This document shows positions 1-43,154 of a stretch of DNA of 43,154 nucleotides, piece after piece. The position numbers and the translations under genes are program-made. The notes under the pieces were generated by a model. That model did not search any database. It was given only the letters and a program-made list of their open reading frames with translations, and had not been told where the DNA came from. How positions within the stretch are numbered: position 1 is the stretch's first letter; the number at the start of each line of letters is the position of its first letter. This stretch comes from a virus. Where the stretch lies: the IMG/VR virus record IMGVR_UViG_3300047471_000916, positions 1 through 43,154 of that record; one strand, 5' to 3'.

Positions 1-1
1 C

Positions 2-322
2 GACGTGAACTTCACCGGCGAACGCGGGACCGGGCTGAAGAAGCGGCTGAAGAGTGCCGCCCTGCGCCTGGAGGAAGAGGACCCCGGTGTCCTCGACCTC
101 GGCAACGGCGACCGCGGCGTGCGGATCGGCCGTGACCTGGCCTTCGTCTTCGTCCCCCGCGAAGGCGAGGAGATCAAGAGCAAGGAGAAGCTCGCCGAGG
201 CGATGCAGGCCGCCGAGCACGGCGTCCCGTTCATCCGCTCCGATCACTTCCGGGCGACCGAGGGCGTCGCTTTCGAACGGCGGAAGGTGGCTCTGCCCTC
301 CGAGCCGCCAACTCCAAGCTAG
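2..322 (+). CDS. Hypothetical protein, 5' end cut by the window
   Basis: The reading frame is open from base 2 to the TAG at 320-322, so this is probably the C-terminal part of a longer gene. A GTG at 5 is in frame, but no ribosome-binding site can be judged because the sequence starts there. The visible part is charged and soluble, with a Lys/Arg-rich start (GLKKRLK) and an acidic helix (LRLEEEDPG). No family is recognised. It converges on the minus-strand resolvase gene downstream, with only 24 bases between them and no terminator. Confidence 0.6.
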   Translation, partial: DVNFTGERGTGLKKRLKSAALRLEEEDPGVLDLGNGDRGVRIGRDLAFVFVPREGEEIKSKEKLAEAMQAAEHGVPFIRSDHFRATEGVAFERRKVALPSEPPTPS

Positions 323-346
323 TCCAAATCCGTCCAAAGCCTGGGA

Positions 347-934
347 TCAGGCCGCGACCAACTGCTCTTGGCCGACCGGCGGCGGCGATTTGATCCCCGC
401 CTGCTCGACCGTCTGGGCGAGCATGACCCCGACCCGGATCAGCGCCCGCGGCTCGCGCCAGGATTCGTCGGGGAAGACCGCCGACTCGCGGTCGGTGTAG
501 TGCTTGCGGTCGCGGCCGTCGACGACCCGCTTATCGTCGGCCCAGACTTCAGCGTTCGTAAGAGCGTCCTCAATGGCGCGGCGAAGCTTCCCGCTGTCGT
601 GGGTCATGGTCCGGAAGGGCAGCGCCGGGGCGTCGGGTCGCAGGCTGCCGTCCGCGCGGAAGTGCCCGTCCGGTCGCGCCTCATAGCAGTCGATCTCGAT
701 CCAGAGCGGCCCGTCGATGGGGTCATCGGGCCAGCCGATCCGGGCCTCCTTCTCGACCATTGCCATCCACTGCTCGGTCTTCTTCGACTGATGCCGATAG
801 CGCAAGATGAAGTTGCCGTGCTCGTCGAGCACCGGGACGCGGCCCTTGCGGCAGATCACTTCGGCGGTCTTGGAGCCGGCGCCGGCAGGTTGCCCGTAGC
901 AGCGCAACCGGAACAGTTCGGAACCCCTTTGCAT
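347..934 (-). CDS. RusA-like Holliday junction resolvase
   Basis: Probable endonuclease that cuts Holliday junctions or other branched DNA during phage recombination and packaging. The 195-residue product has the RusA signature in order: a basic N-terminal half with a beta-rich segment, then DSGKLRRAIEDALT (about 120-133) and WADDKRVVDGRDRKHY (about 137-152). These match the family pattern D-x-D-N-x-x-K-x-x-x-D-A-L followed by a DD pair and a lysine. In the first block the usual DxDN is changed to DSGK, so one metal ligand may be replaced. The ATG has GAGG about 9 bases upstream. It is one of few minus-strand genes and is transcribed toward the left edge. RusA family members are usually 120-150 residues, so this one has extra N-terminal sequence. 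Confidence 0.78.
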   Translation of the reverse strand: MQRGSELFRLRCYGQPAGAGSKTAEVICRKGRVPVLDEHGNFILRYRHQSKKTEQWMAMVEKEARIGWPDDPIDGPLWIEIDCYEARPDGHFRADGSLRPDAPALPFRTMTHDSGKLRRAIEDALTNAEVWADDKRVVDGRDRKHYTDRESAVFPDESWREPRALIRVGVMLAQTVEQAGIKSPPPVGQEQLVAA

Positions 935-1062
935 AGGGGGAATCCTCGCCTGTGGAGCGGATGGACCGGAGCCGCCCCGCGGTTTATACCCGCACCCGGC
1001 TCAGCTTTCTCGACCTGCCGAGCCTTCAAAGCACGGCCCCGATCCCCACGAATCCCAAACGT

Positions 1063-1094
1063 CAGATGCCGACCTCTCTCAAAGTCGGCATCTG
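1063..1094. repeat. Perfect 11-bp inverted repeat (hairpin)
   Basis: CAGATGCCGAC at 1063-1073 pairs fully with GTCGGCATCTG at 1084-1094 across a 10-base loop. No T-run follows on either strand, so it does not look like an ordinary intrinsic terminator. It may be an operator, an RNA hairpin in the leader of the resolvase mRNA, or a structural DNA site. Confidence 0.75.
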
Positions 1095-1192
1095 CGCTGC
1101 GGCGCGCACTTGACAAGCCACCGCAGGTGATCCTGTGACCGCCCCCGATTCTACCCGGTCCCGAAAGCAGGAGTGCCGTCCCGGACTCGCGC

Positions 1193-1198
1193 TAGGTT
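1193..1198 (+). promoter_or_regulatory. -10 element (TAGGTT) for a leaderless gene
   Basis: TAGGTT ends 6 bases before the ATG at 1205 with no Shine-Dalgarno sequence, the spacing expected when transcription starts at the start codon. No good -35 is visible. Confidence 0.5.
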
Positions 1199-1204
1199 GC
1201 CGCA

Positions 1205-1351
1205 ATGGAAGACGGCGAGGACTTCCGCAGGCTGATCGAGGACATCGAGTCCGAGGCCAAGGCCGAAGGCCCCGCCGCGGAGGCCGAGCTTCGCGAGCTT
1301 CGCCGTGAACTCTCGGCCATCAGCCGACTCATGACGCTCCGGTCCGCCTAG
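1205..1351 (+). CDS. Small acidic helical protein
   Basis: A 48-residue ORF starting at ATG 1205. It is a single charged, probably coiled-coil helix (repeated E/R/L pattern, with ELRELRRELSA near residue 30). It has no recognised family. The next gene starts one base after its stop, so the two are likely co-transcribed. The start is supported by the TAGGTT element and the absence of a ribosome-binding site. Confidence 0.55.
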   Translation: MEDGEDFRRLIEDIESEAKAEGPAAEAELRELRRELSAISRLMTLRSA

Positions 1352-1582
1352 GTGACGGCGGGGCGGCCTCACTACCGGGCCGAGCGCCTTCTGGACCGCG
1401 CCGCCCCCCTGACCGTCTCGGAGGGGCGCTATGAGACCTTCGGGCGCTGCCGGGGATGCGGCGAGCCGATCCGGGCCTTGAGCGCCGAGCAGCCCGGCAA
1501 GCTGGCCCGGGGCGTGATCGCGGGCCTGTTCAGCGGCGGCCGGGGCGGGCTGATGTGCGATCGGTGCCTGGGCGCGGCGTGA
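1352..1582 (+). CDS. Small zinc-ribbon protein
   Basis: A 76-residue protein starting at GTG 1352, immediately after the previous stop. Two Cys pairs, CRGC (about 33-36) and CDRC (about 69-72), are spaced as a four-cysteine zinc ribbon. The sequence between them is basic and glycine-rich. Function is unknown; such proteins in phages often bind nucleic acid or host factors, but nothing here shows that. Its stop overlaps the start of the next gene (GTGA), implying translational coupling. Confidence 0.6.
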   Translation: MTAGRPHYRAERLLDRAAPLTVSEGRYETFGRCRGCGEPIRALSAEQPGKLARGVIAGLFSGGRGGLMCDRCLGAA

Positions 1583-2088
1583 GCGCCGTCCCGCACCTTC
1601 GATCCGTCGATCCCGAGACCGGCGAGGTCCACGAGCACTGCCCGCAATGCAAAGCCAAGCAGGACACGCTCGATACGTTGACCCACAAATACCATGCTGC
1701 CTGCGCGGAGATCACCAGGCTCAAACGCGATCCACAAGCCGAGGCTGAGAAGCACCAGCTTTATGGCGAGGCCGAGGCGGTGCACATCTGGTGGCGGCTG
1801 GCGACCTGGCATCCGGCGACGAAGTTCGAGCACGTCGAGTTCTACCAAGCGCTGCCGAGGCTGAAAGAACGTGGCCCGGTCGAGCTGCTGAAGGCGGTCG
1901 CGGGCGCTGCTTTTGACCCCGGCAGTCGGACGCTGAAGAACGGTGAGGTCGAAACCTATGACGACTGGGAGCTGATTTGCCGCTCCAAGACCAAGTGCGA
2001 CAGCTTCTCCCGCCGCGTCTACGGCTCTCCGCGGACCGAAAAATGGAAACGCTGGCTCTTGGATCGGATCGAAGGCCAGTTCAAATGA
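1579..2088 (+). CDS. Hypothetical protein with a CxxC motif
   Basis: A 169-residue protein starting at GTG 1579, which overlaps the stop of the previous gene by 4 bases. A CPQC pair lies near residue 20, followed by a helix (LTHKYHAACAEITRLKRD) and then a Trp- and aromatic-rich globular part. The C-terminus is basic (KWKRWLLDRIEGQFK). No family is recognised. The CPQC plus the later Cys residues (CAEI, ICRSKTKC) could hold a metal, but the spacing is not a standard motif. Confidence 0.6.
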   Translation: MSAVPHLRSVDPETGEVHEHCPQCKAKQDTLDTLTHKYHAACAEITRLKRDPQAEAEKHQLYGEAEAVHIWWRLATWHPATKFEHVEFYQALPRLKERGPVELLKAVAGAAFDPGSRTLKNGEVETYDDWELICRSKTKCDSFSRRVYGSPRTEKWKRWLLDRIEGQFK

Positions 2089-2101
2089 GCGGCAGCCTGG
2101 A

Positions 2102-2130
2102 TTGACGCGCGGCAACGGCTCCGGTAGCCT
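2102..2130 (+). promoter_or_regulatory. Sigma-70-type promoter with the shared operator-like box
   Basis: TTGACG (2102-2107), a 17-base spacer and TAGCCT (2125-2130). The -35 and following bases form TTGACGCGCGGCAA, the 14-bp near-palindrome found at six promoters here. The GTG start lies 7 bases after the -10, so the transcript is probably leaderless. The gene it drives encodes an HTH-like protein, so autoregulation is possible. Confidence 0.75.
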
Positions 2131-2137
2131 TCGCCGC

Positions 2138-2380
2138 GTGAAGGAGCCGACTCAACCGGGCACCCTCGCGGGCCGAGTCCAGGTCCGCCGGATCCTCGAC
2201 GAAGCCGCCCGCGCCAACGGCAGGTCGGTATCCAAGCAGTGGGCCTGGAACATCGAACGCGAGCCCGACTTCCCGGCGCCGCTCGACAAGCTCGACGACG
2301 GTCACGGCCGCAAAGTGCCGATCTATGCCCGGCACCAGATCGAGGGCTATGCGAAGCGGCGCTCGGCGGCGAGAGCCTGA
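2138..2380 (+). CDS. Small AlpA/excisionase-like HTH protein
   Basis: An 80-residue protein starting at GTG 2138. The stretch from RRILDEAARANGRSVSK (about 13-29) through WNIEREPDFPAPL (about 32-44) to GRKVPIYARHQIEGYAKRR (about 52-70) has the layout of AlpA/MerR-type winged helix domains: helix-turn-helix, then a 'wing' with PDFPAPL, then a Y-x-x-x-x-I-x-x-Y/W helix. Such proteins act as DNA-binding regulators or excisionases. It follows directly the operator-type promoter, so it could be the regulator that binds that box; this is inference. Confidence 0.6.
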   Translation: MKEPTQPGTLAGRVQVRRILDEAARANGRSVSKQWAWNIEREPDFPAPLDKLDDGHGRKVPIYARHQIEGYAKRRSAARA

Positions 2381-2447
2381 CCCCGGAAGTCCCCTCAGAA
2401 GCCCTCAGCGGCCCCCAGAGGCCCCGGGAGGCCCGCGAGTAGGTCAT

Positions 2448-2789
2448 ATGCCCGCCGGCGACTGGAACGACCGACACCGCGCCCCCTGCCCGCTCTGCGG
2501 CGCTCCGATGAGGGCGGGGTCGGCCAAGCCCTCCCGTCGACCGGCCTGCTGCTTGGAATGCCGTCACCTGGCCCGCGCCGAAGCACGCGACCGCCGGGCG
2601 GTGCTGATCGAGGCGCTCTGGGCCGAAGGGCTGACCCAGAGCCAGATCGGCGAGGCGCTGGGCTGGGGCCGGGGGACGGTCGCCCGCGAGGTGCACCGGC
2701 TGCGAGCGCTCGGCTACGCGCTCCCCTTCCGCCGCGACGGCGCCACGCGGCTCGAATATGAGCTGAGCCGTGTCCCCGCGGGGTCCTAG
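2448..2789 (+). CDS. Zinc-ribbon plus helix-turn-helix DNA-binding protein
   Basis: A 113-residue protein. The ATG at 2448 is chosen because the sequence upstream in frame is Pro/Arg-rich and overlaps the previous gene. The N-terminus has CPLC (about 15-18) and CCLEC (about 34-38), a likely zinc ribbon. Next come a basic helix and a classical HTH, EGLTQSQIGEALGWGRGTVAREVHRL (broken here as EGLTQSQIGEALGWG then RGTVAREVHRL, about 60-85), like sigma region 4 or AsnC-type HTHs. It probably binds DNA as a regulator. Its stop codon forms part of the next gene's -10. Confidence 0.65.
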   Translation: MPAGDWNDRHRAPCPLCGAPMRAGSAKPSRRPACCLECRHLARAEARDRRAVLIEALWAEGLTQSQIGEALGWGRGTVAREVHRLRALGYALPFRRDGATRLEYELSRVPAGS

Positions 2790-2792
2790 GCT
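2787..2792 (+). promoter_or_regulatory. -10 element (TAGGCT) for a leaderless gene
   Basis: TAGGCT ends 7 bases before the GTG at 2800, with no Shine-Dalgarno sequence between. It overlaps the stop codon of the upstream HTH gene. Confidence 0.5.
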
Positions 2793-2799
2793 TCTCGCC

Positions 2800-3177
2800 G
2801 TGGAGTCCAAGGAATGCACCTGCTGCGGCGCGGTCAAGTCGGTCGAGGACTTCTACGCCGAACCGCGGCGACGCGGCGGACGTCGCTCGGAGTGCAAGCG
2901 CTGCTCGAACGGCTCCTACACCCCGCACTGCACCGAGTGCGGCGAGCCGACGCGGCGGGCCGGTCTCTGCGGCTTCTGCGCCGAGGAAGGAAGCGGTGGG
3001 CCCCTGATCGCGCCGTTCGAGCCGCCGGCGCCGCCCGGCACCCACGAGAACCGGCTGCGCCTCGCCGTGCAGCGGGCCGGTGAGGCCAGACCGGACTATG
3101 GCGGGGGAGTGAAGGGGGCCGAAACCCGCAAGGCGCGTGGCGCTCGGCCGGGCTACGTGACCGCGGCGGGGTTCTGA
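2800..3177 (+). CDS. Protein with two Cys4 zinc ribbons
   Basis: A 125-residue protein. The GTG at 2800 is preferred over an ATG 30 bases upstream because TAGGCT sits 7 bases before it. The first ribbon is CTCCGAVKSVEDFY then CKRC (about 6-36), a layout shared with the N-termini of many phage HNH/endonuclease VII-type proteins. The second is CTEC then CGFC (about 44-62). The C-terminal half is Pro/Gly-rich and basic with no nuclease motif. It may bind nucleic acid. It is the last gene before a 400-base non-coding stretch and a terminator. Confidence 0.6.
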   Translation: MESKECTCCGAVKSVEDFYAEPRRRGGRRSECKRCSNGSYTPHCTECGEPTRRAGLCGFCAEEGSGGPLIAPFEPPAPPGTHENRLRLAVQRAGEARPDYGGGVKGAETRKARGARPGYVTAAGF

Positions 3178-3586
3178 GGTTCGTTCTCCCCCATAGGTCT
3201 GCCTATCCTCGGCATCCCTAACCCACCTTCTAGGCGAGCCTGCCCCCCCAACGTCGAGACCTCGGAGGGCAGCGGGTCATCTTCGCCTCCTGAGCAGATC
3301 GACAGTGAGGTCCTCGGCGTCCGAGTTCAGCGACTTCCGGGCCAGGGGAGCATCTGCGCTTGCGCTTCTCGGCCTCCCCGGTCGGTCGCCTAGCTTGCCG
3401 TAGCGGACGGGCTTTTCCTCCCGACGCTGCTCGCGGGGCGTTGTCGAAGTCCCCGGTGGGGGGCGGCCGCCGGTCAACGCGGTAGAGTGCGGAATCGGTA
3501 GTCGATACCGGGCAGCCTATAGCTGCAGGCGGACCCCCTCTCTGACGCATCCCGTTCGGAGAGGGGGTTTTGTCGTTCCGGGGCCG
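3178..3586. other. Non-coding stretch ending in a terminator; possible small RNA
   Basis: About 400 bases without a convincing gene. Minus-strand ORFs here are Arg/Pro-rich and lack start signals. On the plus strand a TAGAGT (3483-3488) and a TAG/GATACC cluster (3499-3509) could be -10 elements, and an intrinsic terminator follows at 3534-3571. A short transcript of roughly 70-90 bases could therefore be made, but no known RNA family is recognised. Confidence 0.35.
3534..3571 (+). terminator. Rho-independent terminator
   Basis: CCCCCTCTC (3534-3542) pairs perfectly with GAGAGGGGG (3559-3567), followed by TTTT. It would end plus-strand transcription from the zinc-ribbon operon or from a short RNA just upstream. 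The reverse direction lacks a T-run. Confidence 0.8.
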
Positions 3587-3811
3587 TTAAAACGGCAGCC
3601 CGAGGATCCGCGCCGCGCCGAATCCCAGCCCGGCCGCGACGCACACGGCCCAGGGAGCGACGCGACGCCGTCGGCTCCGCACCCCGTGCACCGCGCAGCC
3701 GGGGTCCAGCCGCGTTTCGCAGGTGCAGTAGACCCGCCCCAGCTCGCCGGGGGTGCGGCCAGTCAGATCGGGATGGTGGGGGCGGCCGGGGCCGGAGCGG
3801 GGAAGGGTCAT
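3587..3811 (-). CDS. Small membrane protein with a Cys-rich segment
   Basis: A 74-residue minus-strand protein starting at ATG 3811, placed 8 bases after the -10 of a minus-strand promoter. The middle has CTCETRLDPGCAVHG (about 30-44), with three Cys and a His in metal-ligand spacing. Then come basic residues (RSRRRR) and a C-terminal hydrophobic segment, WAVCVAAGLGFGAARILGLPF split as WAVCVAAGLGF and GAARILGLPF (about 54-74), which would span a membrane. Function is unknown. It is divergent from the next small membrane gene and shares its promoter region. Confidence 0.6.
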   Translation of the reverse strand: MTLPRSGPGRPHHPDLTGRTPGELGRVYCTCETRLDPGCAVHGVRSRRRRVAPWAVCVAAGLGFGAARILGLPF

Positions 3812-3819
3812 CGGTGGAC

Positions 3820-3848
3820 AGCGTCCCACAATCCTTGCCGCGCGTCAA
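3820..3848 (-). promoter_or_regulatory. Minus-strand promoter with the shared operator-like box
   Basis: On the minus strand, TTGACG (3848-3843), a 17-base spacer and GACGCT (3825-3820), which is a weak -10. The 14-bp box TTGACGCGCGGCAA is intact (3848-3835). The ATG of the minus-strand gene lies 8 bases after the -10, so the mRNA is probably leaderless. Confidence 0.6.
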
Positions 3849-3855
3849 TTCCTGA

Positions 3856-3861
3856 TACCGT
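3856..3861 (+). promoter_or_regulatory. -10 element (TACCGT) for a leaderless gene
   Basis: TACCGT ends 8 bases before the ATG at 3870. The operator-like box of the divergent promoter lies just upstream, so a protein bound there could affect both directions. Confidence 0.4.
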
Positions 3862-3869
3862 CCAGCCTC

Positions 3870-4004
3870 ATGATCCTGCTCGTCGTCATAGTCGCCTTCG
3901 CCCTGATCGGCGGCGGTATCGCGGGAAGCCTCGGGGCCGGAGTCGGGCTGCTGGCCGGGCTCGTCATCGGCGGCTTCGTTCAGGGCCGACTCGACCAGCC
4001 GTGA
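3870..4004 (+). CDS. Tiny glycine-rich membrane protein
   Basis: A 44-residue protein that is almost wholly hydrophobic: an N-terminal helix (ILLVVIVAFALIGGG) and a second Gly-rich segment (VGLLAGLVIGGFVQG), ending in RLDQP. One or two membrane spans are likely, with GxxxG-type packing. There is no signal-peptide cleavage site. Its stop overlaps the GTG of the next gene. Function is unknown. Confidence 0.55.
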   Translation: MILLVVIVAFALIGGGIAGSLGAGVGLLAGLVIGGFVQGRLDQP

Positions 4005-4198
4005 CCCGCAAGCAGGGCATCGCCACCGCCTACGGAGTCGCCGCCAAGTGGCGGACCGGAGAGAAGCTCGGCCGCACCCTCTATGCCCAGCTCGGCGATG
4101 AGCCCTCGCCCGCCGATCCCTTCCTCGGCATCATGGAGACCCCGGCGCTGGCCCGCCACGTCGTCTCTGCCATGAACGCGCTTCGGGAGAAGGAGTGA
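4001..4198 (+). CDS. Hypothetical protein
   Basis: A 65-residue soluble protein starting at GTG 4001 by overlap (GTGA) with the previous stop. It is basic at the start (VTRKQGIATAYGVAAKWRTGEKLGRTLY) and ends in a helix (ALARHVVSAMNALREKE). No family is recognised. It lies in a tightly overlapping three-gene run. Confidence 0.5.
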   Translation: MTRKQGIATAYGVAAKWRTGEKLGRTLYAQLGDEPSPADPFLGIMETPALARHVVSAMNALREKE

Positions 4199-4386
4199 GT
4201 GCTCGCTGGAAAGTGACCAAGTGCCTGGAGTGCGGGGCGATCACGGCGCACGATCCCCGCTCAGAGCCCTGGCCGGTGCTCTGCGCCGACGGCGACGATC
4301 ATGGGCCGACCCAGACGATCGAAGTCCGGCAAGCGCAAGGGCCGCCCGAAGACGGCCCCGCATCTCAGCCGCCGAAGCGAATCTGA
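4195..4386 (+). CDS. Small zinc-binding protein
   Basis: A 63-residue protein starting at GTG 4195, overlapping the previous stop by 4 bases. CLEC (about 10-13) and C-A-D-G-D-D-H (about 31-37) could bind one metal as Cys2-Cys-His. The C-terminus is Pro/Gln-rich and disordered. No function is recognised. Confidence 0.5.
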   Translation: MSARWKVTKCLECGAITAHDPRSEPWPVLCADGDDHGPTQTIEVRQAQGPPEDGPASQPPKRI

Positions 4387-4410
4387 GGAAGGCCAGGGTA
4401 GCCGAATCGC

Positions 4411-4502
4411 TTTTCCACAGCCTGTGGACGGGGACCTGTGGGAGCAAGGATTTCGTCTTCGGGCTTGGGCAGAAATCGGCTCTGTCCACAGCTCCGTCCA
4501 CA
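4411..4502. promoter_or_regulatory. Cluster of DnaA-box-like sequences (possible origin)
   Basis: TTTTCCACA (4411-4419), CTGTGGAC in reverse orientation (4422-4429), CTGTCCACA (4482-4490) and CCGTCCACA (4494-4502) resemble the DnaA box TTATCCACA or the actinobacterial form TTGTCCACA. The first two form an inverted pair and the last two a direct pair spaced 12 bp. Confidence 0.4.
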
Positions 4503-4534
4503 GCCCATCTCAGGCACGACTCACGCACGGCCCA

Positions 4535-4550
4535 GCCTGTTTCGACAGGC
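4535..4550. repeat. Small hairpin with a TTCG loop
   Basis: GCCTGT and ACAGGC pair around a TTCG tetraloop, a very stable RNA fold. No T-run follows, so it is not a standard terminator. It lies between the DnaA-box-like cluster and the promoter. Confidence 0.55.
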
Positions 4551-4605
4551 ACTACAGTAAATAAGAGAACCGCTTAGAAGAAGAACCGGGAGACATAAAC
4601 AGTCC

Positions 4606-4634
4606 TTGACGCGCGGCAACCGCTTCGCTAGTCT
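4606..4634 (+). promoter_or_regulatory. Sigma-70-type promoter with the shared operator-like box
   Basis: TTGACG (4606-4611), a 17-base spacer and TAGTCT (4629-4634). The box TTGACGCGCGGCAA is intact. The leader starts around 4641 and holds GATCCTGT (4644-4651) and an AAAGG ribosome-binding site before the ATG at 4674, a leader type also found at 36.9, 39.1 and (minus) 23.6 kb. Confidence 0.8.
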
Positions 4635-4673
4635 CTGCGGTGTGATCCTGTCCCTCTCTCGAAAGGCCCGCAG

Positions 4674-4883
4674 ATGACCGACGATGCCCAGAGCCGCAGC
4701 CAAACGGCCGCCGGATTCGAGGACGCCGCCGTGGCGCTGGTCGAGATGGTCAATGAGCGGCTCCTGAGGGGATCCGGCGGCGACAACGACGAATCGCTCC
4801 AGCTCGCCTCCGTCCTGGCGCAGTTGGCGCTCGGGCAGCGGGTCGCCGAGCTGAGCGAGCTGATGCGGGGATCGGAGAGATGA
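4674..4883 (+). CDS. Small acidic hypothetical protein
   Basis: A 69-residue, acidic, helix-rich protein (AGFEDAAVALVEMVNERLL, then LQLASVLAQLALGQRVAELSELM). It has AAAGG about 9 bases before its ATG. It is the first gene of the operon driven by the promoter at 4606 and overlaps the next gene by 4 bases. It may be an all-helical dimer; no family is recognised. Confidence 0.6.
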   Translation: MTDDAQSRSQTAAGFEDAAVALVEMVNERLLRGSGGDNDESLQLASVLAQLALGQRVAELSELMRGSER

Positions 4884-5164
4884 GCCTCTACGAGTACGAC
4901 CTGGCGCAGAGGATCGAGCGCGAAGCCAACTGGGGCGAAGACTTCTACGCGCTGGTGATGGTCCTGATGCGCCACGCCGACACTTTGAACCAGCGCCACC
5001 TACGGGCGGCTTGGCCGCATGTCTGGGATGAGCTGGAGGCCCGCTACAACGCGCCGCGAGGGCTCTTGCCGGGCGAGACCGACCCCGAGGGCTGGAGCCG
5101 GGATGCGGCGGGAAATCTGTATGACCCCGACGAAGCGATGGCAAGGCCCTCCGATGGCGCCTGA
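4880..5164 (+). CDS. Hypothetical protein
   Basis: A 94-residue protein starting at ATG 4880 (ATGA overlap). The N-terminal two thirds are helical with many aromatic residues (SLYEYDLAQRIEREANWGEDFYALVMVLMRHADTL is split by Gly at 22). The C-terminal part (DPEGWSRDAAGNLYDPDEAM) reads like a short tail-type motif. No family is recognised. Confidence 0.6.
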   Translation: MSLYEYDLAQRIEREANWGEDFYALVMVLMRHADTLNQRHLRAAWPHVWDELEARYNAPRGLLPGETDPEGWSRDAAGNLYDPDEAMARPSDGA

Positions 5165-5357
5165 GCCGCCGATCAACCCCTCGGACGCTTTCGCCCCATC
5201 AGAGTCGGTCGAGTGCCCGAGCTGTGACGCGACGCTCGGGCTCGGGGTCGATCTCGACTACCAGGGCGGGCGCTGTCCCTTCTGCGGCACCGAGATCGAC
5301 GAAGACGAGCTTCGCGATCAGGTCGAGGCCCAGCGCGAGCCGCCGAGTTGGGCCTGA
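5154..5357 (+). CDS. Small zinc-ribbon protein
   Basis: A 67-residue protein starting at ATG 5154, which overlaps the previous gene by 11 bases. CPSC (about 22-25) and CPFCG (about 43-47) form a Cys4 ribbon separated by an acidic, aromatic loop (GVDLDYQGGR). The C-terminus is an acidic helix. It resembles rubredoxin-like or ribosomal-protein-type ribbons found as free-standing phage proteins. No function can be assigned. Confidence 0.6.
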   Translation: MAPEPPINPSDAFAPSESVECPSCDATLGLGVDLDYQGGRCPFCGTEIDEDELRDQVEAQREPPSWA

Positions 5358-5647
5358 TGCCTGAGCACCCCGAAGGCAAGACCGCCAAGGAGCAGATCGA
5401 AGCCGTGATCGGTCGGCCGGCCGCCGACGCGCAGATCATCCAAGCCTTCGACCACGGGATCGGCAGCCTGCTCTGGCTCGGCGAGGTCACCTGGCCCTTC
5501 CCGCTCTCCCGCCCGGTCGGCCGCGCCTTCGACGCCGCCACCGACCAGGACGACTTCCCACTCCCCGAGCCGCTTGCGCCCTGGAAGCTCGACGAGCGCC
5601 GGCGGATGGACCTCTATCTGCGGGTGCCGGCGACGGTGGTGCGGTGA
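5357..5647 (+). CDS. Hypothetical protein
   Basis: A 96-residue protein starting at ATG 5357, overlapping the previous stop by one base (TGATG). It has an N-terminal helical part (KEQIEAVIGRPAADAQIIQAF), a Trp-rich middle (GIGSLLWLGEVTWPFPL) and an acidic C-terminal part. No family is recognised. Confidence 0.55.
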   Translation: MPEHPEGKTAKEQIEAVIGRPAADAQIIQAFDHGIGSLLWLGEVTWPFPLSRPVGRAFDAATDQDDFPLPEPLAPWKLDERRRMDLYLRVPATVVR

Positions 5648-5817
5648 GCGGTCGCCGGACCGACGGTCTCTGCGCAAGGTCGGGCAAGCTCGCGTTCCGC
5701 ACGAAGCGCAAGGCGATCCGGGGCGCGGCGGCGACCGGCGCCAAAACCGGGCTGACCCTCTACACCTATTTCTGCGAATCCTGCGGTCACTGGCACCTGA
5801 CGAAGTCGAAGCCGTGA
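5644..5817 (+). CDS. Small zinc-ribbon protein (CESCGHWH type)
   Basis: A 57-residue protein starting at GTG 5644 (GTGA overlap). The basic N-terminus (RSGKLAFRTKRKAIRGA) is followed by a beta segment (TLYTYFCESCGHWHLTKSKP). The pattern aromatic-x-C-x-x-C-G-x-W/Y-H-L-T is common in very small phage proteins with a half zinc ribbon. C10 could be a further ligand. The role is unknown. Confidence 0.6.
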   Translation: MSGRRTDGLCARSGKLAFRTKRKAIRGAAATGAKTGLTLYTYFCESCGHWHLTKSKP

Positions 5818-5987
5818 GCGACAGGTTCTGCGAGGACTGCGGGGTAGCGATTCACGTTGAGAATGAGGGCGTGATGTTCAGCGCCGACGGCGAGCACTAC
5901 ATCTGTCCCGAATGCGCTCCGAAGTATGAGCACATTTTCCCGCCGAGGGGGTGGGATACGACGCGCGGATGCTGGGTGACCTCGTGA
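5814..5987 (+). CDS. Small zinc-ribbon protein
   Basis: A 57-residue protein starting at GTG 5814 by GTGA overlap with the previous stop. CEDCG (about 6-10) and CPEC (about 34-37) are spaced as a Cys4 ribbon, with a short hairpin between (IHVENEGVMFSADGEHYI). It is the third zinc-ribbon gene in 800 bases. Confidence 0.6.
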   Translation: MSDRFCEDCGVAIHVENEGVMFSADGEHYICPECAPKYEHIFPPRGWDTTRGCWVTS

Positions 5988-6271
5988 TTGAGCCGCCGAT
6001 CCACCACCTGCGCGCCCTGCGCGAGCGCCTGGTCCGCGACGGCCGGGTCGAGTTCCACAACGGCTCCGTGGTCAGCGTCGAGCACGGCACCGACCTGCGG
6101 ATCACCTGGCCCGGCACCGATATCTACGGCTACGTCAACCAGTGGGCATACGAGCAGCTCGGGCGGGCCTACGAGCTGGCTCTCGCCGGCCGGCCGCCGG
6201 TCGCGATCGAGCCGGTGCGGCGGCCCAAGCGCCAGCCGCCCAGACGGGACTTCGGCAGCGTGCCCTTCTAG
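5984..6271 (+). CDS. Hypothetical protein
   Basis: A 95-residue protein. The GTG at 5984 overlaps the previous stop and is preferred over an ATG 33 bases upstream inside that gene. A helix (IHHLRALRERLVRDG) is followed by beta strands (VEFHNGSVVSVEHGTDLRI is broken here at Gly), a second helix (YEQLGRAYELALAG) and a basic, Pro-rich tail. No family is recognised. Confidence 0.55.
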   Translation: MIEPPIHHLRALRERLVRDGRVEFHNGSVVSVEHGTDLRITWPGTDIYGYVNQWAYEQLGRAYELALAGRPPVAIEPVRRPKRQPPRRDFGSVPF

Positions 6272-6294
6272 ATTCGGCTCGGCCCGATAAGCGA

Positions 6295-6300
6295 TAGGGT
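6295..6300 (+). promoter_or_regulatory. -10 element (TAGGGT) before the methyltransferase gene
   Basis: TAGGGT ends 13 bases before the ATG at 6314, leaving room for only a few leader bases. No Shine-Dalgarno match is seen. A -35 is not obvious. Confidence 0.35.
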
Positions 6301-6313
6301 CGGGCGCCGAGAG

Positions 6314-7321
6314 ATGCACGCTCCCGACGCCCACGAGCAGACTAGCCGAGCCGAGTTCGACTTCGGCCCCGGCCTGCGCCGCGAGCAGCGCATCGACGAC
6401 GCCGAGGGCGAGGCCATCCGCGAGCGCTGGGAGATCGGCCGCTGGATGCTCGGTCATGTCCCCGAGGGCAAGAAGAAGCTGCCCGACGGCTTCCTGGCCG
6501 GATACGCGAAGGCGAGCGGCAAGAGCCGCACCGAGCTTCAGTACCGCAAGCAGCTCGCGGAGCGATACCCGGATGCCGATGCATTGTCCAACGCGTTGGA
6601 CAATCACCCGTCCTGGCACGAGGTCGTCAACGAGCTGCTGTCCGAAAAGAGCACCCGCTACGCCGAGAACGCCGCCGGAGCGCACGAGGGCGTCGAGACC
6701 AGCGAAGCCGATGCCGAGGGCGATGACTGGAAGCTCTTGTTGGGCCGCTTCCAGGACCGGCTCGCCGACATCCCGGCGGGCAGCGTCACGGCAATCGTCA
6801 CCGATCCGCCCTATGGCGAAGAACACTTGCCCGAGTGGGAAGCGCTGGGCCACATGGCTCCCGAGCTGCTGGTGCCGGGCGGCGTGCTGTTGGCCCGCTG
6901 CGGGCATCTGTTGCTGCCCCGCTACATCGATGCGCTCGGCGCCGGCGGGCTTCAGTTCGGCTGGCTTTACGCCGAGCCGCTGCCCGGCTCCAACGTGCGC
7001 TTCCAGGGCCGCAAGATCGCCGTCTCCTGGCAGCCCTGGCTGGCCTTCAGCAACGGCCCCTGGCCGAGCGGGCGGATCGACTGGCATCCCGACACGCTCA
7101 CCGAGTCGCCCCGGACCAAGGCCCGCTTCGTCTGGGAGCAGAAGTGGGATGTCGCCGCCGAGCTGACCCAGACCTTCGCATCGCCGGGGGCGCTGGTGCT
7201 CGACCCCTTCGCCGGATCGGGGTCCTATGGGGAGGCGGCGCTCGCGGTCGGCTGTAGATGGGTCGGGGTCGAGGCCGATCCGGCAGGTCACGCCGCTGCT
7301 GCTGGGCGGCTCGCGGGATGA
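6314..7321 (+). CDS. DNA methyltransferase (DPPY type) with N-terminal KorB/ParB-like part
   Basis: Likely methylates adenine N6 or cytosine N4 in DNA using S-adenosylmethionine. In the 335-residue protein, the catalytic motif IV DPPY lies at 164-167 and the SAM-binding motif I DPFAGSGS at 297-304, the order of beta-class methyltransferases. Between them is a single short target-recognition region (about 200-280). The first 120 residues are helical and charged (ERWEIGRWMLGH, then DGFLAGYAKASGKSRTELQYRKQLAERYP) and look like an HTH of the kind fused to phage methyltransferases. The gene overlaps the following nuclease-like gene by 4 bases. It could protect phage DNA from restriction. Confidence 0.85.
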   Translation: MHAPDAHEQTSRAEFDFGPGLRREQRIDDAEGEAIRERWEIGRWMLGHVPEGKKKLPDGFLAGYAKASGKSRTELQYRKQLAERYPDADALSNALDNHPSWHEVVNELLSEKSTRYAENAAGAHEGVETSEADAEGDDWKLLLGRFQDRLADIPAGSVTAIVTDPPYGEEHLPEWEALGHMAPELLVPGGVLLARCGHLLLPRYIDALGAGGLQFGWLYAEPLPGSNVRFQGRKIAVSWQPWLAFSNGPWPSGRIDWHPDTLTESPRTKARFVWEQKWDVAAELTQTFASPGALVLDPFAGSGSYGEAALAVGCRWVGVEADPAGHAAAAGRLAG

Positions 7322-7812
7322 CCGGCTTCGCCGAGCGCGATAAGGACCATGCCGAGCATCTGGAACGGGTCCGTCGGGCCTTGCATGCACGCGGGTTCGA
7401 GGTCGAGGATGCTGGCTGGGAGCGACGCCCCGAAGCCGAGCGCCAAGAGCTGATCGAGCAGTGGCCGAAAGCGTTGTGGCGCTGGTGGCCCGATCTGCTC
7501 GCCACACGCGGTCCCTTCGGCCGCATGCTCGTGGACGCGAAGGCGGAGCTGCGCGATGACACCGCGAACTACTCAATCGAGCTGGCGGCGCTGGCCTTGT
7601 ACGCGATGATCGAGGCACGGATGCGAACGGCGGTTGTAGTGGTCTTCCCCGGCGGCGCTTGCGATTACGCTCGCGATCTGAACCCGGTCAGCGTCCAGAC
7701 GCGGGGCAATGGCGGGTCCGGCACGGCCTTCGTCTTGGTCCGCAAGGATTCGTTGCGGACCTTCGAGCAGGTTTTCGGTCCGGTTGAGGCGGAGGGCGGC
7801 GCCGCCTCGTGA
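7318..7812 (+). CDS. PD-(D/E)XK-like nuclease
   Basis: A 164-residue protein starting at ATG 7318 by overlap with the methyltransferase stop. The core reads WWPDLLATRGPFGRMLVDAKAE: D59, then D73-A-K75 on a predicted strand, followed by a helix (NYSIELAALALYAMIEA) and a strand (TAVVVVF). This matches the PD-(D/E)XK nuclease core, where D59, D73 and K75 would be the metal and catalytic residues. Such small proteins may act as Holliday-junction or restriction-type endonucleases. Its coupling to a methyltransferase gene raises the possibility of a restriction-modification pair; this is inference. Confidence 0.55.
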   Translation: MTGFAERDKDHAEHLERVRRALHARGFEVEDAGWERRPEAERQELIEQWPKALWRWWPDLLATRGPFGRMLVDAKAELRDDTANYSIELAALALYAMIEARMRTAVVVVFPGGACDYARDLNPVSVQTRGNGGSGTAFVLVRKDSLRTFEQVFGPVEAEGGAAS

Positions 7813-7881
7813 CCGCATCCCACCCCGCCGCTAGGCTCCCCTTGCTCTGATCTTCCCCAAGCCGGTGTCGCGGTGCCGCGC

Positions 7882-7887
7882 TAGGCT
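7882..7887 (+). promoter_or_regulatory. -10 element (TAGGCT) for the leaderless terminase operon
   Basis: TAGGCT ends 6 bases before the ATG at 7894. A second TAGGCT occurs at 7835-7840 without a suitable start after it. Confidence 0.5.
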
Positions 7888-7893
7888 GTCGTC

Positions 7894-8382
7894 ATGACCA
7901 AGACCCGCTCCGAGTGCAACGAGCGTGACATTAAAGCCCGCTCGGAGTTCGCCTGGCACCAGATCTTCCTCGACGGCTTCGAGCAGAGTGGGCGCGTCGA
8001 CAAGGCATGCAAGCTCGCCGGGATCAGCCGCACCACCGCCTATCGCCATCGTCAGAGCGATGAGGACTTCGCCCTTGCCTGGCACGATATCGAGGAAGCG
8101 GTCACCGACGCGATGGAGCGGGAGGCGTGGCGGCGGAGCACCGAGGGCGTGGACAAGCCGATCTTCTACAGAGGCGAGCAGATCGCCACGGTGAAGGAAT
8201 TCTCCGACCCGCTGATGATGTTCATGCTGCGCGCCCGCAACCCGGCGAAATACCGCGAGCAGTTCGACTTCAAGCACTCGGGGCGGGTCGAGGTCCCGAC
8301 CGGACCCGACCTCTCCAAGCTCAGCCTCGACGAGGCGCGGGAGCTTCAGTCGCTGCTGGAGAAGGCGACGCCGGAATGCTGA
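7894..8382 (+). CDS. terS: Terminase small subunit
   Basis: A 162-residue protein that would recognise phage DNA at packaging sites and load the large subunit. The N-terminal half has an HTH of the terminase-2/phBC6A51-like kind: FLDGFEQSGRVDKACKLAG (about 25-43), then ISRTTAYRHRQSDEDFALAW (about 44-63). The middle has the helix ITDAMEREAWRR type sequence (about 70-82) and a conserved SDPLMMFMLRARNPAKYRE (about 107-125), which is typical of small terminases. The gene lies just before the large subunit. The ATG has a TAGGCT 6 bases upstream and no ribosome-binding site. Confidence 0.85.
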   Translation: MTKTRSECNERDIKARSEFAWHQIFLDGFEQSGRVDKACKLAGISRTTAYRHRQSDEDFALAWHDIEEAVTDAMEREAWRRSTEGVDKPIFYRGEQIATVKEFSDPLMMFMLRARNPAKYREQFDFKHSGRVEVPTGPDLSKLSLDEARELQSLLEKATPEC

Positions 8383-8501
8383 CCGGGCCAATTCCAACTC
8401 CTCCCGACCGCTTGACCTGGATTCTGGGCCTCGTCATCGCAATATCGCCGATGGTCGCTTTCCTCATCTGGCTGGCTGTTTATTTCATCAGCGGAGGTTG
8501 A
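8376..8501 (+). CDS. Tiny single-span membrane protein
   Basis: A 41-residue ORF whose ATG overlaps the end of the small terminase gene by 7 bases. After a short polar start (LTGPIPTPPDRLT) it is one long hydrophobic segment (WILGLVIAISPMV, then AFLIWLAVYFI), enough for one or two spans. It lies between the two terminase genes. Function is unknown. Confidence 0.5.
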   Translation: MLTGPIPTPPDRLTWILGLVIAISPMVAFLIWLAVYFISGG

Positions 8502-8520
8502 GCGCCCATGCGCTTAGTCG

Positions 8521-10104
8521 ATGCCAACCGCTGAACCTGCCCAGCTCCCCTCCCTGGAGCAGGTACAGGCCCGCGTGGCCCAGCTCTCGCTGATCGACTT
8601 CACGCGGATGGCATGGCCGATTGTGGAGCCGGTGAATGAGTTCGTCCCCAACTGGCATATCGAGGCGATTGCGGAGAAGCTGGAAGCGATCAGTCGTGGC
8701 GAGCTTCAGCGCCTCATTCTGAACGTGCCTCCCGGATTCATGAAGTCACTCTCAGTCGCGGTCTTCTGGCCATGCTGGGACTGGCTGAGCACTCCCTCGC
8801 GGCGCTGGGTGTTCGCTTCCTACGCCGAGAAGCTGAGCAAGCGTGATTCGCTCAAATGCCGAGCGATCATCGAGTCGCCCGGAGGCAGCCCGGAAGGAAC
8901 TCTGCTGGAGCGCATCGGCTACTACGGGCTGCTGGAGCGGCTCGGAGCAAGCTGGCGGCTCCGCATCGACCAGAACGAGAAGCTGCGCTTCAACAATGAC
9001 GAGACGGGCTACCGGGTGGCGACCTCGGTTGGCGGCGTCGTCACCGGGGAAGGAGCCGAATTCTTCGTCATCGACGACCCGCACAAGGCGGAGGAGGCCC
9101 AGTCAGACAATCAGCGCGACAACGTGCTGGGCTGGCTTGACGGCGAAGTCCTGACCCGGTTGCGCCCGCCCTCAAAGGCGGCGATGGTGGTGGTGATGCA
9201 GCGGCTCCATGAGGAAGACGTGACCGGGCATCTGCTTGAGCAGGGCGGCTTCGAGCACCTCTGCCTGCCGGAGGAATATGAGCCCTCCCATCCCTTCGTC
9301 TGGCCTGACGATCCCCGTACGGAGCCAGGAGAGCGGCTCTGGCCGGAGATGTTCGCTCCCGACTACGTTGATGACCTCAAGGTGCGAATGACCTCCTACC
9401 GGGCCGCTGGGCAGTTCCAGCAGCGTCCCAGCCCCGAGGAGGGCGGCATCATCAAGCGCGCCTGGTGGCGCTACTACCCCGCGGAGTGGCTTAAGGGCGA
9501 GGAGTGGCCGGAGGCGGCGCCGCCGATGAAGCGCATCTGGCAGTCCTGGGACACCGCCTTCACCGAGAAAACGTCAAGCGACTTCACGGTCGGCACGCTC
9601 TGGGGCGCCGACCTCGCCAACCGCTACCTGATCCGCCGGATGCGCGGGCGCTGGAGCCTGACCGAGACCAAGGAGCAGGTCCAGCAACTGACGGATTGGG
9701 CGGACAAGCGCTTCCCCTGGCATGCCGGGCATCAGAAGCGAGTGGAGAACACCGCCAACGGACCGCGGGTCCTGGCCGCGCTTCGCGACGAGATACAGGG
9801 CCTGGTGCCGATCAACGTCGAAGGCCGCGACAAGACCCAGCGGGTCTATGCGGTGACGCCGCAGCTGGAGGCCGGGAACGTACATCTCCCTGGGCAGCCC
9901 AGCGCCGACCTGAGCGGCCCCGACGCAAGCTGCCCGGCCTGGGTCCTAGACTTCGTCGATGAGTGTGCGGCTTTCCCGAACGGAGCTTTCGATGACCAGG
10001 TGGACTCGATGACCCAAGCGCTCGACCCGACGATCCGGGTCGGCAAGCGACGGCGGGTGCGCAGCGGTGGACGGGACAAGCGAGCGGCGATGAGGATGCG
10101 ATGA
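8521..10104 (+). CDS. terL: Terminase large subunit
   Basis: The packaging motor ATPase and headful or site-specific nuclease. The 527-residue protein has an N-terminal ATPase domain with a variant Walker A, LNVPPGFMKS (about 66-75), Walker B FFVIDDPHK (about 181-189), and the coupling motif near VVVMQRLHEED (about 223-233). The C-terminal RNase H-fold nuclease has WQSWDTAF (about 340-347) and a later Asp (DFVDECAAFPNGAFDDQVDSMTQ, split by Gly, about 478-500). The PPGFMKS form of Walker A is known in this terminase branch. ATG 8521 has no clear Shine-Dalgarno site. Confidence 0.93.
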   Translation: MPTAEPAQLPSLEQVQARVAQLSLIDFTRMAWPIVEPVNEFVPNWHIEAIAEKLEAISRGELQRLILNVPPGFMKSLSVAVFWPCWDWLSTPSRRWVFASYAEKLSKRDSLKCRAIIESPGGSPEGTLLERIGYYGLLERLGASWRLRIDQNEKLRFNNDETGYRVATSVGGVVTGEGAEFFVIDDPHKAEEAQSDNQRDNVLGWLDGEVLTRLRPPSKAAMVVVMQRLHEEDVTGHLLEQGGFEHLCLPEEYEPSHPFVWPDDPRTEPGERLWPEMFAPDYVDDLKVRMTSYRAAGQFQQRPSPEEGGIIKRAWWRYYPAEWLKGEEWPEAAPPMKRIWQSWDTAFTEKTSSDFTVGTLWGADLANRYLIRRMRGRWSLTETKEQVQQLTDWADKRFPWHAGHQKRVENTANGPRVLAALRDEIQGLVPINVEGRDKTQRVYAVTPQLEAGNVHLPGQPSADLSGPDASCPAWVLDFVDECAAFPNGAFDDQVDSMTQALDPTIRVGKRRRVRSGGRDKRAAMRMR

Positions 10105-10391
10105 AGCGACACCGGTTCGTCGCCGTCGATGGGACGATCTTCTACCAGCGCGTGCGGCCCTGGCCCTTGCGAGCGCTCCAGCGCTGGGTCTACTCCAACG
10201 GCAGCAACCGGCTCTGGGACAAAGCCACCGGCCGTCACCCGGCCCGTCACCCGCTCGCGCGGCTGGTCTTCTGGATGACCTCTCCGACTCCGGGCTTGGG
10301 CTGGAAGCGCTACATCCGCTGGTGGTCCGTCGGCGAGGTCGATTACGAGGTAGCGCTCGGCCCGCGGCAAGAGGGAAGGCGAAGCCCGTGA
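10101..10391 (+). CDS. Basic hypothetical protein
   Basis: A 96-residue, strongly basic, Trp-rich protein (RVRPWPLRALQRWVYSNGSN, then FWMTSPTPGLGWKRYIRWW). It starts at ATG 10101 by ATGA overlap with the terminase stop. It has no recognised family. The charge suggests it may touch nucleic acid or membranes. Confidence 0.55.
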   Translation: MKRHRFVAVDGTIFYQRVRPWPLRALQRWVYSNGSNRLWDKATGRHPARHPLARLVFWMTSPTPGLGWKRYIRWWSVGEVDYEVALGPRQEGRRSP

Positions 10392-10519
10392 CCACCCTGC
10401 AGGCCGTTCTCATCTGGGTCACGGGCTTCGCCTTCGGCCTTCTTCTCATTTTCGGCAACAGCGCCCTGGCTGACTGGCGCTCGCGGCGCTGGCGAAGGCG
10501 CCAGGAAAAGCAGCTATGA
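10388..10519 (+). CDS. Tiny membrane protein
   Basis: A 43-residue protein starting at GTG 10388 (GTGA overlap). One hydrophobic span (LQAVLIWVTGFAFGLLLIFG) is followed by a very basic tail (WRSRRWRRRQEKQL), giving an N-out, C-in orientation by the positive-inside rule. Function is unknown. Confidence 0.55.
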   Translation: MTTLQAVLIWVTGFAFGLLLIFGNSALADWRSRRWRRRQEKQL

Positions 10520-10911
10520 CCGCCCTGGAGGACATCGCCCACGTCGAGGCATGGGTGCAGAGCCGCTGCGAGCACTTCGCTCACCGGGGCCGCCCGATGA
10601 ACCGCTGCGAAGCCGAGGAACTGCACGCGCAGGGGATCGTGATCCTCTACGAGCTGCATGCGGCTTGGGAACGGAAGCGCTGCGAGCGCTTCAGCGCCTA
10701 TGCGATCAGCCTCTTCGGCCGGCGGCTGGTGGACTGGCACCGTCATGAGATGTCGAGCTCCAACCGCGGTCACAGCCCAGGTCGGGTAGGCGGCAAGCCG
10801 GTGCCGGCGATGGTCTACCACGGCATGGTCAGCCTCGATGCTCCGGCGCTCGACGGGACGGTGCAGGCATTTGCGCAAGACCGGGCGCTCACGCACCACG
10901 ACCCGACTTGA
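10516..10911 (+). CDS. Sigma-70 region 2-like protein
   Basis: A 131-residue protein starting at ATG 10516 (ATGA overlap). The segment from EAEELHAQGIVILYELHAAWE (about 34-54) to RCERFSAYAISLFGRRLVDWHR (about 57-78) follows the sigma region 2.1-2.3 pattern: E-x-x-x-x-G-x-x-x-L-x-x-A-x-x-x-x-x-x-x-x-F-x-x-Y-A-x-x-x-x-x-R-x-x-x-D-x-x-R. The rest is Gly/Pro-rich and shows no region 4. Region 2 binds the core polymerase and the -10. It lies 400 bases before the first late-type promoter and two genes before an HTH protein that could act as region 4. Identity is moderate; it could be a decayed or non-promoter protein. Confidence 0.5.
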   Translation: MTALEDIAHVEAWVQSRCEHFAHRGRPMNRCEAEELHAQGIVILYELHAAWERKRCERFSAYAISLFGRRLVDWHRHEMSSSNRGHSPGRVGGKPVPAMVYHGMVSLDAPALDGTVQAFAQDRALTHHDPT

Positions 10912-11051
10912 TGAACCACAAGCGCAAGCGCCCCAAGCATCGCCGCAGCGGCTGTCTGCTCTGCAAGCCGAACAAGCTCCAAGCGAACGTCAAGGCGCAG
11001 CGGCGCAAGGACAAGAAACGCGCCTTCGCCAACGAGCGAGCGGCGTGGTGA
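10911..11051 (+). CDS. Tiny basic CxxC protein
   Basis: A 46-residue, very basic protein starting at ATG 10911 by overlap with the previous stop (TGATG). RRSGCLLCKPNKLQ (about 12-25) holds one CxxC followed by K-P-x-K, a pattern seen in small proteins of many actinobacterial phages. The rest is Lys/Arg-rich (KAQRRKDKKRAF). It probably binds nucleic acid. The next gene's GTG overlaps its stop. Confidence 0.5.
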   Translation: MNHKRKRPKHRRSGCLLCKPNKLQANVKAQRRKDKKRAFANERAAW

Positions 11052-11305
11052 GCACCCTCCTCGCCCAAGGCCTCGAACACATTGCCACCGCCGCGATGCG
11101 AGAACAGGCCGCCGAGGTGATCTACCTCAGCGCCGAGGGCTACTCGGTGCCGGAGATCGGCCGCCTCTTGCAGATCAAGCGACCGCAGGTGAGCCTGCTG
11201 CGCGAGCTGGCCGGGGACGGGCTGATCGAAGTGCTGCGCTCCGAGGGCCGAAGCGACGGCGAGATCATTCGGACGCTGGGCGTTCCCACGGCGCGGCTGG
11301 GCTAG
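11048..11305 (+). CDS. Helix-turn-helix protein
   Basis: An 85-residue protein starting at GTG 11048 by GTGA overlap. It has two helical DNA-binding-like parts: VIYLSAEGYSVPEIGRLLQI (about 23-42) followed by KRPQVSLLRELAGDGLIEVLR, a HTH similar to sigma region 4 or MarR-type helices, and SEGRSDGEIIRTLGVP (about 66-81), a second shorter HTH-like repeat. It ends 19 bases before the portal gene. It could be a regulator of late genes, alone or with the sigma-like protein. Confidence 0.55.
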   Translation: MSTLLAQGLEHIATAAMREQAAEVIYLSAEGYSVPEIGRLLQIKRPQVSLLRELAGDGLIEVLRSEGRSDGEIIRTLGVPTARLG

Positions 11306-11307
11306 CT

Positions 11308-11320
11308 GAGCCGATATTCG
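11308..11320 (+). promoter_or_regulatory. Late-type promoter motif, copy 1 (portal)
   Basis: GAGCCGATATTCG. The -10-like GATATT (11313-11318) ends 6 bases before the portal ATG. No -35 is shared with the other copies, so the conserved GAGCC would act as an extended -10. Confidence 0.65.
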
Positions 11321-11324
11321 AGGC

Positions 11325-13748
11325 ATGGCGACCCCGACCCTCCCGGCCGAGTCCTCCAACGGCCGCCCGCCGGGGCGTCAGGCCCCCACTGGCCGCAGCG
11401 GCACGGTCAACGTGCGCGGCTGGATCGAGGACCGCGAGTTCAACAACCGCCTGCGCTGGCCGCTCAACCTCGACGAATACGAGAAGATGCGGCGCACCGA
11501 TCCCACGGTGCAATGGATGCTCCGCCTCGTCTCCACGCCGCTGCGGGCGGCCCTGTGGTCGGTGCAGCCGCCGGAGAACCCCAGCCCGGTCGAGCTGGAG
11601 GCGACCTGCTTCGCTCAGCACGCGATCTTCTCCGAGCTGGACGGCGGCTTCGACCAGCACCTGCGCCAGGCGCTGACCTACCTGGACTTCGGCCACTCGG
11701 TCTTCGAGCGCTCCGCCGAGCTGCGCCCGGTCGAGTTCGACGTTGACGCCGGTGACGAAGGCGAGCCGACCCACGTCAAGCGCGACGCCTTCGTGCTCGC
11801 CGCATTGGACCCGCGCCTTCAGCGCACGATTCAGCGCTGGAACGTCGATCCGGCCGAACCCAAGCGCCTCCTCGACATCAAGCAGTGGCTCGCCGATGGG
11901 CACCAGCCTTCGGTGACGACGATCGAAGCCGACCGGCTGGTGATCTACGTCGGCGACAAGGAAGGCGATGACTGGCGCGGGGTCTCGCTGCTGCGCTCGG
12001 CCTGGAAATCGTGGTTCACCAAGTCCCAGCTACAGAACCTGGAGGCCATAGCCTTCGAGCGCTCGGCGGGCTTCCCGGTCGTCTACCCGCCCCCCGACGC
12101 CGACGACGATGATCTGACCTCGGTCGAAGAAGCGATCAAGAAGGTCAAGCAGGGCGAGAACGTCTGGATGATAATGCCCGGCCCCAAACAGCTCCCCGCC
12201 CGAGGAGGGGGACAGCCGGCCGAGGAGTGGCTGGTCGAGGACCTGGCGATCAACGCCTCGGCCGGACAGGCGGCGGACTTCGGCGCCGCAATCGGCCGCT
12301 ATGACCTGGAGATGGCCAAGAACGTGATGGCCTCCTTCATGGAGCTGGGCCAGAAGGAGGTCGGCGCCCGGGCCACAGCCGACGTGCAGCAGGACCCCTA
12401 CTACCAGGCGCTCGCCGCCCATGCCTCCTACATCGAGGACACCTTCTCAGAGGCCGTGCTGGCGCCGCTGTGCGACTGGAACTACACCCTGGAGCGCTAC
12501 CCGCGGCTGGTCTGTTCGAAGCTCCAGGCGAAGAACGCCGAGGTGATCGCCGCCGCGGTCAAGGGCCTGATCGAAGCGGGTGCGATGCAAGCCGATGAAC
12601 CGCTGGAAGACTTCCTGCGCGACCTGCTCGACGCTCCCGACGCCGACCCCGACTACGAGGAGGAAGAAGAGGAACCGCCGCCGGTTCAAGTGGTGCCGAT
12701 GCCGGCCGCCAACGCGAGCCAGGCCGGTGGCACGCAGGGAGCGGGCGAACCGGGGACCGGCGGCGCGCCGGGGATGGCGGCCTCCCAGCCCAAGCGCCGA
12801 CTTTGGTCGAGATTTAGAAGAGGCGGTAAGGGGACTAATTCAGATCCCATCCCCGCGCTCCTAGAGCGCGGGGACTACCCACTCAACCGCCATCAGGTCG
12901 AGGCGATAGAGCGCAGCGAGAGCTTCTCGCAATTCATCCCCTCCCGGCCGCTGAGGGGCGTCGAGCACCACGTCGCCTGGCAGCAGGTCGCCGACACCCT
13001 CGACAACGCCCAGCTCGACATCGTCGCAATCGGCGAGCGGGTCATGGAAGGCCAGCTCGGCTCGCTGCAAGCCTCGGCCGATGAGGCGGTCGAACGGGCC
13101 GACATCGCCGCCATCGAAGCGCTCAAGCCCGACCCGCGCCCATTGGCCGAAGCCCTGGAAGCCGAGCTGCTGCGGATCTACGCGACCGGCCAAGCCGACG
13201 TGCGCGCCGAGGTCCGCCGCCAGCAGGATGCGCTGAAGGCCGAAGGGCGGACGGCGATGGCCGCAGAACGCCGAGCCGGAGAACCGCCGGATATCCCGCT
13301 GTCGAAGGCAGAGATCGCGGCGATCATCGCGGCCCTGGCGGCGAGCATGGCCGACACCGGCTCGCAAGCGGCGACGCAGGCGATCCGCCAGCGGGCGCTG
13401 AAGGCCCTGGCCCAGCGGGCGCGGACGGAGGCTGCGCCCGGTGAGGACCCTTTGGCCCAACTTAGAGCGGCGCTGCGACAAAGCGCTCCGCTTGCCTCCA
13501 ACCGGGTCTATGGGATGGGGCGGATGGACGAGATTCAGACCGCTGCGGCACGAGGGCTGATCGAAGTCGTAATCAGGAGCGCTGTGCTCGACAATAGGTG
13601 TTGCGACGTCTGTGAAGGCTCAGACGGGGAAAGCTTCCGGCCCGAAGTTGCCCCGCCGTTGCCCGACGGGTCCTGCGAAGGCGGGGATCGCTGCCGGTGC
13701 CAGTACTTGCCGGAACTCATGGCTCCGAGCGAAACCTCGGTGCCCTAG
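11325..13748 (+). CDS. Portal protein fused to a MuF-like minor head domain
   Basis: An 807-residue protein. Residues about 25-440 look like the DUF935 (Mu gp29) portal family: NVRGWIEDREFNNRLRWPL, then MRRTDPTVQWMLRLV and the helical core (VIYVGDKEGDDWRGVSLLRS, EAIAFERSAGFPVVY). The portal forms the ring through which DNA enters the head. Residues about 735-795 look like the MuF/gp30 C-terminal domain, with VLDNRCCDVCEGSDGESF and a final C-E-G-G-D-R-C-R-C. In Mu these are separate genes. The linker (about 480-530) is Pro/Gly-rich, then KGTNSDPIPALLERGDYPLN, which resembles a motif in the tape measure protein of this phage. A perfect 10-bp hairpin (12851-12873) encodes part of it. Confidence 0.85.
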   Translation: MATPTLPAESSNGRPPGRQAPTGRSGTVNVRGWIEDREFNNRLRWPLNLDEYEKMRRTDPTVQWMLRLVSTPLRAALWSVQPPENPSPVELEATCFAQHAIFSELDGGFDQHLRQALTYLDFGHSVFERSAELRPVEFDVDAGDEGEPTHVKRDAFVLAALDPRLQRTIQRWNVDPAEPKRLLDIKQWLADGHQPSVTTIEADRLVIYVGDKEGDDWRGVSLLRSAWKSWFTKSQLQNLEAIAFERSAGFPVVYPPPDADDDDLTSVEEAIKKVKQGENVWMIMPGPKQLPARGGGQPAEEWLVEDLAINASAGQAADFGAAIGRYDLEMAKNVMASFMELGQKEVGARATADVQQDPYYQALAAHASYIEDTFSEAVLAPLCDWNYTLERYPRLVCSKLQAKNAEVIAAAVKGLIEAGAMQADEPLEDFLRDLLDAPDADPDYEEEEEEPPPVQVVPMPAANASQAGGTQGAGEPGTGGAPGMAASQPKRRLWSRFRRGGKGTNSDPIPALLERGDYPLNRHQVEAIERSESFSQFIPSRPLRGVEHHVAWQQVADTLDNAQLDIVAIGERVMEGQLGSLQASADEAVERADIAAIEALKPDPRPLAEALEAELLRIYATGQADVRAEVRRQQDALKAEGRTAMAAERRAGEPPDIPLSKAEIAAIIAALAASMADTGSQAATQAIRQRALKALAQRARTEAAPGEDPLAQLRAALRQSAPLASNRVYGMGRMDEIQTAAARGLIEVVIRSAVLDNRCCDVCEGSDGESFRPEVAPPLPDGSCEGGDRCRCQYLPELMAPSETSVP
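12851..12873 (+). repeat. Perfect hairpin inside the portal gene
   Basis: CCCCGCGCTC and GAGCGCGGGG are fully complementary with a 3-base loop. It encodes the IPALLERG segment of the portal-MuF linker. It lies at a local change in base composition (about 12800-12850 is AT-richer than its surroundings). Confidence 0.7.
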
Positions 13749-13905
13749 CTTGCCGCGCGGCGCGGCCCCTCTGCGCCCGTGCTTCGGCCTCAAGCCGCCG
13801 GTACCAGGCCAGCGTGTAGAGCGTCTTGAACTCGGCGTGAGAGCCGACGGAGCGTTCGGCGCGCGCTTGCCAGAGCGACGCTCGGGAGTCGGTGGCGGTC
13901 TTCAT
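13717..13905 (-). CDS. Small basic protein on the minus strand (uncertain)
   Basis: A 62-residue ORF with ATG at 13905. On its strand a GATACA ends 6 bases before the ATG, as in the leaderless genes. The product is helical (SRASLWQARAERSVGSHAEF, then LYTLAWYRRLEAEARAQRG) and basic. It overlaps the end of the portal gene by 32 bases on the opposite strand and sits alone between portal and protease. It could be a real small gene; the Arg-rich end also fits a chance ORF. Confidence 0.4.
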   Translation of the reverse strand: MKTATDSRASLWQARAERSVGSHAEFKTLYTLAWYRRLEAEARAQRGRAARQARAPRFRSEP

Positions 13906-13989
13906 GGGACCTGTATCGGCGCGCCGGGCCGAGACTTGAGAGCACCGGACGGATGTTTGCAGCAGCCCGGCGGTTGAGGCGGCCCTCCT

Positions 13990-14002
13990 GAGCCGATACT
14001 CG
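13990..14002 (+). promoter_or_regulatory. Late-type promoter motif, copy 2 (protease)
   Basis: GAGCCGATACTCG. GATACT (13995-14000) ends 6 bases before the ATG at 14007. Confidence 0.65.
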
Positions 14003-14006
14003 CCAC

Positions 14007-15365
14007 ATGACCGAGGCGCTCAAGGACTACTCCGCCGAAGCGCGGGAAAAGCTGGCGAAGGAATCCAAGGCGCTGCCGGACGGCTCCTTTCCGATAGTCG
14101 ACGTGGCCGACCTTCGCAATGCGATCCAGGCTGCCGGTCGCGCCTCCAACCCCGGCGCCGCTAAGGCCCACATCAAGAAGCGCGCCGCCGCGCTGGGCCA
14201 GTCGGGACTGATCCCCGAAGGCTGGGCGCAGGAAGAGGGACTCGATTACGTGGTCGCCTTCGCCGTCGCCGGCGCCGATGAGAGCGGCATCTCCGAACCC
14301 TTCGAAGTGCTGCGCGTCGGCGAGTTCAAGCGCGGCGAGCGCACCGTGCCAGTCTCCGAGGCCGACCTCGACCAGGCGGTCGCCAACTTCAACCGCTGGA
14401 AGGCGCTCGGCCAGGAAATCCCGGTGGACTACGACCACGCTTTCAACGAAGGTCGCGAGGCTCCCGCCGCAGGTTGGTTCACGTCGCTGATCCGCAAAGG
14501 ACAGTCGCTCTGGGCGCAGGTGCGCTGGACCGAGCAGGCCCGCGAGCAGATCGCCTCCCGCGCCTATCGCTTCTTCAGCCCCGAGTTCACCGCGCAGTTC
14601 CGCTCGGAGTCCGGCCAAGAGGAGGGCTTCACGATCCTCGCCGGCGCCCTGACCAACCGCCCCTTTCTGCGCGGGATGACCCCGGTGGCGCTCTCCCAGG
14701 AGGTCGAGCGGGAGATGCTGGCCTGGTTCGCGGCGAAGCTGGTCGCCGAGGAACCGCCGAGCCGAGCCGATACTCGCCCCGACGTGACAGAGAAGACCGA
14801 CACCGACACCCAGCCGGAGACCTTCAAGGTCGAGATCGACGGCGCCGAGAAGGAGTTCAAGGCCGCCGACATCGTTGCCCTCTCCGCCAAGGCCGCCGAA
14901 GCCGATGCTGCTTCTGAGAAGGCCACCGAGGCCGAGAAGGCCGCCAAGGAGAAGGCTGCGGAAGCCGCCGCTTCCAAGGGCCAGGTCGAGGCTCTGAGCA
15001 CTCGCATCGACGCCGCCGAGAAGCGGGAGTCCGACCGCGACTTCGCCGAGATCTTCAAGCAGGCCCAGCGCGATGGCCGCCTCGATGCCAAGGATGAGAC
15101 CGAGAAGACCTGGCGGGAGACCTTCGACGCGCTCGGTGCCGAGAAGACCAAGGCGCTGGTCGAGCAGGTCCCGGCTGAGACGATCCCGCTCTCCTCCCAG
15201 GGACGCTCCGGCTCGGGCGAGCAGGAAGCCGCGCCGAAGGGGATGCACGCCGAGAGCTTCAAGCTGAACCAGAGGGTCGAAGCCTTCATGGCCGAGCACC
15301 CCGACAAGAGCTTTGAGGACGCGCTGGCCCACGTGCAGGCCGAGATTCAGAAAGCGGCTGCCTGA
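14007..15365 (+). CDS. Head maturation protease (Mu gpI-like) with C-terminal scaffold
   Basis: A 452-residue protein. Residues about 15-75 look like a small helical domain often fused to phage proteins (GSFPIVDVADLRNAIQAAGR, then KAHIKKRAAALG). Residues about 85-245 match the Mu gpI protease family: FEVLRVGEFKRGERTVPVSE, NFNRWKALGQEIPVDYDH, GWFTSL and the Ser-containing RFFSPEFTAQF, ending in LTNRPFLRGMTPV. It would cut the scaffold during head assembly. The last ~190 residues form a long Ala/Lys/Glu-rich coiled coil that is also made alone from an internal GTG at 14784. The gene has its own late-type promoter and overlaps the decoration gene by one base. Confidence 0.8.
   Translation: MTEALKDYSAEAREKLAKESKALPDGSFPIVDVADLRNAIQAAGRASNPGAAKAHIKKRAAALGQSGLIPEGWAQEEGLDYVVAFAVAGADESGISEPFEVLRVGEFKRGERTVPVSEADLDQAVANFNRWKALGQEIPVDYDHAFNEGREAPAAGWFTSLIRKGQSLWAQVRWTEQAREQIASRAYRFFSPEFTAQFRSESGQEEGFTILAGALTNRPFLRGMTPVALSQEVEREMLAWFAAKLVAEEPPSRADTRPDVTEKTDTDTQPETFKVEIDGAEKEFKAADIVALSAKAAEADAASEKATEAEKAAKEKAAEAAASKGQVEALSTRIDAAEKRESDRDFAEIFKQAQRDGRLDAKDETEKTWRETFDALGAEKTKALVEQVPAETIPLSSQGRSGSGEQEAAPKGMHAESFKLNQRVEAFMAEHPDKSFEDALAHVQAEIQKAAA
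14764..14776 (+). promoter_or_regulatory. Late-type promoter motif, copy 3 (nested scaffold)
   Basis: GAGCCGATACTCG lies inside the protease gene. GATACT (14769-14774) ends 9 bases before the in-frame GTG at 14784. Confidence 0.6.
14784..15365 (+). CDS. Nested in-frame scaffold protein
   Basis: The GTG at 14784 is in frame with the protease gene and would give a 193-residue protein identical to its C-terminus. It is a typical scaffold: a short acidic start (EKTDTDTQPETFKVEIDG), a long Ala/Glu/Lys coiled coil (about 30-85), then a helix-rich end (RVEAFMAEHPDKSFEDALAH). The start is preceded by copy 3 of the late promoter motif, so a separate mRNA is likely. Protease genes with nested scaffolds are known in Mu (I/Z) and lambda (C/Nu3); there the inner start uses a ribosome-binding site on the same mRNA. 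Confidence 0.65.
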   Translation: MTEKTDTDTQPETFKVEIDGAEKEFKAADIVALSAKAAEADAASEKATEAEKAAKEKAAEAAASKGQVEALSTRIDAAEKRESDRDFAEIFKQAQRDGRLDAKDETEKTWRETFDALGAEKTKALVEQVPAETIPLSSQGRSGSGEQEAAPKGMHAESFKLNQRVEAFMAEHPDKSFEDALAHVQAEIQKAAA

Positions 15366-15799
15366 TGGCCTGGGTAGAGGATCGCTACTCGCTTCCCTTC
15401 AAGGCCGCATCGGTGATGCCGCCGCGCACCGTCGTCGCGCTCGACACGGTCAACGGCCAGGTCATCCCCCTCACCAACGCTTCCCAGCGTCCCTACGGGA
15501 TCACCCAGGCATCGGGCGCTTCGCCCGGCCTCTCGGTCGCGGTCTTCGAAGCCCCCGGAGTCGCCAAAGCAATCGCGGCGGCCTCGCTCGGGCACGGCGC
15601 GGAGGTCTCGCTCGCCTCGATCGGTGTGGCATCGGCGGCGCAGTCCAACTCGCTCGCCACCACCACCCTGCTCGGGCCGAAATCGGCCGCCGCCTCGGGC
15701 ACCACGCAATGGTCGGTCGGCGTCGCGCTGACCCCGGCTCTCGCCGGAGAGATTTTCTCGGTCAAGCTCGAACCACGGCAGGTGAGCGGCCTTGTCTAG
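15365..15799 (+). CDS. Head decoration protein (DUF2190-like)
   Basis: A 144-residue, Ala/Ser-rich, beta-structured protein starting at ATG 15365 (TGATG). Its pattern, FKAASVMPPRTVVALDTVNG, then PYGITQASGASPG and KAIAAASLGHGAEVSLASIG, is that of the DUF2190/lambda gpD-like capsid cement proteins: a beta barrel that trims and stabilises the shell after expansion. It sits between the scaffold and the major capsid gene, the usual place. It overlaps the next gene by 8 bases. Confidence 0.75.
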   Translation: MAWVEDRYSLPFKAASVMPPRTVVALDTVNGQVIPLTNASQRPYGITQASGASPGLSVAVFEAPGVAKAIAAASLGHGAEVSLASIGVASAAQSNSLATTTLLGPKSAAASGTTQWSVGVALTPALAGEIFSVKLEPRQVSGLV

Positions 15800-16817
15800 G
15801 ATTCTCGACCACCCCGAGCTGCTGCACCAGCGGGTGGACACCGAGGCGTTCGCCGACGCGCGCGGCGCGGCCGGGCTTCAGGTCATCGACCCGCTGCTGA
15901 CCAACGTCGCCCGCCGCTACATGGCGCACGGCTTCATCTATGACCAGCTCGTCGCCCGCCAGCCGGTGCAGACGATCTCCGGCCAGTACCCGACCTTCCC
16001 CAAGTACTACTGGTTCGCCCAGATCGCCGACAACTCGATCGAGGACCGCACCGAAACCAAAGAGGTCGGCTTCGAGTGGTCCACCGAGCACTACAACGCG
16101 AAGAAGTACGGCCTGAAAGTCTCGATCTCCGACGACGAGCGCGCCAACGCCGCTCCTGCCCTGCGCCTAGAGCAGAACAAGACCGAACTGCTCGACCTCC
16201 AGCAGGCCCTTGCCCGCGAGATTCGCCTCGCCACCAAGCTGCGCGAAACCGGCGTCGCCGGCGGCGAAATCGCGGCCGAAAACGAAGCCGCAGCGGCGAA
16301 AAAATGGTCCAGCTCGGAATCCAACCCCGAGGCCGACCTCCGCGCCGCCGCGCTCAAGGTCTACGAACAGATCGGCTACAACCCAAACACGCTGATCCTG
16401 CCCTACCCGGTGGCCTACAACCTCGCCACCGTGCACGGCACCGACACCTTCCGCAACCAGATGCTCTACACGGTCAACGGCCAGGAGATGATCCGGCTCG
16501 GCGACGGCATCCTGCCCGCGCAGATCCATGGCATGAAAGTCATCATCCCGCGCGGCTCGCAGAAGATCGTCGCCAACGAGCCCGGCGCGACCGCCACCGC
16601 GGAAGAGATCTGGGGCAAAAACGCGATTCTCGCCTACATCGACCCCTCCGCCGGATGGGGCACTCCAAGCCTGATCTACGGCTTCCAGTTCATGGCCCCG
16701 ACCGTCGCGCGCTGGCAGCGCATCGATCCCGATGTCGAGTACATCCGCGAGATGGAACGGGTTGATGAGAAGGTGGTCGCGCCCAACGCCGGGTACGTCA
16801 TCAAGGAATGCCTCTAG
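15792..16817 (+). CDS. Major capsid protein
   Basis: A 341-residue protein assigned as the HK97-fold shell subunit by position, size and content. The start is TTG 15792, overlapping the decoration gene by 8 bases; a GTG at 15834 is an alternative. There is an N-arm (LHQRVDTEAFADARGAAGLQ), an extended loop (YPTFPKYYWFAQIADNS), a long helix (NKTELLDLQQALAREIRLATKL) and a C-terminal beta region (WGTPSLIYGFQFMAPTV). The Glu/Ala-rich stretch near 160-175 may be an inserted loop. No cleavage site can be named. No Mu gpT similarity is claimed. Confidence 0.8.
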   Translation: MSRILDHPELLHQRVDTEAFADARGAAGLQVIDPLLTNVARRYMAHGFIYDQLVARQPVQTISGQYPTFPKYYWFAQIADNSIEDRTETKEVGFEWSTEHYNAKKYGLKVSISDDERANAAPALRLEQNKTELLDLQQALAREIRLATKLRETGVAGGEIAAENEAAAAKKWSSSESNPEADLRAAALKVYEQIGYNPNTLILPYPVAYNLATVHGTDTFRNQMLYTVNGQEMIRLGDGILPAQIHGMKVIIPRGSQKIVANEPGATATAEEIWGKNAILAYIDPSAGWGTPSLIYGFQFMAPTVARWQRIDPDVEYIREMERVDEKVVAPNAGYVIKECL

Positions 16818-17032
16818 TGGCCGATGAGGTCCGCCTCGCGGTCGCCGAGGGGCAACGGGTGATCGCCGAAGGCGCGGTGAAGACCGAGGGCGAGCGCTTC
16901 TCCGTCGATCCCGAGTCCGCCGAGTCGCTGCTGGAGCGCGGTCTCGCCAAGCGCCTCGCCGGCCGGCCGCCCAGCAAGGCTGCTTCCAAGACCGCCGAGT
17001 CGCCTCCCGAGCCGATACCTGACGCCGCCTGA
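16808..17032 (+). CDS. Small protein after the capsid gene
   Basis: A 74-residue protein starting at ATG 16808, overlapping the capsid gene by 10 bases. It has a short beta part (VRLAVAEGQRVIAEGAVKTEG), the helix VDPESAESLLERGLAKRL and a Pro/Ala/Lys-rich disordered tail. The layout is the same as the small gene before the tail tube at 23707: a beta strand part, then E-x-A-x-x-L-L, then a low-complexity tail. Such small proteins are often head completion or capsid-associated proteins. The function is inferred from position only. Confidence 0.55.
   Translation: MPLVADEVRLAVAEGQRVIAEGAVKTEGERFSVDPESAESLLERGLAKRLAGRPPSKAASKTAESPPEPIPDAA
17009..17021 (+). promoter_or_regulatory. Diverged copy of the late-type motif
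   Basis: GAGCCGATACCTG matches the first 11 bases of the motif. It lies inside the end of the preceding gene, 51 bases before GTG 17072 and 160 before GTG 17181, so the spacing is unlike the other copies. Confidence 0.3.
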
Positions 17033-17057
17033 TCTTCGTCGCCGCCGCACCGGCCGC

Positions 17058-17063
17058 TAGATT
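17058..17063 (+). promoter_or_regulatory. -10 element (TAGATT) before the glycosyltransferase island
   Basis: TAGATT ends 8 bases before a GTG at 17072. This island may thus have its own promoter inside the head operon. Confidence 0.4.
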
Positions 17064-17071
17064 GTCGCCGG

Positions 17072-17188
17072 GTGACGAAGCTGCCTCATGCAGAAGTGAG
17101 TCGCGGGGGCCTTGCGGCTTTCAGCGCTCGGCGCTTCCCGCTCGGGCTTAAACGATCAACCTCATGGCGAGACGCCCCGCGTGACTGA
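17072..17188 (+). CDS. Possible 38-residue leader ORF
   Basis: A short ORF from GTG 17072, 8 bases after TAGATT. The product is basic (SARRFPLGLKRSTSWRDAPRD) and unlike any known protein. It overlaps the glycosyltransferase GTG at 17181 by 8 bases, so it may serve only to couple translation. It may also be chance. Confidence 0.3.
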   Translation: MTKLPHAEVSRGGLAAFSARRFPLGLKRSTSWRDAPRD

Positions 17189-19766
17189 GTCCTTCGCCCG
17201 CGAGGACGGCCTGCCGACAATCGGCCTCGCCCTGATCGCCAAAAACGAGGCCGAGACTCTGCCGCGGCTGCTCGATTCGGTGGGCTGGACAGAGCAGCCA
17301 CTCAACACCGAGAAGCATTCGGCGGGAATGGGCTTGGGTCAGATCCGCACCGAGGCAGCCGTGGATTATGTGGTGCTTGCCGACACCGGTTCGACCGACG
17401 AGACCAAAGCGATAGCGCTGGCGCGGGGCTGCCAGGTCATCGAGACGCCCTGGACCGACAATTTCGCCGAGGCCCGCCAAGCCTCCTATGACGCTCTACC
17501 CGACTGGATCAACCTCTCGCTCTGGGCAGATGCCGACGATCTGATCGAGGGTGCCGAGAAGCTGCGCCAGCTCGGCGCGATGGTGATGTCGAACCCCGGC
17601 ATTAGCGGCACCCTGCACCGCTACAACTATGCTCGCGACGACGCCGGGAATACGGTCTGCGAGCTTTGGCGCGAGCGCCTGGTCCGCTACAACCATGGCG
17701 AGAAATGGATGCTGCCAGTGCACGAGGTGCTGCAAGTCCCCGGCGCCCTGGTCCACGTCGATGACGGCATCTGGCACCACCACCAGCCGCCCGAGCGAGA
17801 GCGCGATCCCGAGCGCAACTACAAGATCCTGCGCCGCAGCCACGAAGCGGCGACCGCCGCCAAGGAGCAGCCCGACCTGCGCACCGTCGCCTACCTCGGC
17901 ACCGAGGCATTGGGCCTGGGACGGCCTAAGGAGGCCGTGGAGCTGTTCAAGGACTATCTGAGCCGCCAGGACCCCAATGCATCCGAGGAGCGCTGTCAGA
18001 TCGCCCACAAGCTCTCGATAGCGCTCAGAGCGCTACGCGAGGGCGAGAAGGAGGTCCCGCCCCAGCGGATCGAGGAATCGATCGAGGCCGGTCACCTGGC
18101 CGTCCACGAGCGCCCCGACTGGCCCGATGGCTACATCGACCTTGCCGAGCTCAGCCTGCGCCGGGAGGAACCCGAGCGGGCGCTGTGGTTCTGCGAGCAG
18201 GCGCTGGCCCGCGAGACGCCGAAGACGCTACTAATCATCAACCCGCTGGAGTACCACTACCAGCCGCTGCTGATGCGCTCGGTCGCGCTGGCGAAGCTGG
18301 GCCGGGTCGAGGAAGCCTTCGACGCGACCCAGGCCGCCCTTCAGATCACCCCCTACCGCGACGACCTCAAATCCCAGGCGGGGATGGTCGGCGAGCAGTT
18401 GAAGCGCAAGCAGACGGTCGAAACGGTGCTCCAGTTGCGCGAGACGCTGATCCGCCATGACGAGAACCTGAAGGCGAACGCGCTGATGCGAGACGCCGTG
18501 CCCTACTTCGTCGCCAACGACCCGGCGGTGGCTCAAGCTCGGTTGGACAGCCGCGAGATGACGCTTCACGCAGCCGACCCGGCGCTCTATGGCTCCTATT
18601 ACCGAGAGAATCCGGGCGAGACACCCTTCGAGGCCCAGGGCATCCCGGTCGCCGAGGCGCACGAGCACTTCCACCGGGTCAAGTTCCTGCGCGAGGGGCT
18701 GGACAAGTATGCGGCCGAGCGCGGCAGCTTCGATGTCGGCGAGTCGATCGCGGTCAAGAGCGATCTGCGGATTCTCGACATGTCAGCCAACGACGGCTGG
18801 ATGCTGGCCAATCTCGCCGGCGCCGGCTATGGCACCCAGGGGACCCTCTCGGGCATGGACCTCAATCGGGATGCGGTGGAGCGCGCCCAGAAACGCCTAG
18901 CGGAAGTCAGCGGTGAAGTCATCTGCGACGACCTGCACAAGGCGGCGGAGCACTTCGAACCCGAATCCTTCGATGCCGTAGCCCTCTTTGAGACCTTGGA
19001 GCACACGCCGGATCCGACCGCGACTCTCGACGCGATGGCCCGCATGGTCAAGCCCGGCGGCCTCTGCTTCCTCAGCACACCCTGCGGCGCATATGAGAAC
19101 GGCAACGTCCCCGGCTGGGCCACGGTCGAGTCCAAGGGCCACCTGCGGGCGATGACCCCGGCGGAAGTCTCGGGGTTGCTCGCCGAGCGCGGCAAGATCA
19201 CCGCGATGGAGACCGAGCAGCGGCTGATCGTCGCCTCGATGCAGCCCCGCCCGCGGAAGGGCAAGATCGTCTTCTTCGCCGGTCCCGCCGACTGCCGTCC
19301 CGAGCAGATCACCGAGACGGGACTGGGAGGCTCTGAGACGGCGCTGTGCAAGATGGCCGAGCACTTCGCGCGCCGCGGCTACGTGGTCAAGGTCTTCGCC
19401 GGAGAAGGCGGCGGAGCGCGCGGGGACCACTGGACGGTCGAAGGAAAGCACGAGGAGGGCGAGGTCCTCTACGAGCCCTGGACCGCCTGGGACCCCGGCG
19501 AGCGCTGCGATCTGTTCGTCTCGCTGCGCATCCCGGAGGCATTCGACCGCACGATCAACGCCGAGCGCCGCCTGCTCTGGCTGCACGATGCCGACTACGG
19601 CGACCGCCTCACCGAGCAGCGGGCCTCGCGCGCCACCCACATCGCCGTGCTCTCCGACTTCCACCGCGAGATCATGGTCGAGCGCTACCCCTGGATCGAG
19701 GATAAGGTCTTCCTGACGCGGAACGGGATCGAGACGAGCTACTTCGAGGAGAAAGTCGAGGCGTGA
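17181..19766 (+). CDS. Multidomain GT2-TPR-methyltransferase-GT4(N) protein
   Basis: An 861-residue protein (GTG 17181 chosen; an ATG at 17112 lies upstream in poorer sequence). Domain 1 (about 10-220) is a family 2 glycosyltransferase: IGLALIAKNEAETLPRLLDS, DTGSTDET (68-75) and the DAD-type WADADDL (115-121). Domain 2 (about 240-440) is helical with TPR-like units (GRPKEAVELFKDYL, DGYIDLAELSLRREEPERAL). Domain 3 (about 500-680) is a class I methyltransferase with motif I ILDMSANDGWML (531-542) and FETLEHTPDP. Domain 4 (about 694-861) is the N-terminal Rossmann domain of a GT4/GT-B enzyme (GLGGSETALCKMAEHFARRG, LWLHDADYG, VFLTRNGIETSYF). It stops where the second GT-B domain should begin. It lies in the head module, so virion proteins are possible targets. 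Confidence 0.8.
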   Translation: MTESFAREDGLPTIGLALIAKNEAETLPRLLDSVGWTEQPLNTEKHSAGMGLGQIRTEAAVDYVVLADTGSTDETKAIALARGCQVIETPWTDNFAEARQASYDALPDWINLSLWADADDLIEGAEKLRQLGAMVMSNPGISGTLHRYNYARDDAGNTVCELWRERLVRYNHGEKWMLPVHEVLQVPGALVHVDDGIWHHHQPPERERDPERNYKILRRSHEAATAAKEQPDLRTVAYLGTEALGLGRPKEAVELFKDYLSRQDPNASEERCQIAHKLSIALRALREGEKEVPPQRIEESIEAGHLAVHERPDWPDGYIDLAELSLRREEPERALWFCEQALARETPKTLLIINPLEYHYQPLLMRSVALAKLGRVEEAFDATQAALQITPYRDDLKSQAGMVGEQLKRKQTVETVLQLRETLIRHDENLKANALMRDAVPYFVANDPAVAQARLDSREMTLHAADPALYGSYYRENPGETPFEAQGIPVAEAHEHFHRVKFLREGLDKYAAERGSFDVGESIAVKSDLRILDMSANDGWMLANLAGAGYGTQGTLSGMDLNRDAVERAQKRLAEVSGEVICDDLHKAAEHFEPESFDAVALFETLEHTPDPTATLDAMARMVKPGGLCFLSTPCGAYENGNVPGWATVESKGHLRAMTPAEVSGLLAERGKITAMETEQRLIVASMQPRPRKGKIVFFAGPADCRPEQITETGLGGSETALCKMAEHFARRGYVVKVFAGEGGGARGDHWTVEGKHEEGEVLYEPWTAWDPGERCDLFVSLRIPEAFDRTINAERRLLWLHDADYGDRLTEQRASRATHIAVLSDFHREIMVERYPWIEDKVFLTRNGIETSYFEEKVEA

Positions 19767-20041
19767 ACGCTAATCCGGATGAGAGACGCGCCGCGACGCA
19801 GCTCTATGTCGGAGGAGCGACCTTCTGGGTCTTGGAAGAGTACGAGGAAGTCTCGGCGCTCTTGCGAGACATTGAATTCGGCAAGCAAGGCCGCCCGGCC
19901 TTCCAGGAGTTCATGATGCAGGGAGAGAGGGTAATCGCTCCGGTCACCCTCTACCTACCTGCCATTCTGGCAGCGATTCCTATCCCGCTCGAAGCGAGGC
20001 GGAGCATCTCAGAGTTGCGAGAGGAGCGGGAGAATGCCTGA
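19763..20041 (+). CDS. Small protein lodged between two halves of a GT-B enzyme
   Basis: A 92-residue protein starting at GTG 19763 (GTGA overlap). Residues 14-60 (LYVGGATFWVLEEYEEVSALL, split at 34) follow the pattern of small beta proteins with G-G-x(3-6)-E-x-x-E-E-[VI] and a later x-G-x-x-V-x-x-x-x-x-x-x-I. A similar pattern is seen in the gene at 20687. It is not a glycosyltransferase. It interrupts two ORFs that look like the N- and C-terminal domains of one GT4 enzyme. The next gene starts inside it with a good ribosome-binding site (GAGGAG). Confidence 0.5.
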   Translation: MNANPDERRAATQLYVGGATFWVLEEYEEVSALLRDIEFGKQGRPAFQEFMMQGERVIAPVTLYLPAILAAIPIPLEARRSISELREERENA

Positions 20042-20690
20042 TCCCCAGCGCAAGCCCTGGCTCGTCTACTCTTCCTCGCCCGATCGCGGCCTCGACGTGC
20101 TCTTGGAGATGTGGCCCAGCATCCGCGAGCAGGCCCAGGCGGCGGGGATCAAGAAGCCCGAGCTGCACTTCGCCTACTCGCCGATCTACTTCACCTTCCG
20201 CGACTCCGGCGCCTTCCCGCATCTCAAGGACTTCCACGCGAAGCTGGAGCGCTTGGAACAGGAGGCGGGCGAGGGACTGGTCAACCACGGCTCGCTCAGC
20301 CAGCCCGAGCTGGCGAAGCTCTACCGCGAAGCGATGATCTGGTCTTACCCGAGCTGGTCCTCGCCGAGCGCCGCTGCCTTCCCGGAGATTTTCTGTCTCT
20401 CCGCGGCAGAGGCCCAGGCTGCCGGCTGTATTCCGGTGACGCTGGACTACGGGGCGCTGAAGGAGACCGTCTTCGGCGGAGATCGACTGGAGCCGCAGGT
20501 CGCCAACGGCAAGCTGAGCCTGGAGTGGCGCGAGCGCTTCGTCGCCGCCTGCGTGCACTATCTGAGCGACCGCGAGGCGCGGGTCGATGCTCGAAGGAAC
20601 TGCCAAGAGAAAGCGCTGGCTCTCGATTGGCTCGGGGTCTGTGACCAATGGGAGCTAGAGTTGCTTACCAAGGGTAAGGTCGCGGCATGA
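20034..20690 (+). CDS. Second Rossmann domain of a GT4 glycosyltransferase
   Basis: A 218-residue protein with ATG 20034 and GAGGAG upstream. It begins where a GT-B second domain would: LVYSSSPDRGLDVLLEMWPS (about 9-28). It continues with a helix-rich part, GSLSQPELAKLYREAMIWSYPS (split here at Ser, about 83-104), and the nucleotide-sugar-binding region FPEIFCLSAAEAQAAGCIPV (about 114-133), which follows the family's E-x(7)-E-type pattern. On its own it lacks an acceptor domain, so it probably works with the C-terminus of the 861-residue protein, either as a split enzyme or by association. Confidence 0.7.
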   Translation: MPDPQRKPWLVYSSSPDRGLDVLLEMWPSIREQAQAAGIKKPELHFAYSPIYFTFRDSGAFPHLKDFHAKLERLEQEAGEGLVNHGSLSQPELAKLYREAMIWSYPSWSSPSAAAFPEIFCLSAAEAQAAGCIPVTLDYGALKETVFGGDRLEPQVANGKLSLEWRERFVAACVHYLSDREARVDARRNCQEKALALDWLGVCDQWELELLTKGKVAA

Positions 20691-21025
20691 ACCGGCCCAA
20701 GGCGGTTGTCCACCTGCGGACCACGGGCGGCTTCATGATCGCCGAGGAGCGCCGGGAGATTCTGTCCCGCATCGCCGCCGGGCGCTCCCAGGAGGCAGAG
20801 TTCCTCACCCTGCACGGGATCACCTTCGAGGGTCACGAGATGACGGTCTCGGTTCGCATCGACGAGGTCGCCACCGTGCAAGAGCTGGGGGAGGAGCGCT
20901 GGCAGTTCGAGCTGGACAGCTTCATGCGCAGCGCCGCTGCCAAGGACGCCGACACGGAGATGAAAGCGAGCTGGGCGAAGTTCGGCGAGCAGGCGACGCG
21001 GGAAATGGGCAGTGAGGGTGACTGA
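20687..21025 (+). CDS. Small FlbD-like beta protein
   Basis: A 112-residue protein starting at ATG 20687 (ATGA overlap). The N-terminal 65 residues (VVHLRTTGGFMIAEERREIL, then GITFEGHEMTVSVRIDEVATV) have the layout of a common phage family of small beta proteins that resemble FlbD. The C-terminal part is a charged helix. The role is unknown; the same pattern occurs in the gene at 19763. Confidence 0.5.
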   Translation: MNRPKAVVHLRTTGGFMIAEERREILSRIAAGRSQEAEFLTLHGITFEGHEMTVSVRIDEVATVQELGEERWQFELDSFMRSAAAKDADTEMKASWAKFGEQATREMGSEGD

Positions 21026-21036
21026 GCCGATAATCG
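21024..21036 (+). promoter_or_regulatory. Late-type promoter motif, copy 4 (connector)
   Basis: GAGCCGATAATCG. GATAAT (21029-21034) ends 6 bases before the ATG at 21041. This is the copy closest to the TATAAT consensus. Confidence 0.65.
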
Positions 21037-21040
21037 CCCC

Positions 21041-21481
21041 ATGCCCCGCCCCTACTCCTACGCCGCTCTGAGCGACGTCACCGGCTACATCGCCGGGGCC
21101 ACCTTCGGCGCCTCGACCCGGCCCACCGCGAGCCAGGTCGCCAACGGGATCGACCTCTGCGCCGACGAACTCGACTCCCTGCTCTCGCGCCTGGACTATG
21201 CGACGCCGCTACCCACGACCGCCACCGCCTCCGTGGATATGGCCCGCGCCTGGGTCACGGTGGGAGGTGCCTACCGGGCGGCGATGGCGATGCCCCAGGG
21301 CCGCGAATCCAAGCACGCCGAAGCCTACGGGAAGGAGTGGAAGGCGCTGCTCGAATCGCTGGAGGGCGGCAAGCGCTCGTTGCCCGACGCGCCGAAACTG
21401 AAGCGCACCCGCTCTCCGGCCGTCGCTCCCGGCTCCGAAGAACCGACCTTCACGCGGGCGAACGCCCAGACGCTGCGATGA
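21041..21481 (+). CDS. Head-tail connector (adaptor) protein
   Basis: A 146-residue protein likely forming the adaptor ring below the portal. The helical N-terminal part (YSYAALSDVTGYIAGATFGA, then VANGIDLCADELDSLLSRLD) matches the gp6/Ad1 type of connector, which has four to five helices. The C-terminal 40 residues are basic and Pro-rich, probably an arm. It has its own late-type promoter. It overlaps the next gene by 4 bases. Confidence 0.6.
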   Translation: MPRPYSYAALSDVTGYIAGATFGASTRPTASQVANGIDLCADELDSLLSRLDYATPLPTTATASVDMARAWVTVGGAYRAAMAMPQGRESKHAEAYGKEWKALLESLEGGKRSLPDAPKLKRTRSPAVAPGSEEPTFTRANAQTLR

Positions 21482-21621
21482 CCGTCCGGAGGAAATCTCG
21501 CTGGAAGCGTCTTCAGGAATGGCTCAAGGGACCGGAGACCGGGATGATTCGCGAGGGTGGATATCGACCGACCAAGGATCCAGGGCCAGTTCCAGATTCG
21601 CTGATCCGGCCGAAGCGATGA
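21478..21621 (+). CDS. Tiny basic hypothetical protein
   Basis: A 47-residue protein starting at ATG 21478 (ATGA overlap). It is basic at the start (TVRRKSRWKRLQEWLKG) and Pro/Gly-rich afterwards. No family is recognised. Confidence 0.5.
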   Translation: MTVRRKSRWKRLQEWLKGPETGMIREGGYRPTKDPGPVPDSLIRPKR

Positions 21622-21854
21622 CCATCCTCGGCTGGCTCGCGCGGCGCATCGGCGGCCCAAGCTTCGCCGCCCGAATCGAATGCACCTGCCCGATAATCGA
21701 CGGTCGGCCGATGCTCGATGGCTGTGCGCTGGCGCTGACGGACTTCGAAGGCCGCTATCCGCTCGGCTGCTGCCATAACGGCGGCTGCCCGGTGCGGGAC
21801 GCGATCAAGGCCGACCCGCCAGAGAACTGCTGCCGACAGGGAGCGCCCGTATGA
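21618..21854 (+). CDS. Small cysteine-rich protein
   Basis: A 78-residue protein starting at ATG 21618 (ATGA overlap). It has eight cysteines: CTC, C near the middle, CC-H-N-G-G-C and a final CC. The CCHNGGC segment could be a metal site or pair in disulfides. No signal peptide is seen. It lies among connector genes and its role is unknown. Confidence 0.55.
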   Translation: MTILGWLARRIGGPSFAARIECTCPIIDGRPMLDGCALALTDFEGRYPLGCCHNGGCPVRDAIKADPPENCCRQGAPV

Positions 21855-22306
21855 CTGTCCTCGTCAAGGGCATCTCCTCGGCCAACCGCAGCCTCGGGGC
21901 CTACGCCGCCAAGCTCGCCGCCCCGGTCGCGATGTTCGAGCAGATCGCCCAGGAGCTGTCGGTCGCAGAGCAAGCCTGGTTCACCGCCGAGGGCGAGGGG
22001 TCCTGGCAGCCGCTCTCGCTCCAGTACGCAGCTCGCAAGTCCCGCGAATACCCCGGCCAGCCGATCCTCGTCGCCTCCGGGGAGCTGCGCGACTGGCTGG
22101 TCAACCCGGCCAAGGCGATGCGGATAACGTCGCCCGAGACGATGCAGTGGGTCAACGACCGCAATACGCCGGACGGGCGCTGGAACCTCGCCGAGCTGCA
22201 CCGCGACGGCACTCCCACGATGCCCGCGCGCGATCCGGTGATTCCGGCGGCGCGGCTGAATGAGATCGCTCTCGCCGCCGCCGAGATCCACGCGAGATTC
22301 CGATGA
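21851..22306 (+). CDS. Mu gpG-like virion morphogenesis protein (tail completion)
   Basis: A 151-residue protein starting at ATG 21851. The pattern SVAEQAWFTAEGEGSWQPLS, then YPGQPILVASGELRDWL and a C-terminal PARDPVIPAARLNEIALAAA, is that of the Mu gpG / HK97 gp10-like family. These proteins close the connector or join it to the tail. The position between connector and tail terminator fits. Confidence 0.75.
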   Translation: MTVLVKGISSANRSLGAYAAKLAAPVAMFEQIAQELSVAEQAWFTAEGEGSWQPLSLQYAARKSREYPGQPILVASGELRDWLVNPAKAMRITSPETMQWVNDRNTPDGRWNLAELHRDGTPTMPARDPVIPAARLNEIALAAAEIHARFR

Positions 22307-22797
22307 GCGCCTCATCGTGGATAGAGGCGACCTGCGACGCGATGATCGCCAAGCTCGAAGCCGACCTCCCGGCGAAGCTCGAAGCGATCAACGCCGAGGT
22401 CACCGACGGCTTCACGGTCGACCCGCCGACCGGGATCAGCATCGGCGAGCGGGCCGAACCGACCTATCCGTGGATCGTGGTCGCCCCCTCGCGCTCGGCG
22501 CTCGACAAAGACACCGGCGAGCGCATCGTCTATGAGCACTTGGTCACGCTCGAATCGGTCTACTGGGCCCAGGGCGAGGACGAGCTGATCCGCAAGCTGC
22601 TGCGCTTCGGCCGCGCGGTGCGCGAGGTGGCGCTGAAGGACCGCTATCCGGGGGTCGGACTGGGCCAGGGCGGATGGGGGCTGCGTTTCAAGGGGGACGC
22701 CTACGGCCGCATGATCCGGGTCGAAGGCGAAGGCGGCGCGGGCTTCATCAAGATGGTCGCGACGACCGTCGGCGTGCGCCAGCAGCAGACGGTCTGA
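22303..22797 (+). CDS. Probable tail terminator protein
   Basis: A 164-residue protein starting at ATG 22303 (ATGA overlap). The alpha-beta layout, N-terminal helix (ATCDAMIAKLEADLPAKLEA), beta strand core (YPWIVVAPSRSAL) and a long helix (DELIRKLLRFGRAVREVALK), fits the lambda gpU/tail terminator fold. Assignment rests on position, size and layout. Its stop lies 2 bases from the stop of the converging minus-strand gene. Confidence 0.6.
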   Translation: MSASSWIEATCDAMIAKLEADLPAKLEAINAEVTDGFTVDPPTGISIGERAEPTYPWIVVAPSRSALDKDTGERIVYEHLVTLESVYWAQGEDELIRKLLRFGRAVREVALKDRYPGVGLGQGGWGLRFKGDAYGRMIRVEGEGGAGFIKMVATTVGVRQQQTV

Positions 22798-22799
22798 AT

Positions 22800-23321
22800 T
22801 CAGGCTTCGGCTTCGGCGGCCCAGCGCTGGAACGTGGCGACCGAGTTCCGACACTGATGTCGGTACAGCCTGCTTCTGACGTGGGGGCAGTGGGCGCTTT
22901 CGCGTCGGGCCTGCTCCCACAGCCACGCAACATGTTCGGCTGTGCACTCCGGCGTCGGCGCGACCCGGTACATGGCATCGGCGGGATTGCCGGAGTGCCC
23001 GTAGCCGAGCAGGTGCCCGACCTCGTGCCGCATCACGCCGGGGACTTCGCATGGCTGGAGGGTGTCGGAGATGCGAAGGCTGCATGTGACCAGCGTTCCC
23101 GGAGCCGGTTGGGTGGCCTCTCCCGCGTTGCCTTCGATTTCACTCGGGGGCACGAGTTCCCTCATCAGCGTCGAGCACCGCGCCGGTTCTCCCTGGCCCC
23201 AATAGGCGACCGCCGCCTGGTAGTCCGCTTCGGCTTCGGGCGAGAACGGCGCCGCACTGGCGCTGGGAGCGAGGATGAGGGCGGCGATGATGAGCAGGCA
23301 GACCTGGCAGTCGCGTCTCAT
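22800..23321 (-). CDS. Secreted metzincin-like metalloprotease
   Basis: A 173-residue minus-strand protein. The start has a signal peptide (CLLIIAALILAPSASA, about 8-23, with a likely cut after ASA). The metzincin zinc motif HEVGHLLGYGH is complete: H99, E100, H103, G106 and H109. A Met-turn candidate (AMY, M117) follows within ten residues, closer than usual for metzincins. Six later Cys may form disulfides. It would be exported and cleave surface or secreted proteins. Its ATG overlaps the stop of the gene upstream on this strand. It lies within the structural operon but opposite to it, which marks it as an extra gene (moron). Confidence 0.72.
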   Translation of the reverse strand: MRRDCQVCLLIIAALILAPSASAAPFSPEAEADYQAAVAYWGQGEPARCSTLMRELVPPSEIEGNAGEATQPAPGTLVTCSLRISDTLQPCEVPGVMRHEVGHLLGYGHSGNPADAMYRVAPTPECTAEHVAWLWEQARRESAHCPHVRSRLYRHQCRNSVATFQRWAAEAEA

Positions 23322-23587
23322 GCTCTTGCCTTCCTCGGCCTGCTCATCAGCCAGATCAGCGAGAGCGGCACGAAGCCGAGGAACCAGAGGAAGATCAGGA
23401 CGCCGACACCGATCCCGGTTCCCGCGTTACTGGCCGATTCGCAACTCTGCTTGCTCAGGTAGGCATGGTGGAGGCAGTTGCCGCCGGGGTCGGCACTGGT
23501 GATCGCGCCGAGAATCCAGAGGCCGATCAGCGCGCTCCAGAGGATCAGCGCCCAACTCATCTTGCGCCAGTGGGGTCGGATTCGCAT
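23318..23587 (-). CDS. Small two-span membrane protein
   Basis: An 89-residue minus-strand protein with two hydrophobic segments (ALILWSALIGLWILGAITS and GIGVGVLIFLWFLGFVPLSL) and a pair of Cys (C37, C48) in the loop between them. It starts at ATG 23587, with AAAGG 10 bases before. Similar two-span small proteins with C-x(~10)-C are common in actinobacteria and are uncharacterised. It is the first gene of a two-gene operon with the metalloprotease, driven by the promoter at 23655-23627. A role in host surface change or superinfection exclusion is possible but not shown. Confidence 0.6.
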   Translation of the reverse strand: MRIRPHWRKMSWALILWSALIGLWILGAITSADPGGNCLHHAYLSKQSCESASNAGTGIGVGVLIFLWFLGFVPLSLIWLMSRPRKARA

Positions 23588-23626
23588 TGGGGACTTCCTT
23601 TCGAGAGAGAACAGGATCACGCTTCG

Positions 23627-23655
23627 AAGCTACTACTTTACTTGCCGCGCGTCAA
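23627..23655 (-). promoter_or_regulatory. Minus-strand promoter with the shared operator-like box
   Basis: On the minus strand, TTGACG (23655-23650), a 17-base spacer and TAGCTT (23632-23627). The 14-bp box spans 23655-23642. The leader holds GATCCTGT (23618-23611) and AAAGG before the ATG at 23587, as at the early promoters. Confidence 0.8.
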
Positions 23656-23688
23656 CTACTGGCCCGCGAAGCCCGAAGCCACCGCGCC

Positions 23689-23701
23689 GAGCCGATACTC
23701 G
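23689..23701 (+). promoter_or_regulatory. Late-type promoter motif, copy 5 (tail module)
   Basis: GAGCCGATACTCG. GATACT (23694-23699) ends 7 bases before the ATG at 23707. It lies back to back with the minus-strand promoter of the metalloprotease operon and restarts plus-strand transcription after that insert. Confidence 0.65.
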
Positions 23702-23706
23702 CCCCG

Positions 23707-23898
23707 ATGGCGAAGCGCACGCTCAGATACGAAGGGCCGCAGGCTCTGGTCGTCGATCTGGAGCGCGAAGTCAGCCACGGCGACGAGATCGAGGTCGATG
23801 AGGCGCTCGCCTCTCGGCTGCTCGCCTCCCAGGGCTTCCACGAGGCCCAGGCGGCGCCGAAGGCCGCGAAGCACGAGAGCCACGGAGAAGGTGAGTAG
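23707..23898 (+). CDS. Small head-tail junction protein
   Basis: A 63-residue protein starting at ATG 23707. A beta part (TLRYEGPQALVVDLEREVSHG) is followed by the helix VDEALASRLLASQGF and a Lys/Glu/His-rich tail. The same layout appears in the small gene after the capsid (16808). Its place before the tail tube gene suggests a capsid or neck role. Confidence 0.5.
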   Translation: MAKRTLRYEGPQALVVDLEREVSHGDEIEVDEALASRLLASQGFHEAQAAPKAAKHESHGEGE

Positions 23899-23900
23899 CC

Positions 23901-24896
23901 TTGGGCGTATCTAGCAGCGACCCCCGAAATTATCTCGCCCTCGGCCGCCAGGCCAACGCCGAAACTGAGGCGACCGAATTCAAGTTCGTCAAGTATCTGA
24001 ACGGGACGGACATCGGCCCGACCATCGACTCCCAGGCGATCTTCGAGGGCGGCGACGGCCAGGCCCAGGGCCTCGTCTACCGCCAGCACACGAAAACCGA
24101 CGGCCAGATCGTCGCTTACGCCCGCCCCGACATGTTCACCTACCTCTCGGCCTGGGCGCTCGGCTCGGCGATCTCGGTGGGAACCTCGGCAGGGGTTGGC
24201 ACCTCGGTCTTCACGCCCAACGCGACCCAGCGCTTCCTCACCATCGAGGGCGCCTGGGGCGGCGGCAACGAAATCGACCGGGTGATGTCGGCGCTTTTGA
24301 CCGGCTTCGAGGTCGAAGGCAACGCTGGAGACCCCTGGAAGATCACCACGCCCTTCATCGGCGGCGGCACGCCGTACTACCGCGACGGCGAACCCTCGGC
24401 GCTCTCCCCGGTGCTGGAAACCGGCGACCCGGCGATGTACGCGGGCGGCGCGTACCTGATCGGCGGCGCGACCGAAATCGACCTGCTCAAATGGAACTAC
24501 AAATTCGTCCGCAACGTCGATGACAACCTCTTCACGGTCAACCAGTTCCGCCGCAAGGTGGTCCCGCTCAGCTACACGGTCAGCCTCGACCTCCAGGTCA
24601 TCATGCAGACCCAGAACTACTACGAGAACTTCATCTACGGGCCGAGCGGGGCGACCCAGGTGGCGAACACGCTGGCGACGACCGCCTTCCACGCCGAGCG
24701 CCAGCTCGTCTCCTCCCAGCTCCTCGCCATCGATGTCCCCTACCTGCGGGTCACCAGCGTCACCCCCAACCGCTTCAACCCCGACGGGGAAACGGTTGTG
24801 CTCGACATCGCCGCGATGGGCGTCAAGTCGGCGGGGACCGGCATCGTCCAGCACCGCGCGATTCACAACAACGTCACCGCCAGCGCCTACATCTGA
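23901..24896 (+). CDS. Major tail (tube) protein
   Basis: A 331-residue protein starting at TTG 23901, with GAGAAGG upstream. The beta-rich sequence and repeated Gly/Thr segments (LVYRQHTKTDGQIVAYARPD, PFIGGGTPYYRDGEPSALSP), plus its place before the assembly chaperones and tape measure, fit the siphovirus tail tube subunit. The C-terminal half (TVSLDLQVIMQTQNYY, then LRVTSVTPNRFNPDGETVVL) may form an added Ig-like or sandwich domain. No Mu-like tail sheath is seen. Confidence 0.75.
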   Translation: MGVSSSDPRNYLALGRQANAETEATEFKFVKYLNGTDIGPTIDSQAIFEGGDGQAQGLVYRQHTKTDGQIVAYARPDMFTYLSAWALGSAISVGTSAGVGTSVFTPNATQRFLTIEGAWGGGNEIDRVMSALLTGFEVEGNAGDPWKITTPFIGGGTPYYRDGEPSALSPVLETGDPAMYAGGAYLIGGATEIDLLKWNYKFVRNVDDNLFTVNQFRRKVVPLSYTVSLDLQVIMQTQNYYENFIYGPSGATQVANTLATTAFHAERQLVSSQLLAIDVPYLRVTSVTPNRFNPDGETVVLDIAAMGVKSAGTGIVQHRAIHNNVTASAYI

Positions 24897-24953
24897 TGCG
24901 TTTTCGCCGGCGACCATGCTCGGAGTCCGCCCCCGGCCCGCTGGAACGAACCC

Positions 24954-25169
24954 ATGTCTGAGGTTCCAGCGACCATCGGGCGGATCGTCATCTACCGCAT
25001 CTCGGGGACTCTCGACCTACCGGCGATAGTGACCGCGGTCGAGGAAGGGACGCAGGCTCTCTCCCTGACCGTCTTCCAGGCAAACGGCTCCCCACTGAAT
25101 CGCTACAACGTACCCCGCGCAGCCGAGCAGCCAGAGGAAAACACTTGGCATTGGCCGGAGCGAGTCTGA
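24954..25169 (+). CDS. Small beta-barrel tail protein
   Basis: A 71-residue protein. The pattern IGRIVIYRISGTLDLPAIVT, then LSLTVFQANG and a final TWHWPE, is a well-known family of small phage proteins with I-V-x-Y-R, P-A-I-V-T and W-H-W-P-E blocks. Their role is unclear. It sits between tube and assembly chaperone genes and overlaps the next start by one base (TGATG). Confidence 0.65.
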   Translation: MSEVPATIGRIVIYRISGTLDLPAIVTAVEEGTQALSLTVFQANGSPLNRYNVPRAAEQPEENTWHWPERV

Positions 25170-25663
25170 TGGCCGACCGTTCCGACCTCGGCATCATCGA
25201 CCTGACCAAGGTCGCCGCGCCCGACATCCGGGTCAAGCTGCGCCGCGCCGATGACACCGATGTCACCTACCGCATCCCCGGCAACGCGCCGTCGGGGCTG
25301 ATGATCGAGCTGATGGTGCTGCTGCGCGAGATCGACGGCGCCGAGAACGAGGACATCGAGACGATTGCCGACCTGCGCGCCCAGGTCCAGGGGAAGCTCG
25401 ACGAGCTGTTTACGCTGCGCAACAAGGACTACATCGACGGCGACGTGCGGCTCGGCGACGAAGAGCTTGCTGCGCTGGTCGCGGGCCTCTTCTCGCGCTA
25501 CTACAACACCGAGGAGCCCGAGGAGGGCGGAGAGCGCCCTACCGAGGAGCCAACGGAGGCCGAGCCGGAGCCTACGACGCCGAGGAGCGCCAGGCGTTCG
25601 CGGCCGAGCTCGGCAGCCGCGCGCAAGGCGCGGTCTCGATCCTCGACATCCTCGCCGACCTAG
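25169..25663 (+). CDS. Tail assembly chaperone, short form
   Basis: A 164-residue protein starting at ATG 25169. It is a chaperone for the tape measure protein, like lambda gpG. The folded part ends near residue 118 (LAALVAGLFSRYYN), followed by an acidic Pro/Glu linker (EEPEEGGERPTEEPTEAEPE). The last 30 residues in this frame are Arg/Ser-rich and unlike a folded protein, so most of the functional longer product probably comes from a shift into the -1 frame near the linker. Confidence 0.75.
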   Translation: MADRSDLGIIDLTKVAAPDIRVKLRRADDTDVTYRIPGNAPSGLMIELMVLLREIDGAENEDIETIADLRAQVQGKLDELFTLRNKDYIDGDVRLGDEELAALVAGLFSRYYNTEEPEEGGERPTEEPTEAEPEPTTPRSARRSRPSSAAARKARSRSSTSSPT

Positions 25664-25830
25664 AGGAAGCCTATGGCTGGCCGCCCGACGCCTGGCGGAC
25701 GATGGGCTGGCTGGAGCTTCAGGCCCGGCACGCAAAGCTCGTCGAGCGCCGCTCTGAGGCCCGCTCCGCCGCTCTGTGGGACCAGCACCGCCAGAAGGCC
25801 CCCGCGATGCGTTCAAGGGGGGCTCACTGA
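25573..25830 (+). CDS. -1 frame extension of the tail assembly chaperone
   Basis: The -1 frame runs without stop through the end of the short form to a TGA at 25828-25830. From 25573 it reads like a real domain (YDAEERQAFAAELGSRAQGA, then EEAYGWPPDAWRTMGWLELQ, then KLVERRSEARSAAL). It has no good start of its own. This is the classic gpG/gpGT layout. The slippery site lies most likely between about 25510 and 25570 and could not be pinned; no perfect X-XXY-YYZ heptamer is seen in that stretch. The tape measure ATG overlaps this stop. Confidence 0.65.
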   Translation, partial: YDAEERQAFAAELGSRAQGAVSILDILADLEEAYGWPPDAWRTMGWLELQARHAKLVERRSEARSAALWDQHRQKAPAMRSRGAH

Positions 25831-28800
25831 TGGCTGAGGTCGTCCTGATCGAGTTCGTCGGCGATGCCAAATCCGGCGTCGCGGCGGCGAACGAGCAGGT
25901 CGCCGCCAACGACCGCGTGGCCGCCTCGGCCAAGAGTGCCTCCAAAGCCAGCGTGGCGGGAGCGGGCGCCAGCACGGCGAGCTGGAAGAAGAACGCCGCC
26001 ACGGCCTCGATGGTCGGCCGCTCGATGACGAAATGGGTCTCGCTGCCGTTGATCGGCATCGGCGTGGCGGCGACCAAGATGTCGCTGGACTTCGGCCGCT
26101 CGATGTCGCTGATTTCCACCCAGGCCGGCGGTTCGGCCAAGGAAGTGGCGAAGCTGAAGGGCGAGGTCCTGAAGCTGGCCGAAAACTCCAAGTTCGGCCC
26201 CAACGAACTGGCCGAAGGTCTCTACCACGTCGAGTCGGCGGGCTTCCGCGGGGCCAAGGCGATGAAGGTGCTGAACGAGGCCCAGAAACTGGCCACGGTC
26301 GGCAACTCCAACATGGAACAGACCACCTACGCGCTGGTCTCCGCCCTTCAGACCGGGATCAAGGGCACCAAGGACATGGGCGAAGCGGCGGGGCTGATGA
26401 ATGCCATCGTCGGCCACGGCGACATGCGGATGGAAGAATTCACCGCCTCGCTTTCCTCCGGCATCCTGCCCGCCGCCAAGAACGTCGGCCTCTCCCTGCG
26501 CGACGTGGGCGCGGCGCTCGACGTGATGACCGCCCGCGGCCAGCCCGCGCAGATGTCGGCGACCCGGCTGCGGATGACCTTCGCGCTGATGTCGGCGACC
26601 ACCGAAAAAGCCCAGAAAGCGCTCGCCACGGTCGGCATCGGCTCCGAAACGCTGGCCAACACGATGCGCAGCAAGGGGCTGGTCCCGGCGATCAAGCTGC
26701 TCTCCGAACATCTCGAATCGATCTCCAAGACGAAAGCCAACCGGGTCCTGGTCGAAGCCTTCGGCGGCGGCAAAACCTCCTCGACCATCGAGACCCTGGT
26801 CCAGAACGTCGGCGACCTCGGCAAGCGCTGGACCGAGATCGGCAAATCGGTCGGCGAATACTCCAAGAACGTCCGCGAAGCCGAACACACGCCCAAGGTC
26901 GAACTGGAAAAGGAGTGGTCCAAGCTCAAGGTCTCCCTGATCGAAGTCGGCGACGAGCTGACCAAGACCCTGGTCCCGGTCTTCAAGGAAGTGCTCGGCG
27001 ATGTCTCGACCGCGTTCAAGGGCTTCGCCGCGCTGCCCGATCCGATCAAGAAACTCGGGGTCGAGTTCGGCATCGCCCTGGTCGCCTTCGGGCCGCTGCT
27101 CAGCGGCGCGTCGAAGCTCTACAGCCTCTACAAACTGATTGCGGCTACCAGCATCGTCAGCGGCGCTGGAGGAGTTGCGGCCGAGGCTGGAGCGGTCGGA
27201 AGCGGCTCGACCTTCGCGGTCACCACGGGCGGCGCGGCTGCGGGCGGTAGTGAGGCAGCAGCGGGCGGCGGTCTCGCGAGCGCCGGGGCCGCAGCGGTAG
27301 CGGCGAACCCCGAGATTCTCGCTGCCGTCGCTGCAACCGCTGCACTCAGCGTCGCCCTGGTCGAGCTGTACAAGCACTCCAAGGCGTTCCGCGAAGAGGT
27401 CGGCGAACTCGGCGCGGCGCTCAGTCACGTCTTCGGCGAAATGAAGGCCGAGATTCACCCTCTCGTCCAAGCCTTCGCACATCTCGGCCACGCCTTCTCC
27501 AGCGCCCCCATCATCAAGGAGCTGGATCAGATCCACGGGCCGGTCGGCTCGGTCGTTCACCTCTTCCACTCCGACCTGGTGCAGAGCATCCGGGGAGCCT
27601 TCAAGGAGGCCGCTGCGCAGGTCGAAGGCTTCGGCAAGGTCTTCGCCGGTTCGGCGCACATCATCAAGGCCATCGTCAACACGATCGCCGACGTCATGGA
27701 AGGCAAGTTCGGAAAGGCTTGGCACGACATCGAGGATCTCTTCGGCGGCGCGGTCAAGGTCGTCATCGGCGAGGTCCAGGCGGGCACCGCGCCGCTTCGC
27801 CTTGCGGCCGAAACCTACGCGAAGGTCATGAACTCGATCTTCGGTGGGATGTGGAAGGACATCGGCAATATCTTCAAGGGCGGCATCAACGACGTGATCG
27901 GGCTCGTCAACGACATGATCGGGCTGATCGACGAACTGCCCTTCGTCCATGTCGGCACGATCGGAACCCTCGGTAGCGGCCCTTCCTTCACCGGCCACAA
28001 AGCCGCCAAAGCCGCCGTCCACCATCAGCATCGGGCGCGCGGGGGGGCGATCTTCGAAGGCGAGGCCAGCGGCGATTCGGTTCCAGCGATGCTTGAACGC
28101 GGCGAGTACGTGCTGAACCGCAAGGCCGTCGCGCGGATCGGCCGCGGCCAACTCGACCGGCTCAACTTCGCCGAGGCTCCTCGCTTCGCCTTCGGGGGGG
28201 CAGTCGGCGAAGCGGCCGAATCGGTGGCGGGAACTGTCGCGGGAGCGGCGCGCGGCCTCGCCGGAGACGCTGCCGGCCTCGGCCTCGGAGCGCTTCCGAA
28301 CCCAGGCTCCGTGCTGCCCCACTGGCTTTCCGGCCTCGGCGGCTACCTGGAGCACGAAGCGGTCTCCTGGGTAAAGGGGCAGAAGAAGAAGTTCGGCGGG
28401 ATCAAGGGCGGCGGCCCCGGCGGTCCCGTCCCTCCCGGCGGCCCGCGCCGATGGCTGACCGAGGCGCTGAAGCTCACCGGCCACTTCTCGCAGTCCAATC
28501 TCTCGGGGCTGTATCGCCAGATGATGTCGGAGTCCGGGGGGAACCCGCACGCGATCAACCTGACCGACTCAAACGCCGCCGCCGGGCATCCTTCCAAGGG
28601 GCTGCTCCAGACAATCGACTCGACCTTCAACGCTTACAAGATGAAGGGCCACGGGAACATCTGGAACCCGGTGGACAACGCGATTGCGGCGATCCGCTAC
28701 ATGTTCGCCCGCTACGGGCACATCGTCAGCACCGGCGAAGGCTACGCCGAGGGCGGCGCGGTCGGCGAGGGCATCCAGCGCCTCGCTGCGGGTGGCTCGC

Positions 28801-30479
28801 CGAAGCTCGGCAATCCCTCGAAAATCCGTCTCCTCTCCTCCGAACACGGCCCTGCCGATGCCGCCCATGTCGTCGCTTGGGCAAAGCACCATCTCGGCAG
28901 CTCCGACAAGTGGGGATACCCCGGCGAGTGGTGCGGTGCCTTCATGGGAGCCGACATGCTCGCCCACGGCATCTCGCCGCCCTCGGGCTACCCGCTCGCT
29001 TCGGCCTGGGGAAGCTGGGGCAAGTCCGGCGGGGCGGCCCTCGGCAACGTGGTCGTGATCGGCGGCTCGGGCCATGTTGGCCTCAGTCTCGGCGGGGGGC
29101 GGATGATCTCGGGCAACTTCAGCAACACCGTGGCGGAATCGAGCATCGCCGAAGCGGCGGGAGGGCGGCCGGTTACCGGCTACCGCGTGCCGCCCTACAG
29201 CGGCGCTCCGGGGCCGAGCGGGACCGGCCCCCCCGCTATGAAGGTGCCGAAACTCCCGGCCACCGTTCCCTTCCACCAGAAAGTCGCCACCATCGCGCCG
29301 GGCGGCTATGCCAACTGGGCGGGGCGAGTCTCGCTCGCCAAGCTCACCTTCCCGCCGCTGCCGACGACGCTCGGAGCAGTCCGCCACGAGCTGAGCGAAC
29401 GGCGCTCCCAGCAGGCCGAATACCGCGCCGCGCTGCACTCGGTCAAACGCAAGGACGAGAAGGATGCGATTCGGGCCAACCTGAAACTCCTGCGCGAACG
29501 AGTCGCCGAACTGCTCAAAGTCCAGTCCAAGCTGCTGCGCGAACGGCTGATCGCGAAGAAAATCCTGCCGCGCGGGACCTTCCCCGATGCCGAGCGACAC
29601 ATTGCCGACCGCGAAACGGCCTATGAGGTCGCTGCGCAGTACGCCGAACAGGTCGCCGCGCTGGAGCCTGAAGAAGCCTCCGGATCGACGCTGGCTGCCT
29701 ACATCGAAGGCAAGGAGTCCCCGGCCCTGGGCGCGGTGCTCGGCTCCGAGAATGCCTGGCGCAACACGATCATCGGCGCCGAGGGGACGGCAGAAAGCCA
29801 CATCTCCGGCCTAGCCGCCCAGATCGCCAACATCGTGGCGCTGCGCAAATCCAACCCGAAAGCCTTCCAGAAACAGAAATGGCGACTCCCTCCGCTACGC
29901 GAAGCGCTCTCCAGCGCCCGGGAAAGCTTCGACCCGAGAACCAACTCCGGCAGCTTCGCCGAAGCGCTGGCCAACGTGCAGGGAGTCGGCGGCAACCGCA
30001 CGCCGCTGAGCGAACTGCCGTCCACCCCGGAAGCCGGAGCCTTCGGCGGCGTGATCTGGGACACGCAGATGGCGATCCGCGAACTCGGCCTGAAGATCAA
30101 ATCGGCCCTGGTCCCCGAAGAAAACACGGCGCTGCTGGAAGCGACCAAACAGCTCGCCGAAACCGCCAACAAAGAAAAACGGCTGGCCGAACTCCAGTAC
30201 GGCCCGCTGGCCGAATTCCTCAAAGCGATGCCGCCCTACATCGGCGCCTTCAAGAGCGGCACGAACGGGCCGATTCCCGGCGGCGTCAACCAGGCTTACA
30301 CGGCGACGGTCCACGGTGGCGAGACCATCGTCCCGGCCGGCGGCTCCCAGCCGATGCACCTGCACCTGCACGGCGACATCGCCTCGATGATCGACATCGC
30401 CGCTCCGGGGCTCGCTCGCGAGGTAGACCAGCGCATGGGCGCAAAGTACCGCCACATCAAGTTCGGGCCGGGCCGCTGA
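25830..30479 (+). CDS. Tape measure protein with SLT and CHAP/NlpC-like domains
   Basis: A 1549-residue protein starting at ATG 25830 (TGATG). Its length sets tail length. Residues about 60-350 match the TP901-type tape measure core (GRSMTKWVSLPLIGIGVAAT, LSSGILPAAKNVGLSLRDVG). A hydrophobic, Gly/Ala-rich part (about 410-510) may insert in the membrane. Near 740-770 lies GDSVPAMLERGEYVLNRKAV. Residues about 880-970 resemble a soluble lytic transglycosylase: E901 in MMSESGGNPHAIN is the likely catalytic acid. Residues about 1010-1120 resemble a CHAP/NlpC-type cysteine amidase: C1035 in GEWCGAF and H1082 in SGHVGLSL. A coiled coil (about 1180-1240) and a C-terminal HGGE motif follow. It would both measure the tail and locally open the cell wall. 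Confidence 0.88.
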   Translation: MAEVVLIEFVGDAKSGVAAANEQVAANDRVAASAKSASKASVAGAGASTASWKKNAATASMVGRSMTKWVSLPLIGIGVAATKMSLDFGRSMSLISTQAGGSAKEVAKLKGEVLKLAENSKFGPNELAEGLYHVESAGFRGAKAMKVLNEAQKLATVGNSNMEQTTYALVSALQTGIKGTKDMGEAAGLMNAIVGHGDMRMEEFTASLSSGILPAAKNVGLSLRDVGAALDVMTARGQPAQMSATRLRMTFALMSATTEKAQKALATVGIGSETLANTMRSKGLVPAIKLLSEHLESISKTKANRVLVEAFGGGKTSSTIETLVQNVGDLGKRWTEIGKSVGEYSKNVREAEHTPKVELEKEWSKLKVSLIEVGDELTKTLVPVFKEVLGDVSTAFKGFAALPDPIKKLGVEFGIALVAFGPLLSGASKLYSLYKLIAATSIVSGAGGVAAEAGAVGSGSTFAVTTGGAAAGGSEAAAGGGLASAGAAAVAANPEILAAVAATAALSVALVELYKHSKAFREEVGELGAALSHVFGEMKAEIHPLVQAFAHLGHAFSSAPIIKELDQIHGPVGSVVHLFHSDLVQSIRGAFKEAAAQVEGFGKVFAGSAHIIKAIVNTIADVMEGKFGKAWHDIEDLFGGAVKVVIGEVQAGTAPLRLAAETYAKVMNSIFGGMWKDIGNIFKGGINDVIGLVNDMIGLIDELPFVHVGTIGTLGSGPSFTGHKAAKAAVHHQHRARGGAIFEGEASGDSVPAMLERGEYVLNRKAVARIGRGQLDRLNFAEAPRFAFGGAVGEAAESVAGTVAGAARGLAGDAAGLGLGALPNPGSVLPHWLSGLGGYLEHEAVSWVKGQKKKFGGIKGGGPGGPVPPGGPRRWLTEALKLTGHFSQSNLSGLYRQMMSESGGNPHAINLTDSNAAAGHPSKGLLQTIDSTFNAYKMKGHGNIWNPVDNAIAAIRYMFARYGHIVSTGEGYAEGGAVGEGIQRLAAGGSPKLGNPSKIRLLSSEHGPADAAHVVAWAKHHLGSSDKWGYPGEWCGAFMGADMLAHGISPPSGYPLASAWGSWGKSGGAALGNVVVIGGSGHVGLSLGGGRMISGNFSNTVAESSIAEAAGGRPVTGYRVPPYSGAPGPSGTGPPAMKVPKLPATVPFHQKVATIAPGGYANWAGRVSLAKLTFPPLPTTLGAVRHELSERRSQQAEYRAALHSVKRKDEKDAIRANLKLLRERVAELLKVQSKLLRERLIAKKILPRGTFPDAERHIADRETAYEVAAQYAEQVAALEPEEASGSTLAAYIEGKESPALGAVLGSENAWRNTIIGAEGTAESHISGLAAQIANIVALRKSNPKAFQKQKWRLPPLREALSSARESFDPRTNSGSFAEALANVQGVGGNRTPLSELPSTPEAGAFGGVIWDTQMAIRELGLKIKSALVPEENTALLEATKQLAETANKEKRLAELQYGPLAEFLKAMPPYIGAFKSGTNGPIPGGVNQAYTATVHGGETIVPAGGSQPMHLHLHGDIASMIDIAAPGLAREVDQRMGAKYRHIKFGPGR

Positions 30480-32551
30480 TGGCCTCCCCGAGACTCAAAG
30501 TAGGCGGCGCGGAAGGCTTCGACTTCAGCCCCTACCTGCGCACCCAGCCCGACGAGTCCCCGGCGGCGGATGCGGCCGGTGCCGCCTACTTCCGCCCCCA
30601 GTTCTCCGGCGCTCCGGCGCTCGGCGACGGAAGCTCCTGGGTCGGCGACGCGGTGGACAACCGCACGATGACCTTCCCGCTCTACTTCACCGGCGAAAGC
30701 AGAGCGGCGATCCAGAAGCTGATCCGCGAAGCCGACCTGGCCCTGGTCAAGGGCGCCCAGGTCGAATTCGCGGTGGATCCCGATGTGGACTCGCCCAGCT
30801 ACTTCGACCTGGAGCGCGGCGTCTGCGCCGAGGAATTCAACTTCTACCACCTGATAAACGCGCTGGCCGGAGCGGTGCTGACGCTGACCGTCCGCCCCTA
30901 CGCGAACACCGCGACGCATCGGCTGATCGCCTCGATCCCAGCCGCGACTTCGGCCGTGGTCAAATTCGCCGCCACCGGGATCATGGGCGATGCCTACGCG
31001 CTGGCCAACCTGGAGGTGCGGGTCGGCTCGGCGGTCGCCTCGGCGGGCCGCGTGATCGCCTGGGGCGTTCATCCGCATCCGAGCCACAACCCCTACCGCG
31101 CCGCCACTTCGGGCCTGGCGCAGACCGGAGCGACGGTCAGAGGGGCCTCGGGGGCGATAGGAAGCCAGTACACGGCGATCCCCGTCTCCCCCACCGGAGC
31201 CTCGGGAATCGCCTACACGGCCTACCTGGACCCGCCTAGCGCGCATGTGGGGCGACACCGGGTGATTGCCATCGGCCGCTCGGCGCTGACGGTGCCGATC
31301 CCGCTCTGGGCCGAAGACAGATTCGGCGCGGTGCTAGGAGCCACGGCGCTCGCCTCGCAGACCGACGTGAACAAGTGGCAGGTGATCGACCTCGGCGAGG
31401 TCCAGGTCCCGGCGCGGGCGAGCGGCCAAGACACGGTGCCGACTCAGTTCGTGAACATCTACGGCGGCGGTGCCAACGGGGCGCTAATCAACGCCTCTCC
31501 GGCCTTCCATCTCAACGGCCTGATGTTCCTGCCGCTGGACTTCTCAGCGGGGATTCTGCGGACTGCTGGAGCGAGGGGACTCTCTCCTATCCGAGACACA
31601 TTCAGCCGTCTTTATTTTAAACTGCTTTTGGAGGAAGCCCCAATTTCGGAAACTGGCCAAGTCTGGGCTAAGGTTGGGGGGTATTTGGGGCAGGAGGGTG
31701 GCGAAGCATTTCCGGCCAGACATCACTCAGCTCAGCTAAATGTAGTGACTGCCAGCAGCACCTTTACCACCGCTGCATCCGGCTTCTATTCGGTGGCAAG
31801 CGGAGTGCTTTATTCCGATGTCTTCTCAGAAGTCGGAGTAAAACTGAATGCGGCAATTGGCAACTCGCCCTCGGTTGTGGCTGCGTCTTCTAACGCGGTG
31901 ACCAACTATGTCAAGTATTCAAGCGCCGGATGGGTCGCCGCAAAGCTGGGCTTGGGGCCTTCTCCCTACCTGGCGCTCATATCGTCAACCGATGGTGTCG
32001 CAACTTCTCTCAATGCTTCGGCAGGGATGCCCTCCATGCTGGCATCTGGCTTGCTTGAAGGACAGCAACACAAGATTGTCACGAGAATCCAGGGCGCGAG
32101 AGCAGATGTTTGGATTGCTACGGGTGTTCTCGGGGCATCTCCTGTGTTGTCTGCAAGCAATTCGGCGTTTACCCAAGTGGGGTGGCCGGGACTAGAAATG
32201 AACGCCGCCGCTCAGAATGCATCAAAAGGCTACATCTCAGTTCCGAACTTTTACTATGGGTCATTGTCAAGTGGCTCGGCAGTTGACATCGGCGCCCGCG
32301 AATGGTTCCGCTTCGAATCCCACCCAGAACCCCGCGTCTACCAGGGCAACGCCTCGGTCTTCGTCCAGGACCGCCTCGCCAACTACCGGGGGCAGTTTCC
32401 GCATATGCCACCTGTCGCCTCCAACAGCACCGCGACGGCGGCGGCTCGGGTCGTCGTGTTCCAATCGGAGGTCGATAACGTGCAGGGACTCGACGGGCCG
32501 GACATCTCGCTGGCGGTGCTAGAACGTTTCCGGTTCCTAGCGGGCGGCTGA
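30479..32551 (+). CDS. Distal tail protein with inserted lectin-like domain
   Basis: A 690-residue protein starting at ATG 30479 (TGATG). The N-terminal 170 residues (NRTMTFPLYFTGESRAAIQK, EFAVDPDVDSPSYFDLERGV) fit a distal tail (Dit) protein that caps the tube. A second beta domain (about 175-350) follows. Residues about 360-600 are different: the DNA (about 31560-32285) is visibly poorer in GC and the sequence (DTFSRLYFKLLLEE, SGFYSVASGVLYSDVFSEVG, LEGQQHKIVTRIQGARADVW) resembles ConA-like/LamG carbohydrate-binding domains. The C-terminal part returns to normal composition. The inserted domain may bind host sugars. Confidence 0.7.
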   Translation: MASPRLKVGGAEGFDFSPYLRTQPDESPAADAAGAAYFRPQFSGAPALGDGSSWVGDAVDNRTMTFPLYFTGESRAAIQKLIREADLALVKGAQVEFAVDPDVDSPSYFDLERGVCAEEFNFYHLINALAGAVLTLTVRPYANTATHRLIASIPAATSAVVKFAATGIMGDAYALANLEVRVGSAVASAGRVIAWGVHPHPSHNPYRAATSGLAQTGATVRGASGAIGSQYTAIPVSPTGASGIAYTAYLDPPSAHVGRHRVIAIGRSALTVPIPLWAEDRFGAVLGATALASQTDVNKWQVIDLGEVQVPARASGQDTVPTQFVNIYGGGANGALINASPAFHLNGLMFLPLDFSAGILRTAGARGLSPIRDTFSRLYFKLLLEEAPISETGQVWAKVGGYLGQEGGEAFPARHHSAQLNVVTASSTFTTAASGFYSVASGVLYSDVFSEVGVKLNAAIGNSPSVVAASSNAVTNYVKYSSAGWVAAKLGLGPSPYLALISSTDGVATSLNASAGMPSMLASGLLEGQQHKIVTRIQGARADVWIATGVLGASPVLSASNSAFTQVGWPGLEMNAAAQNASKGYISVPNFYYGSLSSGSAVDIGAREWFRFESHPEPRVYQGNASVFVQDRLANYRGQFPHMPPVASNSTATAAARVVVFQSEVDNVQGLDGPDISLAVLERFRFLAGG

Positions 32552-34224
32552 TGGAACTCCCGCCGCCGCCTCCCCAGATCACCCTCACAGCCATCGCAGA
32601 AGGCGGCAACGGACAGGGTTATGACCTCACCGACGAAGTCGAGGGGCTGCAATGGTCATCCGTCAATCCCGGCGGCGATGAGGTCTGCACCTTCACGATC
32701 CACCGCTCCTGGTTCGGCCGGAACCCCGAGGCGTTCAAGGGCAACCTGATCCGGGTCGGCGCGGGGGTGGACATCCTCTGGCAGGGCCGGGTCGAGGAAA
32801 TCGACCGCGCGACCGGGGACTCGGAATCGCTCGCCGTGACCGCCTATGGGCTGGGCAACCGGCTCGGCGATGTGACCTTCCGCGAGATCTACGTGGACTG
32901 CGATCTCTCGAAATGGGGGGAACCTAGCCTCTCTCGTAAAAAATATCTGCTCGAAACTACGCTGGGCGCCGCCGGGCCGACGCTACTCTGCGTCCAAACG
33001 AGCACCAACCCAGATGAAAGCGGCACTCCCGGCATTTCCTTCACGCTCGGGCCTGTCGAAGTCGGCCGAACCCCGATGGCTGAGCTTTGGTACCACGGCG
33101 GTGGGGTGGACATCGGCCTGATCGTCTTCGATGGCGTCGTAACTCCTGCCTCTTTCGGTGGGGATGAAAAAATGTTGAACAAGATCGTTGTCGCTACCTC
33201 CGATCTCACTGCCGGAGAAAGCACGATCTTTGAAGCGCACCAGTCCAATGTGTCGTTCTATGGTGCATCGACTGGCGGCCCTGGCTACAAGTACATCTTT
33301 GCCCTAATGGCCTATGTCGCAAGTATCCCGACCAGCAACTATCGCAACACTTATTCCTTCCAGAATCCGAAGATCTTCGGCCGCCACGGTCTCGCCTTCA
33401 AGGGAACCTGGCCCAATATTGGCTTCTCCGCCGATCAGATCGTCGTCCACATCGTCTCCAAGGCCAACGACATCGCCGCTCGCCGGATCGACTCCTTCGC
33501 CTACGTGATTCCCCAGTTCACGGTCGAGACCGCGACGACTCCGAAGGATGCGATCCCGCAGGTCAACGCCTTCGCCAACGCCGACTACGGCACCTGGGGG
33601 CCCGACTCGCCGCTGGACAACTCGATCAACGGCTACTTCGACTACAAGCAGCCCGACACCGCAACGCAGCACTGGTTCGCGAGCAGGGCCGACTTCGAAG
33701 GCGACCTCGGCTTTCATACCGAGCTCTCCTCGCTCTATGACGCCGTCGATGTGCACTGGGCCGATGAGGCCGGGGCCGACCACACCGAACGCTTCTCGAT
33801 CTTCAGTCCCGACCTGCGCGAAGCCAACCTCTCGCCTCGCGTGGCGCCTCTGGACGCCGGGACCACCACGAAAGCCGGAGCGCAGATTCTCGCCGAAATC
33901 TTCCTCGACATCTTCGCGGGCTTCGCTCCGGCAAGAGGCTCGGGCACCGTCAGCGGCAAGGTCCGCCACTACCGCCGCGGCAAGCTGCCGGCCTACTACA
34001 TGCGCGCCGACGGCTCCAACCTGCGCATTCCCGACATCCTCCCGGCCGAGACCGCCTTCTCGCTCGACTCGACACCCGACCGCCGCACCACCTTCCCGAT
34101 CAAGCGGGTCAGCGTCGACTGCTCTGGCGATGTGCCGAGGACCAGCGTCGAGTTCGACCAGTCCACCGAAGCGCTTTCGGTCCTGCTGGCCCAGGAGGCG
34201 GCCCAGGCCGAACTGGTCGGATGA
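32551..34224 (+). CDS. Tail hub (siphovirus Gp37-like) protein
   Basis: A 557-residue protein starting at ATG 32551 (TGATG). The N-terminal part (LTDEVEGLQWSSVNPGGDEV, FTIHRSWFGRNPEAFKGNLI, then GRVEEIDRATGDSESLAVTA) is like the baseplate hub proteins that follow Dit. The C-terminal part (DYKQPDTATQHWFASRADFE, KAGAQILAEIFLDIFAG, PLDAGTTTK) is like the hub's second half. Between them (about 115-290; DNA 32895-33440) the base composition drops, as in the Dit gene, suggesting a replaced or inserted segment that may face the host. Confidence 0.65.
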   Translation: MELPPPPPQITLTAIAEGGNGQGYDLTDEVEGLQWSSVNPGGDEVCTFTIHRSWFGRNPEAFKGNLIRVGAGVDILWQGRVEEIDRATGDSESLAVTAYGLGNRLGDVTFREIYVDCDLSKWGEPSLSRKKYLLETTLGAAGPTLLCVQTSTNPDESGTPGISFTLGPVEVGRTPMAELWYHGGGVDIGLIVFDGVVTPASFGGDEKMLNKIVVATSDLTAGESTIFEAHQSNVSFYGASTGGPGYKYIFALMAYVASIPTSNYRNTYSFQNPKIFGRHGLAFKGTWPNIGFSADQIVVHIVSKANDIAARRIDSFAYVIPQFTVETATTPKDAIPQVNAFANADYGTWGPDSPLDNSINGYFDYKQPDTATQHWFASRADFEGDLGFHTELSSLYDAVDVHWADEAGADHTERFSIFSPDLREANLSPRVAPLDAGTTTKAGAQILAEIFLDIFAGFAPARGSGTVSGKVRHYRRGKLPAYYMRADGSNLRIPDILPAETAFSLDSTPDRRTTFPIKRVSVDCSGDVPRTSVEFDQSTEALSVLLAQEAAQAELVG

Positions 34225-34406
34225 GCGAACCGCCGATCATCTGGCAGCACGTCGTCATCGCCTGCCTCAGCCCGGTCCCCGCGGTCGCCTTCGGCTGGGC
34301 GCTGAACCGCAAGATGGGCCAGATCAAGATCAAGCTGAACGGCGAGATGTCGGCGATGCGAAAGCGGCTGGCGCGGCTCGAAAAGGAGCGGGCGGGGAAA
34401 TCGTGA
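34221..34406 (+). CDS. Small membrane protein with coiled coil
   Basis: A 61-residue protein starting at ATG 34221 (ATGA overlap). One span (HVVIACLSPVPAVAFGWAL, about 10-28) is followed by a basic coiled coil (MSAMRKRLARLEKERAGK). The layout resembles small holin-associated proteins. Function is unknown. Confidence 0.55.
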   Translation: MSEPPIIWQHVVIACLSPVPAVAFGWALNRKMGQIKIKLNGEMSAMRKRLARLEKERAGKS

Positions 34407-34655
34407 ATGGACTCCGAGACCCAAATCTCTCGGGCGCGCTGGGAGGGAACGGTCGAAGCCCAGATCGTCGAGACCGGCCGCCGTCTCGACCATATCCGCA
34501 CCGACATCGAGCGGATCGAGAGCCTGCTGGGTGCCGTCCGCGAGGACATCGCCTCGATCAAGGTCCGCGTGATGCTCTACGGGGCCGTGGTCGGCGGCGT
34601 CGGCACGCTCATCATGCTCTTGGTCCTGGCGGTTGCGACGAAGGCGATCGGCTAG
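34407..34655 (+). CDS. Holin-like coiled-coil/membrane protein
   Basis: An 82-residue protein starting at ATG 34407, directly after the previous stop. An amphipathic coiled coil ([20 protein letters not shown], about 24-43) is followed by a C-terminal span ([20 protein letters not shown], about 61-80). This is the layout of XhlA-type hemolysin/holin accessory proteins, known to help lysis. The position before lysis genes fits. Confidence 0.6.
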
Positions 34656-34659
34656 GTCG

Positions 34660-35283
34660 ATGAGCGGCAAGGCCAAACTCCGCCTGGCCCTCCTCGCGAC
34701 GGTTCTGCTCGCCGCCGTGGTCGGCCTGGGCATCCTCCTGCGCAACAGCGCCAACAGCCGCGAAGGCTCTGCGGCGAAGACCGAAGAAACCGCCAAGCGG
34801 GCGACGAAGAAGGCCGGTGCCGCCGAACGCAAGGTCGTCCACATCGCCGAATACCTGCGCGGCGAACAGGGCCTTCCGGGAGTGCCGGGCGAAAGCGGCA
34901 ACAACGGCGAACCGGGGCTGCCGGGGACCGGCGGGCCGCCCGGCAAGACCGGAGCGCCGGGGAGGCCGGGGGAACCCGGAAGGCCGGGCGAACACGGCGT
35001 CGATGGGCCGCCCGGCCCGCAGGGCGAAGCGGGCAAGGAAGGCAGCGCCGGGGCGCAAGGCGAGAAGGGCCAGCCGGGAGAACGCGGCGAAAAGGGCGAC
35101 ATCGGGGCGCAGGGCGAACCTGGCGAAACCGGGACTCAAGGGACGCAGGGCGAAGCGGGACCGCCGGGCATTCAAGGTGAACGAGGCGAACCTGGACCGC
35201 CGGGACCGGAAGGCACCTTCTCCGGCACGCTCACCTGCACCGAGACCGAAACCCCCGGCGTCTTCACCTGCGTCCCCGGCTAG
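34660..35283 (+). CDS. Membrane-anchored collagen-like protein
   Basis: A 207-residue protein starting at ATG 34660. Residues 8-27 form a membrane span ([20 protein letters not shown]), residues 28-67 a charged helix, and residues 68-187 about 40 uninterrupted Gly-X-Y triplets (for example [19 protein letters not shown]). The tail of 20 residues has two Cys (C193, C204) that may pair. Collagen-like stretches form triple helices. They are common in phage tail fibres, but here the N-terminal span points to a membrane protein or signal-anchor protein. It lies among holin-like genes. Confidence 0.8.
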
Positions 35284-35292
35284 GAAACCCCC

Positions 35293-35412
35293 TTGAACCG
35301 GCAGCTGGTGCTCGTCTTCCTGGCTTGTCTCGCATTCTGGTTCGCCACCCATGCTCTGGTGCTGCTGGTGGCGATGCTGCTCGCCGCGGTGGCGCTGGTG
35401 CTCGCGGATTGA
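35293..35412 (+). CDS. Tiny hydrophobic membrane protein
   Basis: A 39-residue ORF starting at TTG 35293, with AGGAAA 8 bases upstream. After MNRQ it is wholly hydrophobic in two stretches (LVLVFLACLAFWFATHALV and LLVAMLLAAVALVLAD), so two spans are likely. It sits right before the lysin gene, the usual place for a holin or lysis accessory. Confidence 0.5.
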   Translation: MNRQLVLVFLACLAFWFATHALVLLVAMLLAAVALVLAD

Positions 35413-35434
35413 GCGGGTCGCCCGGCCGGTCCCC

Positions 35435-35440
35435 TAGACT
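35435..35440 (+). promoter_or_regulatory. -10 element (TAGACT) before the lysin gene
   Basis: TAGACT ends 7 bases before an in-frame ATC at 35448, where other leaderless genes have their start codon. Confidence 0.4.
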
Positions 35441-35447
35441 CCCGGCC

Positions 35448-36071
35448 ATCACCGTCGAGGAATATCGCAAGCGCCTGGTCGAAGGCCGCTCGAAGGCAAA
35501 GCGGTTCGCGAAGCTGCGCAACGCCTGGCGGCGGATCGTCAAGCGGCGGGCTTTGCAGTTGACCGAAGCCATCGAACGGCGCAAGAAGCTCCGCAAGCCT
35601 CACCGCGTCGGCCCCAATATGGTGCGCGGCGGCACGGCCGAGGAGCGCCTGCTCTTCGCGATGCGGCTCGCCCACAAGATCTTCCGGCTCGAATACAGCG
35701 AGGCCGGGACCTGGGTCACGGGCTATGGGCTGACCAACGTCCCCGCTGGTCGCGGCTATCGCACGGACTGCTCGTGGTGGGGGACCATGCTTCGCTATGC
35801 GTGCGGCGTAAAAGGCCCAAGCCTCACGGGTGCCTACACCGGATCAATCCTTGAGGAAGGCAGAGAGGTGTCGAGGCGCTACGCCGAAACCCATACCGGC
35901 GTCTTCGTCATCTTTGGCTCAGGCACCGGCTTCCATGCCGCACTCACGGCTGGAAATGGAACCTCGCTCATTTACCAGCATGGCGTTCCCGAGGTGGATA
36001 CGGGCACGATCGATCAGTTTGGCGCAGGAACCGAAGTCCGCTTCAGGGCGTTCCCGAACAAGCCGCTCTGA
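35448..36071 (+). CDS. Cysteine peptidase-type lysin (NlpC/P60- or CHAP-like)
   Basis: A peptidoglycan-cleaving lysin of about 207 residues. An N-terminal basic coiled coil (VEEYRKRLVEGRSKAKRF) leads to a peptidase domain: RTDCSWWGTMLRYACG holds the likely catalytic Cys (about residue 107), and TGFHAALTAGNGTSL the catalytic His (about 165). The segment TGAYTGSILEEGREV sits between. The start is uncertain. A -10 (TAGACT) lies 7 bases before an in-frame ATC at 35448, giving ITVEEYRKRL; a TTG at 35409 that overlaps the preceding stop is the other choice. No ATG or GTG fits. Confidence 0.7.
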   Translation: MTVEEYRKRLVEGRSKAKRFAKLRNAWRRIVKRRALQLTEAIERRKKLRKPHRVGPNMVRGGTAEERLLFAMRLAHKIFRLEYSEAGTWVTGYGLTNVPAGRGYRTDCSWWGTMLRYACGVKGPSLTGAYTGSILEEGREVSRRYAETHTGVFVIFGSGTGFHAALTAGNGTSLIYQHGVPEVDTGTIDQFGAGTEVRFRAFPNKPL

Positions 36072-36092
36072 GATTCCAACCAGTCCCATCGC

Positions 36093-36098
36093 TAGGCT
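36093..36098 (+). promoter_or_regulatory. -10 element (TAGGCT) for a leaderless gene
   Basis: TAGGCT ends 6 bases before the GTG at 36105. The HNH-type gene thus carries its own promoter, as free-standing endonucleases often do. Confidence 0.5.
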
Positions 36099-36104
36099 CG
36101 TTTC

Positions 36105-36629
36105 GTGAGATTCATCGACCTCACCGGCGAGCAATTCGGGCGGCTTACAGTGATGGAGCGGGCAGAGGACACAGGGGGCCAGACCCGCTGGCTCTGTCGC
36201 TGCGAGTGCGGCACCACGACCATTGTTTATAGATCCGCGCTGTCGCGCGGGCGGACGCGGTCCTGCGGTTGCCTTCAGCGCGAGCGAGCAGTCGAGGCGG
36301 GGAAAACCCGCCGTCAGCATGGGCATGTAGGCAGAGGTTGGTCGGAGAGCGGCGAGACCCGAACTCCGACCTACCTCTCATGGATGTCGATGCGAGGCCG
36401 ATGCCTGAATCCGAAGGCCAGCAACTATCCCAACTATGGTGGGAGAGGCATCACCGTCTGCGACCGCTGGCTCGACAGCTTCGAGAACTTCCTAGCCGAT
36501 ATGGGAGAACGGCCGGAGCGCAAGACGCTCGACCGGATTGACAACGACGGCAACTACGAAAAGTCCAACTGCCGGTGGGCATCGCCCAAAGAGCAGGCCA
36601 ACAACCGCCGCCCCGCTGCGGCCATCTAG
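36105..36629 (+). CDS. HNH-type homing endonuclease-like protein
   Basis: A 174-residue protein starting at GTG 36105. The N-terminal beta part ([20 protein letters not shown], then WLCRCECGT and RSCGC) is a zinc-binding module with four Cys; the C-terminal part (YNYGG-type: [20 protein letters not shown], then [20 protein letters not shown]) is found in many phage and intron-associated endonucleases. It probably cuts DNA and spreads itself between phages. It has its own promoter and lies between lysis genes. It has no role in phage growth that can be inferred. Confidence 0.75.
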
Positions 36630-36713
36630 GAGGCAACGTGAACCTGATCCAGATCCTCATCGACAAGCTGGCGCTGGCGACCGTCAACTACGTCGTGGTC
36701 GCGCCGGGGCCAG

Positions 36714-36905
36714 ATGAAGCCCCTCGCCGCCGAGCCGGTCCTCAGCGCCGCCGCCCTCTCGGGCATCCTTATCGGCCTCGCCTCCCACTTCCATATCGTG
36801 CTCGACGCCGGCTTGACGGAAACCCTTCTCGCCGCGCTGCTGCCGGTGGCGCTCTCGTTCCTGGCCCGCGCCAGGGTCTCGCCGGCGAAGCCCGCCAAGC
36901 GTTGA
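36714..36905 (+). CDS. Small holin-like membrane protein
   Basis: A 63-residue protein starting at ATG 36714. The pattern EPVLSAAALSGILIGLASHF, then AGLTETLLAALLPVALSFLA and a basic end (RARVSPAKPAKR), is that of small actinophage holin-like proteins with one or two spans and a C-terminal R-x-x-V-x-P. It would form membrane pores for lysin release. Its ribosome-binding site is not obvious, and it may depend on the AGGAGG-GTG start in another frame just upstream. Its stop overlaps the next promoter. Confidence 0.55.
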   Translation: MKPLAAEPVLSAAALSGILIGLASHFHIVLDAGLTETLLAALLPVALSFLARARVSPAKPAKR

Positions 36906-36930
36906 CGCGCGGCAACCGCTTCGCTACGCT
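36902..36930 (+). promoter_or_regulatory. Sigma-70-type promoter with the shared operator-like box
   Basis: TTGACG (36902-36907), a 17-base spacer and TACGCT (36925-36930). The leader has GATCCTGT (36939-36946) and a GGAGG site before the ATG at 36969. It opens the second early gene block. Confidence 0.8.
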
Positions 36931-36968
36931 CTGCGCGTGATCCTGTTCTCTCGAAGCTGGAGGTAGCG

Positions 36969-37145
36969 ATGCCCCTCACCGTCGCCGACATTAATGAGCT
37001 GCGGGGCCGGGATCGCCAAGAGCTCCTTGCCGTCGCTGAGGAATTCGGATTGTCCAAGCTCCTGCGCGAGTCCCTGCCGACCAACGATGCTCTGCGCCTG
37101 GCGATTCTCACGGCCCGTGTCGAGCGGGAGGAGGCGAAGTCGTGA
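36969..37145 (+). CDS. Small helical protein
   Basis: A 58-residue protein starting at ATG 36969, with GGAGG 7 bases before. VADINELRGRDRQELLAVAE then GLSKLLRESLP looks like a small helix-extended-loop-helix (SAP/Rho-N-like) module, known to bind nucleic acid or act as an adaptor; this is weak. It is the first gene of the early block and overlaps the next start (GTGA). Confidence 0.55.
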   Translation: MPLTVADINELRGRDRQELLAVAEEFGLSKLLRESLPTNDALRLAILTARVEREEAKS

Positions 37146-37354
37146 ACGTTGCGACTACGCCCCCGCATAGCTTCCGGCCATTGCGACCCTGGGATATCCG
37201 CCCCAGCGGGCGCTGCCGATGCTGCTACCTACCGATGAACGCGCACCCGATTCACTATCCACCTCCGGCAAGAGCGATGGGTGATAGGCGCAAGGCGGAG
37301 ATGTCGTTCTTCGCGGGGGAAGGCGAGGAGAAACCGTGGGACATCGAGTCGTGA
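37142..37354 (+). CDS. Small CxxC protein
   Basis: A 70-residue protein starting at GTG 37142 (GTGA overlap). CRCC (about 24-27) and a nearby His (HPIHY) could bind a metal. The rest is Pro-rich. No family is recognised. Confidence 0.45.
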   Translation: MNVATTPPHSFRPLRPWDIRPSGRCRCCYLPMNAHPIHYPPPARAMGDRRKAEMSFFAGEGEEKPWDIES

Positions 37355-37629
37355 AGGTGCCGGAGGAGTGGATGGATGCCTTTCTAAAGGATGCGAGCCT
37401 CGGGCTCACGCGACCAGCCATTCAGCGCGAGCGCATCCGCAAAGCCCTTCAAGCCGTGCTACCGAAGGTGCGGGAGCGACTGCTTGACGGAGAAACGATG
37501 ACGCGGGCGTGGGAGGCGCGACCCGCCGGCAAAAAGAGCATTCGCGGTGTCACCTGGGCAGAACAGGTTCAGAACTCGATCAAGGCAGCCTTCGATGCCG
37601 CCTTCCCCGAGGAGGACTCAGATGCTTAG
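37351..37629 (+). CDS. Hypothetical protein
   Basis: A 92-residue, helix-rich protein starting at GTG 37351 by GTGA overlap (a GTG 15 bases upstream is also in frame). VPEEWMDAFLKDASLGLTRP, then RIRKALQAVLPKVRERLLDG and AEQVQNSIKAAFDAAFP. No family is recognised. Confidence 0.55.
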   Translation: MKVPEEWMDAFLKDASLGLTRPAIQRERIRKALQAVLPKVRERLLDGETMTRAWEARPAGKKSIRGVTWAEQVQNSIKAAFDAAFPEEDSDA

Positions 37630-37810
37630 GCGCTGGCTACTGCGGAGACTCGAACTGCGACTGGTCGATGTCGAAGATCGGATCACGAAATGGGGCTGGT
37701 CCGACAAGCCGAGCGCAAAAGCGTTCTGGAAGAAGCGCAAGGAACGGTTGCAGCGCCGTGTCGCTCGCCTGCGGGCCAAGATGGGTCTGGAGGAGGACGA
37801 CGATGCCTGA
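37622..37810 (+). CDS. Small basic helical protein
   Basis: A 62-residue protein starting at ATG 37622 (overlap of 8 bases). It is strongly basic and helical (LRRWLLRRLELRLVDVEDR, then FWKKRKERLQRRVARLRAKM) with an acidic end (LEEDDDA). It could be a coiled-coil nucleic-acid-binding protein. Confidence 0.55.
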   Translation: MLRRWLLRRLELRLVDVEDRITKWGWSDKPSAKAFWKKRKERLQRRVARLRAKMGLEEDDDA

Positions 37811-38000
37811 TCCGCCGCGCCTCAGCTGGACCCAGCCGAGCTGCCTGGAGTGCTGGATCGCCCGCAACCCCGGTCGGCTGGCGACCAGGGTCAAGGATGC
37901 CGAGCGAGAGAGCTGCGTCTACTGCGGCGAGGGAACCGAAGACGGCATCTACGTTCGCATCGACCCCGCCGAGGCTCCCCACCCGACGCTGACGAAGTGA
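37803..38000 (+). CDS. Small zinc-binding phage protein
   Basis: A 65-residue protein starting at ATG 37803 (overlap of 8 bases). SWTQPSCLECWIARNPGRLA then CVYCGEGTEDGIYVRIDPAE follows a family seen in many actinobacterial phages: L-x-W-x-Q-P-x-C-x-x-C, N-P-G-R, C-x-x-C-G and G-I-Y-V-R-x-D-P. Four Cys would hold a zinc. The role is unknown. Confidence 0.65.
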   Translation: MPDPPRLSWTQPSCLECWIARNPGRLATRVKDAERESCVYCGEGTEDGIYVRIDPAEAPHPTLTK

Positions 38001-38146
38001 AACGCTCGGCCCGCTCTAACCCAGAGGAGTGGCGGCGCCTGCTGGGCGAGCGCCCGACCCCCGACAGCGGCGCCAAGGTTCCCTCGAACATCGTCCGCCG
38101 TCCCTTGCCGGAGCCGCGGATGAGGCGGGTGAAGGGCGATGGCTGA
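37997..38146 (+). CDS. Tiny basic protein
   Basis: A 49-residue protein starting at GTG 37997 (GTGA overlap). It is rich in Arg, Pro and Lys (RSNPEEWRRLLGERP then RRPLPEPRMRRVKGDG) and probably disordered. No family is recognised. Confidence 0.45.
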   Translation: MKRSARSNPEEWRRLLGERPTPDSGAKVPSNIVRRPLPEPRMRRVKGDG

Positions 38147-38339
38147 GCAGCCGGGAACGCACTCCCCCCCGATCCATCTCTGGCTGCGGTTCTGCCCGGT
38201 GTGCGGGCGGGATGACCTCAGCGAGGACCTGCTCGATGGTCATCTCAAGGGGAATCTCATAGAATTCTGCCCCGGCATCGTCGAAACGCTCCGCTATGAC
38301 CTCGCCCACTCCGACCTCGCCGAGAGCAAGGGCAAGTGA
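38139..38339 (+). CDS. Small Cys/His protein
   Basis: A 66-residue protein starting at ATG 38139 (overlap of 8 bases). CPVCGRDDLSEDLLDGH (about 19-35) and a later Cys (EFCPG) could bind zinc as Cys2-His-Cys. The C-terminal helix is acidic. No family is recognised. Confidence 0.5.
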   Translation: MAEQPGTHSPPIHLWLRFCPVCGRDDLSEDLLDGHLKGNLIEFCPGIVETLRYDLAHSDLAESKGK

Positions 38340-38878
38340 AGCGCAAGGCCCCAGCCTGGCTCCGTGAAAGTTTCCGTGACGGGATTGACGAGCGGGCAAT
38401 TCCGCCGGGCGCTCCGCGACTCGGCTTTCGCGGGCTCGACGGTCGCTCGACGGCTTGTTGGCTAGCACCGTTCGACCCGCTCAAGCGTCCCTGCGAGGGT
38501 CGGTTGGAGCGTTTTCATTTCGTCGGGAGGCAGAGAGTCGAAAATGCGCTGGGGGCGCTGCTACCGGCACCCACGCCCTGTGATGAGTGCAAGGGCACCG
38601 GCCGGGCCTTCGACAACATCGACGGCATGAGCGCCATCCTGGCCGCTACGCCCTGTCCTGCCTGCTTCGGAACCGGCACCTATGACCTAGCGGCCGTGAT
38701 TCTGCTCGCCGCCTGGTGCCCGAGGAACGGAGGCATTGCCTGCGTCGGCCACCATAGACGCCTAGACAGTGCGGCAACCCCGTCCCTCACCGTCCCCCGC
38801 GCTGCCCTTCCGGCCCATGTCGAGGAGTTCGCGGCGGATTATGGCTTGGAGCTTGAGCTGGAGCGGAAATTCCCGTGA
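38336..38878 (+). CDS. Protein with DnaJ-type CxxCxGxG repeats
   Basis: A 180-residue protein starting at GTG 38336 (GTGA overlap). Near the middle, CDECKGTGRA (about 82-91) and CPACFGTGTY (about 109-118) are two C-x-x-C-x-G-x-G units that in DnaJ bind one zinc. Here they are not followed by other DnaJ parts. The segment RQRVENALGALLPAPTPCD before them is helical. It is probably a small zinc-binding phage protein; no chaperone role is implied. Confidence 0.6.
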   Translation: MKRKAPAWLRESFRDGIDERAIPPGAPRLGFRGLDGRSTACWLAPFDPLKRPCEGRLERFHFVGRQRVENALGALLPAPTPCDECKGTGRAFDNIDGMSAILAATPCPACFGTGTYDLAAVILLAAWCPRNGGIACVGHHRRLDSAATPSLTVPRAALPAHVEEFAADYGLELELERKFP

Positions 38879-39051
38879 CCGCGAAGCTGCATCTCGAACT
38901 CAGCGAAGGCGCGGCGGGCCATCTCGGCGAGATCATGCGCGGGGAGACCGACGGCGTCGATCCTCGCGGCGGCTGCATCTTCTGCACGGAGATCGTGCAT
39001 GCCCTCGCGACCCTGAACCCCGAATTCGGACTCGATCCGCCCGATGCTTGA
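38875..39051 (+). CDS. Tiny CxxC protein
   Basis: A 58-residue protein starting at GTG 38875 (GTGA overlap). CIFC (about 34-37) is followed by T-E-I-V-H. The N-terminal half is a short beta-helix (KLHLELSEGAAGHLGEIMRG). Its stop codon overlaps the -35 of the next promoter. No family is recognised. Confidence 0.5.
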   Translation: MTAKLHLELSEGAAGHLGEIMRGETDGVDPRGGCIFCTEIVHALATLNPEFGLDPPDA

Positions 39052-39076
39052 CGCGCGGCAACTGCTCCGCTAGTCT
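39048..39076 (+). promoter_or_regulatory. Sigma-70-type promoter with the shared operator-like box
   Basis: TTGACG (39048-39053), a 17-base spacer and TAGTCT (39071-39076). The leader has GATCCTGT (39083-39090) and TAGGAGG before the TTG at 39111. The -35 overlaps the stop codon of the gene upstream. Confidence 0.8.
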
Positions 39077-39110
39077 CGCTCCGATCCTGTCCCCCCGTTA
39101 GGAGGCTCTC

Positions 39111-39488
39111 TTGGCTGAGGAAAGCGGTTCCCGACTTGATGTCCCGGAGGAGGCGGTAGAGGCGGCGAAGACGGCCATGGTCGAGCACATTCCGGGTTGC
39201 GGTCCGCGTCCGGCCGCGTTCTCACCGGATATCAATTCGGCCGCATGGGCTGCCATCGAAGCCGTCGCCCCAGCCCTCCGCAAGCAGGGAGCCGAGGAAG
39301 AGAGGGAGCGGATAAGGACGACGCTTCCCGATCCCGAGAAGCTACGGCTCCTCGCTGCATGGTTCGACTCGCAGCAAGCGGATGGTCGTTGGGGTGCTGG
39401 TCGCGAGGTCCAAACCGACCTTCGCAAGTGGGCGGACGACATCGGCGGATTGGTAGCCGCCCTCGACAACTTGGAGGCTTCCCGATGA
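39111..39488 (+). CDS. Hypothetical helical protein (paralog of the gene at 39640)
   Basis: A 125-residue protein starting at TTG 39111, with AGGAGG 8 bases before. It has a helix starting EEAVEAAKTAMVEHIPGCG, then EERERIRTTLPDPEKL, and ends LVAALDNLEASR. The gene at 39640 shares the GAEEERER and AALDN-EAS segments and exact DNA repeats (22 bases). Similar proteins in actinophages often carry the pattern A-A-x-x-A-[IV]-x-x-x-x-x. No function is known. Confidence 0.6.
   Translation: MAEESGSRLDVPEEAVEAAKTAMVEHIPGCGPRPAAFSPDINSAAWAAIEAVAPALRKQGAEEERERIRTTLPDPEKLRLLAAWFDSQQADGRWGAGREVQTDLRKWADDIGGLVAALDNLEASR
39290..39311 (+). repeat. 22-base direct repeat, copy 1
   Basis: Identical to 39783-39804; it encodes the AEEERE segment in both related genes. 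It points to a duplication or recombination between neighbours. Confidence 0.8.
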
Positions 39489-39492
39489 CCGA
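39473..39492 (+). repeat. 20-base direct repeat around a start codon, copy 1
   Basis: GGAGGCTTCCCGATGACCGA contains the ribosome-binding site and ATG of the gene at 39485. It is identical to 39628-39647. Confidence 0.8.
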
Positions 39493-39643
39493 GCATGAGC
39501 ACGTGTACGGGATCTGGGAAGGCTCCGCCGCCGATGGCTGGACGCGGAGATGCATCTGTCCGCCCAGCAGCGACCCGGCGAATCGGTGCCCGTCAAAAGA
39601 GACACCGCCTGGTCCTTATCCCGGTAAGGAGGCTTCCCGATGA
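39485..39643 (+). CDS. Tiny CxC protein
   Basis: A 52-residue protein starting at ATG 39485 (ATGA overlap) with GGAGG upstream. It has an N-terminal TEHEHVYGIWEGSAADGW segment, CIC and one more Cys near residue 41. The second half is Pro-rich. It may bind metal through His and Cys. No family is recognised. Confidence 0.5.
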   Translation: MTEHEHVYGIWEGSAADGWTRRCICPPSSDPANRCPSKETPPGPYPGKEASR

Positions 39644-39647
39644 CCGA
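39628..39647 (+). repeat. 20-base direct repeat around a start codon, copy 2
   Basis: Identical to 39473-39492; it holds the ribosome-binding site and ATG of the gene at 39640. Confidence 0.8.
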
Positions 39648-40023
39648 CCCCACTCCCAAGCGCAAGCGCTCCCTGACGCGGTATCGACTCGCCTCAGTTC
39701 AGGGATATGTCGGAAGGATTGTTGAGGACCGAACTGGGGGCATAGTTCTCTGGCCCGACCACGAGAAAGCCGTACAGCGCATAGCCGAGGAAGAGAGGGA
39801 GCGGCTGGGAATCAAGTATCTAGAGCAGGGGGCGGTCCCCCAGCCGTTCTGGAACGACTTCGGCGACGCGATGATGGGCGACCCGGCTGTAGTCGCTGCT
39901 CTTGACAGGTTCAGCTTCGATGGACGCGGCTACAGCGTCGCTACGGCGAATCGAATGCGCGAAGCCTTCACTGCTGCCTTCGGGATTGCTCTCGCCGCCC
40001 TCGATAACCAGGAGGCTTCGTGA
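39640..40023 (+). CDS. Hypothetical helical protein (paralog of the gene at 39111)
   Basis: A 127-residue protein starting at ATG 39640 (ATGA overlap). It has an N-terminal basic part (TPKRKRSLTRYRLASVQG), then HEKAVQRIAEEERERLG and a C-terminal AFTAAFGIALAALDNQEAS. The C-terminal half resembles the gene at 39111. An acidic pair (DAMMGDPAVVAALDRF) lies between. Function is unknown. Confidence 0.6.
   Translation: MTDPTPKRKRSLTRYRLASVQGYVGRIVEDRTGGIVLWPDHEKAVQRIAEEERERLGIKYLEQGAVPQPFWNDFGDAMMGDPAVVAALDRFSFDGRGYSVATANRMREAFTAAFGIALAALDNQEAS
39783..39804 (+). repeat. 22-base direct repeat, copy 2
   Basis: Identical to 39290-39311. Confidence 0.8.
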
Positions 40024-40226
40024 TGGGTATCGGCAAGCCATTCATCGACCTTCGACAGGGCGTAACGGGTGCCGCGCGTGGTTTCGGCGAAGCGCTGAGA
40101 CTCGCGGCGAGACCTACCCCGCTCCAACCGGAAATCTGCGCCCAGGACTCTGAAGCCCCAGATCGCCAAAAGGCACCGTTGCCAGTGAGCTTGGACGGGA
40201 AGGAGGTGCAGGGCGATGGGGAGTGA
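40020..40226 (+). CDS. Hypothetical protein
   Basis: A 68-residue protein starting at GTG 40020 or the ATG 3 bases later; GGAGG lies upstream. It has a short helix (GVTGAARGFGEALRLAARP) and a Pro/Gln-rich rest. The GARGFGEAL part could be an amphipathic helix. No family is recognised. Confidence 0.45.
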   Translation: MMGIGKPFIDLRQGVTGAARGFGEALRLAARPTPLQPEICAQDSEAPDRQKAPLPVSLDGKEVQGDGE

Positions 40227-40401
40227 GGCAATTGAACGGCTGATTTGCGAGTACGAGGGCAGAGCCAAAGACCCGAGCGCCTACCGGCAGGTCGCGGCCA
40301 CATATCGGCTGGTCATCAGCGACCTCCGCAAGCTGCTCTCCCCGACCGATTACGAGGTCAAAGCCGCTGCCCTAGACACCCTGGAGGCCGACCATGACTG
40401 A
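40216..40401 (+). CDS. Small helical protein
   Basis: A 61-residue protein starting at ATG 40216 (overlap of 11 bases) with GGAGG upstream. It is all helical (EAIERLICEYEGRAKDPS, then YRQVAATYRLVISDLRKLL). No family is recognised. Confidence 0.5.
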   Translation: MGSEAIERLICEYEGRAKDPSAYRQVAATYRLVISDLRKLLSPTDYEVKAAALDTLEADHD

Positions 40402-40555
40402 GAGGGTGGAGCGGTTCAGTGGTCAGGCCCGCGAGGCGATCCGCAATGCGGCTGCCGACATAAAGCGCTGCCACGAAACGCCCGCCGAGGAGTGGGGTGG
40501 GCATAAGGGCAAGCCCAAGGACCTCGGCGGGGGCATAAGGGCGTGGATGGGATGA
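40394..40555 (+). CDS. Tiny hypothetical protein
   Basis: A 53-residue protein starting at ATG 40394 (overlap of 8 bases) with GGAGG upstream. A helix (RFSGQAREAIRNAAADIKRC) is followed by a Gly/Lys-rich end. Its stop overlaps the start of the Rad52-like gene. No family is recognised. Confidence 0.5.
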   Translation: MTERVERFSGQAREAIRNAAADIKRCHETPAEEWGGHKGKPKDLGGGIRAWMG

Positions 40556-41571
40556 CCGACAAGCCGCTGCCCCCAATCCCGACCGCGAAGATCGAGGAGG
40601 CGCTGATCCATCTGCGCCGCCCCTTCACCCCCGGAGCGGTGCGCTGGAAGGTCCAGGTCACGGGGCCGAAAGAAGCCAAGGAGAAGACCTGGGCCACGGT
40701 GGTCGGCTACATCGACGCGCGCCTGGTCGCCGAGCGGCTGAATGCGGTCGTCGCCGGCGGCTGGACCGAGCAGGAGTCCCCGCTGGAGGGCAAGCCGAAC
40801 CTGATGCGCTACCGGCTGACGGTGCTGAGCCAGACCCACACCGATGTCGGCGAGGGCCAAGGCCACAGCGAGGGCATGAAGGCCAAGGCGGCGGACTCCG
40901 ATGCTCTGAAGCGGGTCGCGGTTCGCTTCGGCGTCGGCGCCTATCTCTACGCGATGCCGCCCTTCAACCTCTACGTCACGCCCTCGGGCGAAGTGCGAGA
41001 CGACAAACCGACTCTGGCGCGGATGAAGTCGGGCAAGGCCGGATACCTCAAGGAGCCGCACGAGCGCTGGCTGCGCGAAGCCTACGAACGCTGGCTGGCC
41101 TCCGACGATAACCGCTTCGGCGAGCCGCTGGACCACGGCGATGCGCGGACGGGTTCGGTCGGCGGGCTGGCCGAGGGGATGGCGGCGCCGGAGGAGGATG
41201 AGACGCCGGAGGAGGCCCAGCAGCCGCTGACCGACGAGAAGGCGACGAAGCTGCGGAAGGGCATCGACGCCGCCTATCGCGAACTCGCCCAGGTCAACCC
41301 CGACCGACTGGCCCCGGGCCGCTCCGCGAAGATGGTCCGCGACGCCCAGCATTCCCACGAGGAACTCGGGCGGGTCGCCAAGGCCATCGAGAACCTGCGC
41401 GACACCGAGAAGGTGCTCGACACTCGGCGCGTGGAGCTCTTTCGCCTGATCGGCGCGAAGAAAGCCAAGCCCCTGATCGACTCCGCCGAACGTCGCGGCT
41501 CCCAGCAAGAGCGGATCGAGTCGGTCGAGAAGGCGATTGCGGAGGCGAAGGAGGGCGGATCGGATGGCTGA
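40552..41571 (+). CDS. Rad52-like single-strand annealing protein
   Basis: A 339-residue recombinase that would pair single strands during phage recombination. ATG 40552 overlaps the preceding stop; an ATG 9 bases earlier is also in frame. The Rad52/22 core (about 10-150) shows GYIDARLVAERLNAVVAGGW (about 53-72), a short beta section (RYRLTVLSQTHTDVGEGQ), then KAADSDALKRVAVRFGVGAY (about 115-134) and LYAMPPFNLYV. The D-A-L-K-R-x-A-x-x-x-G motif is the family hallmark. The rest is charged helix, ending in a coiled coil. It lies two genes before a Cas4/RecB-like exonuclease, a usual pairing. Confidence 0.85.
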   Translation: MTDKPLPPIPTAKIEEALIHLRRPFTPGAVRWKVQVTGPKEAKEKTWATVVGYIDARLVAERLNAVVAGGWTEQESPLEGKPNLMRYRLTVLSQTHTDVGEGQGHSEGMKAKAADSDALKRVAVRFGVGAYLYAMPPFNLYVTPSGEVRDDKPTLARMKSGKAGYLKEPHERWLREAYERWLASDDNRFGEPLDHGDARTGSVGGLAEGMAAPEEDETPEEAQQPLTDEKATKLRKGIDAAYRELAQVNPDRLAPGRSAKMVRDAQHSHEELGRVAKAIENLRDTEKVLDTRRVELFRLIGAKKAKPLIDSAERRGSQQERIESVEKAIAEAKEGGSDG

Positions 41572-41905
41572 GGTGGAGCGCTGGACGATCCCAGTCTGCG
41601 ATCGCTGCGGGACTGGTGGCGAAGAGGGATGTCACTGCCCGCCAGAGACGTATGAGAGCGACATCGAGGTGGTCCGCTACTCCGACTACGAGCGGGTCGC
41701 AGCCGACCGCAGGGCGGCCGAGGCCGAACGGGACCACATCGCTATCGAAGCACTGGCGATGGCAGAGGAGTTGGATAGCGGCGGGGACGCTCTGAAGCGT
41801 CGGTATCGGTCGGTCGAAGAGATCAAGCGCGAGTTCTTCCCCGCTCTCTTTGCCGAGGAGCAGAAGGTATGCGTTTCATCAAGGGCCACCAAGCCCGGTT
41901 GCTGA
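41564..41905 (+). CDS. Hypothetical protein with a Cys-rich start
   Basis: A 113-residue protein starting at ATG 41564 (overlap of 8 bases). The N-terminus has CDRCGTGGEEGCHC (about 12-25), with four Cys and a His, a likely zinc site. A long acidic coiled coil follows (ERVAADRRAAEAERDHIAIE). Its end overlaps the HNH gene by 37 bases, so the C-terminus may differ in relatives. Function is unknown. Confidence 0.55.
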   Translation: MAEVERWTIPVCDRCGTGGEEGCHCPPETYESDIEVVRYSDYERVAADRRAAEAERDHIAIEALAMAEELDSGGDALKRRYRSVEEIKREFFPALFAEEQKVCVSSRATKPGC

Positions 41906-42183
41906 CGGGACCAAAAAACAGCCGCTTCAACGGAGGATTCAGCATTCTGGACAACGGTCGCGCACTCGTCTATGGCCGGGACGGTTCGTTGTGCACCTTC
42001 GCACGGGTCATGATGGAAGCGCATCTCGGTCGGGAACTTGGTCCGCAGGAGATCGTCCACCACATCAACGGCGACCCGAGCGATGATCGGCTGAAGAATC
42101 TCGAAGTCCTGACCCGCGCCGAGCATGTAGAAGTCCATCAGGCGGAGCTAGCCGCGGGGCGATTGAGGGCAGCAGAAGCGTGA
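41869..42183 (+). CDS. HNH endonuclease
   Basis: A 104-residue protein starting at ATG 41869, with GAAGG upstream. The HNH core is clear: GPQEIVHHINGDPSDDRLKN (about 58-77) and LEVLTRAEHVEVHQ (about 78-91), with H64-H65, N67 and H87 in the HNH places. The N-terminal 40 residues (RFNGGFSILDNGRALVYGRD) are like the strands that precede HNH in phage endonucleases. It overlaps both neighbours, so it is built into the operon; a role in recombination or as a homing nuclease is possible. Confidence 0.82.
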   Translation: MRFIKGHQARLLTGPKNSRFNGGFSILDNGRALVYGRDGSLCTFARVMMEAHLGRELGPQEIVHHINGDPSDDRLKNLEVLTRAEHVEVHQAELAAGRLRAAEA

Positions 42184-43154
42184 GCACAAACTGGAGAAAT
42201 CTAGACCCTGTATCCGAGGATCGCCAGCCAATAGTGCCCAAGGTGCCCTCCCAGACGTTCCTCAACAAGCTGGACGCCTGTCCCCGCGACGCCTATCTCT
42301 ACCTGCGCTACAAGGGCGGGGCCGGGTCGCATGAGCTGAATCGGGGTGTCCTATTTCACGAGACCGTTGATCGTCTCCTGCGGATGCTGGTCCGCAAGCA
42401 AGGCGAACTCGGCGACGGCGGCGAGGGTCCCACCGACTATCAGCCCAGCGCCTCAGAACGCGAAGGGCAGAAGATGGCGAAGGTCCCGCCCGAACTGGGC
42501 CGAGAAGTGCTCGGCGAGGTCATGCGCGACCGGGCCGAGTTTCACGTCCCCGTCCAAGAGCGCGATGCGCTGCGAGCTCTCGTCTACAACTGGTGCAAAG
42601 GGACGTGGTTCGACCATCCGATCCTGGGCATCGAGCAGACCTTCACGCTGCAATGCGGTCCCTATCGGGTGCTGGCGCGGGCCGACCTTGTCGAGGACCT
42701 GGGCGGCGGCGTCTGCGCGATCACTGACTGGAAGAGTTCGTTTGCTCCCAGCGCCGAGGAATTCCAGAAGCAGGCTTACGATGAGGAAGACCAGCCACGC
42801 TTTGCCGGTTCGTTCCAGCTCATCTTCCTAGCGGTCCTGGCGGCCTTCGGCGTCACCGACGATGGGATGCCGCTGGGTCAGTTCGACCGCTACCGGCTGG
42901 TCCTCGCCTTCCCCCGCGAACTGCGCGCCGACGGCATCGTGCGCCGCGAAATCGAGGTCACCCCGCCCCAGCTCGCCAGCTTCCGCGAAGACCTGGAGCT
43001 GCTCCTACAGCGCCTCCATGAGGTGAACGTGGGCGAACGGCGCTGGCAGCCGTTGCCGGGAACCCAATGCAGACGCTGCACCGCTTCAGACGCCTGCCCC
43101 CTCCCTGCGGTCCTGCGCCCCGAATCCGAGCACGCGGCCCTCGATTCCCGAGCC
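42180..43154 (+). CDS. Cas4/RecB-like Fe-S exonuclease, 3' end cut by the window
   Basis: The frame is open from GTG 42180 (GTGA overlap) to the last base (325 residues). It matches the Cas4/AddB-type PD-(D/E)XK exonucleases. H60 lies in GVLFHE; D169 in ARADLVED; D183-W-K185 in AITDWKSS; and Q in FQLIFLAVLAA (about 209-219). A Cys near the start (C34) and three at the end (C-R-R-C-T-A-S-D-A-C, about 294-303) are in the spacing of the 4Fe-4S cluster of this family. It would resect DNA ends to give single strands for the Rad52-like protein. No CRISPR is seen, so a CRISPR role is not implied. Confidence 0.82.
   Translation, partial: MSTNWRNLDPVSEDRQPIVPKVPSQTFLNKLDACPRDAYLYLRYKGGAGSHELNRGVLFHETVDRLLRMLVRKQGELGDGGEGPTDYQPSASEREGQKMAKVPPELGREVLGEVMRDRAEFHVPVQERDALRALVYNWCKGTWFDHPILGIEQTFTLQCGPYRVLARADLVEDLGGGVCAITDWKSSFAPSAEEFQKQAYDEEDQPRFAGSFQLIFLAVLAAFGVTDDGMPLGQFDRYRLVLAFPRELRADGIVRREIEVTPPQLASFREDLELLLQRLHEVNVGERRWQPLPGTQCRRCTASDACPLPAVLRPESEHAALDSRA

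Follow-up and report, generated by a model that had tools for sequence, protein, structure and literature searches.

A phage-specific -10-like motif abutting late gene starts: a probable leaderless late promoter and a candidate split sigma factor

A -10 element needs A and T at positions 2 and 6 of its hexamer, and in actinobacterial leaderless promoters it takes the form TANNNT. Bacillus subtilis has a split sigma factor, SigO/RsoA. Late promoters of phage T4 are described in passages of PMC2988020 and PMC7892883 as a -10-like element alone, with no conserved -35; the same passages present gp55 as sigma-like in domain 2 only and gp33 as a sigma4 mimic, the pair being termed a split sigma. In actinobacterial leaderless promoters, according to part of PMC4633059, transcription starts at the start codon, with the -10 directly 5' of it. 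Excerpts of PMC3203893 describe the start-associated sequences (SAS) of Cluster K mycobacteriophages as 13-bp asymmetric elements, typically 3-7 bp before starts and mostly in one orientation; the SAS, GGGATAGGAGCCC, contains AGGAG, is proposed to act in translation, and lies among non-structural genes. Searches of an open-access library of papers listed no report of a system such as the one described here.

The window is the whole 43,154-nt stretch of IMG/VR virus record IMGVR_UViG_3300047471_000916 that was analysed. Scanning both strands located five exact copies of GAGCCGATANTCG, all on the plus strand and none on the minus strand (Table 1), with gaps of 4, 4, 7, 4, and 5 nt, in order, between the last motif base and the start codon. 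The initial annotation had described five plus-strand copies 4-8 bases before starts, with less than one expected by chance, and both statements are borne out: a third-order Markov model of the window predicts 0.005 exact copies on the plus strand and 0.007 on the minus strand. When up to three mismatches were allowed, there were 96 matches compared to a mean of 60.3 and a maximum of 76 in 100 shuffles; loose matches are therefore frequent, and only exact copies are informative. A diverged sixth copy had also been proposed at 17009. That sequence, GAGCCGATACCTG, has two mismatches, lies inside the last codons of the ORF 16808-17032, and is not followed by a start codon at a distance of 3-7 nt; it was not counted. 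The GTG that follows the third copy is codon 260 of the protease ORF, in the same frame.

Table 1. Motif copies and neighboring genes in the window, with their predicted roles.
Feature	Position	Strand	Evidence or remark
Sigma region-2-like ORF (131 aa); candidate for the sigma2 part of a late sigma factor	10516..10911	+	PF04542, relatives' HMM
Basic ORF, 46 aa, between the two sigma-like ORFs	10911..11051	+	Read from sequence
HTH ORF, 85 aa from GTG 11048, candidate sigma4-like partner	11048..11305	+	HTH_23 E=9.2e-7, above cut-off
Putative late promoter copy 1, GAGCCGATATTCG	11308..11320	+	-10-like GATATT 11313-11318; +1 predicted at or close to ATG 11325 (portal)
Portal protein, 807 aa	11325..13748	+	phrog_113 E=3e-59
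Putative late promoter copy 2, GAGCCGATACTCG	13990..14002	+	+1 predicted at or close to ATG 14007 (protease)
Head maturation protease ORF, 452 aa	14007..15365	+	phrog_328 E=2.7e-31; C-terminal part presumed scaffold
Putative late promoter copy 3	14764..14776	+	Within protease gene; 7 nt 5' of in-frame GTG 14784
Nested reading, 193 aa, in frame with protease ORF	14784..15365	+	Likely scaffold (predicted role)
Putative late promoter copy 4, GAGCCGATAATCG	21024..21036	+	4 nt 5' of ATG 21041
146-aa gene, head-tail joining region	21041..21481	+	Without PHROGs match
Putative late promoter copy 5, GAGCCGATACTCG	23689..23701	+	5 nt 5' of ATG 23707
63-aa gene directly 5' of tail protein gene	23707..23898	+	phrog_3129 E=1.1e-4, function unknown
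Minor tail protein gene	23901-24896		phrog_290 E=3.4e-12

The arrangement resembles T4 late transcription in that the predicted promoter is -10-only and is accompanied by sigma2-like and separate HTH candidates, with no demonstrated homology to gp55. It differs from T4 in that the motif letters are others and change from phage to phage, the signal abuts gene starts and tRNA ends, and the records are about 43 kb. The lack of a common -35, proposed initially for the window copies, extends to 76 sites in 9 records, where information stays at or below 0.4 bit in every column between -45 and -3. As in actinobacterial leaderless promoters, a -10-like hexamer lies directly before the start codon, with the start point predicted in our case. 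Unlike those promoters, hexamer base 1 is G rather than T, the 9-mers are phage-specific, and the sites fall among late genes, as judged by gene content.

In relatives, CGANNNT is spelled phage by phage as CGATACTCG, CGATAGTAG, CGAAYCTAG, or CGACATTC. The length initially given for the kept core does not hold, as relatives have only CGA...T in common, usually with GC preceding it. All five spellings, found at corresponding places, keep the second-position A and the sixth-position T of the hexamer GANNNT; that these two never vary among the 76 pooled sites follows in part from how the sites were selected. Phage-specific 9-mers occur 80 times forward and once in reverse among 10 relatives. In 12 records, the general form CGANNNTNG-N3/4-RTG with an ORF of at least 60 aa was found 73 times forward and 12 times in reverse, and 65 of these 73 forward sites carry the phage's own spelling, a constancy partly inherent in the search patterns used. 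Across 11 records, 73 of 85 sites lie before starts, mostly by 3-7 nt, compared to 5.6 expected from random plus-strand positions; since G006 and G007 share 99.9% identity across 6295 nt and have four sites in common, this corresponds to 70 of 81 distinct sites.

One spelling, that of G020, was assigned post hoc: the pattern missed it at first, and it was recognized from the bases that precede expected starts. L302, a relative fetched later, repeats this spelling (seen after the G020 reading), with six forward copies of CGACATTCG and none in reverse. These precede the portal, neck, and protease genes, a 177-aa gene, the nested start, and one further gene, with gaps of 5-6 nt. A comparable signal is present in an independent phage family with a portal about 30% identical. 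Spelling is not tied to head genes: the capsid of G007 most resembles those of G022 and G023, which are CGATAGTAG phages, yet G007 itself has CGATACTCG.

Relatives with the head genes have copies, in lineage-specific letters, and the orthologous portal, neck, protease, and nested scaffold genes are preceded by them. Of 12 distinct phages, 11 (the window and 10 others) have a copy inside the protease gene, 5' of a nested start in the same frame. Twelve of the 85 sites lack a qualifying start, and five of these 12 precede a tRNA or tRNA-like stretch. In L273, the motif at 8128-8136 is followed after 3 nt by tRNA-Met from 8140, and in L276, the motif at 16324-16332 is followed, again after 3 nt, by a tRNA from 16336. 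A gap of 3 nt is also much used before start codons. The motif in G022 lies 7 nt 5' of a tRNA gene, which was not listed when the whole of L283 was searched at gathering scores and scored 52.6 bits when searched alone. The tRNA-like stretches that follow the motif in G018 and G019 had no Rfam tRNA match and were left out of the tRNA count. Placement before orthologous genes and tRNAs, together with the in-frame protease copy, supports from sequence the initial proposal of a dedicated -35-less late promoter that would yield leaderless mRNAs. Gaps are 3-4 nt at most sites, 5-7 at some, and up to 10 in G020; due to this variation, some mRNAs would not be strictly leaderless.

No relatives were found using the window capsid. 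Terminase searches gave 7 relatives and then at least 555, of which 80 were kept, 27-37% identical at the terminase. The terminase relatives had no CGATANTCG repeat, none of the 80 loci has more than one GCCGATANTCG, and CGANNNTNG before a start was seen 15 times forward versus 17 in reverse; with neither repeat nor strand bias, the motif does not follow the terminase. Pattern scans gave 22 stretches, and then at least 120 were listed; among 117 new loci listed, including multi-copy cases, L212 and L254 alone have repeated copies before starts. Two scans of genome contigs with terminase alignments, aimed at the host, yielded no relative. The G023 capsid matches 420 named-phage records, with 22-34% identity among the matches listed. 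As a control, an 8-mer script run on the first 30 kb of named phages returned none for Brusacoram and Sonny and two weak ones for Powerball, one of them Shine-Dalgarno-like. The script also returned none for the window and G020, because one motif base varies or copies are few, and returned an unrelated 8-mer of some kind in 9 of the 80 terminase relatives. A single 8-mer thus proves little, and it is placement at orthologous genes, nested starts, and tRNAs that carries the argument.

Candidate readers of the motif, which the initial annotation does not mention, are encoded beside it: in the window, the sigma-like ORFs end at 11305 and the first motif is at 11308, and in G024 the corresponding positions are 5339 and 5346. 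PF04542 has a single match in the window, at 10603-10746 (E=0.0042 for the genome, under the family cut-off), and plain hmmscan of the sigma2 ORF gave no Sigma70_r2 match at E<=1. An HMM of 10 relatives' ORFs found the window ORF at E=7e-5 among 2475 ORFs; against PHROGs sigma, the value was 0.1. AlphaFold modeled its residues 11-80 with a block pLDDT of 87-94. Foldseek and VIA rows for this model are mostly sigma factors among the matches listed, with a best Foldseek E of 0.68 and VIA Z scores of at most 8.7, a level common for helical bundles. The structure model from G024 gave weak mixed matches, with sigma factors at ranks 3, 4, and 8 only. Profile A3 against the PDB matched eight sequences, all sigma factors, including FliA and WhiG (E 0.018-0.83). 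PF04542 matched at E<=1 in 8 of 12 records, with 7 of the 8 matches within the sigma2-like gene, and 6 of 11 sigma2 family members matched Sigma70_r2 (best 1.8e-5). Assignment of the 131-aa product as a sigma factor is supported by the profile and Pfam comparisons, not proven.

A sigma2-like ORF with an adjoining, separate HTH ORF occurs in the window as well as in each of the 10 relatives with contigs covering this region. Sigma70_r4_2 matched 9 of 11 HTH ORFs at E<=1 (best 6.8e-5), with many other HTH families matching too; the window HTH ORF reached E=0.012 only, and its order and frame offset are as in the relatives' sigma4-like ORFs. All 10 relatives have a +1 offset from sigma2 to sigma4, with overlapping ORFs, while in the window the two do not overlap when the HTH ORF is taken from its GTG. 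A programmed frameshift fusing the two was considered; separate starts are preferred because 8 of 10 relatives have a start-type codon at one aligned column (ATG five times, GTG, TTG, and the rarer CTG). The sigma2 HMM matched no ORF segment in the loci of the 80 terminase relatives. Among named phages, the G019 sigma2 had no match and the window sigma2 had a single weak one (E=0.4). G023 has an additional sigma-like gene at 1344-1550, above the Pfam cut-off, which could be the motif reader in that phage. We found no residue-level match of sigma to spelling. The T7-like RNA polymerase profile PF00940 matched none of the 12 records, and the control genomes gave no match either.

The same motif could be a leaderless late promoter read by a host sigma, housekeeping or WhiG/FliA-like, with the phage sigma-like ORFs acting otherwise, and the A and T at the two hexamer places are what any -10 would need. 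Leaderless mRNAs with an ordinary -10 are common in mycobacteria, according to part of PMC4633059, and GCCGATA, present in 5 of 5 window copies and 8 of 8 G007 copies, is printed as the FliA/RpoF -10 in portions of PMC7286023 and PMC3247240. Even so, we consider a host sigma unlikely. No preference for TAAA is seen at the place of the Sigma28 (FliA, WhiG) -35, 15 nt upstream (columns -21 to -18 of the 76 sites), and phages with CGATAGTAG, CGAAYCTAG, or CGACATTC do not fit the Sigma28 -10 GCCGATAA. A host sigma also sits poorly with one spelling per phage at most sites, different between phages, with the concentration among late genes, and with a sigma2-like ORF in each of the 11 records that cover the region.

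A translation signal like the Cluster K SAS would share the 3-7 nt spacing and the predominant orientation, features given for SAS in the excerpted text of PMC3203893. The motif lies 3, 3, and 7 nt before tRNA genes, which argues for a transcription rather than a ribosome signal; the Shine-Dalgarno core AGGAG is absent from the five window copies and from the relatives' spellings, and the letters otherwise differ from SAS. SAS were reported from the non-structural half, whereas the present motif lies beside structural genes and tRNAs, and a role in translation is very improbable. We give equally little credence to a site where a phage repressor or activator would bind (an operator or stoperator), for which a short, repeated, asymmetric motif in one orientation would be fitting; the 13-bp stoperators of Cluster A phages, named in a passage of PMC3203893, work in transcription regulation. 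An operator would not be expected to keep so narrow and close a distance to starts and tRNA 5' ends, to preserve the -10 A/T pair, or to recur at a nested start.

We therefore favor GAGCCGATANTCG as a -10-only leaderless late promoter with specificity from a phage-encoded divergent sigma, a reading that is likely though not secure. The five-copy signal very probably starts late mRNAs at the start codon or immediately beside it. RNA polymerase would open DNA at the GATANT hexamer, and RNA would begin at or a few bases from the start codon, making late mRNAs leaderless or nearly so; both the start point and the late timing are predicted. The copy in the protease gene would give a separate mRNA for the in-frame product, likely the scaffold. 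Specificity would most likely come from a very divergent phage sigma, made up of the region-2-like protein (10516-10911) and the separate HTH protein (11048-11305), whose genes sit just 5' of the first copy; we infer that this candidate reads the motif.

More broadly, and tentatively, at somewhat less than even likelihood, this high-GC phage family may have its own T4-like late system: a split sigma from two genes in different frames and a phage-specific -10-only promoter, with late mRNAs, the nested protease mRNA, and some tRNAs beginning at the first functional base. If true, this would be a further case besides T4 of late transcription from a -10 alone with a split sigma. It would also offer a natural set of sigma/-10 pairs, with letters changed between lineages, for use in learning how the -10 is recognized by sigma region 2. 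The signal closely marks late gene starts, including starts within genes, which allows correction of gene calls in uncultivated phages, and the motif provides a searchable tag for their late regulons.

The window, a virus record of 43,154 bases, carries five exact copies of GAGCCGATANTCG, all forward and none reverse, as the initial annotation had reported. Gaps to the start codons were 4, 4, 7, 4, and 5 nt, and a third-order Markov model predicted 0.005 plus-strand copies. GC content was 61-71% in 2-kb steps, and the head and tail genes lie on the plus strand. We also noted GATTGTCG 4 nt upstream of a GTG, closer to a degenerate sixth site than the copy at 17009, and a large ORF among the head genes with glycosyltransferase-like and methyltransferase-like parts.

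Features of the window and of loci read from relatives' contigs
Feature	Source	Coordinates	Strand
another HTH protein	window	2325-2789	
terminase large subunit	window	8521-10104	+
sigma region 2-like ORF	window	10516-10911	
HTH ORF	window	11048-11305	
portal	window	11325-13748	+
protease	window	14007-15365	+
scaffold-family gene	window	15365-15799	+
capsid	window	15792-16817	+
GATTGTCG, before GTG 17074	window	17063-17074	
large ORF	window	17112-19766	
minor tail protein	window	23901-24896	+
tape measure	window	25776-30479	+
motif without ATG/GTG	L266	9438	
motif without ATG/GTG	L273	8221	
separate sigma-like gene	L276	1344-1550	
sigma2-like frame, zinc-ribbon-like end	L279	4599-5339	
sigma2-like frame, zinc-ribbon-like end	L276	9593-10312	
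sigma2-like frame, zinc-ribbon-like end	L284	9497-10240	
counterparts of these frames	L283, L288		

Viral contigs were scanned for the motif plus ATG, yielding 22 stretches, two of which (L012 and L018, on contigs G006 and G007) had repeated GCCGATACTCG ahead of starts. These two contigs are 99.9% identical across 6295 nt, and among 32 window ORFs compared with them, the portal alone was similar, in two stretches, the main one at 31%. A second motif scan added at least one further phage (loci L212/L254, contigs G015/G016), whose neck protein is also common to the window (41%) and whose terminase, used as a query, returned 11 loci. Eleven relatives were read (G006, G007, G015, and G017-G024, with G018 and G020 from single loci), and a scan with the family's capsid gave 12 loci: 11 lay on contigs from the earlier scans, and L302 was new. 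Contig IMGVR_UViG_2831922129_000001, the source of L271/L276 (G023), lacks the metagenome-type name prefix of the others and, by naming convention, may derive from a single genome, in which case a host may be recorded for it. Completeness of the records is uncertain, and the lineages are few.

Forward/reverse counts of CGATACTCG were 8/0 in G007, 6/0 in G006, 8/0 in G015, and 9/0 in G024; those of CGATAGTAG were 9/0 in G022 and 8/0 in G023; and those of CGAACCTAG or CGAATCTAG were 10/0 in G017, 10/0 in G018, 9/1 in G019, and 3/0 in G021. All six copies of CGACATTCG in L302 were forward (6/0), with an ATG 5-6 nt past each, and they preceded the portal, neck, 177-aa gene, protease, nested start, and one more gene. 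Pattern searches for the other spellings at first found no motif in G020; reading the bases upstream of expected starts revealed CGACATTC (6 forward, 0 reverse), a count that is weaker on its own because this 8-mer also occurs 0-5 times in other records. Read backwards, the motif pattern was absent from 9 of 12 records and occurred once each in G017, G021, and G020. The spelling in G007 does not track its capsid, whose nearest counterparts are in G022 and G023, phages with a different spelling. In the four CGAAYCTAG phages, G017 (L273), G018 (L266), G019 (L286), and G021 (L288), CGAACCTAG occupied 14 of 18 sites upstream of the protease gene and CGAATCTAG all 14 sites from that gene onward (Fisher P=7e-6 for the split). 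The two forms may represent classes of promoter strength or timing.

An ATG or GTG opening at least 45 codons lay 3-7 nt downstream of 73 of 85 sites in the window and ten contigs (all except G020), versus 5.6 expected at random plus-strand positions; because four sites are common to G006 and G007, the distinct sites number 70 of 81. The general form CGANNNTNG-N3/4-RTG with 60 codons occurred 73 times forward and 12 reverse in 12 records, with the phage's own spelling at 65 of the 73 forward sites; the 80 loci related to the window by terminase had 15 forward and 17 reverse. Genes recurrently downstream of the motif encode the portal, neck, 177-aa protein, protease, and 113-aa protein. We regard the signal and its placement as established at the level of sequence. 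In L266 and L273, the motif without ATG/GTG precedes an apparent 177-aa gene orthologue, the frames of which open with ATC 3 and 7 nt past the motif; translation may begin there at a rare AUC.

Among the 12 distinct phages, 11 had a site within the protease gene ahead of an in-frame start: the window (start at codon 260), G007, G015, G017-G020, G022-G024, and L302 (in frame by arithmetic from its coordinates). G021, with three sites in all, had none at this nested start. The signal is therefore kept within a coding region despite its lineage-specific spelling.

Since a ribosome signal should not precede a tRNA, motifs before tRNA genes argue against use by the ribosome. ARAGORN identified six tRNA genes in five of 20 sources, and the motif lay directly upstream of three tRNA-Met genes, with gaps of 3 nt in L273 (G017), 3 nt in L276 (G023), and 7 nt in G022. 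Rfam supported those of L273 and L276; the G022 gene scored 52.6 bits searched alone and was not listed in a broader Rfam search. There was no motif 3-7 nt upstream of the other three (tRNA-Gln and reverse-strand tRNA-His in L266, tRNA-Gly in L277). Separately, tRNA-like stretches after two further sites (G018, G019) were not accepted by Rfam.

Across 76 sites in nine records (G006, G020, and G021 left out), the sole information upstream of the 9-mer was G at -2 and C at -1, at 0.79 bit each. Nothing resembled a -35, consistent with the earlier proposal that none is shared, and no FliA TAAA was seen upstream. The invariant C, G, A, T, G columns derive partly from the patterns used for site collection; the independent evidence is the CGA and T common to differently spelt signals at corresponding places.

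A sigma region 2-like ORF and an HTH ORF in the +1 frame were found in all 11 records covering the place (window, G006, G015, G017-G024; the region is outside G007 and L302). The relatives carry them upstream of the terminase gene, whereas in the window they follow it and precede the portal gene. With an HMM of ten relatives' sigma2-like ORFs, the window ORF was the best non-member among 2475 ORFs (E=7e-5); the sigma2 HMM matched none of 8426 ORF segments at E≤1, taken from partial loci of 3 named phages and of 87 terminase relatives (the 80 and 7 found earlier). When PDB sequences were searched with profile A3, the eight listed were all sigma factors (E 0.018-0.83). At E≤1, six of the 11 members had a Pfam Sigma70_r2 match (the best at 1.8e-5), the window ORF not among them. 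A six-frame PF04542 search with the same limit gave matches in 8 of 12 records: seven fell in the sigma2-like gene (E=0.0042 in the window; above the cut-off in G019) and the eighth in a different sigma gene of G023. The predicted structure of the window ORF was confident for approximately residues 1-85. Sigma factors made up most of its best 50 Foldseek rows, all weak (E≥0.68), with T4 gp55 at rank 2 among the matches listed, and VIA Z reached 8.7; a model of the G024 ORF gave a mixed match list. Nine of the 11 HTH ORFs matched Sigma70_r4_2 at E≤1, amid many HTH families. These data support, but do not prove, that the region-2-like protein is a sigma factor.

In five relatives, the sigma2-like frame closes with a conserved CxxCGWRxY...PNGxPGW...C motif resembling a zinc ribbon, located near the HTH ORF terminus and past it. 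The separate sigma-like gene of L276 (G023), far upstream of the late genes, matched PF04542 Sigma70_r2 over the cut-off (E=1.3e-11), and the window's other HTH protein (HTH_23, E=2.1e-6) weakly matched the sigma4-like HMM (E=0.0018).

We infer that the candidate sigma reads the motif; no residue-level correspondence between it and the spelling was found. The scheme resembles T4 late transcription in its logic, as outlined in two papers (PMC2988020, PMC7892883), with kinship not proven. The candidate region-2 protein would direct host polymerase to a -10-only motif, and the HTH protein may take the position of sigma region 4 on that polymerase. Transcription would start on or beside the start codon, and the content of the genes downstream of the motif suggests that they are expressed late.

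Follow-up and report, generated by a model that had tools for sequence, protein, structure and literature searches.

Can a glycosyltransferase whose gene has been cut in two by another gene still be made, as two chains, and still work? The question is raised by an operon of an uncultured virus known from a record of 43,154 bases (the whole stretch of DNA analysed here, hereafter the window), which by gene content, including a tape-measure gene, is a tailed phage. Its genes are ordered terminase, portal, protease, scaffold, major capsid protein, glycosyltransferase operon, neck protein and tape measure, and within the operon the two lobes of a GT-B glycosyltransferase are encoded on separate open reading frames (ORFs) with a small ORF between them. 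The relevant features are as follows.

15792 to 16817, plus strand: major capsid protein gene (phrog_1005, E 4.6e-48), upstream of the glycosyltransferase operon and given for context only.
17112 to 19766, plus strand: N-chain ORF, with a GT2-like domain, a TPR-like region, a SAM methyltransferase and the GT-B N lobe (family matches; phrog_13126).
19254 to 19745, plus strand: GT-B N lobe inside the N chain, with GGSE, HD and NG motifs retained (lobe profile and conserved-residue comparison).
19758 to 20042, plus strand: inserted segment of 285 nt (95 codons), placed by the hinge of L006 (EKAPQQKKPWVV) and of L005, two unsplit relatives, with limits of plus or minus about one codon.
19763 to 20041, plus strand: 92-residue ORF with a GTG start, atypical codon use for the genome and no known family or homologue found.
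20021 to 20026, plus strand: Shine-Dalgarno-like GAGGAG, 7 nt 5' of the C-chain ATG.
20034 to 20690, plus strand: C-chain ORF of 218 residues, the donor-binding GT-B C lobe with SSPDRGLD and EX7E (E118...E126), whose ATG overlaps the stop of the small ORF.

A first-pass annotation, made from the letters of this DNA, had described a glycosyltransferase split by an unrelated gene and joined by coding overlaps, and its coordinates all hold on the sequence: the GTG of the 92-residue ORF overlaps the N-chain stop (TGA at 19764–19766) to give GTGA at 19763, and the ATG at 20034 overlaps the stop of the small ORF (ATGCCTGA), with GAGGAG lying ahead of it. The 861 residues assigned to the N chain are the length counted from a GTG at 17181; the ORF itself runs for 884 residues from a TTG at 17112. 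It ends in ...RNGIETSYFEEKVEA, eleven residues beyond the NGI motif that closes the N lobe, and about eight residues of the C ORF precede the first strand of the C lobe. The N and C ORFs share one frame, and three in-frame stops separate them. Family matches within the N chain are to the GT2 family (residues 43–172), Methyltransf_23 (549–694) and Glyco_transf_4 (739–809). Directly after the C chain lies a 112-residue ORF (20687–21025) that is absent at that place in the relatives L004 and L005 and has no family assignment (DUF5335, E 0.006, is under the cut-off).

By sequence and predicted fold the enzyme is of the GT4 type. It has two predicted Rossmann-like lobes and an EX7E motif in the C lobe, and its best matches are GT4 enzymes, with no assignment to the MurG/Alg13-14 family. 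Glyco_transf_4 and Glyco_trans_1_4/Glycos_transf_1 match with E of about 1e-5, slightly under gathering scores, and a profile built from 54 homologues matches GT4 enzymes in the PDB with E 2e-12. For structure prediction, AlphaFold2 was given a read-through of the three stops, solely to hold both lobes in one chain, together with 53 unsplit homologues; both lobes were predicted with a pLDDT of about 97, the read-through segment (188–275) was disordered, and the pTM of 0.79 is near the maximum possible at about 20% disorder, which indicates that the lobes pack as one GT-B. Folding the halves together, a check that the first-pass annotation had proposed, thus gives in this one-chain form a single confident GT-B; the model speaks to the compatibility of the halves and does not imply that they meet in the cell. 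A Foldseek search of the PDB placed MshA first (3c4q, E 1.3e-13), followed by glycogen synthase and sucrose-phosphate synthase, all of them retaining GT-B enzymes. By model and profile the phage enzyme resembles MshA in fold, EX7E motif and two-lobe layout, but MshA is one chain whereas the phage enzyme is predicted to be two.

Both lobes have kept the residues conserved in the family and look functional. The window retains GGSE, R, HD and NG in the N lobe and S, R and the first glutamate in the C lobe, and its EX7E is complete (E118-IFCLSAA-E126); in L001 and L002 the second glutamate is a lysine. At columns conserved in at least 88% of unsplit members, the N lobe has one mismatch (W to C, lobe position 14) and the C lobe two (P to Q and I to L), and there are no stops or frameshifts inside either lobe. 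Nearly all split relatives likewise have their conserved residues in both lobes. The window's C lobe is 48% identical to those of its sisters, compared with 52–56% among the sisters themselves, and the N lobe shows no such drop; the lower identity of the C lobe could reflect mild relaxation.

Comparison with relatives shows that the extra DNA is an insertion. The nearest relatives, L004, L005 and L006, are unsplit in the GT-B part and share about 60–65% identity with the window in the N lobe and 48% in the C lobe; L004 and L005 each encode one protein, of 1026 and 1006 residues respectively, and throughout the unsplit relatives both parts share an ORF and are joined by a hinge a few residues long. 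A carefully built tree of 71 rows makes the window sister to three unsplit proteins with support of 100/100. The sequence ...NGIETRWYEKAPQQKKPWVVYSSSPDRGLD of L006 aligns to ...NGIETSYFEEKV in the window, there followed by EA and the stop, and then, after the MPD that opens the C chain, to PQRKPWLVYSSSPDRGLD; the ancestral linker is therefore fully retained, and the extra DNA comprises the 285 nt from 19758 to 20042. The site is cleanly interrupted, and unsplit relatives exist. Alignment to them places the junction where it had been proposed to lie, at the GT-B hinge between the N and C lobes. It also bears out the second ORF as a true C lobe (46–47% identity to its counterpart in unsplit relatives, with EX7E retained) and not a protein of a different family, and the C ORF has not been lost in split relatives.

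The insert differs in composition from its surroundings, with a G+C content of 0.60 versus 0.67 for the window. The 92-residue ORF has a coding score of +0.25 bits per codon, compared with -0.85 and -0.90 for the other two forward frames, its GC1/2/3 values are 0.65/0.43/0.71, and when the insert is shuffled by a Markov model an open frame of the same length arises with a probability of 0.064. Its preference for codons typical of the genome is 0.008, as against 0.33–0.49 for the neighbouring genes; a value so near zero would be a mark of recent arrival, and the insert appears, judging from these statistics, to be coding but foreign in composition. The small gene had been described as lacking glycosyltransferase features, and we detected no Pfam, PHROG or NCBIfam match for it and no homologue among viral contigs, phages, plasmids, seven related virus records or PDB sequences. 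Predicted alone, the protein folds with low confidence (pLDDT 55). Nor is it a duplicate of the neighbouring ORF at 20687–21025, to which it has no similarity. The insert carries no signature of a homing-type nuclease (HNH, GIY-YIG or LAGLIDADG) and no promoter or terminator pattern, and a search of its flanks for a target-site duplication gave just short, chance-level repeats. The window is one metagenomic contig, and we found no second phage with its insert.

The split itself is not peculiar to this phage. Loci were pooled from several searches; profiles served to find the N and C lobes, each pair was examined for a shared ORF, and both halves were required to lie within 4–5 kb. The final set holds 194 N/C-lobe pairs, 28 split and 166 unsplit. 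Seven apparent splits (L221, L265, L201, L102, L104, L111 and L073) were dropped, as their N ORF continues past the hinge and the distant C match resembles another glycosyltransferase. For these pairs the split label needs 7 changes of state, at least 6 of them forced; on the 71-row tree it needs 8, at least 7 forced by supported branches (bootstrap range 7–8). Because some of these changes may be re-fusions, we limit the claim to what the trees then suggest, at least about five independent splits. These are the window, L155, L203, the group of L016, L039, L082, L075 and L167, and one or more in the group of L002, L070, L134 and L194. The start and stop points of split members all fall at the same hinge; since the search sees just those splits that lie between the lobe profiles, we make no claim that the hinge is hit preferentially. 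The upstream module lies mostly on the ORF of the N lobe, a median of 421 residues ahead of it. The architecture of L016 is a swapped two-chain one: its C lobe, on a chain of its own (5986–7503), is joined to a second GT2 domain, so in that clade the halves are separate gene products. The split pair of L167 (4211–6573), joined by an ATGA overlap, is on a contig that is binned as Micrarchaeota and is probably viral.

What lies between the halves varies from group to group. In L155 and L203 it is an HNH endonuclease, the two being 39% identical to each other and of two lineages, and each starts in the stop codon that follows NGI immediately or after two residues. The L203 enzyme (3405–4010), which has clear NUMOD3 motifs, ends in WHRDNVSKLPEEKVFITSNGL, a second copy, in register, of the tail of the glycosyltransferase N lobe (WHRENIDHVLREKIFVTSNGI); this repeated tail makes up its last two dozen residues, and the endonuclease seems to have brought with it a fragment of another glycosyltransferase gene. 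In a clade of ten members the halves are separated by a full-length GroEL gene (about 520 residues; L002 2913–4481, L031 4452–6014, L054 2232–3803 and seven further split members), sometimes with small ORFs in addition. GroEL is absent from the fetched DNA of the unsplit relatives L076, L187, L193 and L197, which fits GroEL insertion as the cause of that split. L070 and L085 have a DNA methylase (in L070 an N6_N4_Mtase at 2031–3287) with two small ORFs, a similar and related small-ORF pair stands alone in L189, L192, L195 and L196, and L194 has one ORF of 43 residues. There is no intervening gene in L016, L039, L134, L167 and L278, where the halves overlap by a few bases. Three proteins, L055, L045 and L066, are unsplit and carry an in-frame extension at the same hinge, which in L055 is zinc-ribbon-like (CPNCG...CERCG).

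These observations bear on whether two chains are made at all and whether they work. If the insert were removed or skipped, as a small intron, by translational bypass or by readthrough, one full-length enzyme would result; the shared frame of the N and C ORFs would permit this, the insert RNA is predicted to fold mildly more stably than shuffles (z -1.9), and this hinge is the site, in L155 and L203, of homing endonucleases, which often partner introns. A shared frame, however, has a one in three chance, and in many split relatives the N and C ORFs are out of frame. Neither the window nor L155 has a match to an Rfam intron family at gathering or permissive thresholds, the group I and II cores of self-splicing introns included. 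What the insert does hold is an ORF that looks like a gene, set in a different frame and furnished with overlaps of its own; a good Shine-Dalgarno sequence precedes the C ORF, and readthrough would be blocked by the three stops. We regard removal or bypass as very improbable. That the enzyme was recently disrupted and is dead, with the C ORF in the course of being lost, would be in keeping with an insert that looks newly acquired (low GC3, codon bias near zero) and is found in no second phage, and with the slightly lower conservation of the C lobe than in its sisters. We consider recent disruption improbable, since catalytic and conserved residues are present in both ORFs, the lobes are free of stops and frameshifts, the start/stop overlaps are tidy and accompanied by a Shine-Dalgarno sequence, and parallel splits elsewhere have persisted across long divergence: long-lived split clades retain both halves, and the C lobes of the GroEL clade are about 75–81% identical to one another.

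Two further readings accept separate chains and differ in what the chains do. The C ORF might act apart from the N chain, as a stand-alone nucleotide-sugar binder or with another partner, much as the C lobe of the L016 clade begins a new protein with a GT2 domain; yet the GT-B active-site residues of the N lobe are equally conserved in split members, and the N and C genes lie close together in every split found, the search having required both within 4–5 kb, and we hold this to be very improbable. A role for the middle protein as a working part of the enzyme, either a third subunit or an assembly factor, is suggested by its predicted translation between the halves and by the chaperonin gene so placed in one clade, where GroEL could act in that way. 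The inserted genes are mutually unrelated, however (the 92-residue orphan, HNH endonucleases, GroEL, a DNA methylase and small ORFs), five split loci have no gene between the halves, and the 92-residue protein is without a confident fold or a homologue in the collections searched. Such a role is quite improbable for the window; any part for its middle protein in the enzyme is unsupported, and the protein is most likely a passenger.

We therefore favour, as the probable explanation, a working two-chain GT4 enzyme created by insertion of a gene into a linker that tolerates loss of the covalent connection, the halves reassembling. The starting point would have been a GT4-type GT-B glycosyltransferase, fused as in close relatives to an upstream GT2-TPR-methyltransferase module, whose flexible linker between the Rossmann lobes was entered by a foreign segment of 285 nt with one small gene. 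The GTGA overlap, followed by the Shine-Dalgarno sequence and the second stop/start overlap, would let translation pass from ORF to ORF. The products would be an N chain bearing the GT2 and methyltransferase domains and the acceptor lobe, the unrelated 92-residue protein and a C chain with the nucleotide-sugar lobe; the two lobes would then most likely come together as a functional GT-B with no covalent linker between them. We infer that all three ORFs are translated and that the separate chains assemble and are active.

There are precedents for the reassembly of separate chains. According to PMC2988022, insertion of mobE into nrdA of Aeromonas phage Aeh1 gave a ribonucleotide reductase encoded by genes in pieces, T4 gene 60/39 with mobA and gp43A/43B of phage 25 are likewise divided, and separate chains of NrdA and gp43 have been shown to yield active enzyme, as summarised there. 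The window shares with these a phage enzyme gene cut into two ORFs by the insertion of another gene, but their agent is a homing endonuclease, whereas the window's insert encodes a 92-residue protein without a nuclease signature, and the gene cut is that of a GT4-type glycosyltransferase, at its lobe boundary. L155 and L203, whose hinge does hold an HNH endonuclease, come close to belonging fully to the Aeh1 class. Alg14/Alg13 and the bacterial EpsE/EpsF are GT-B enzymes whose acceptor and donor lobes are separate chains, parted at the lobe boundary; they belong to a MurG-related family with one inferred ancient split, and re-fusions have also been reported (PMC8993221). The window resembles them in having its lobes on separate genes split at the hinge, and differs in being of GT4 type, in a phage, with several independent splits in its family and unrelated genes between the halves.

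A literature search of partial coverage found no description of a split GT-B in phages, and, if the favoured reading holds, this would be to our knowledge the first phage glycosyltransferase of GT4 type to function as two chains after a gene was inserted. Nature seems to have run in this family, several times over, the experiment of cutting one enzyme at one place; the prediction that follows is for GT4 enzymes to be able to function as two separately made lobes, and the family offers many independent pairs for testing split-enzyme reassembly. The hinge, in a gene of a virion operon, can take up an insert of the size of GroEL. Annotation of phages will overlook one half of such enzymes, because the C halves are short ORFs that match weakly. 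A bolder idea, which we consider unlikely, is that the hinge is a standing landing site for genes, at which homing endonucleases cut near the conserved NGI codons, two chains are tolerated, cargo such as GroEL, the methylase and small proteins like that of the window accumulates, and the product in between is in some lines co-opted for assembly or regulation.

As to what the enzyme acts on, we tentatively infer that it glycosylates components of the virion or of the host. Glycosylation of virion proteins has been suggested for a mycobacteriophage carrying two glycosyltransferases (PMC11256854). Among the 174 loci with enough upstream sequence, 92 have a capsid-protein homologue at most 4 kb upstream, a proximity that would fit glycosylation of virion proteins.
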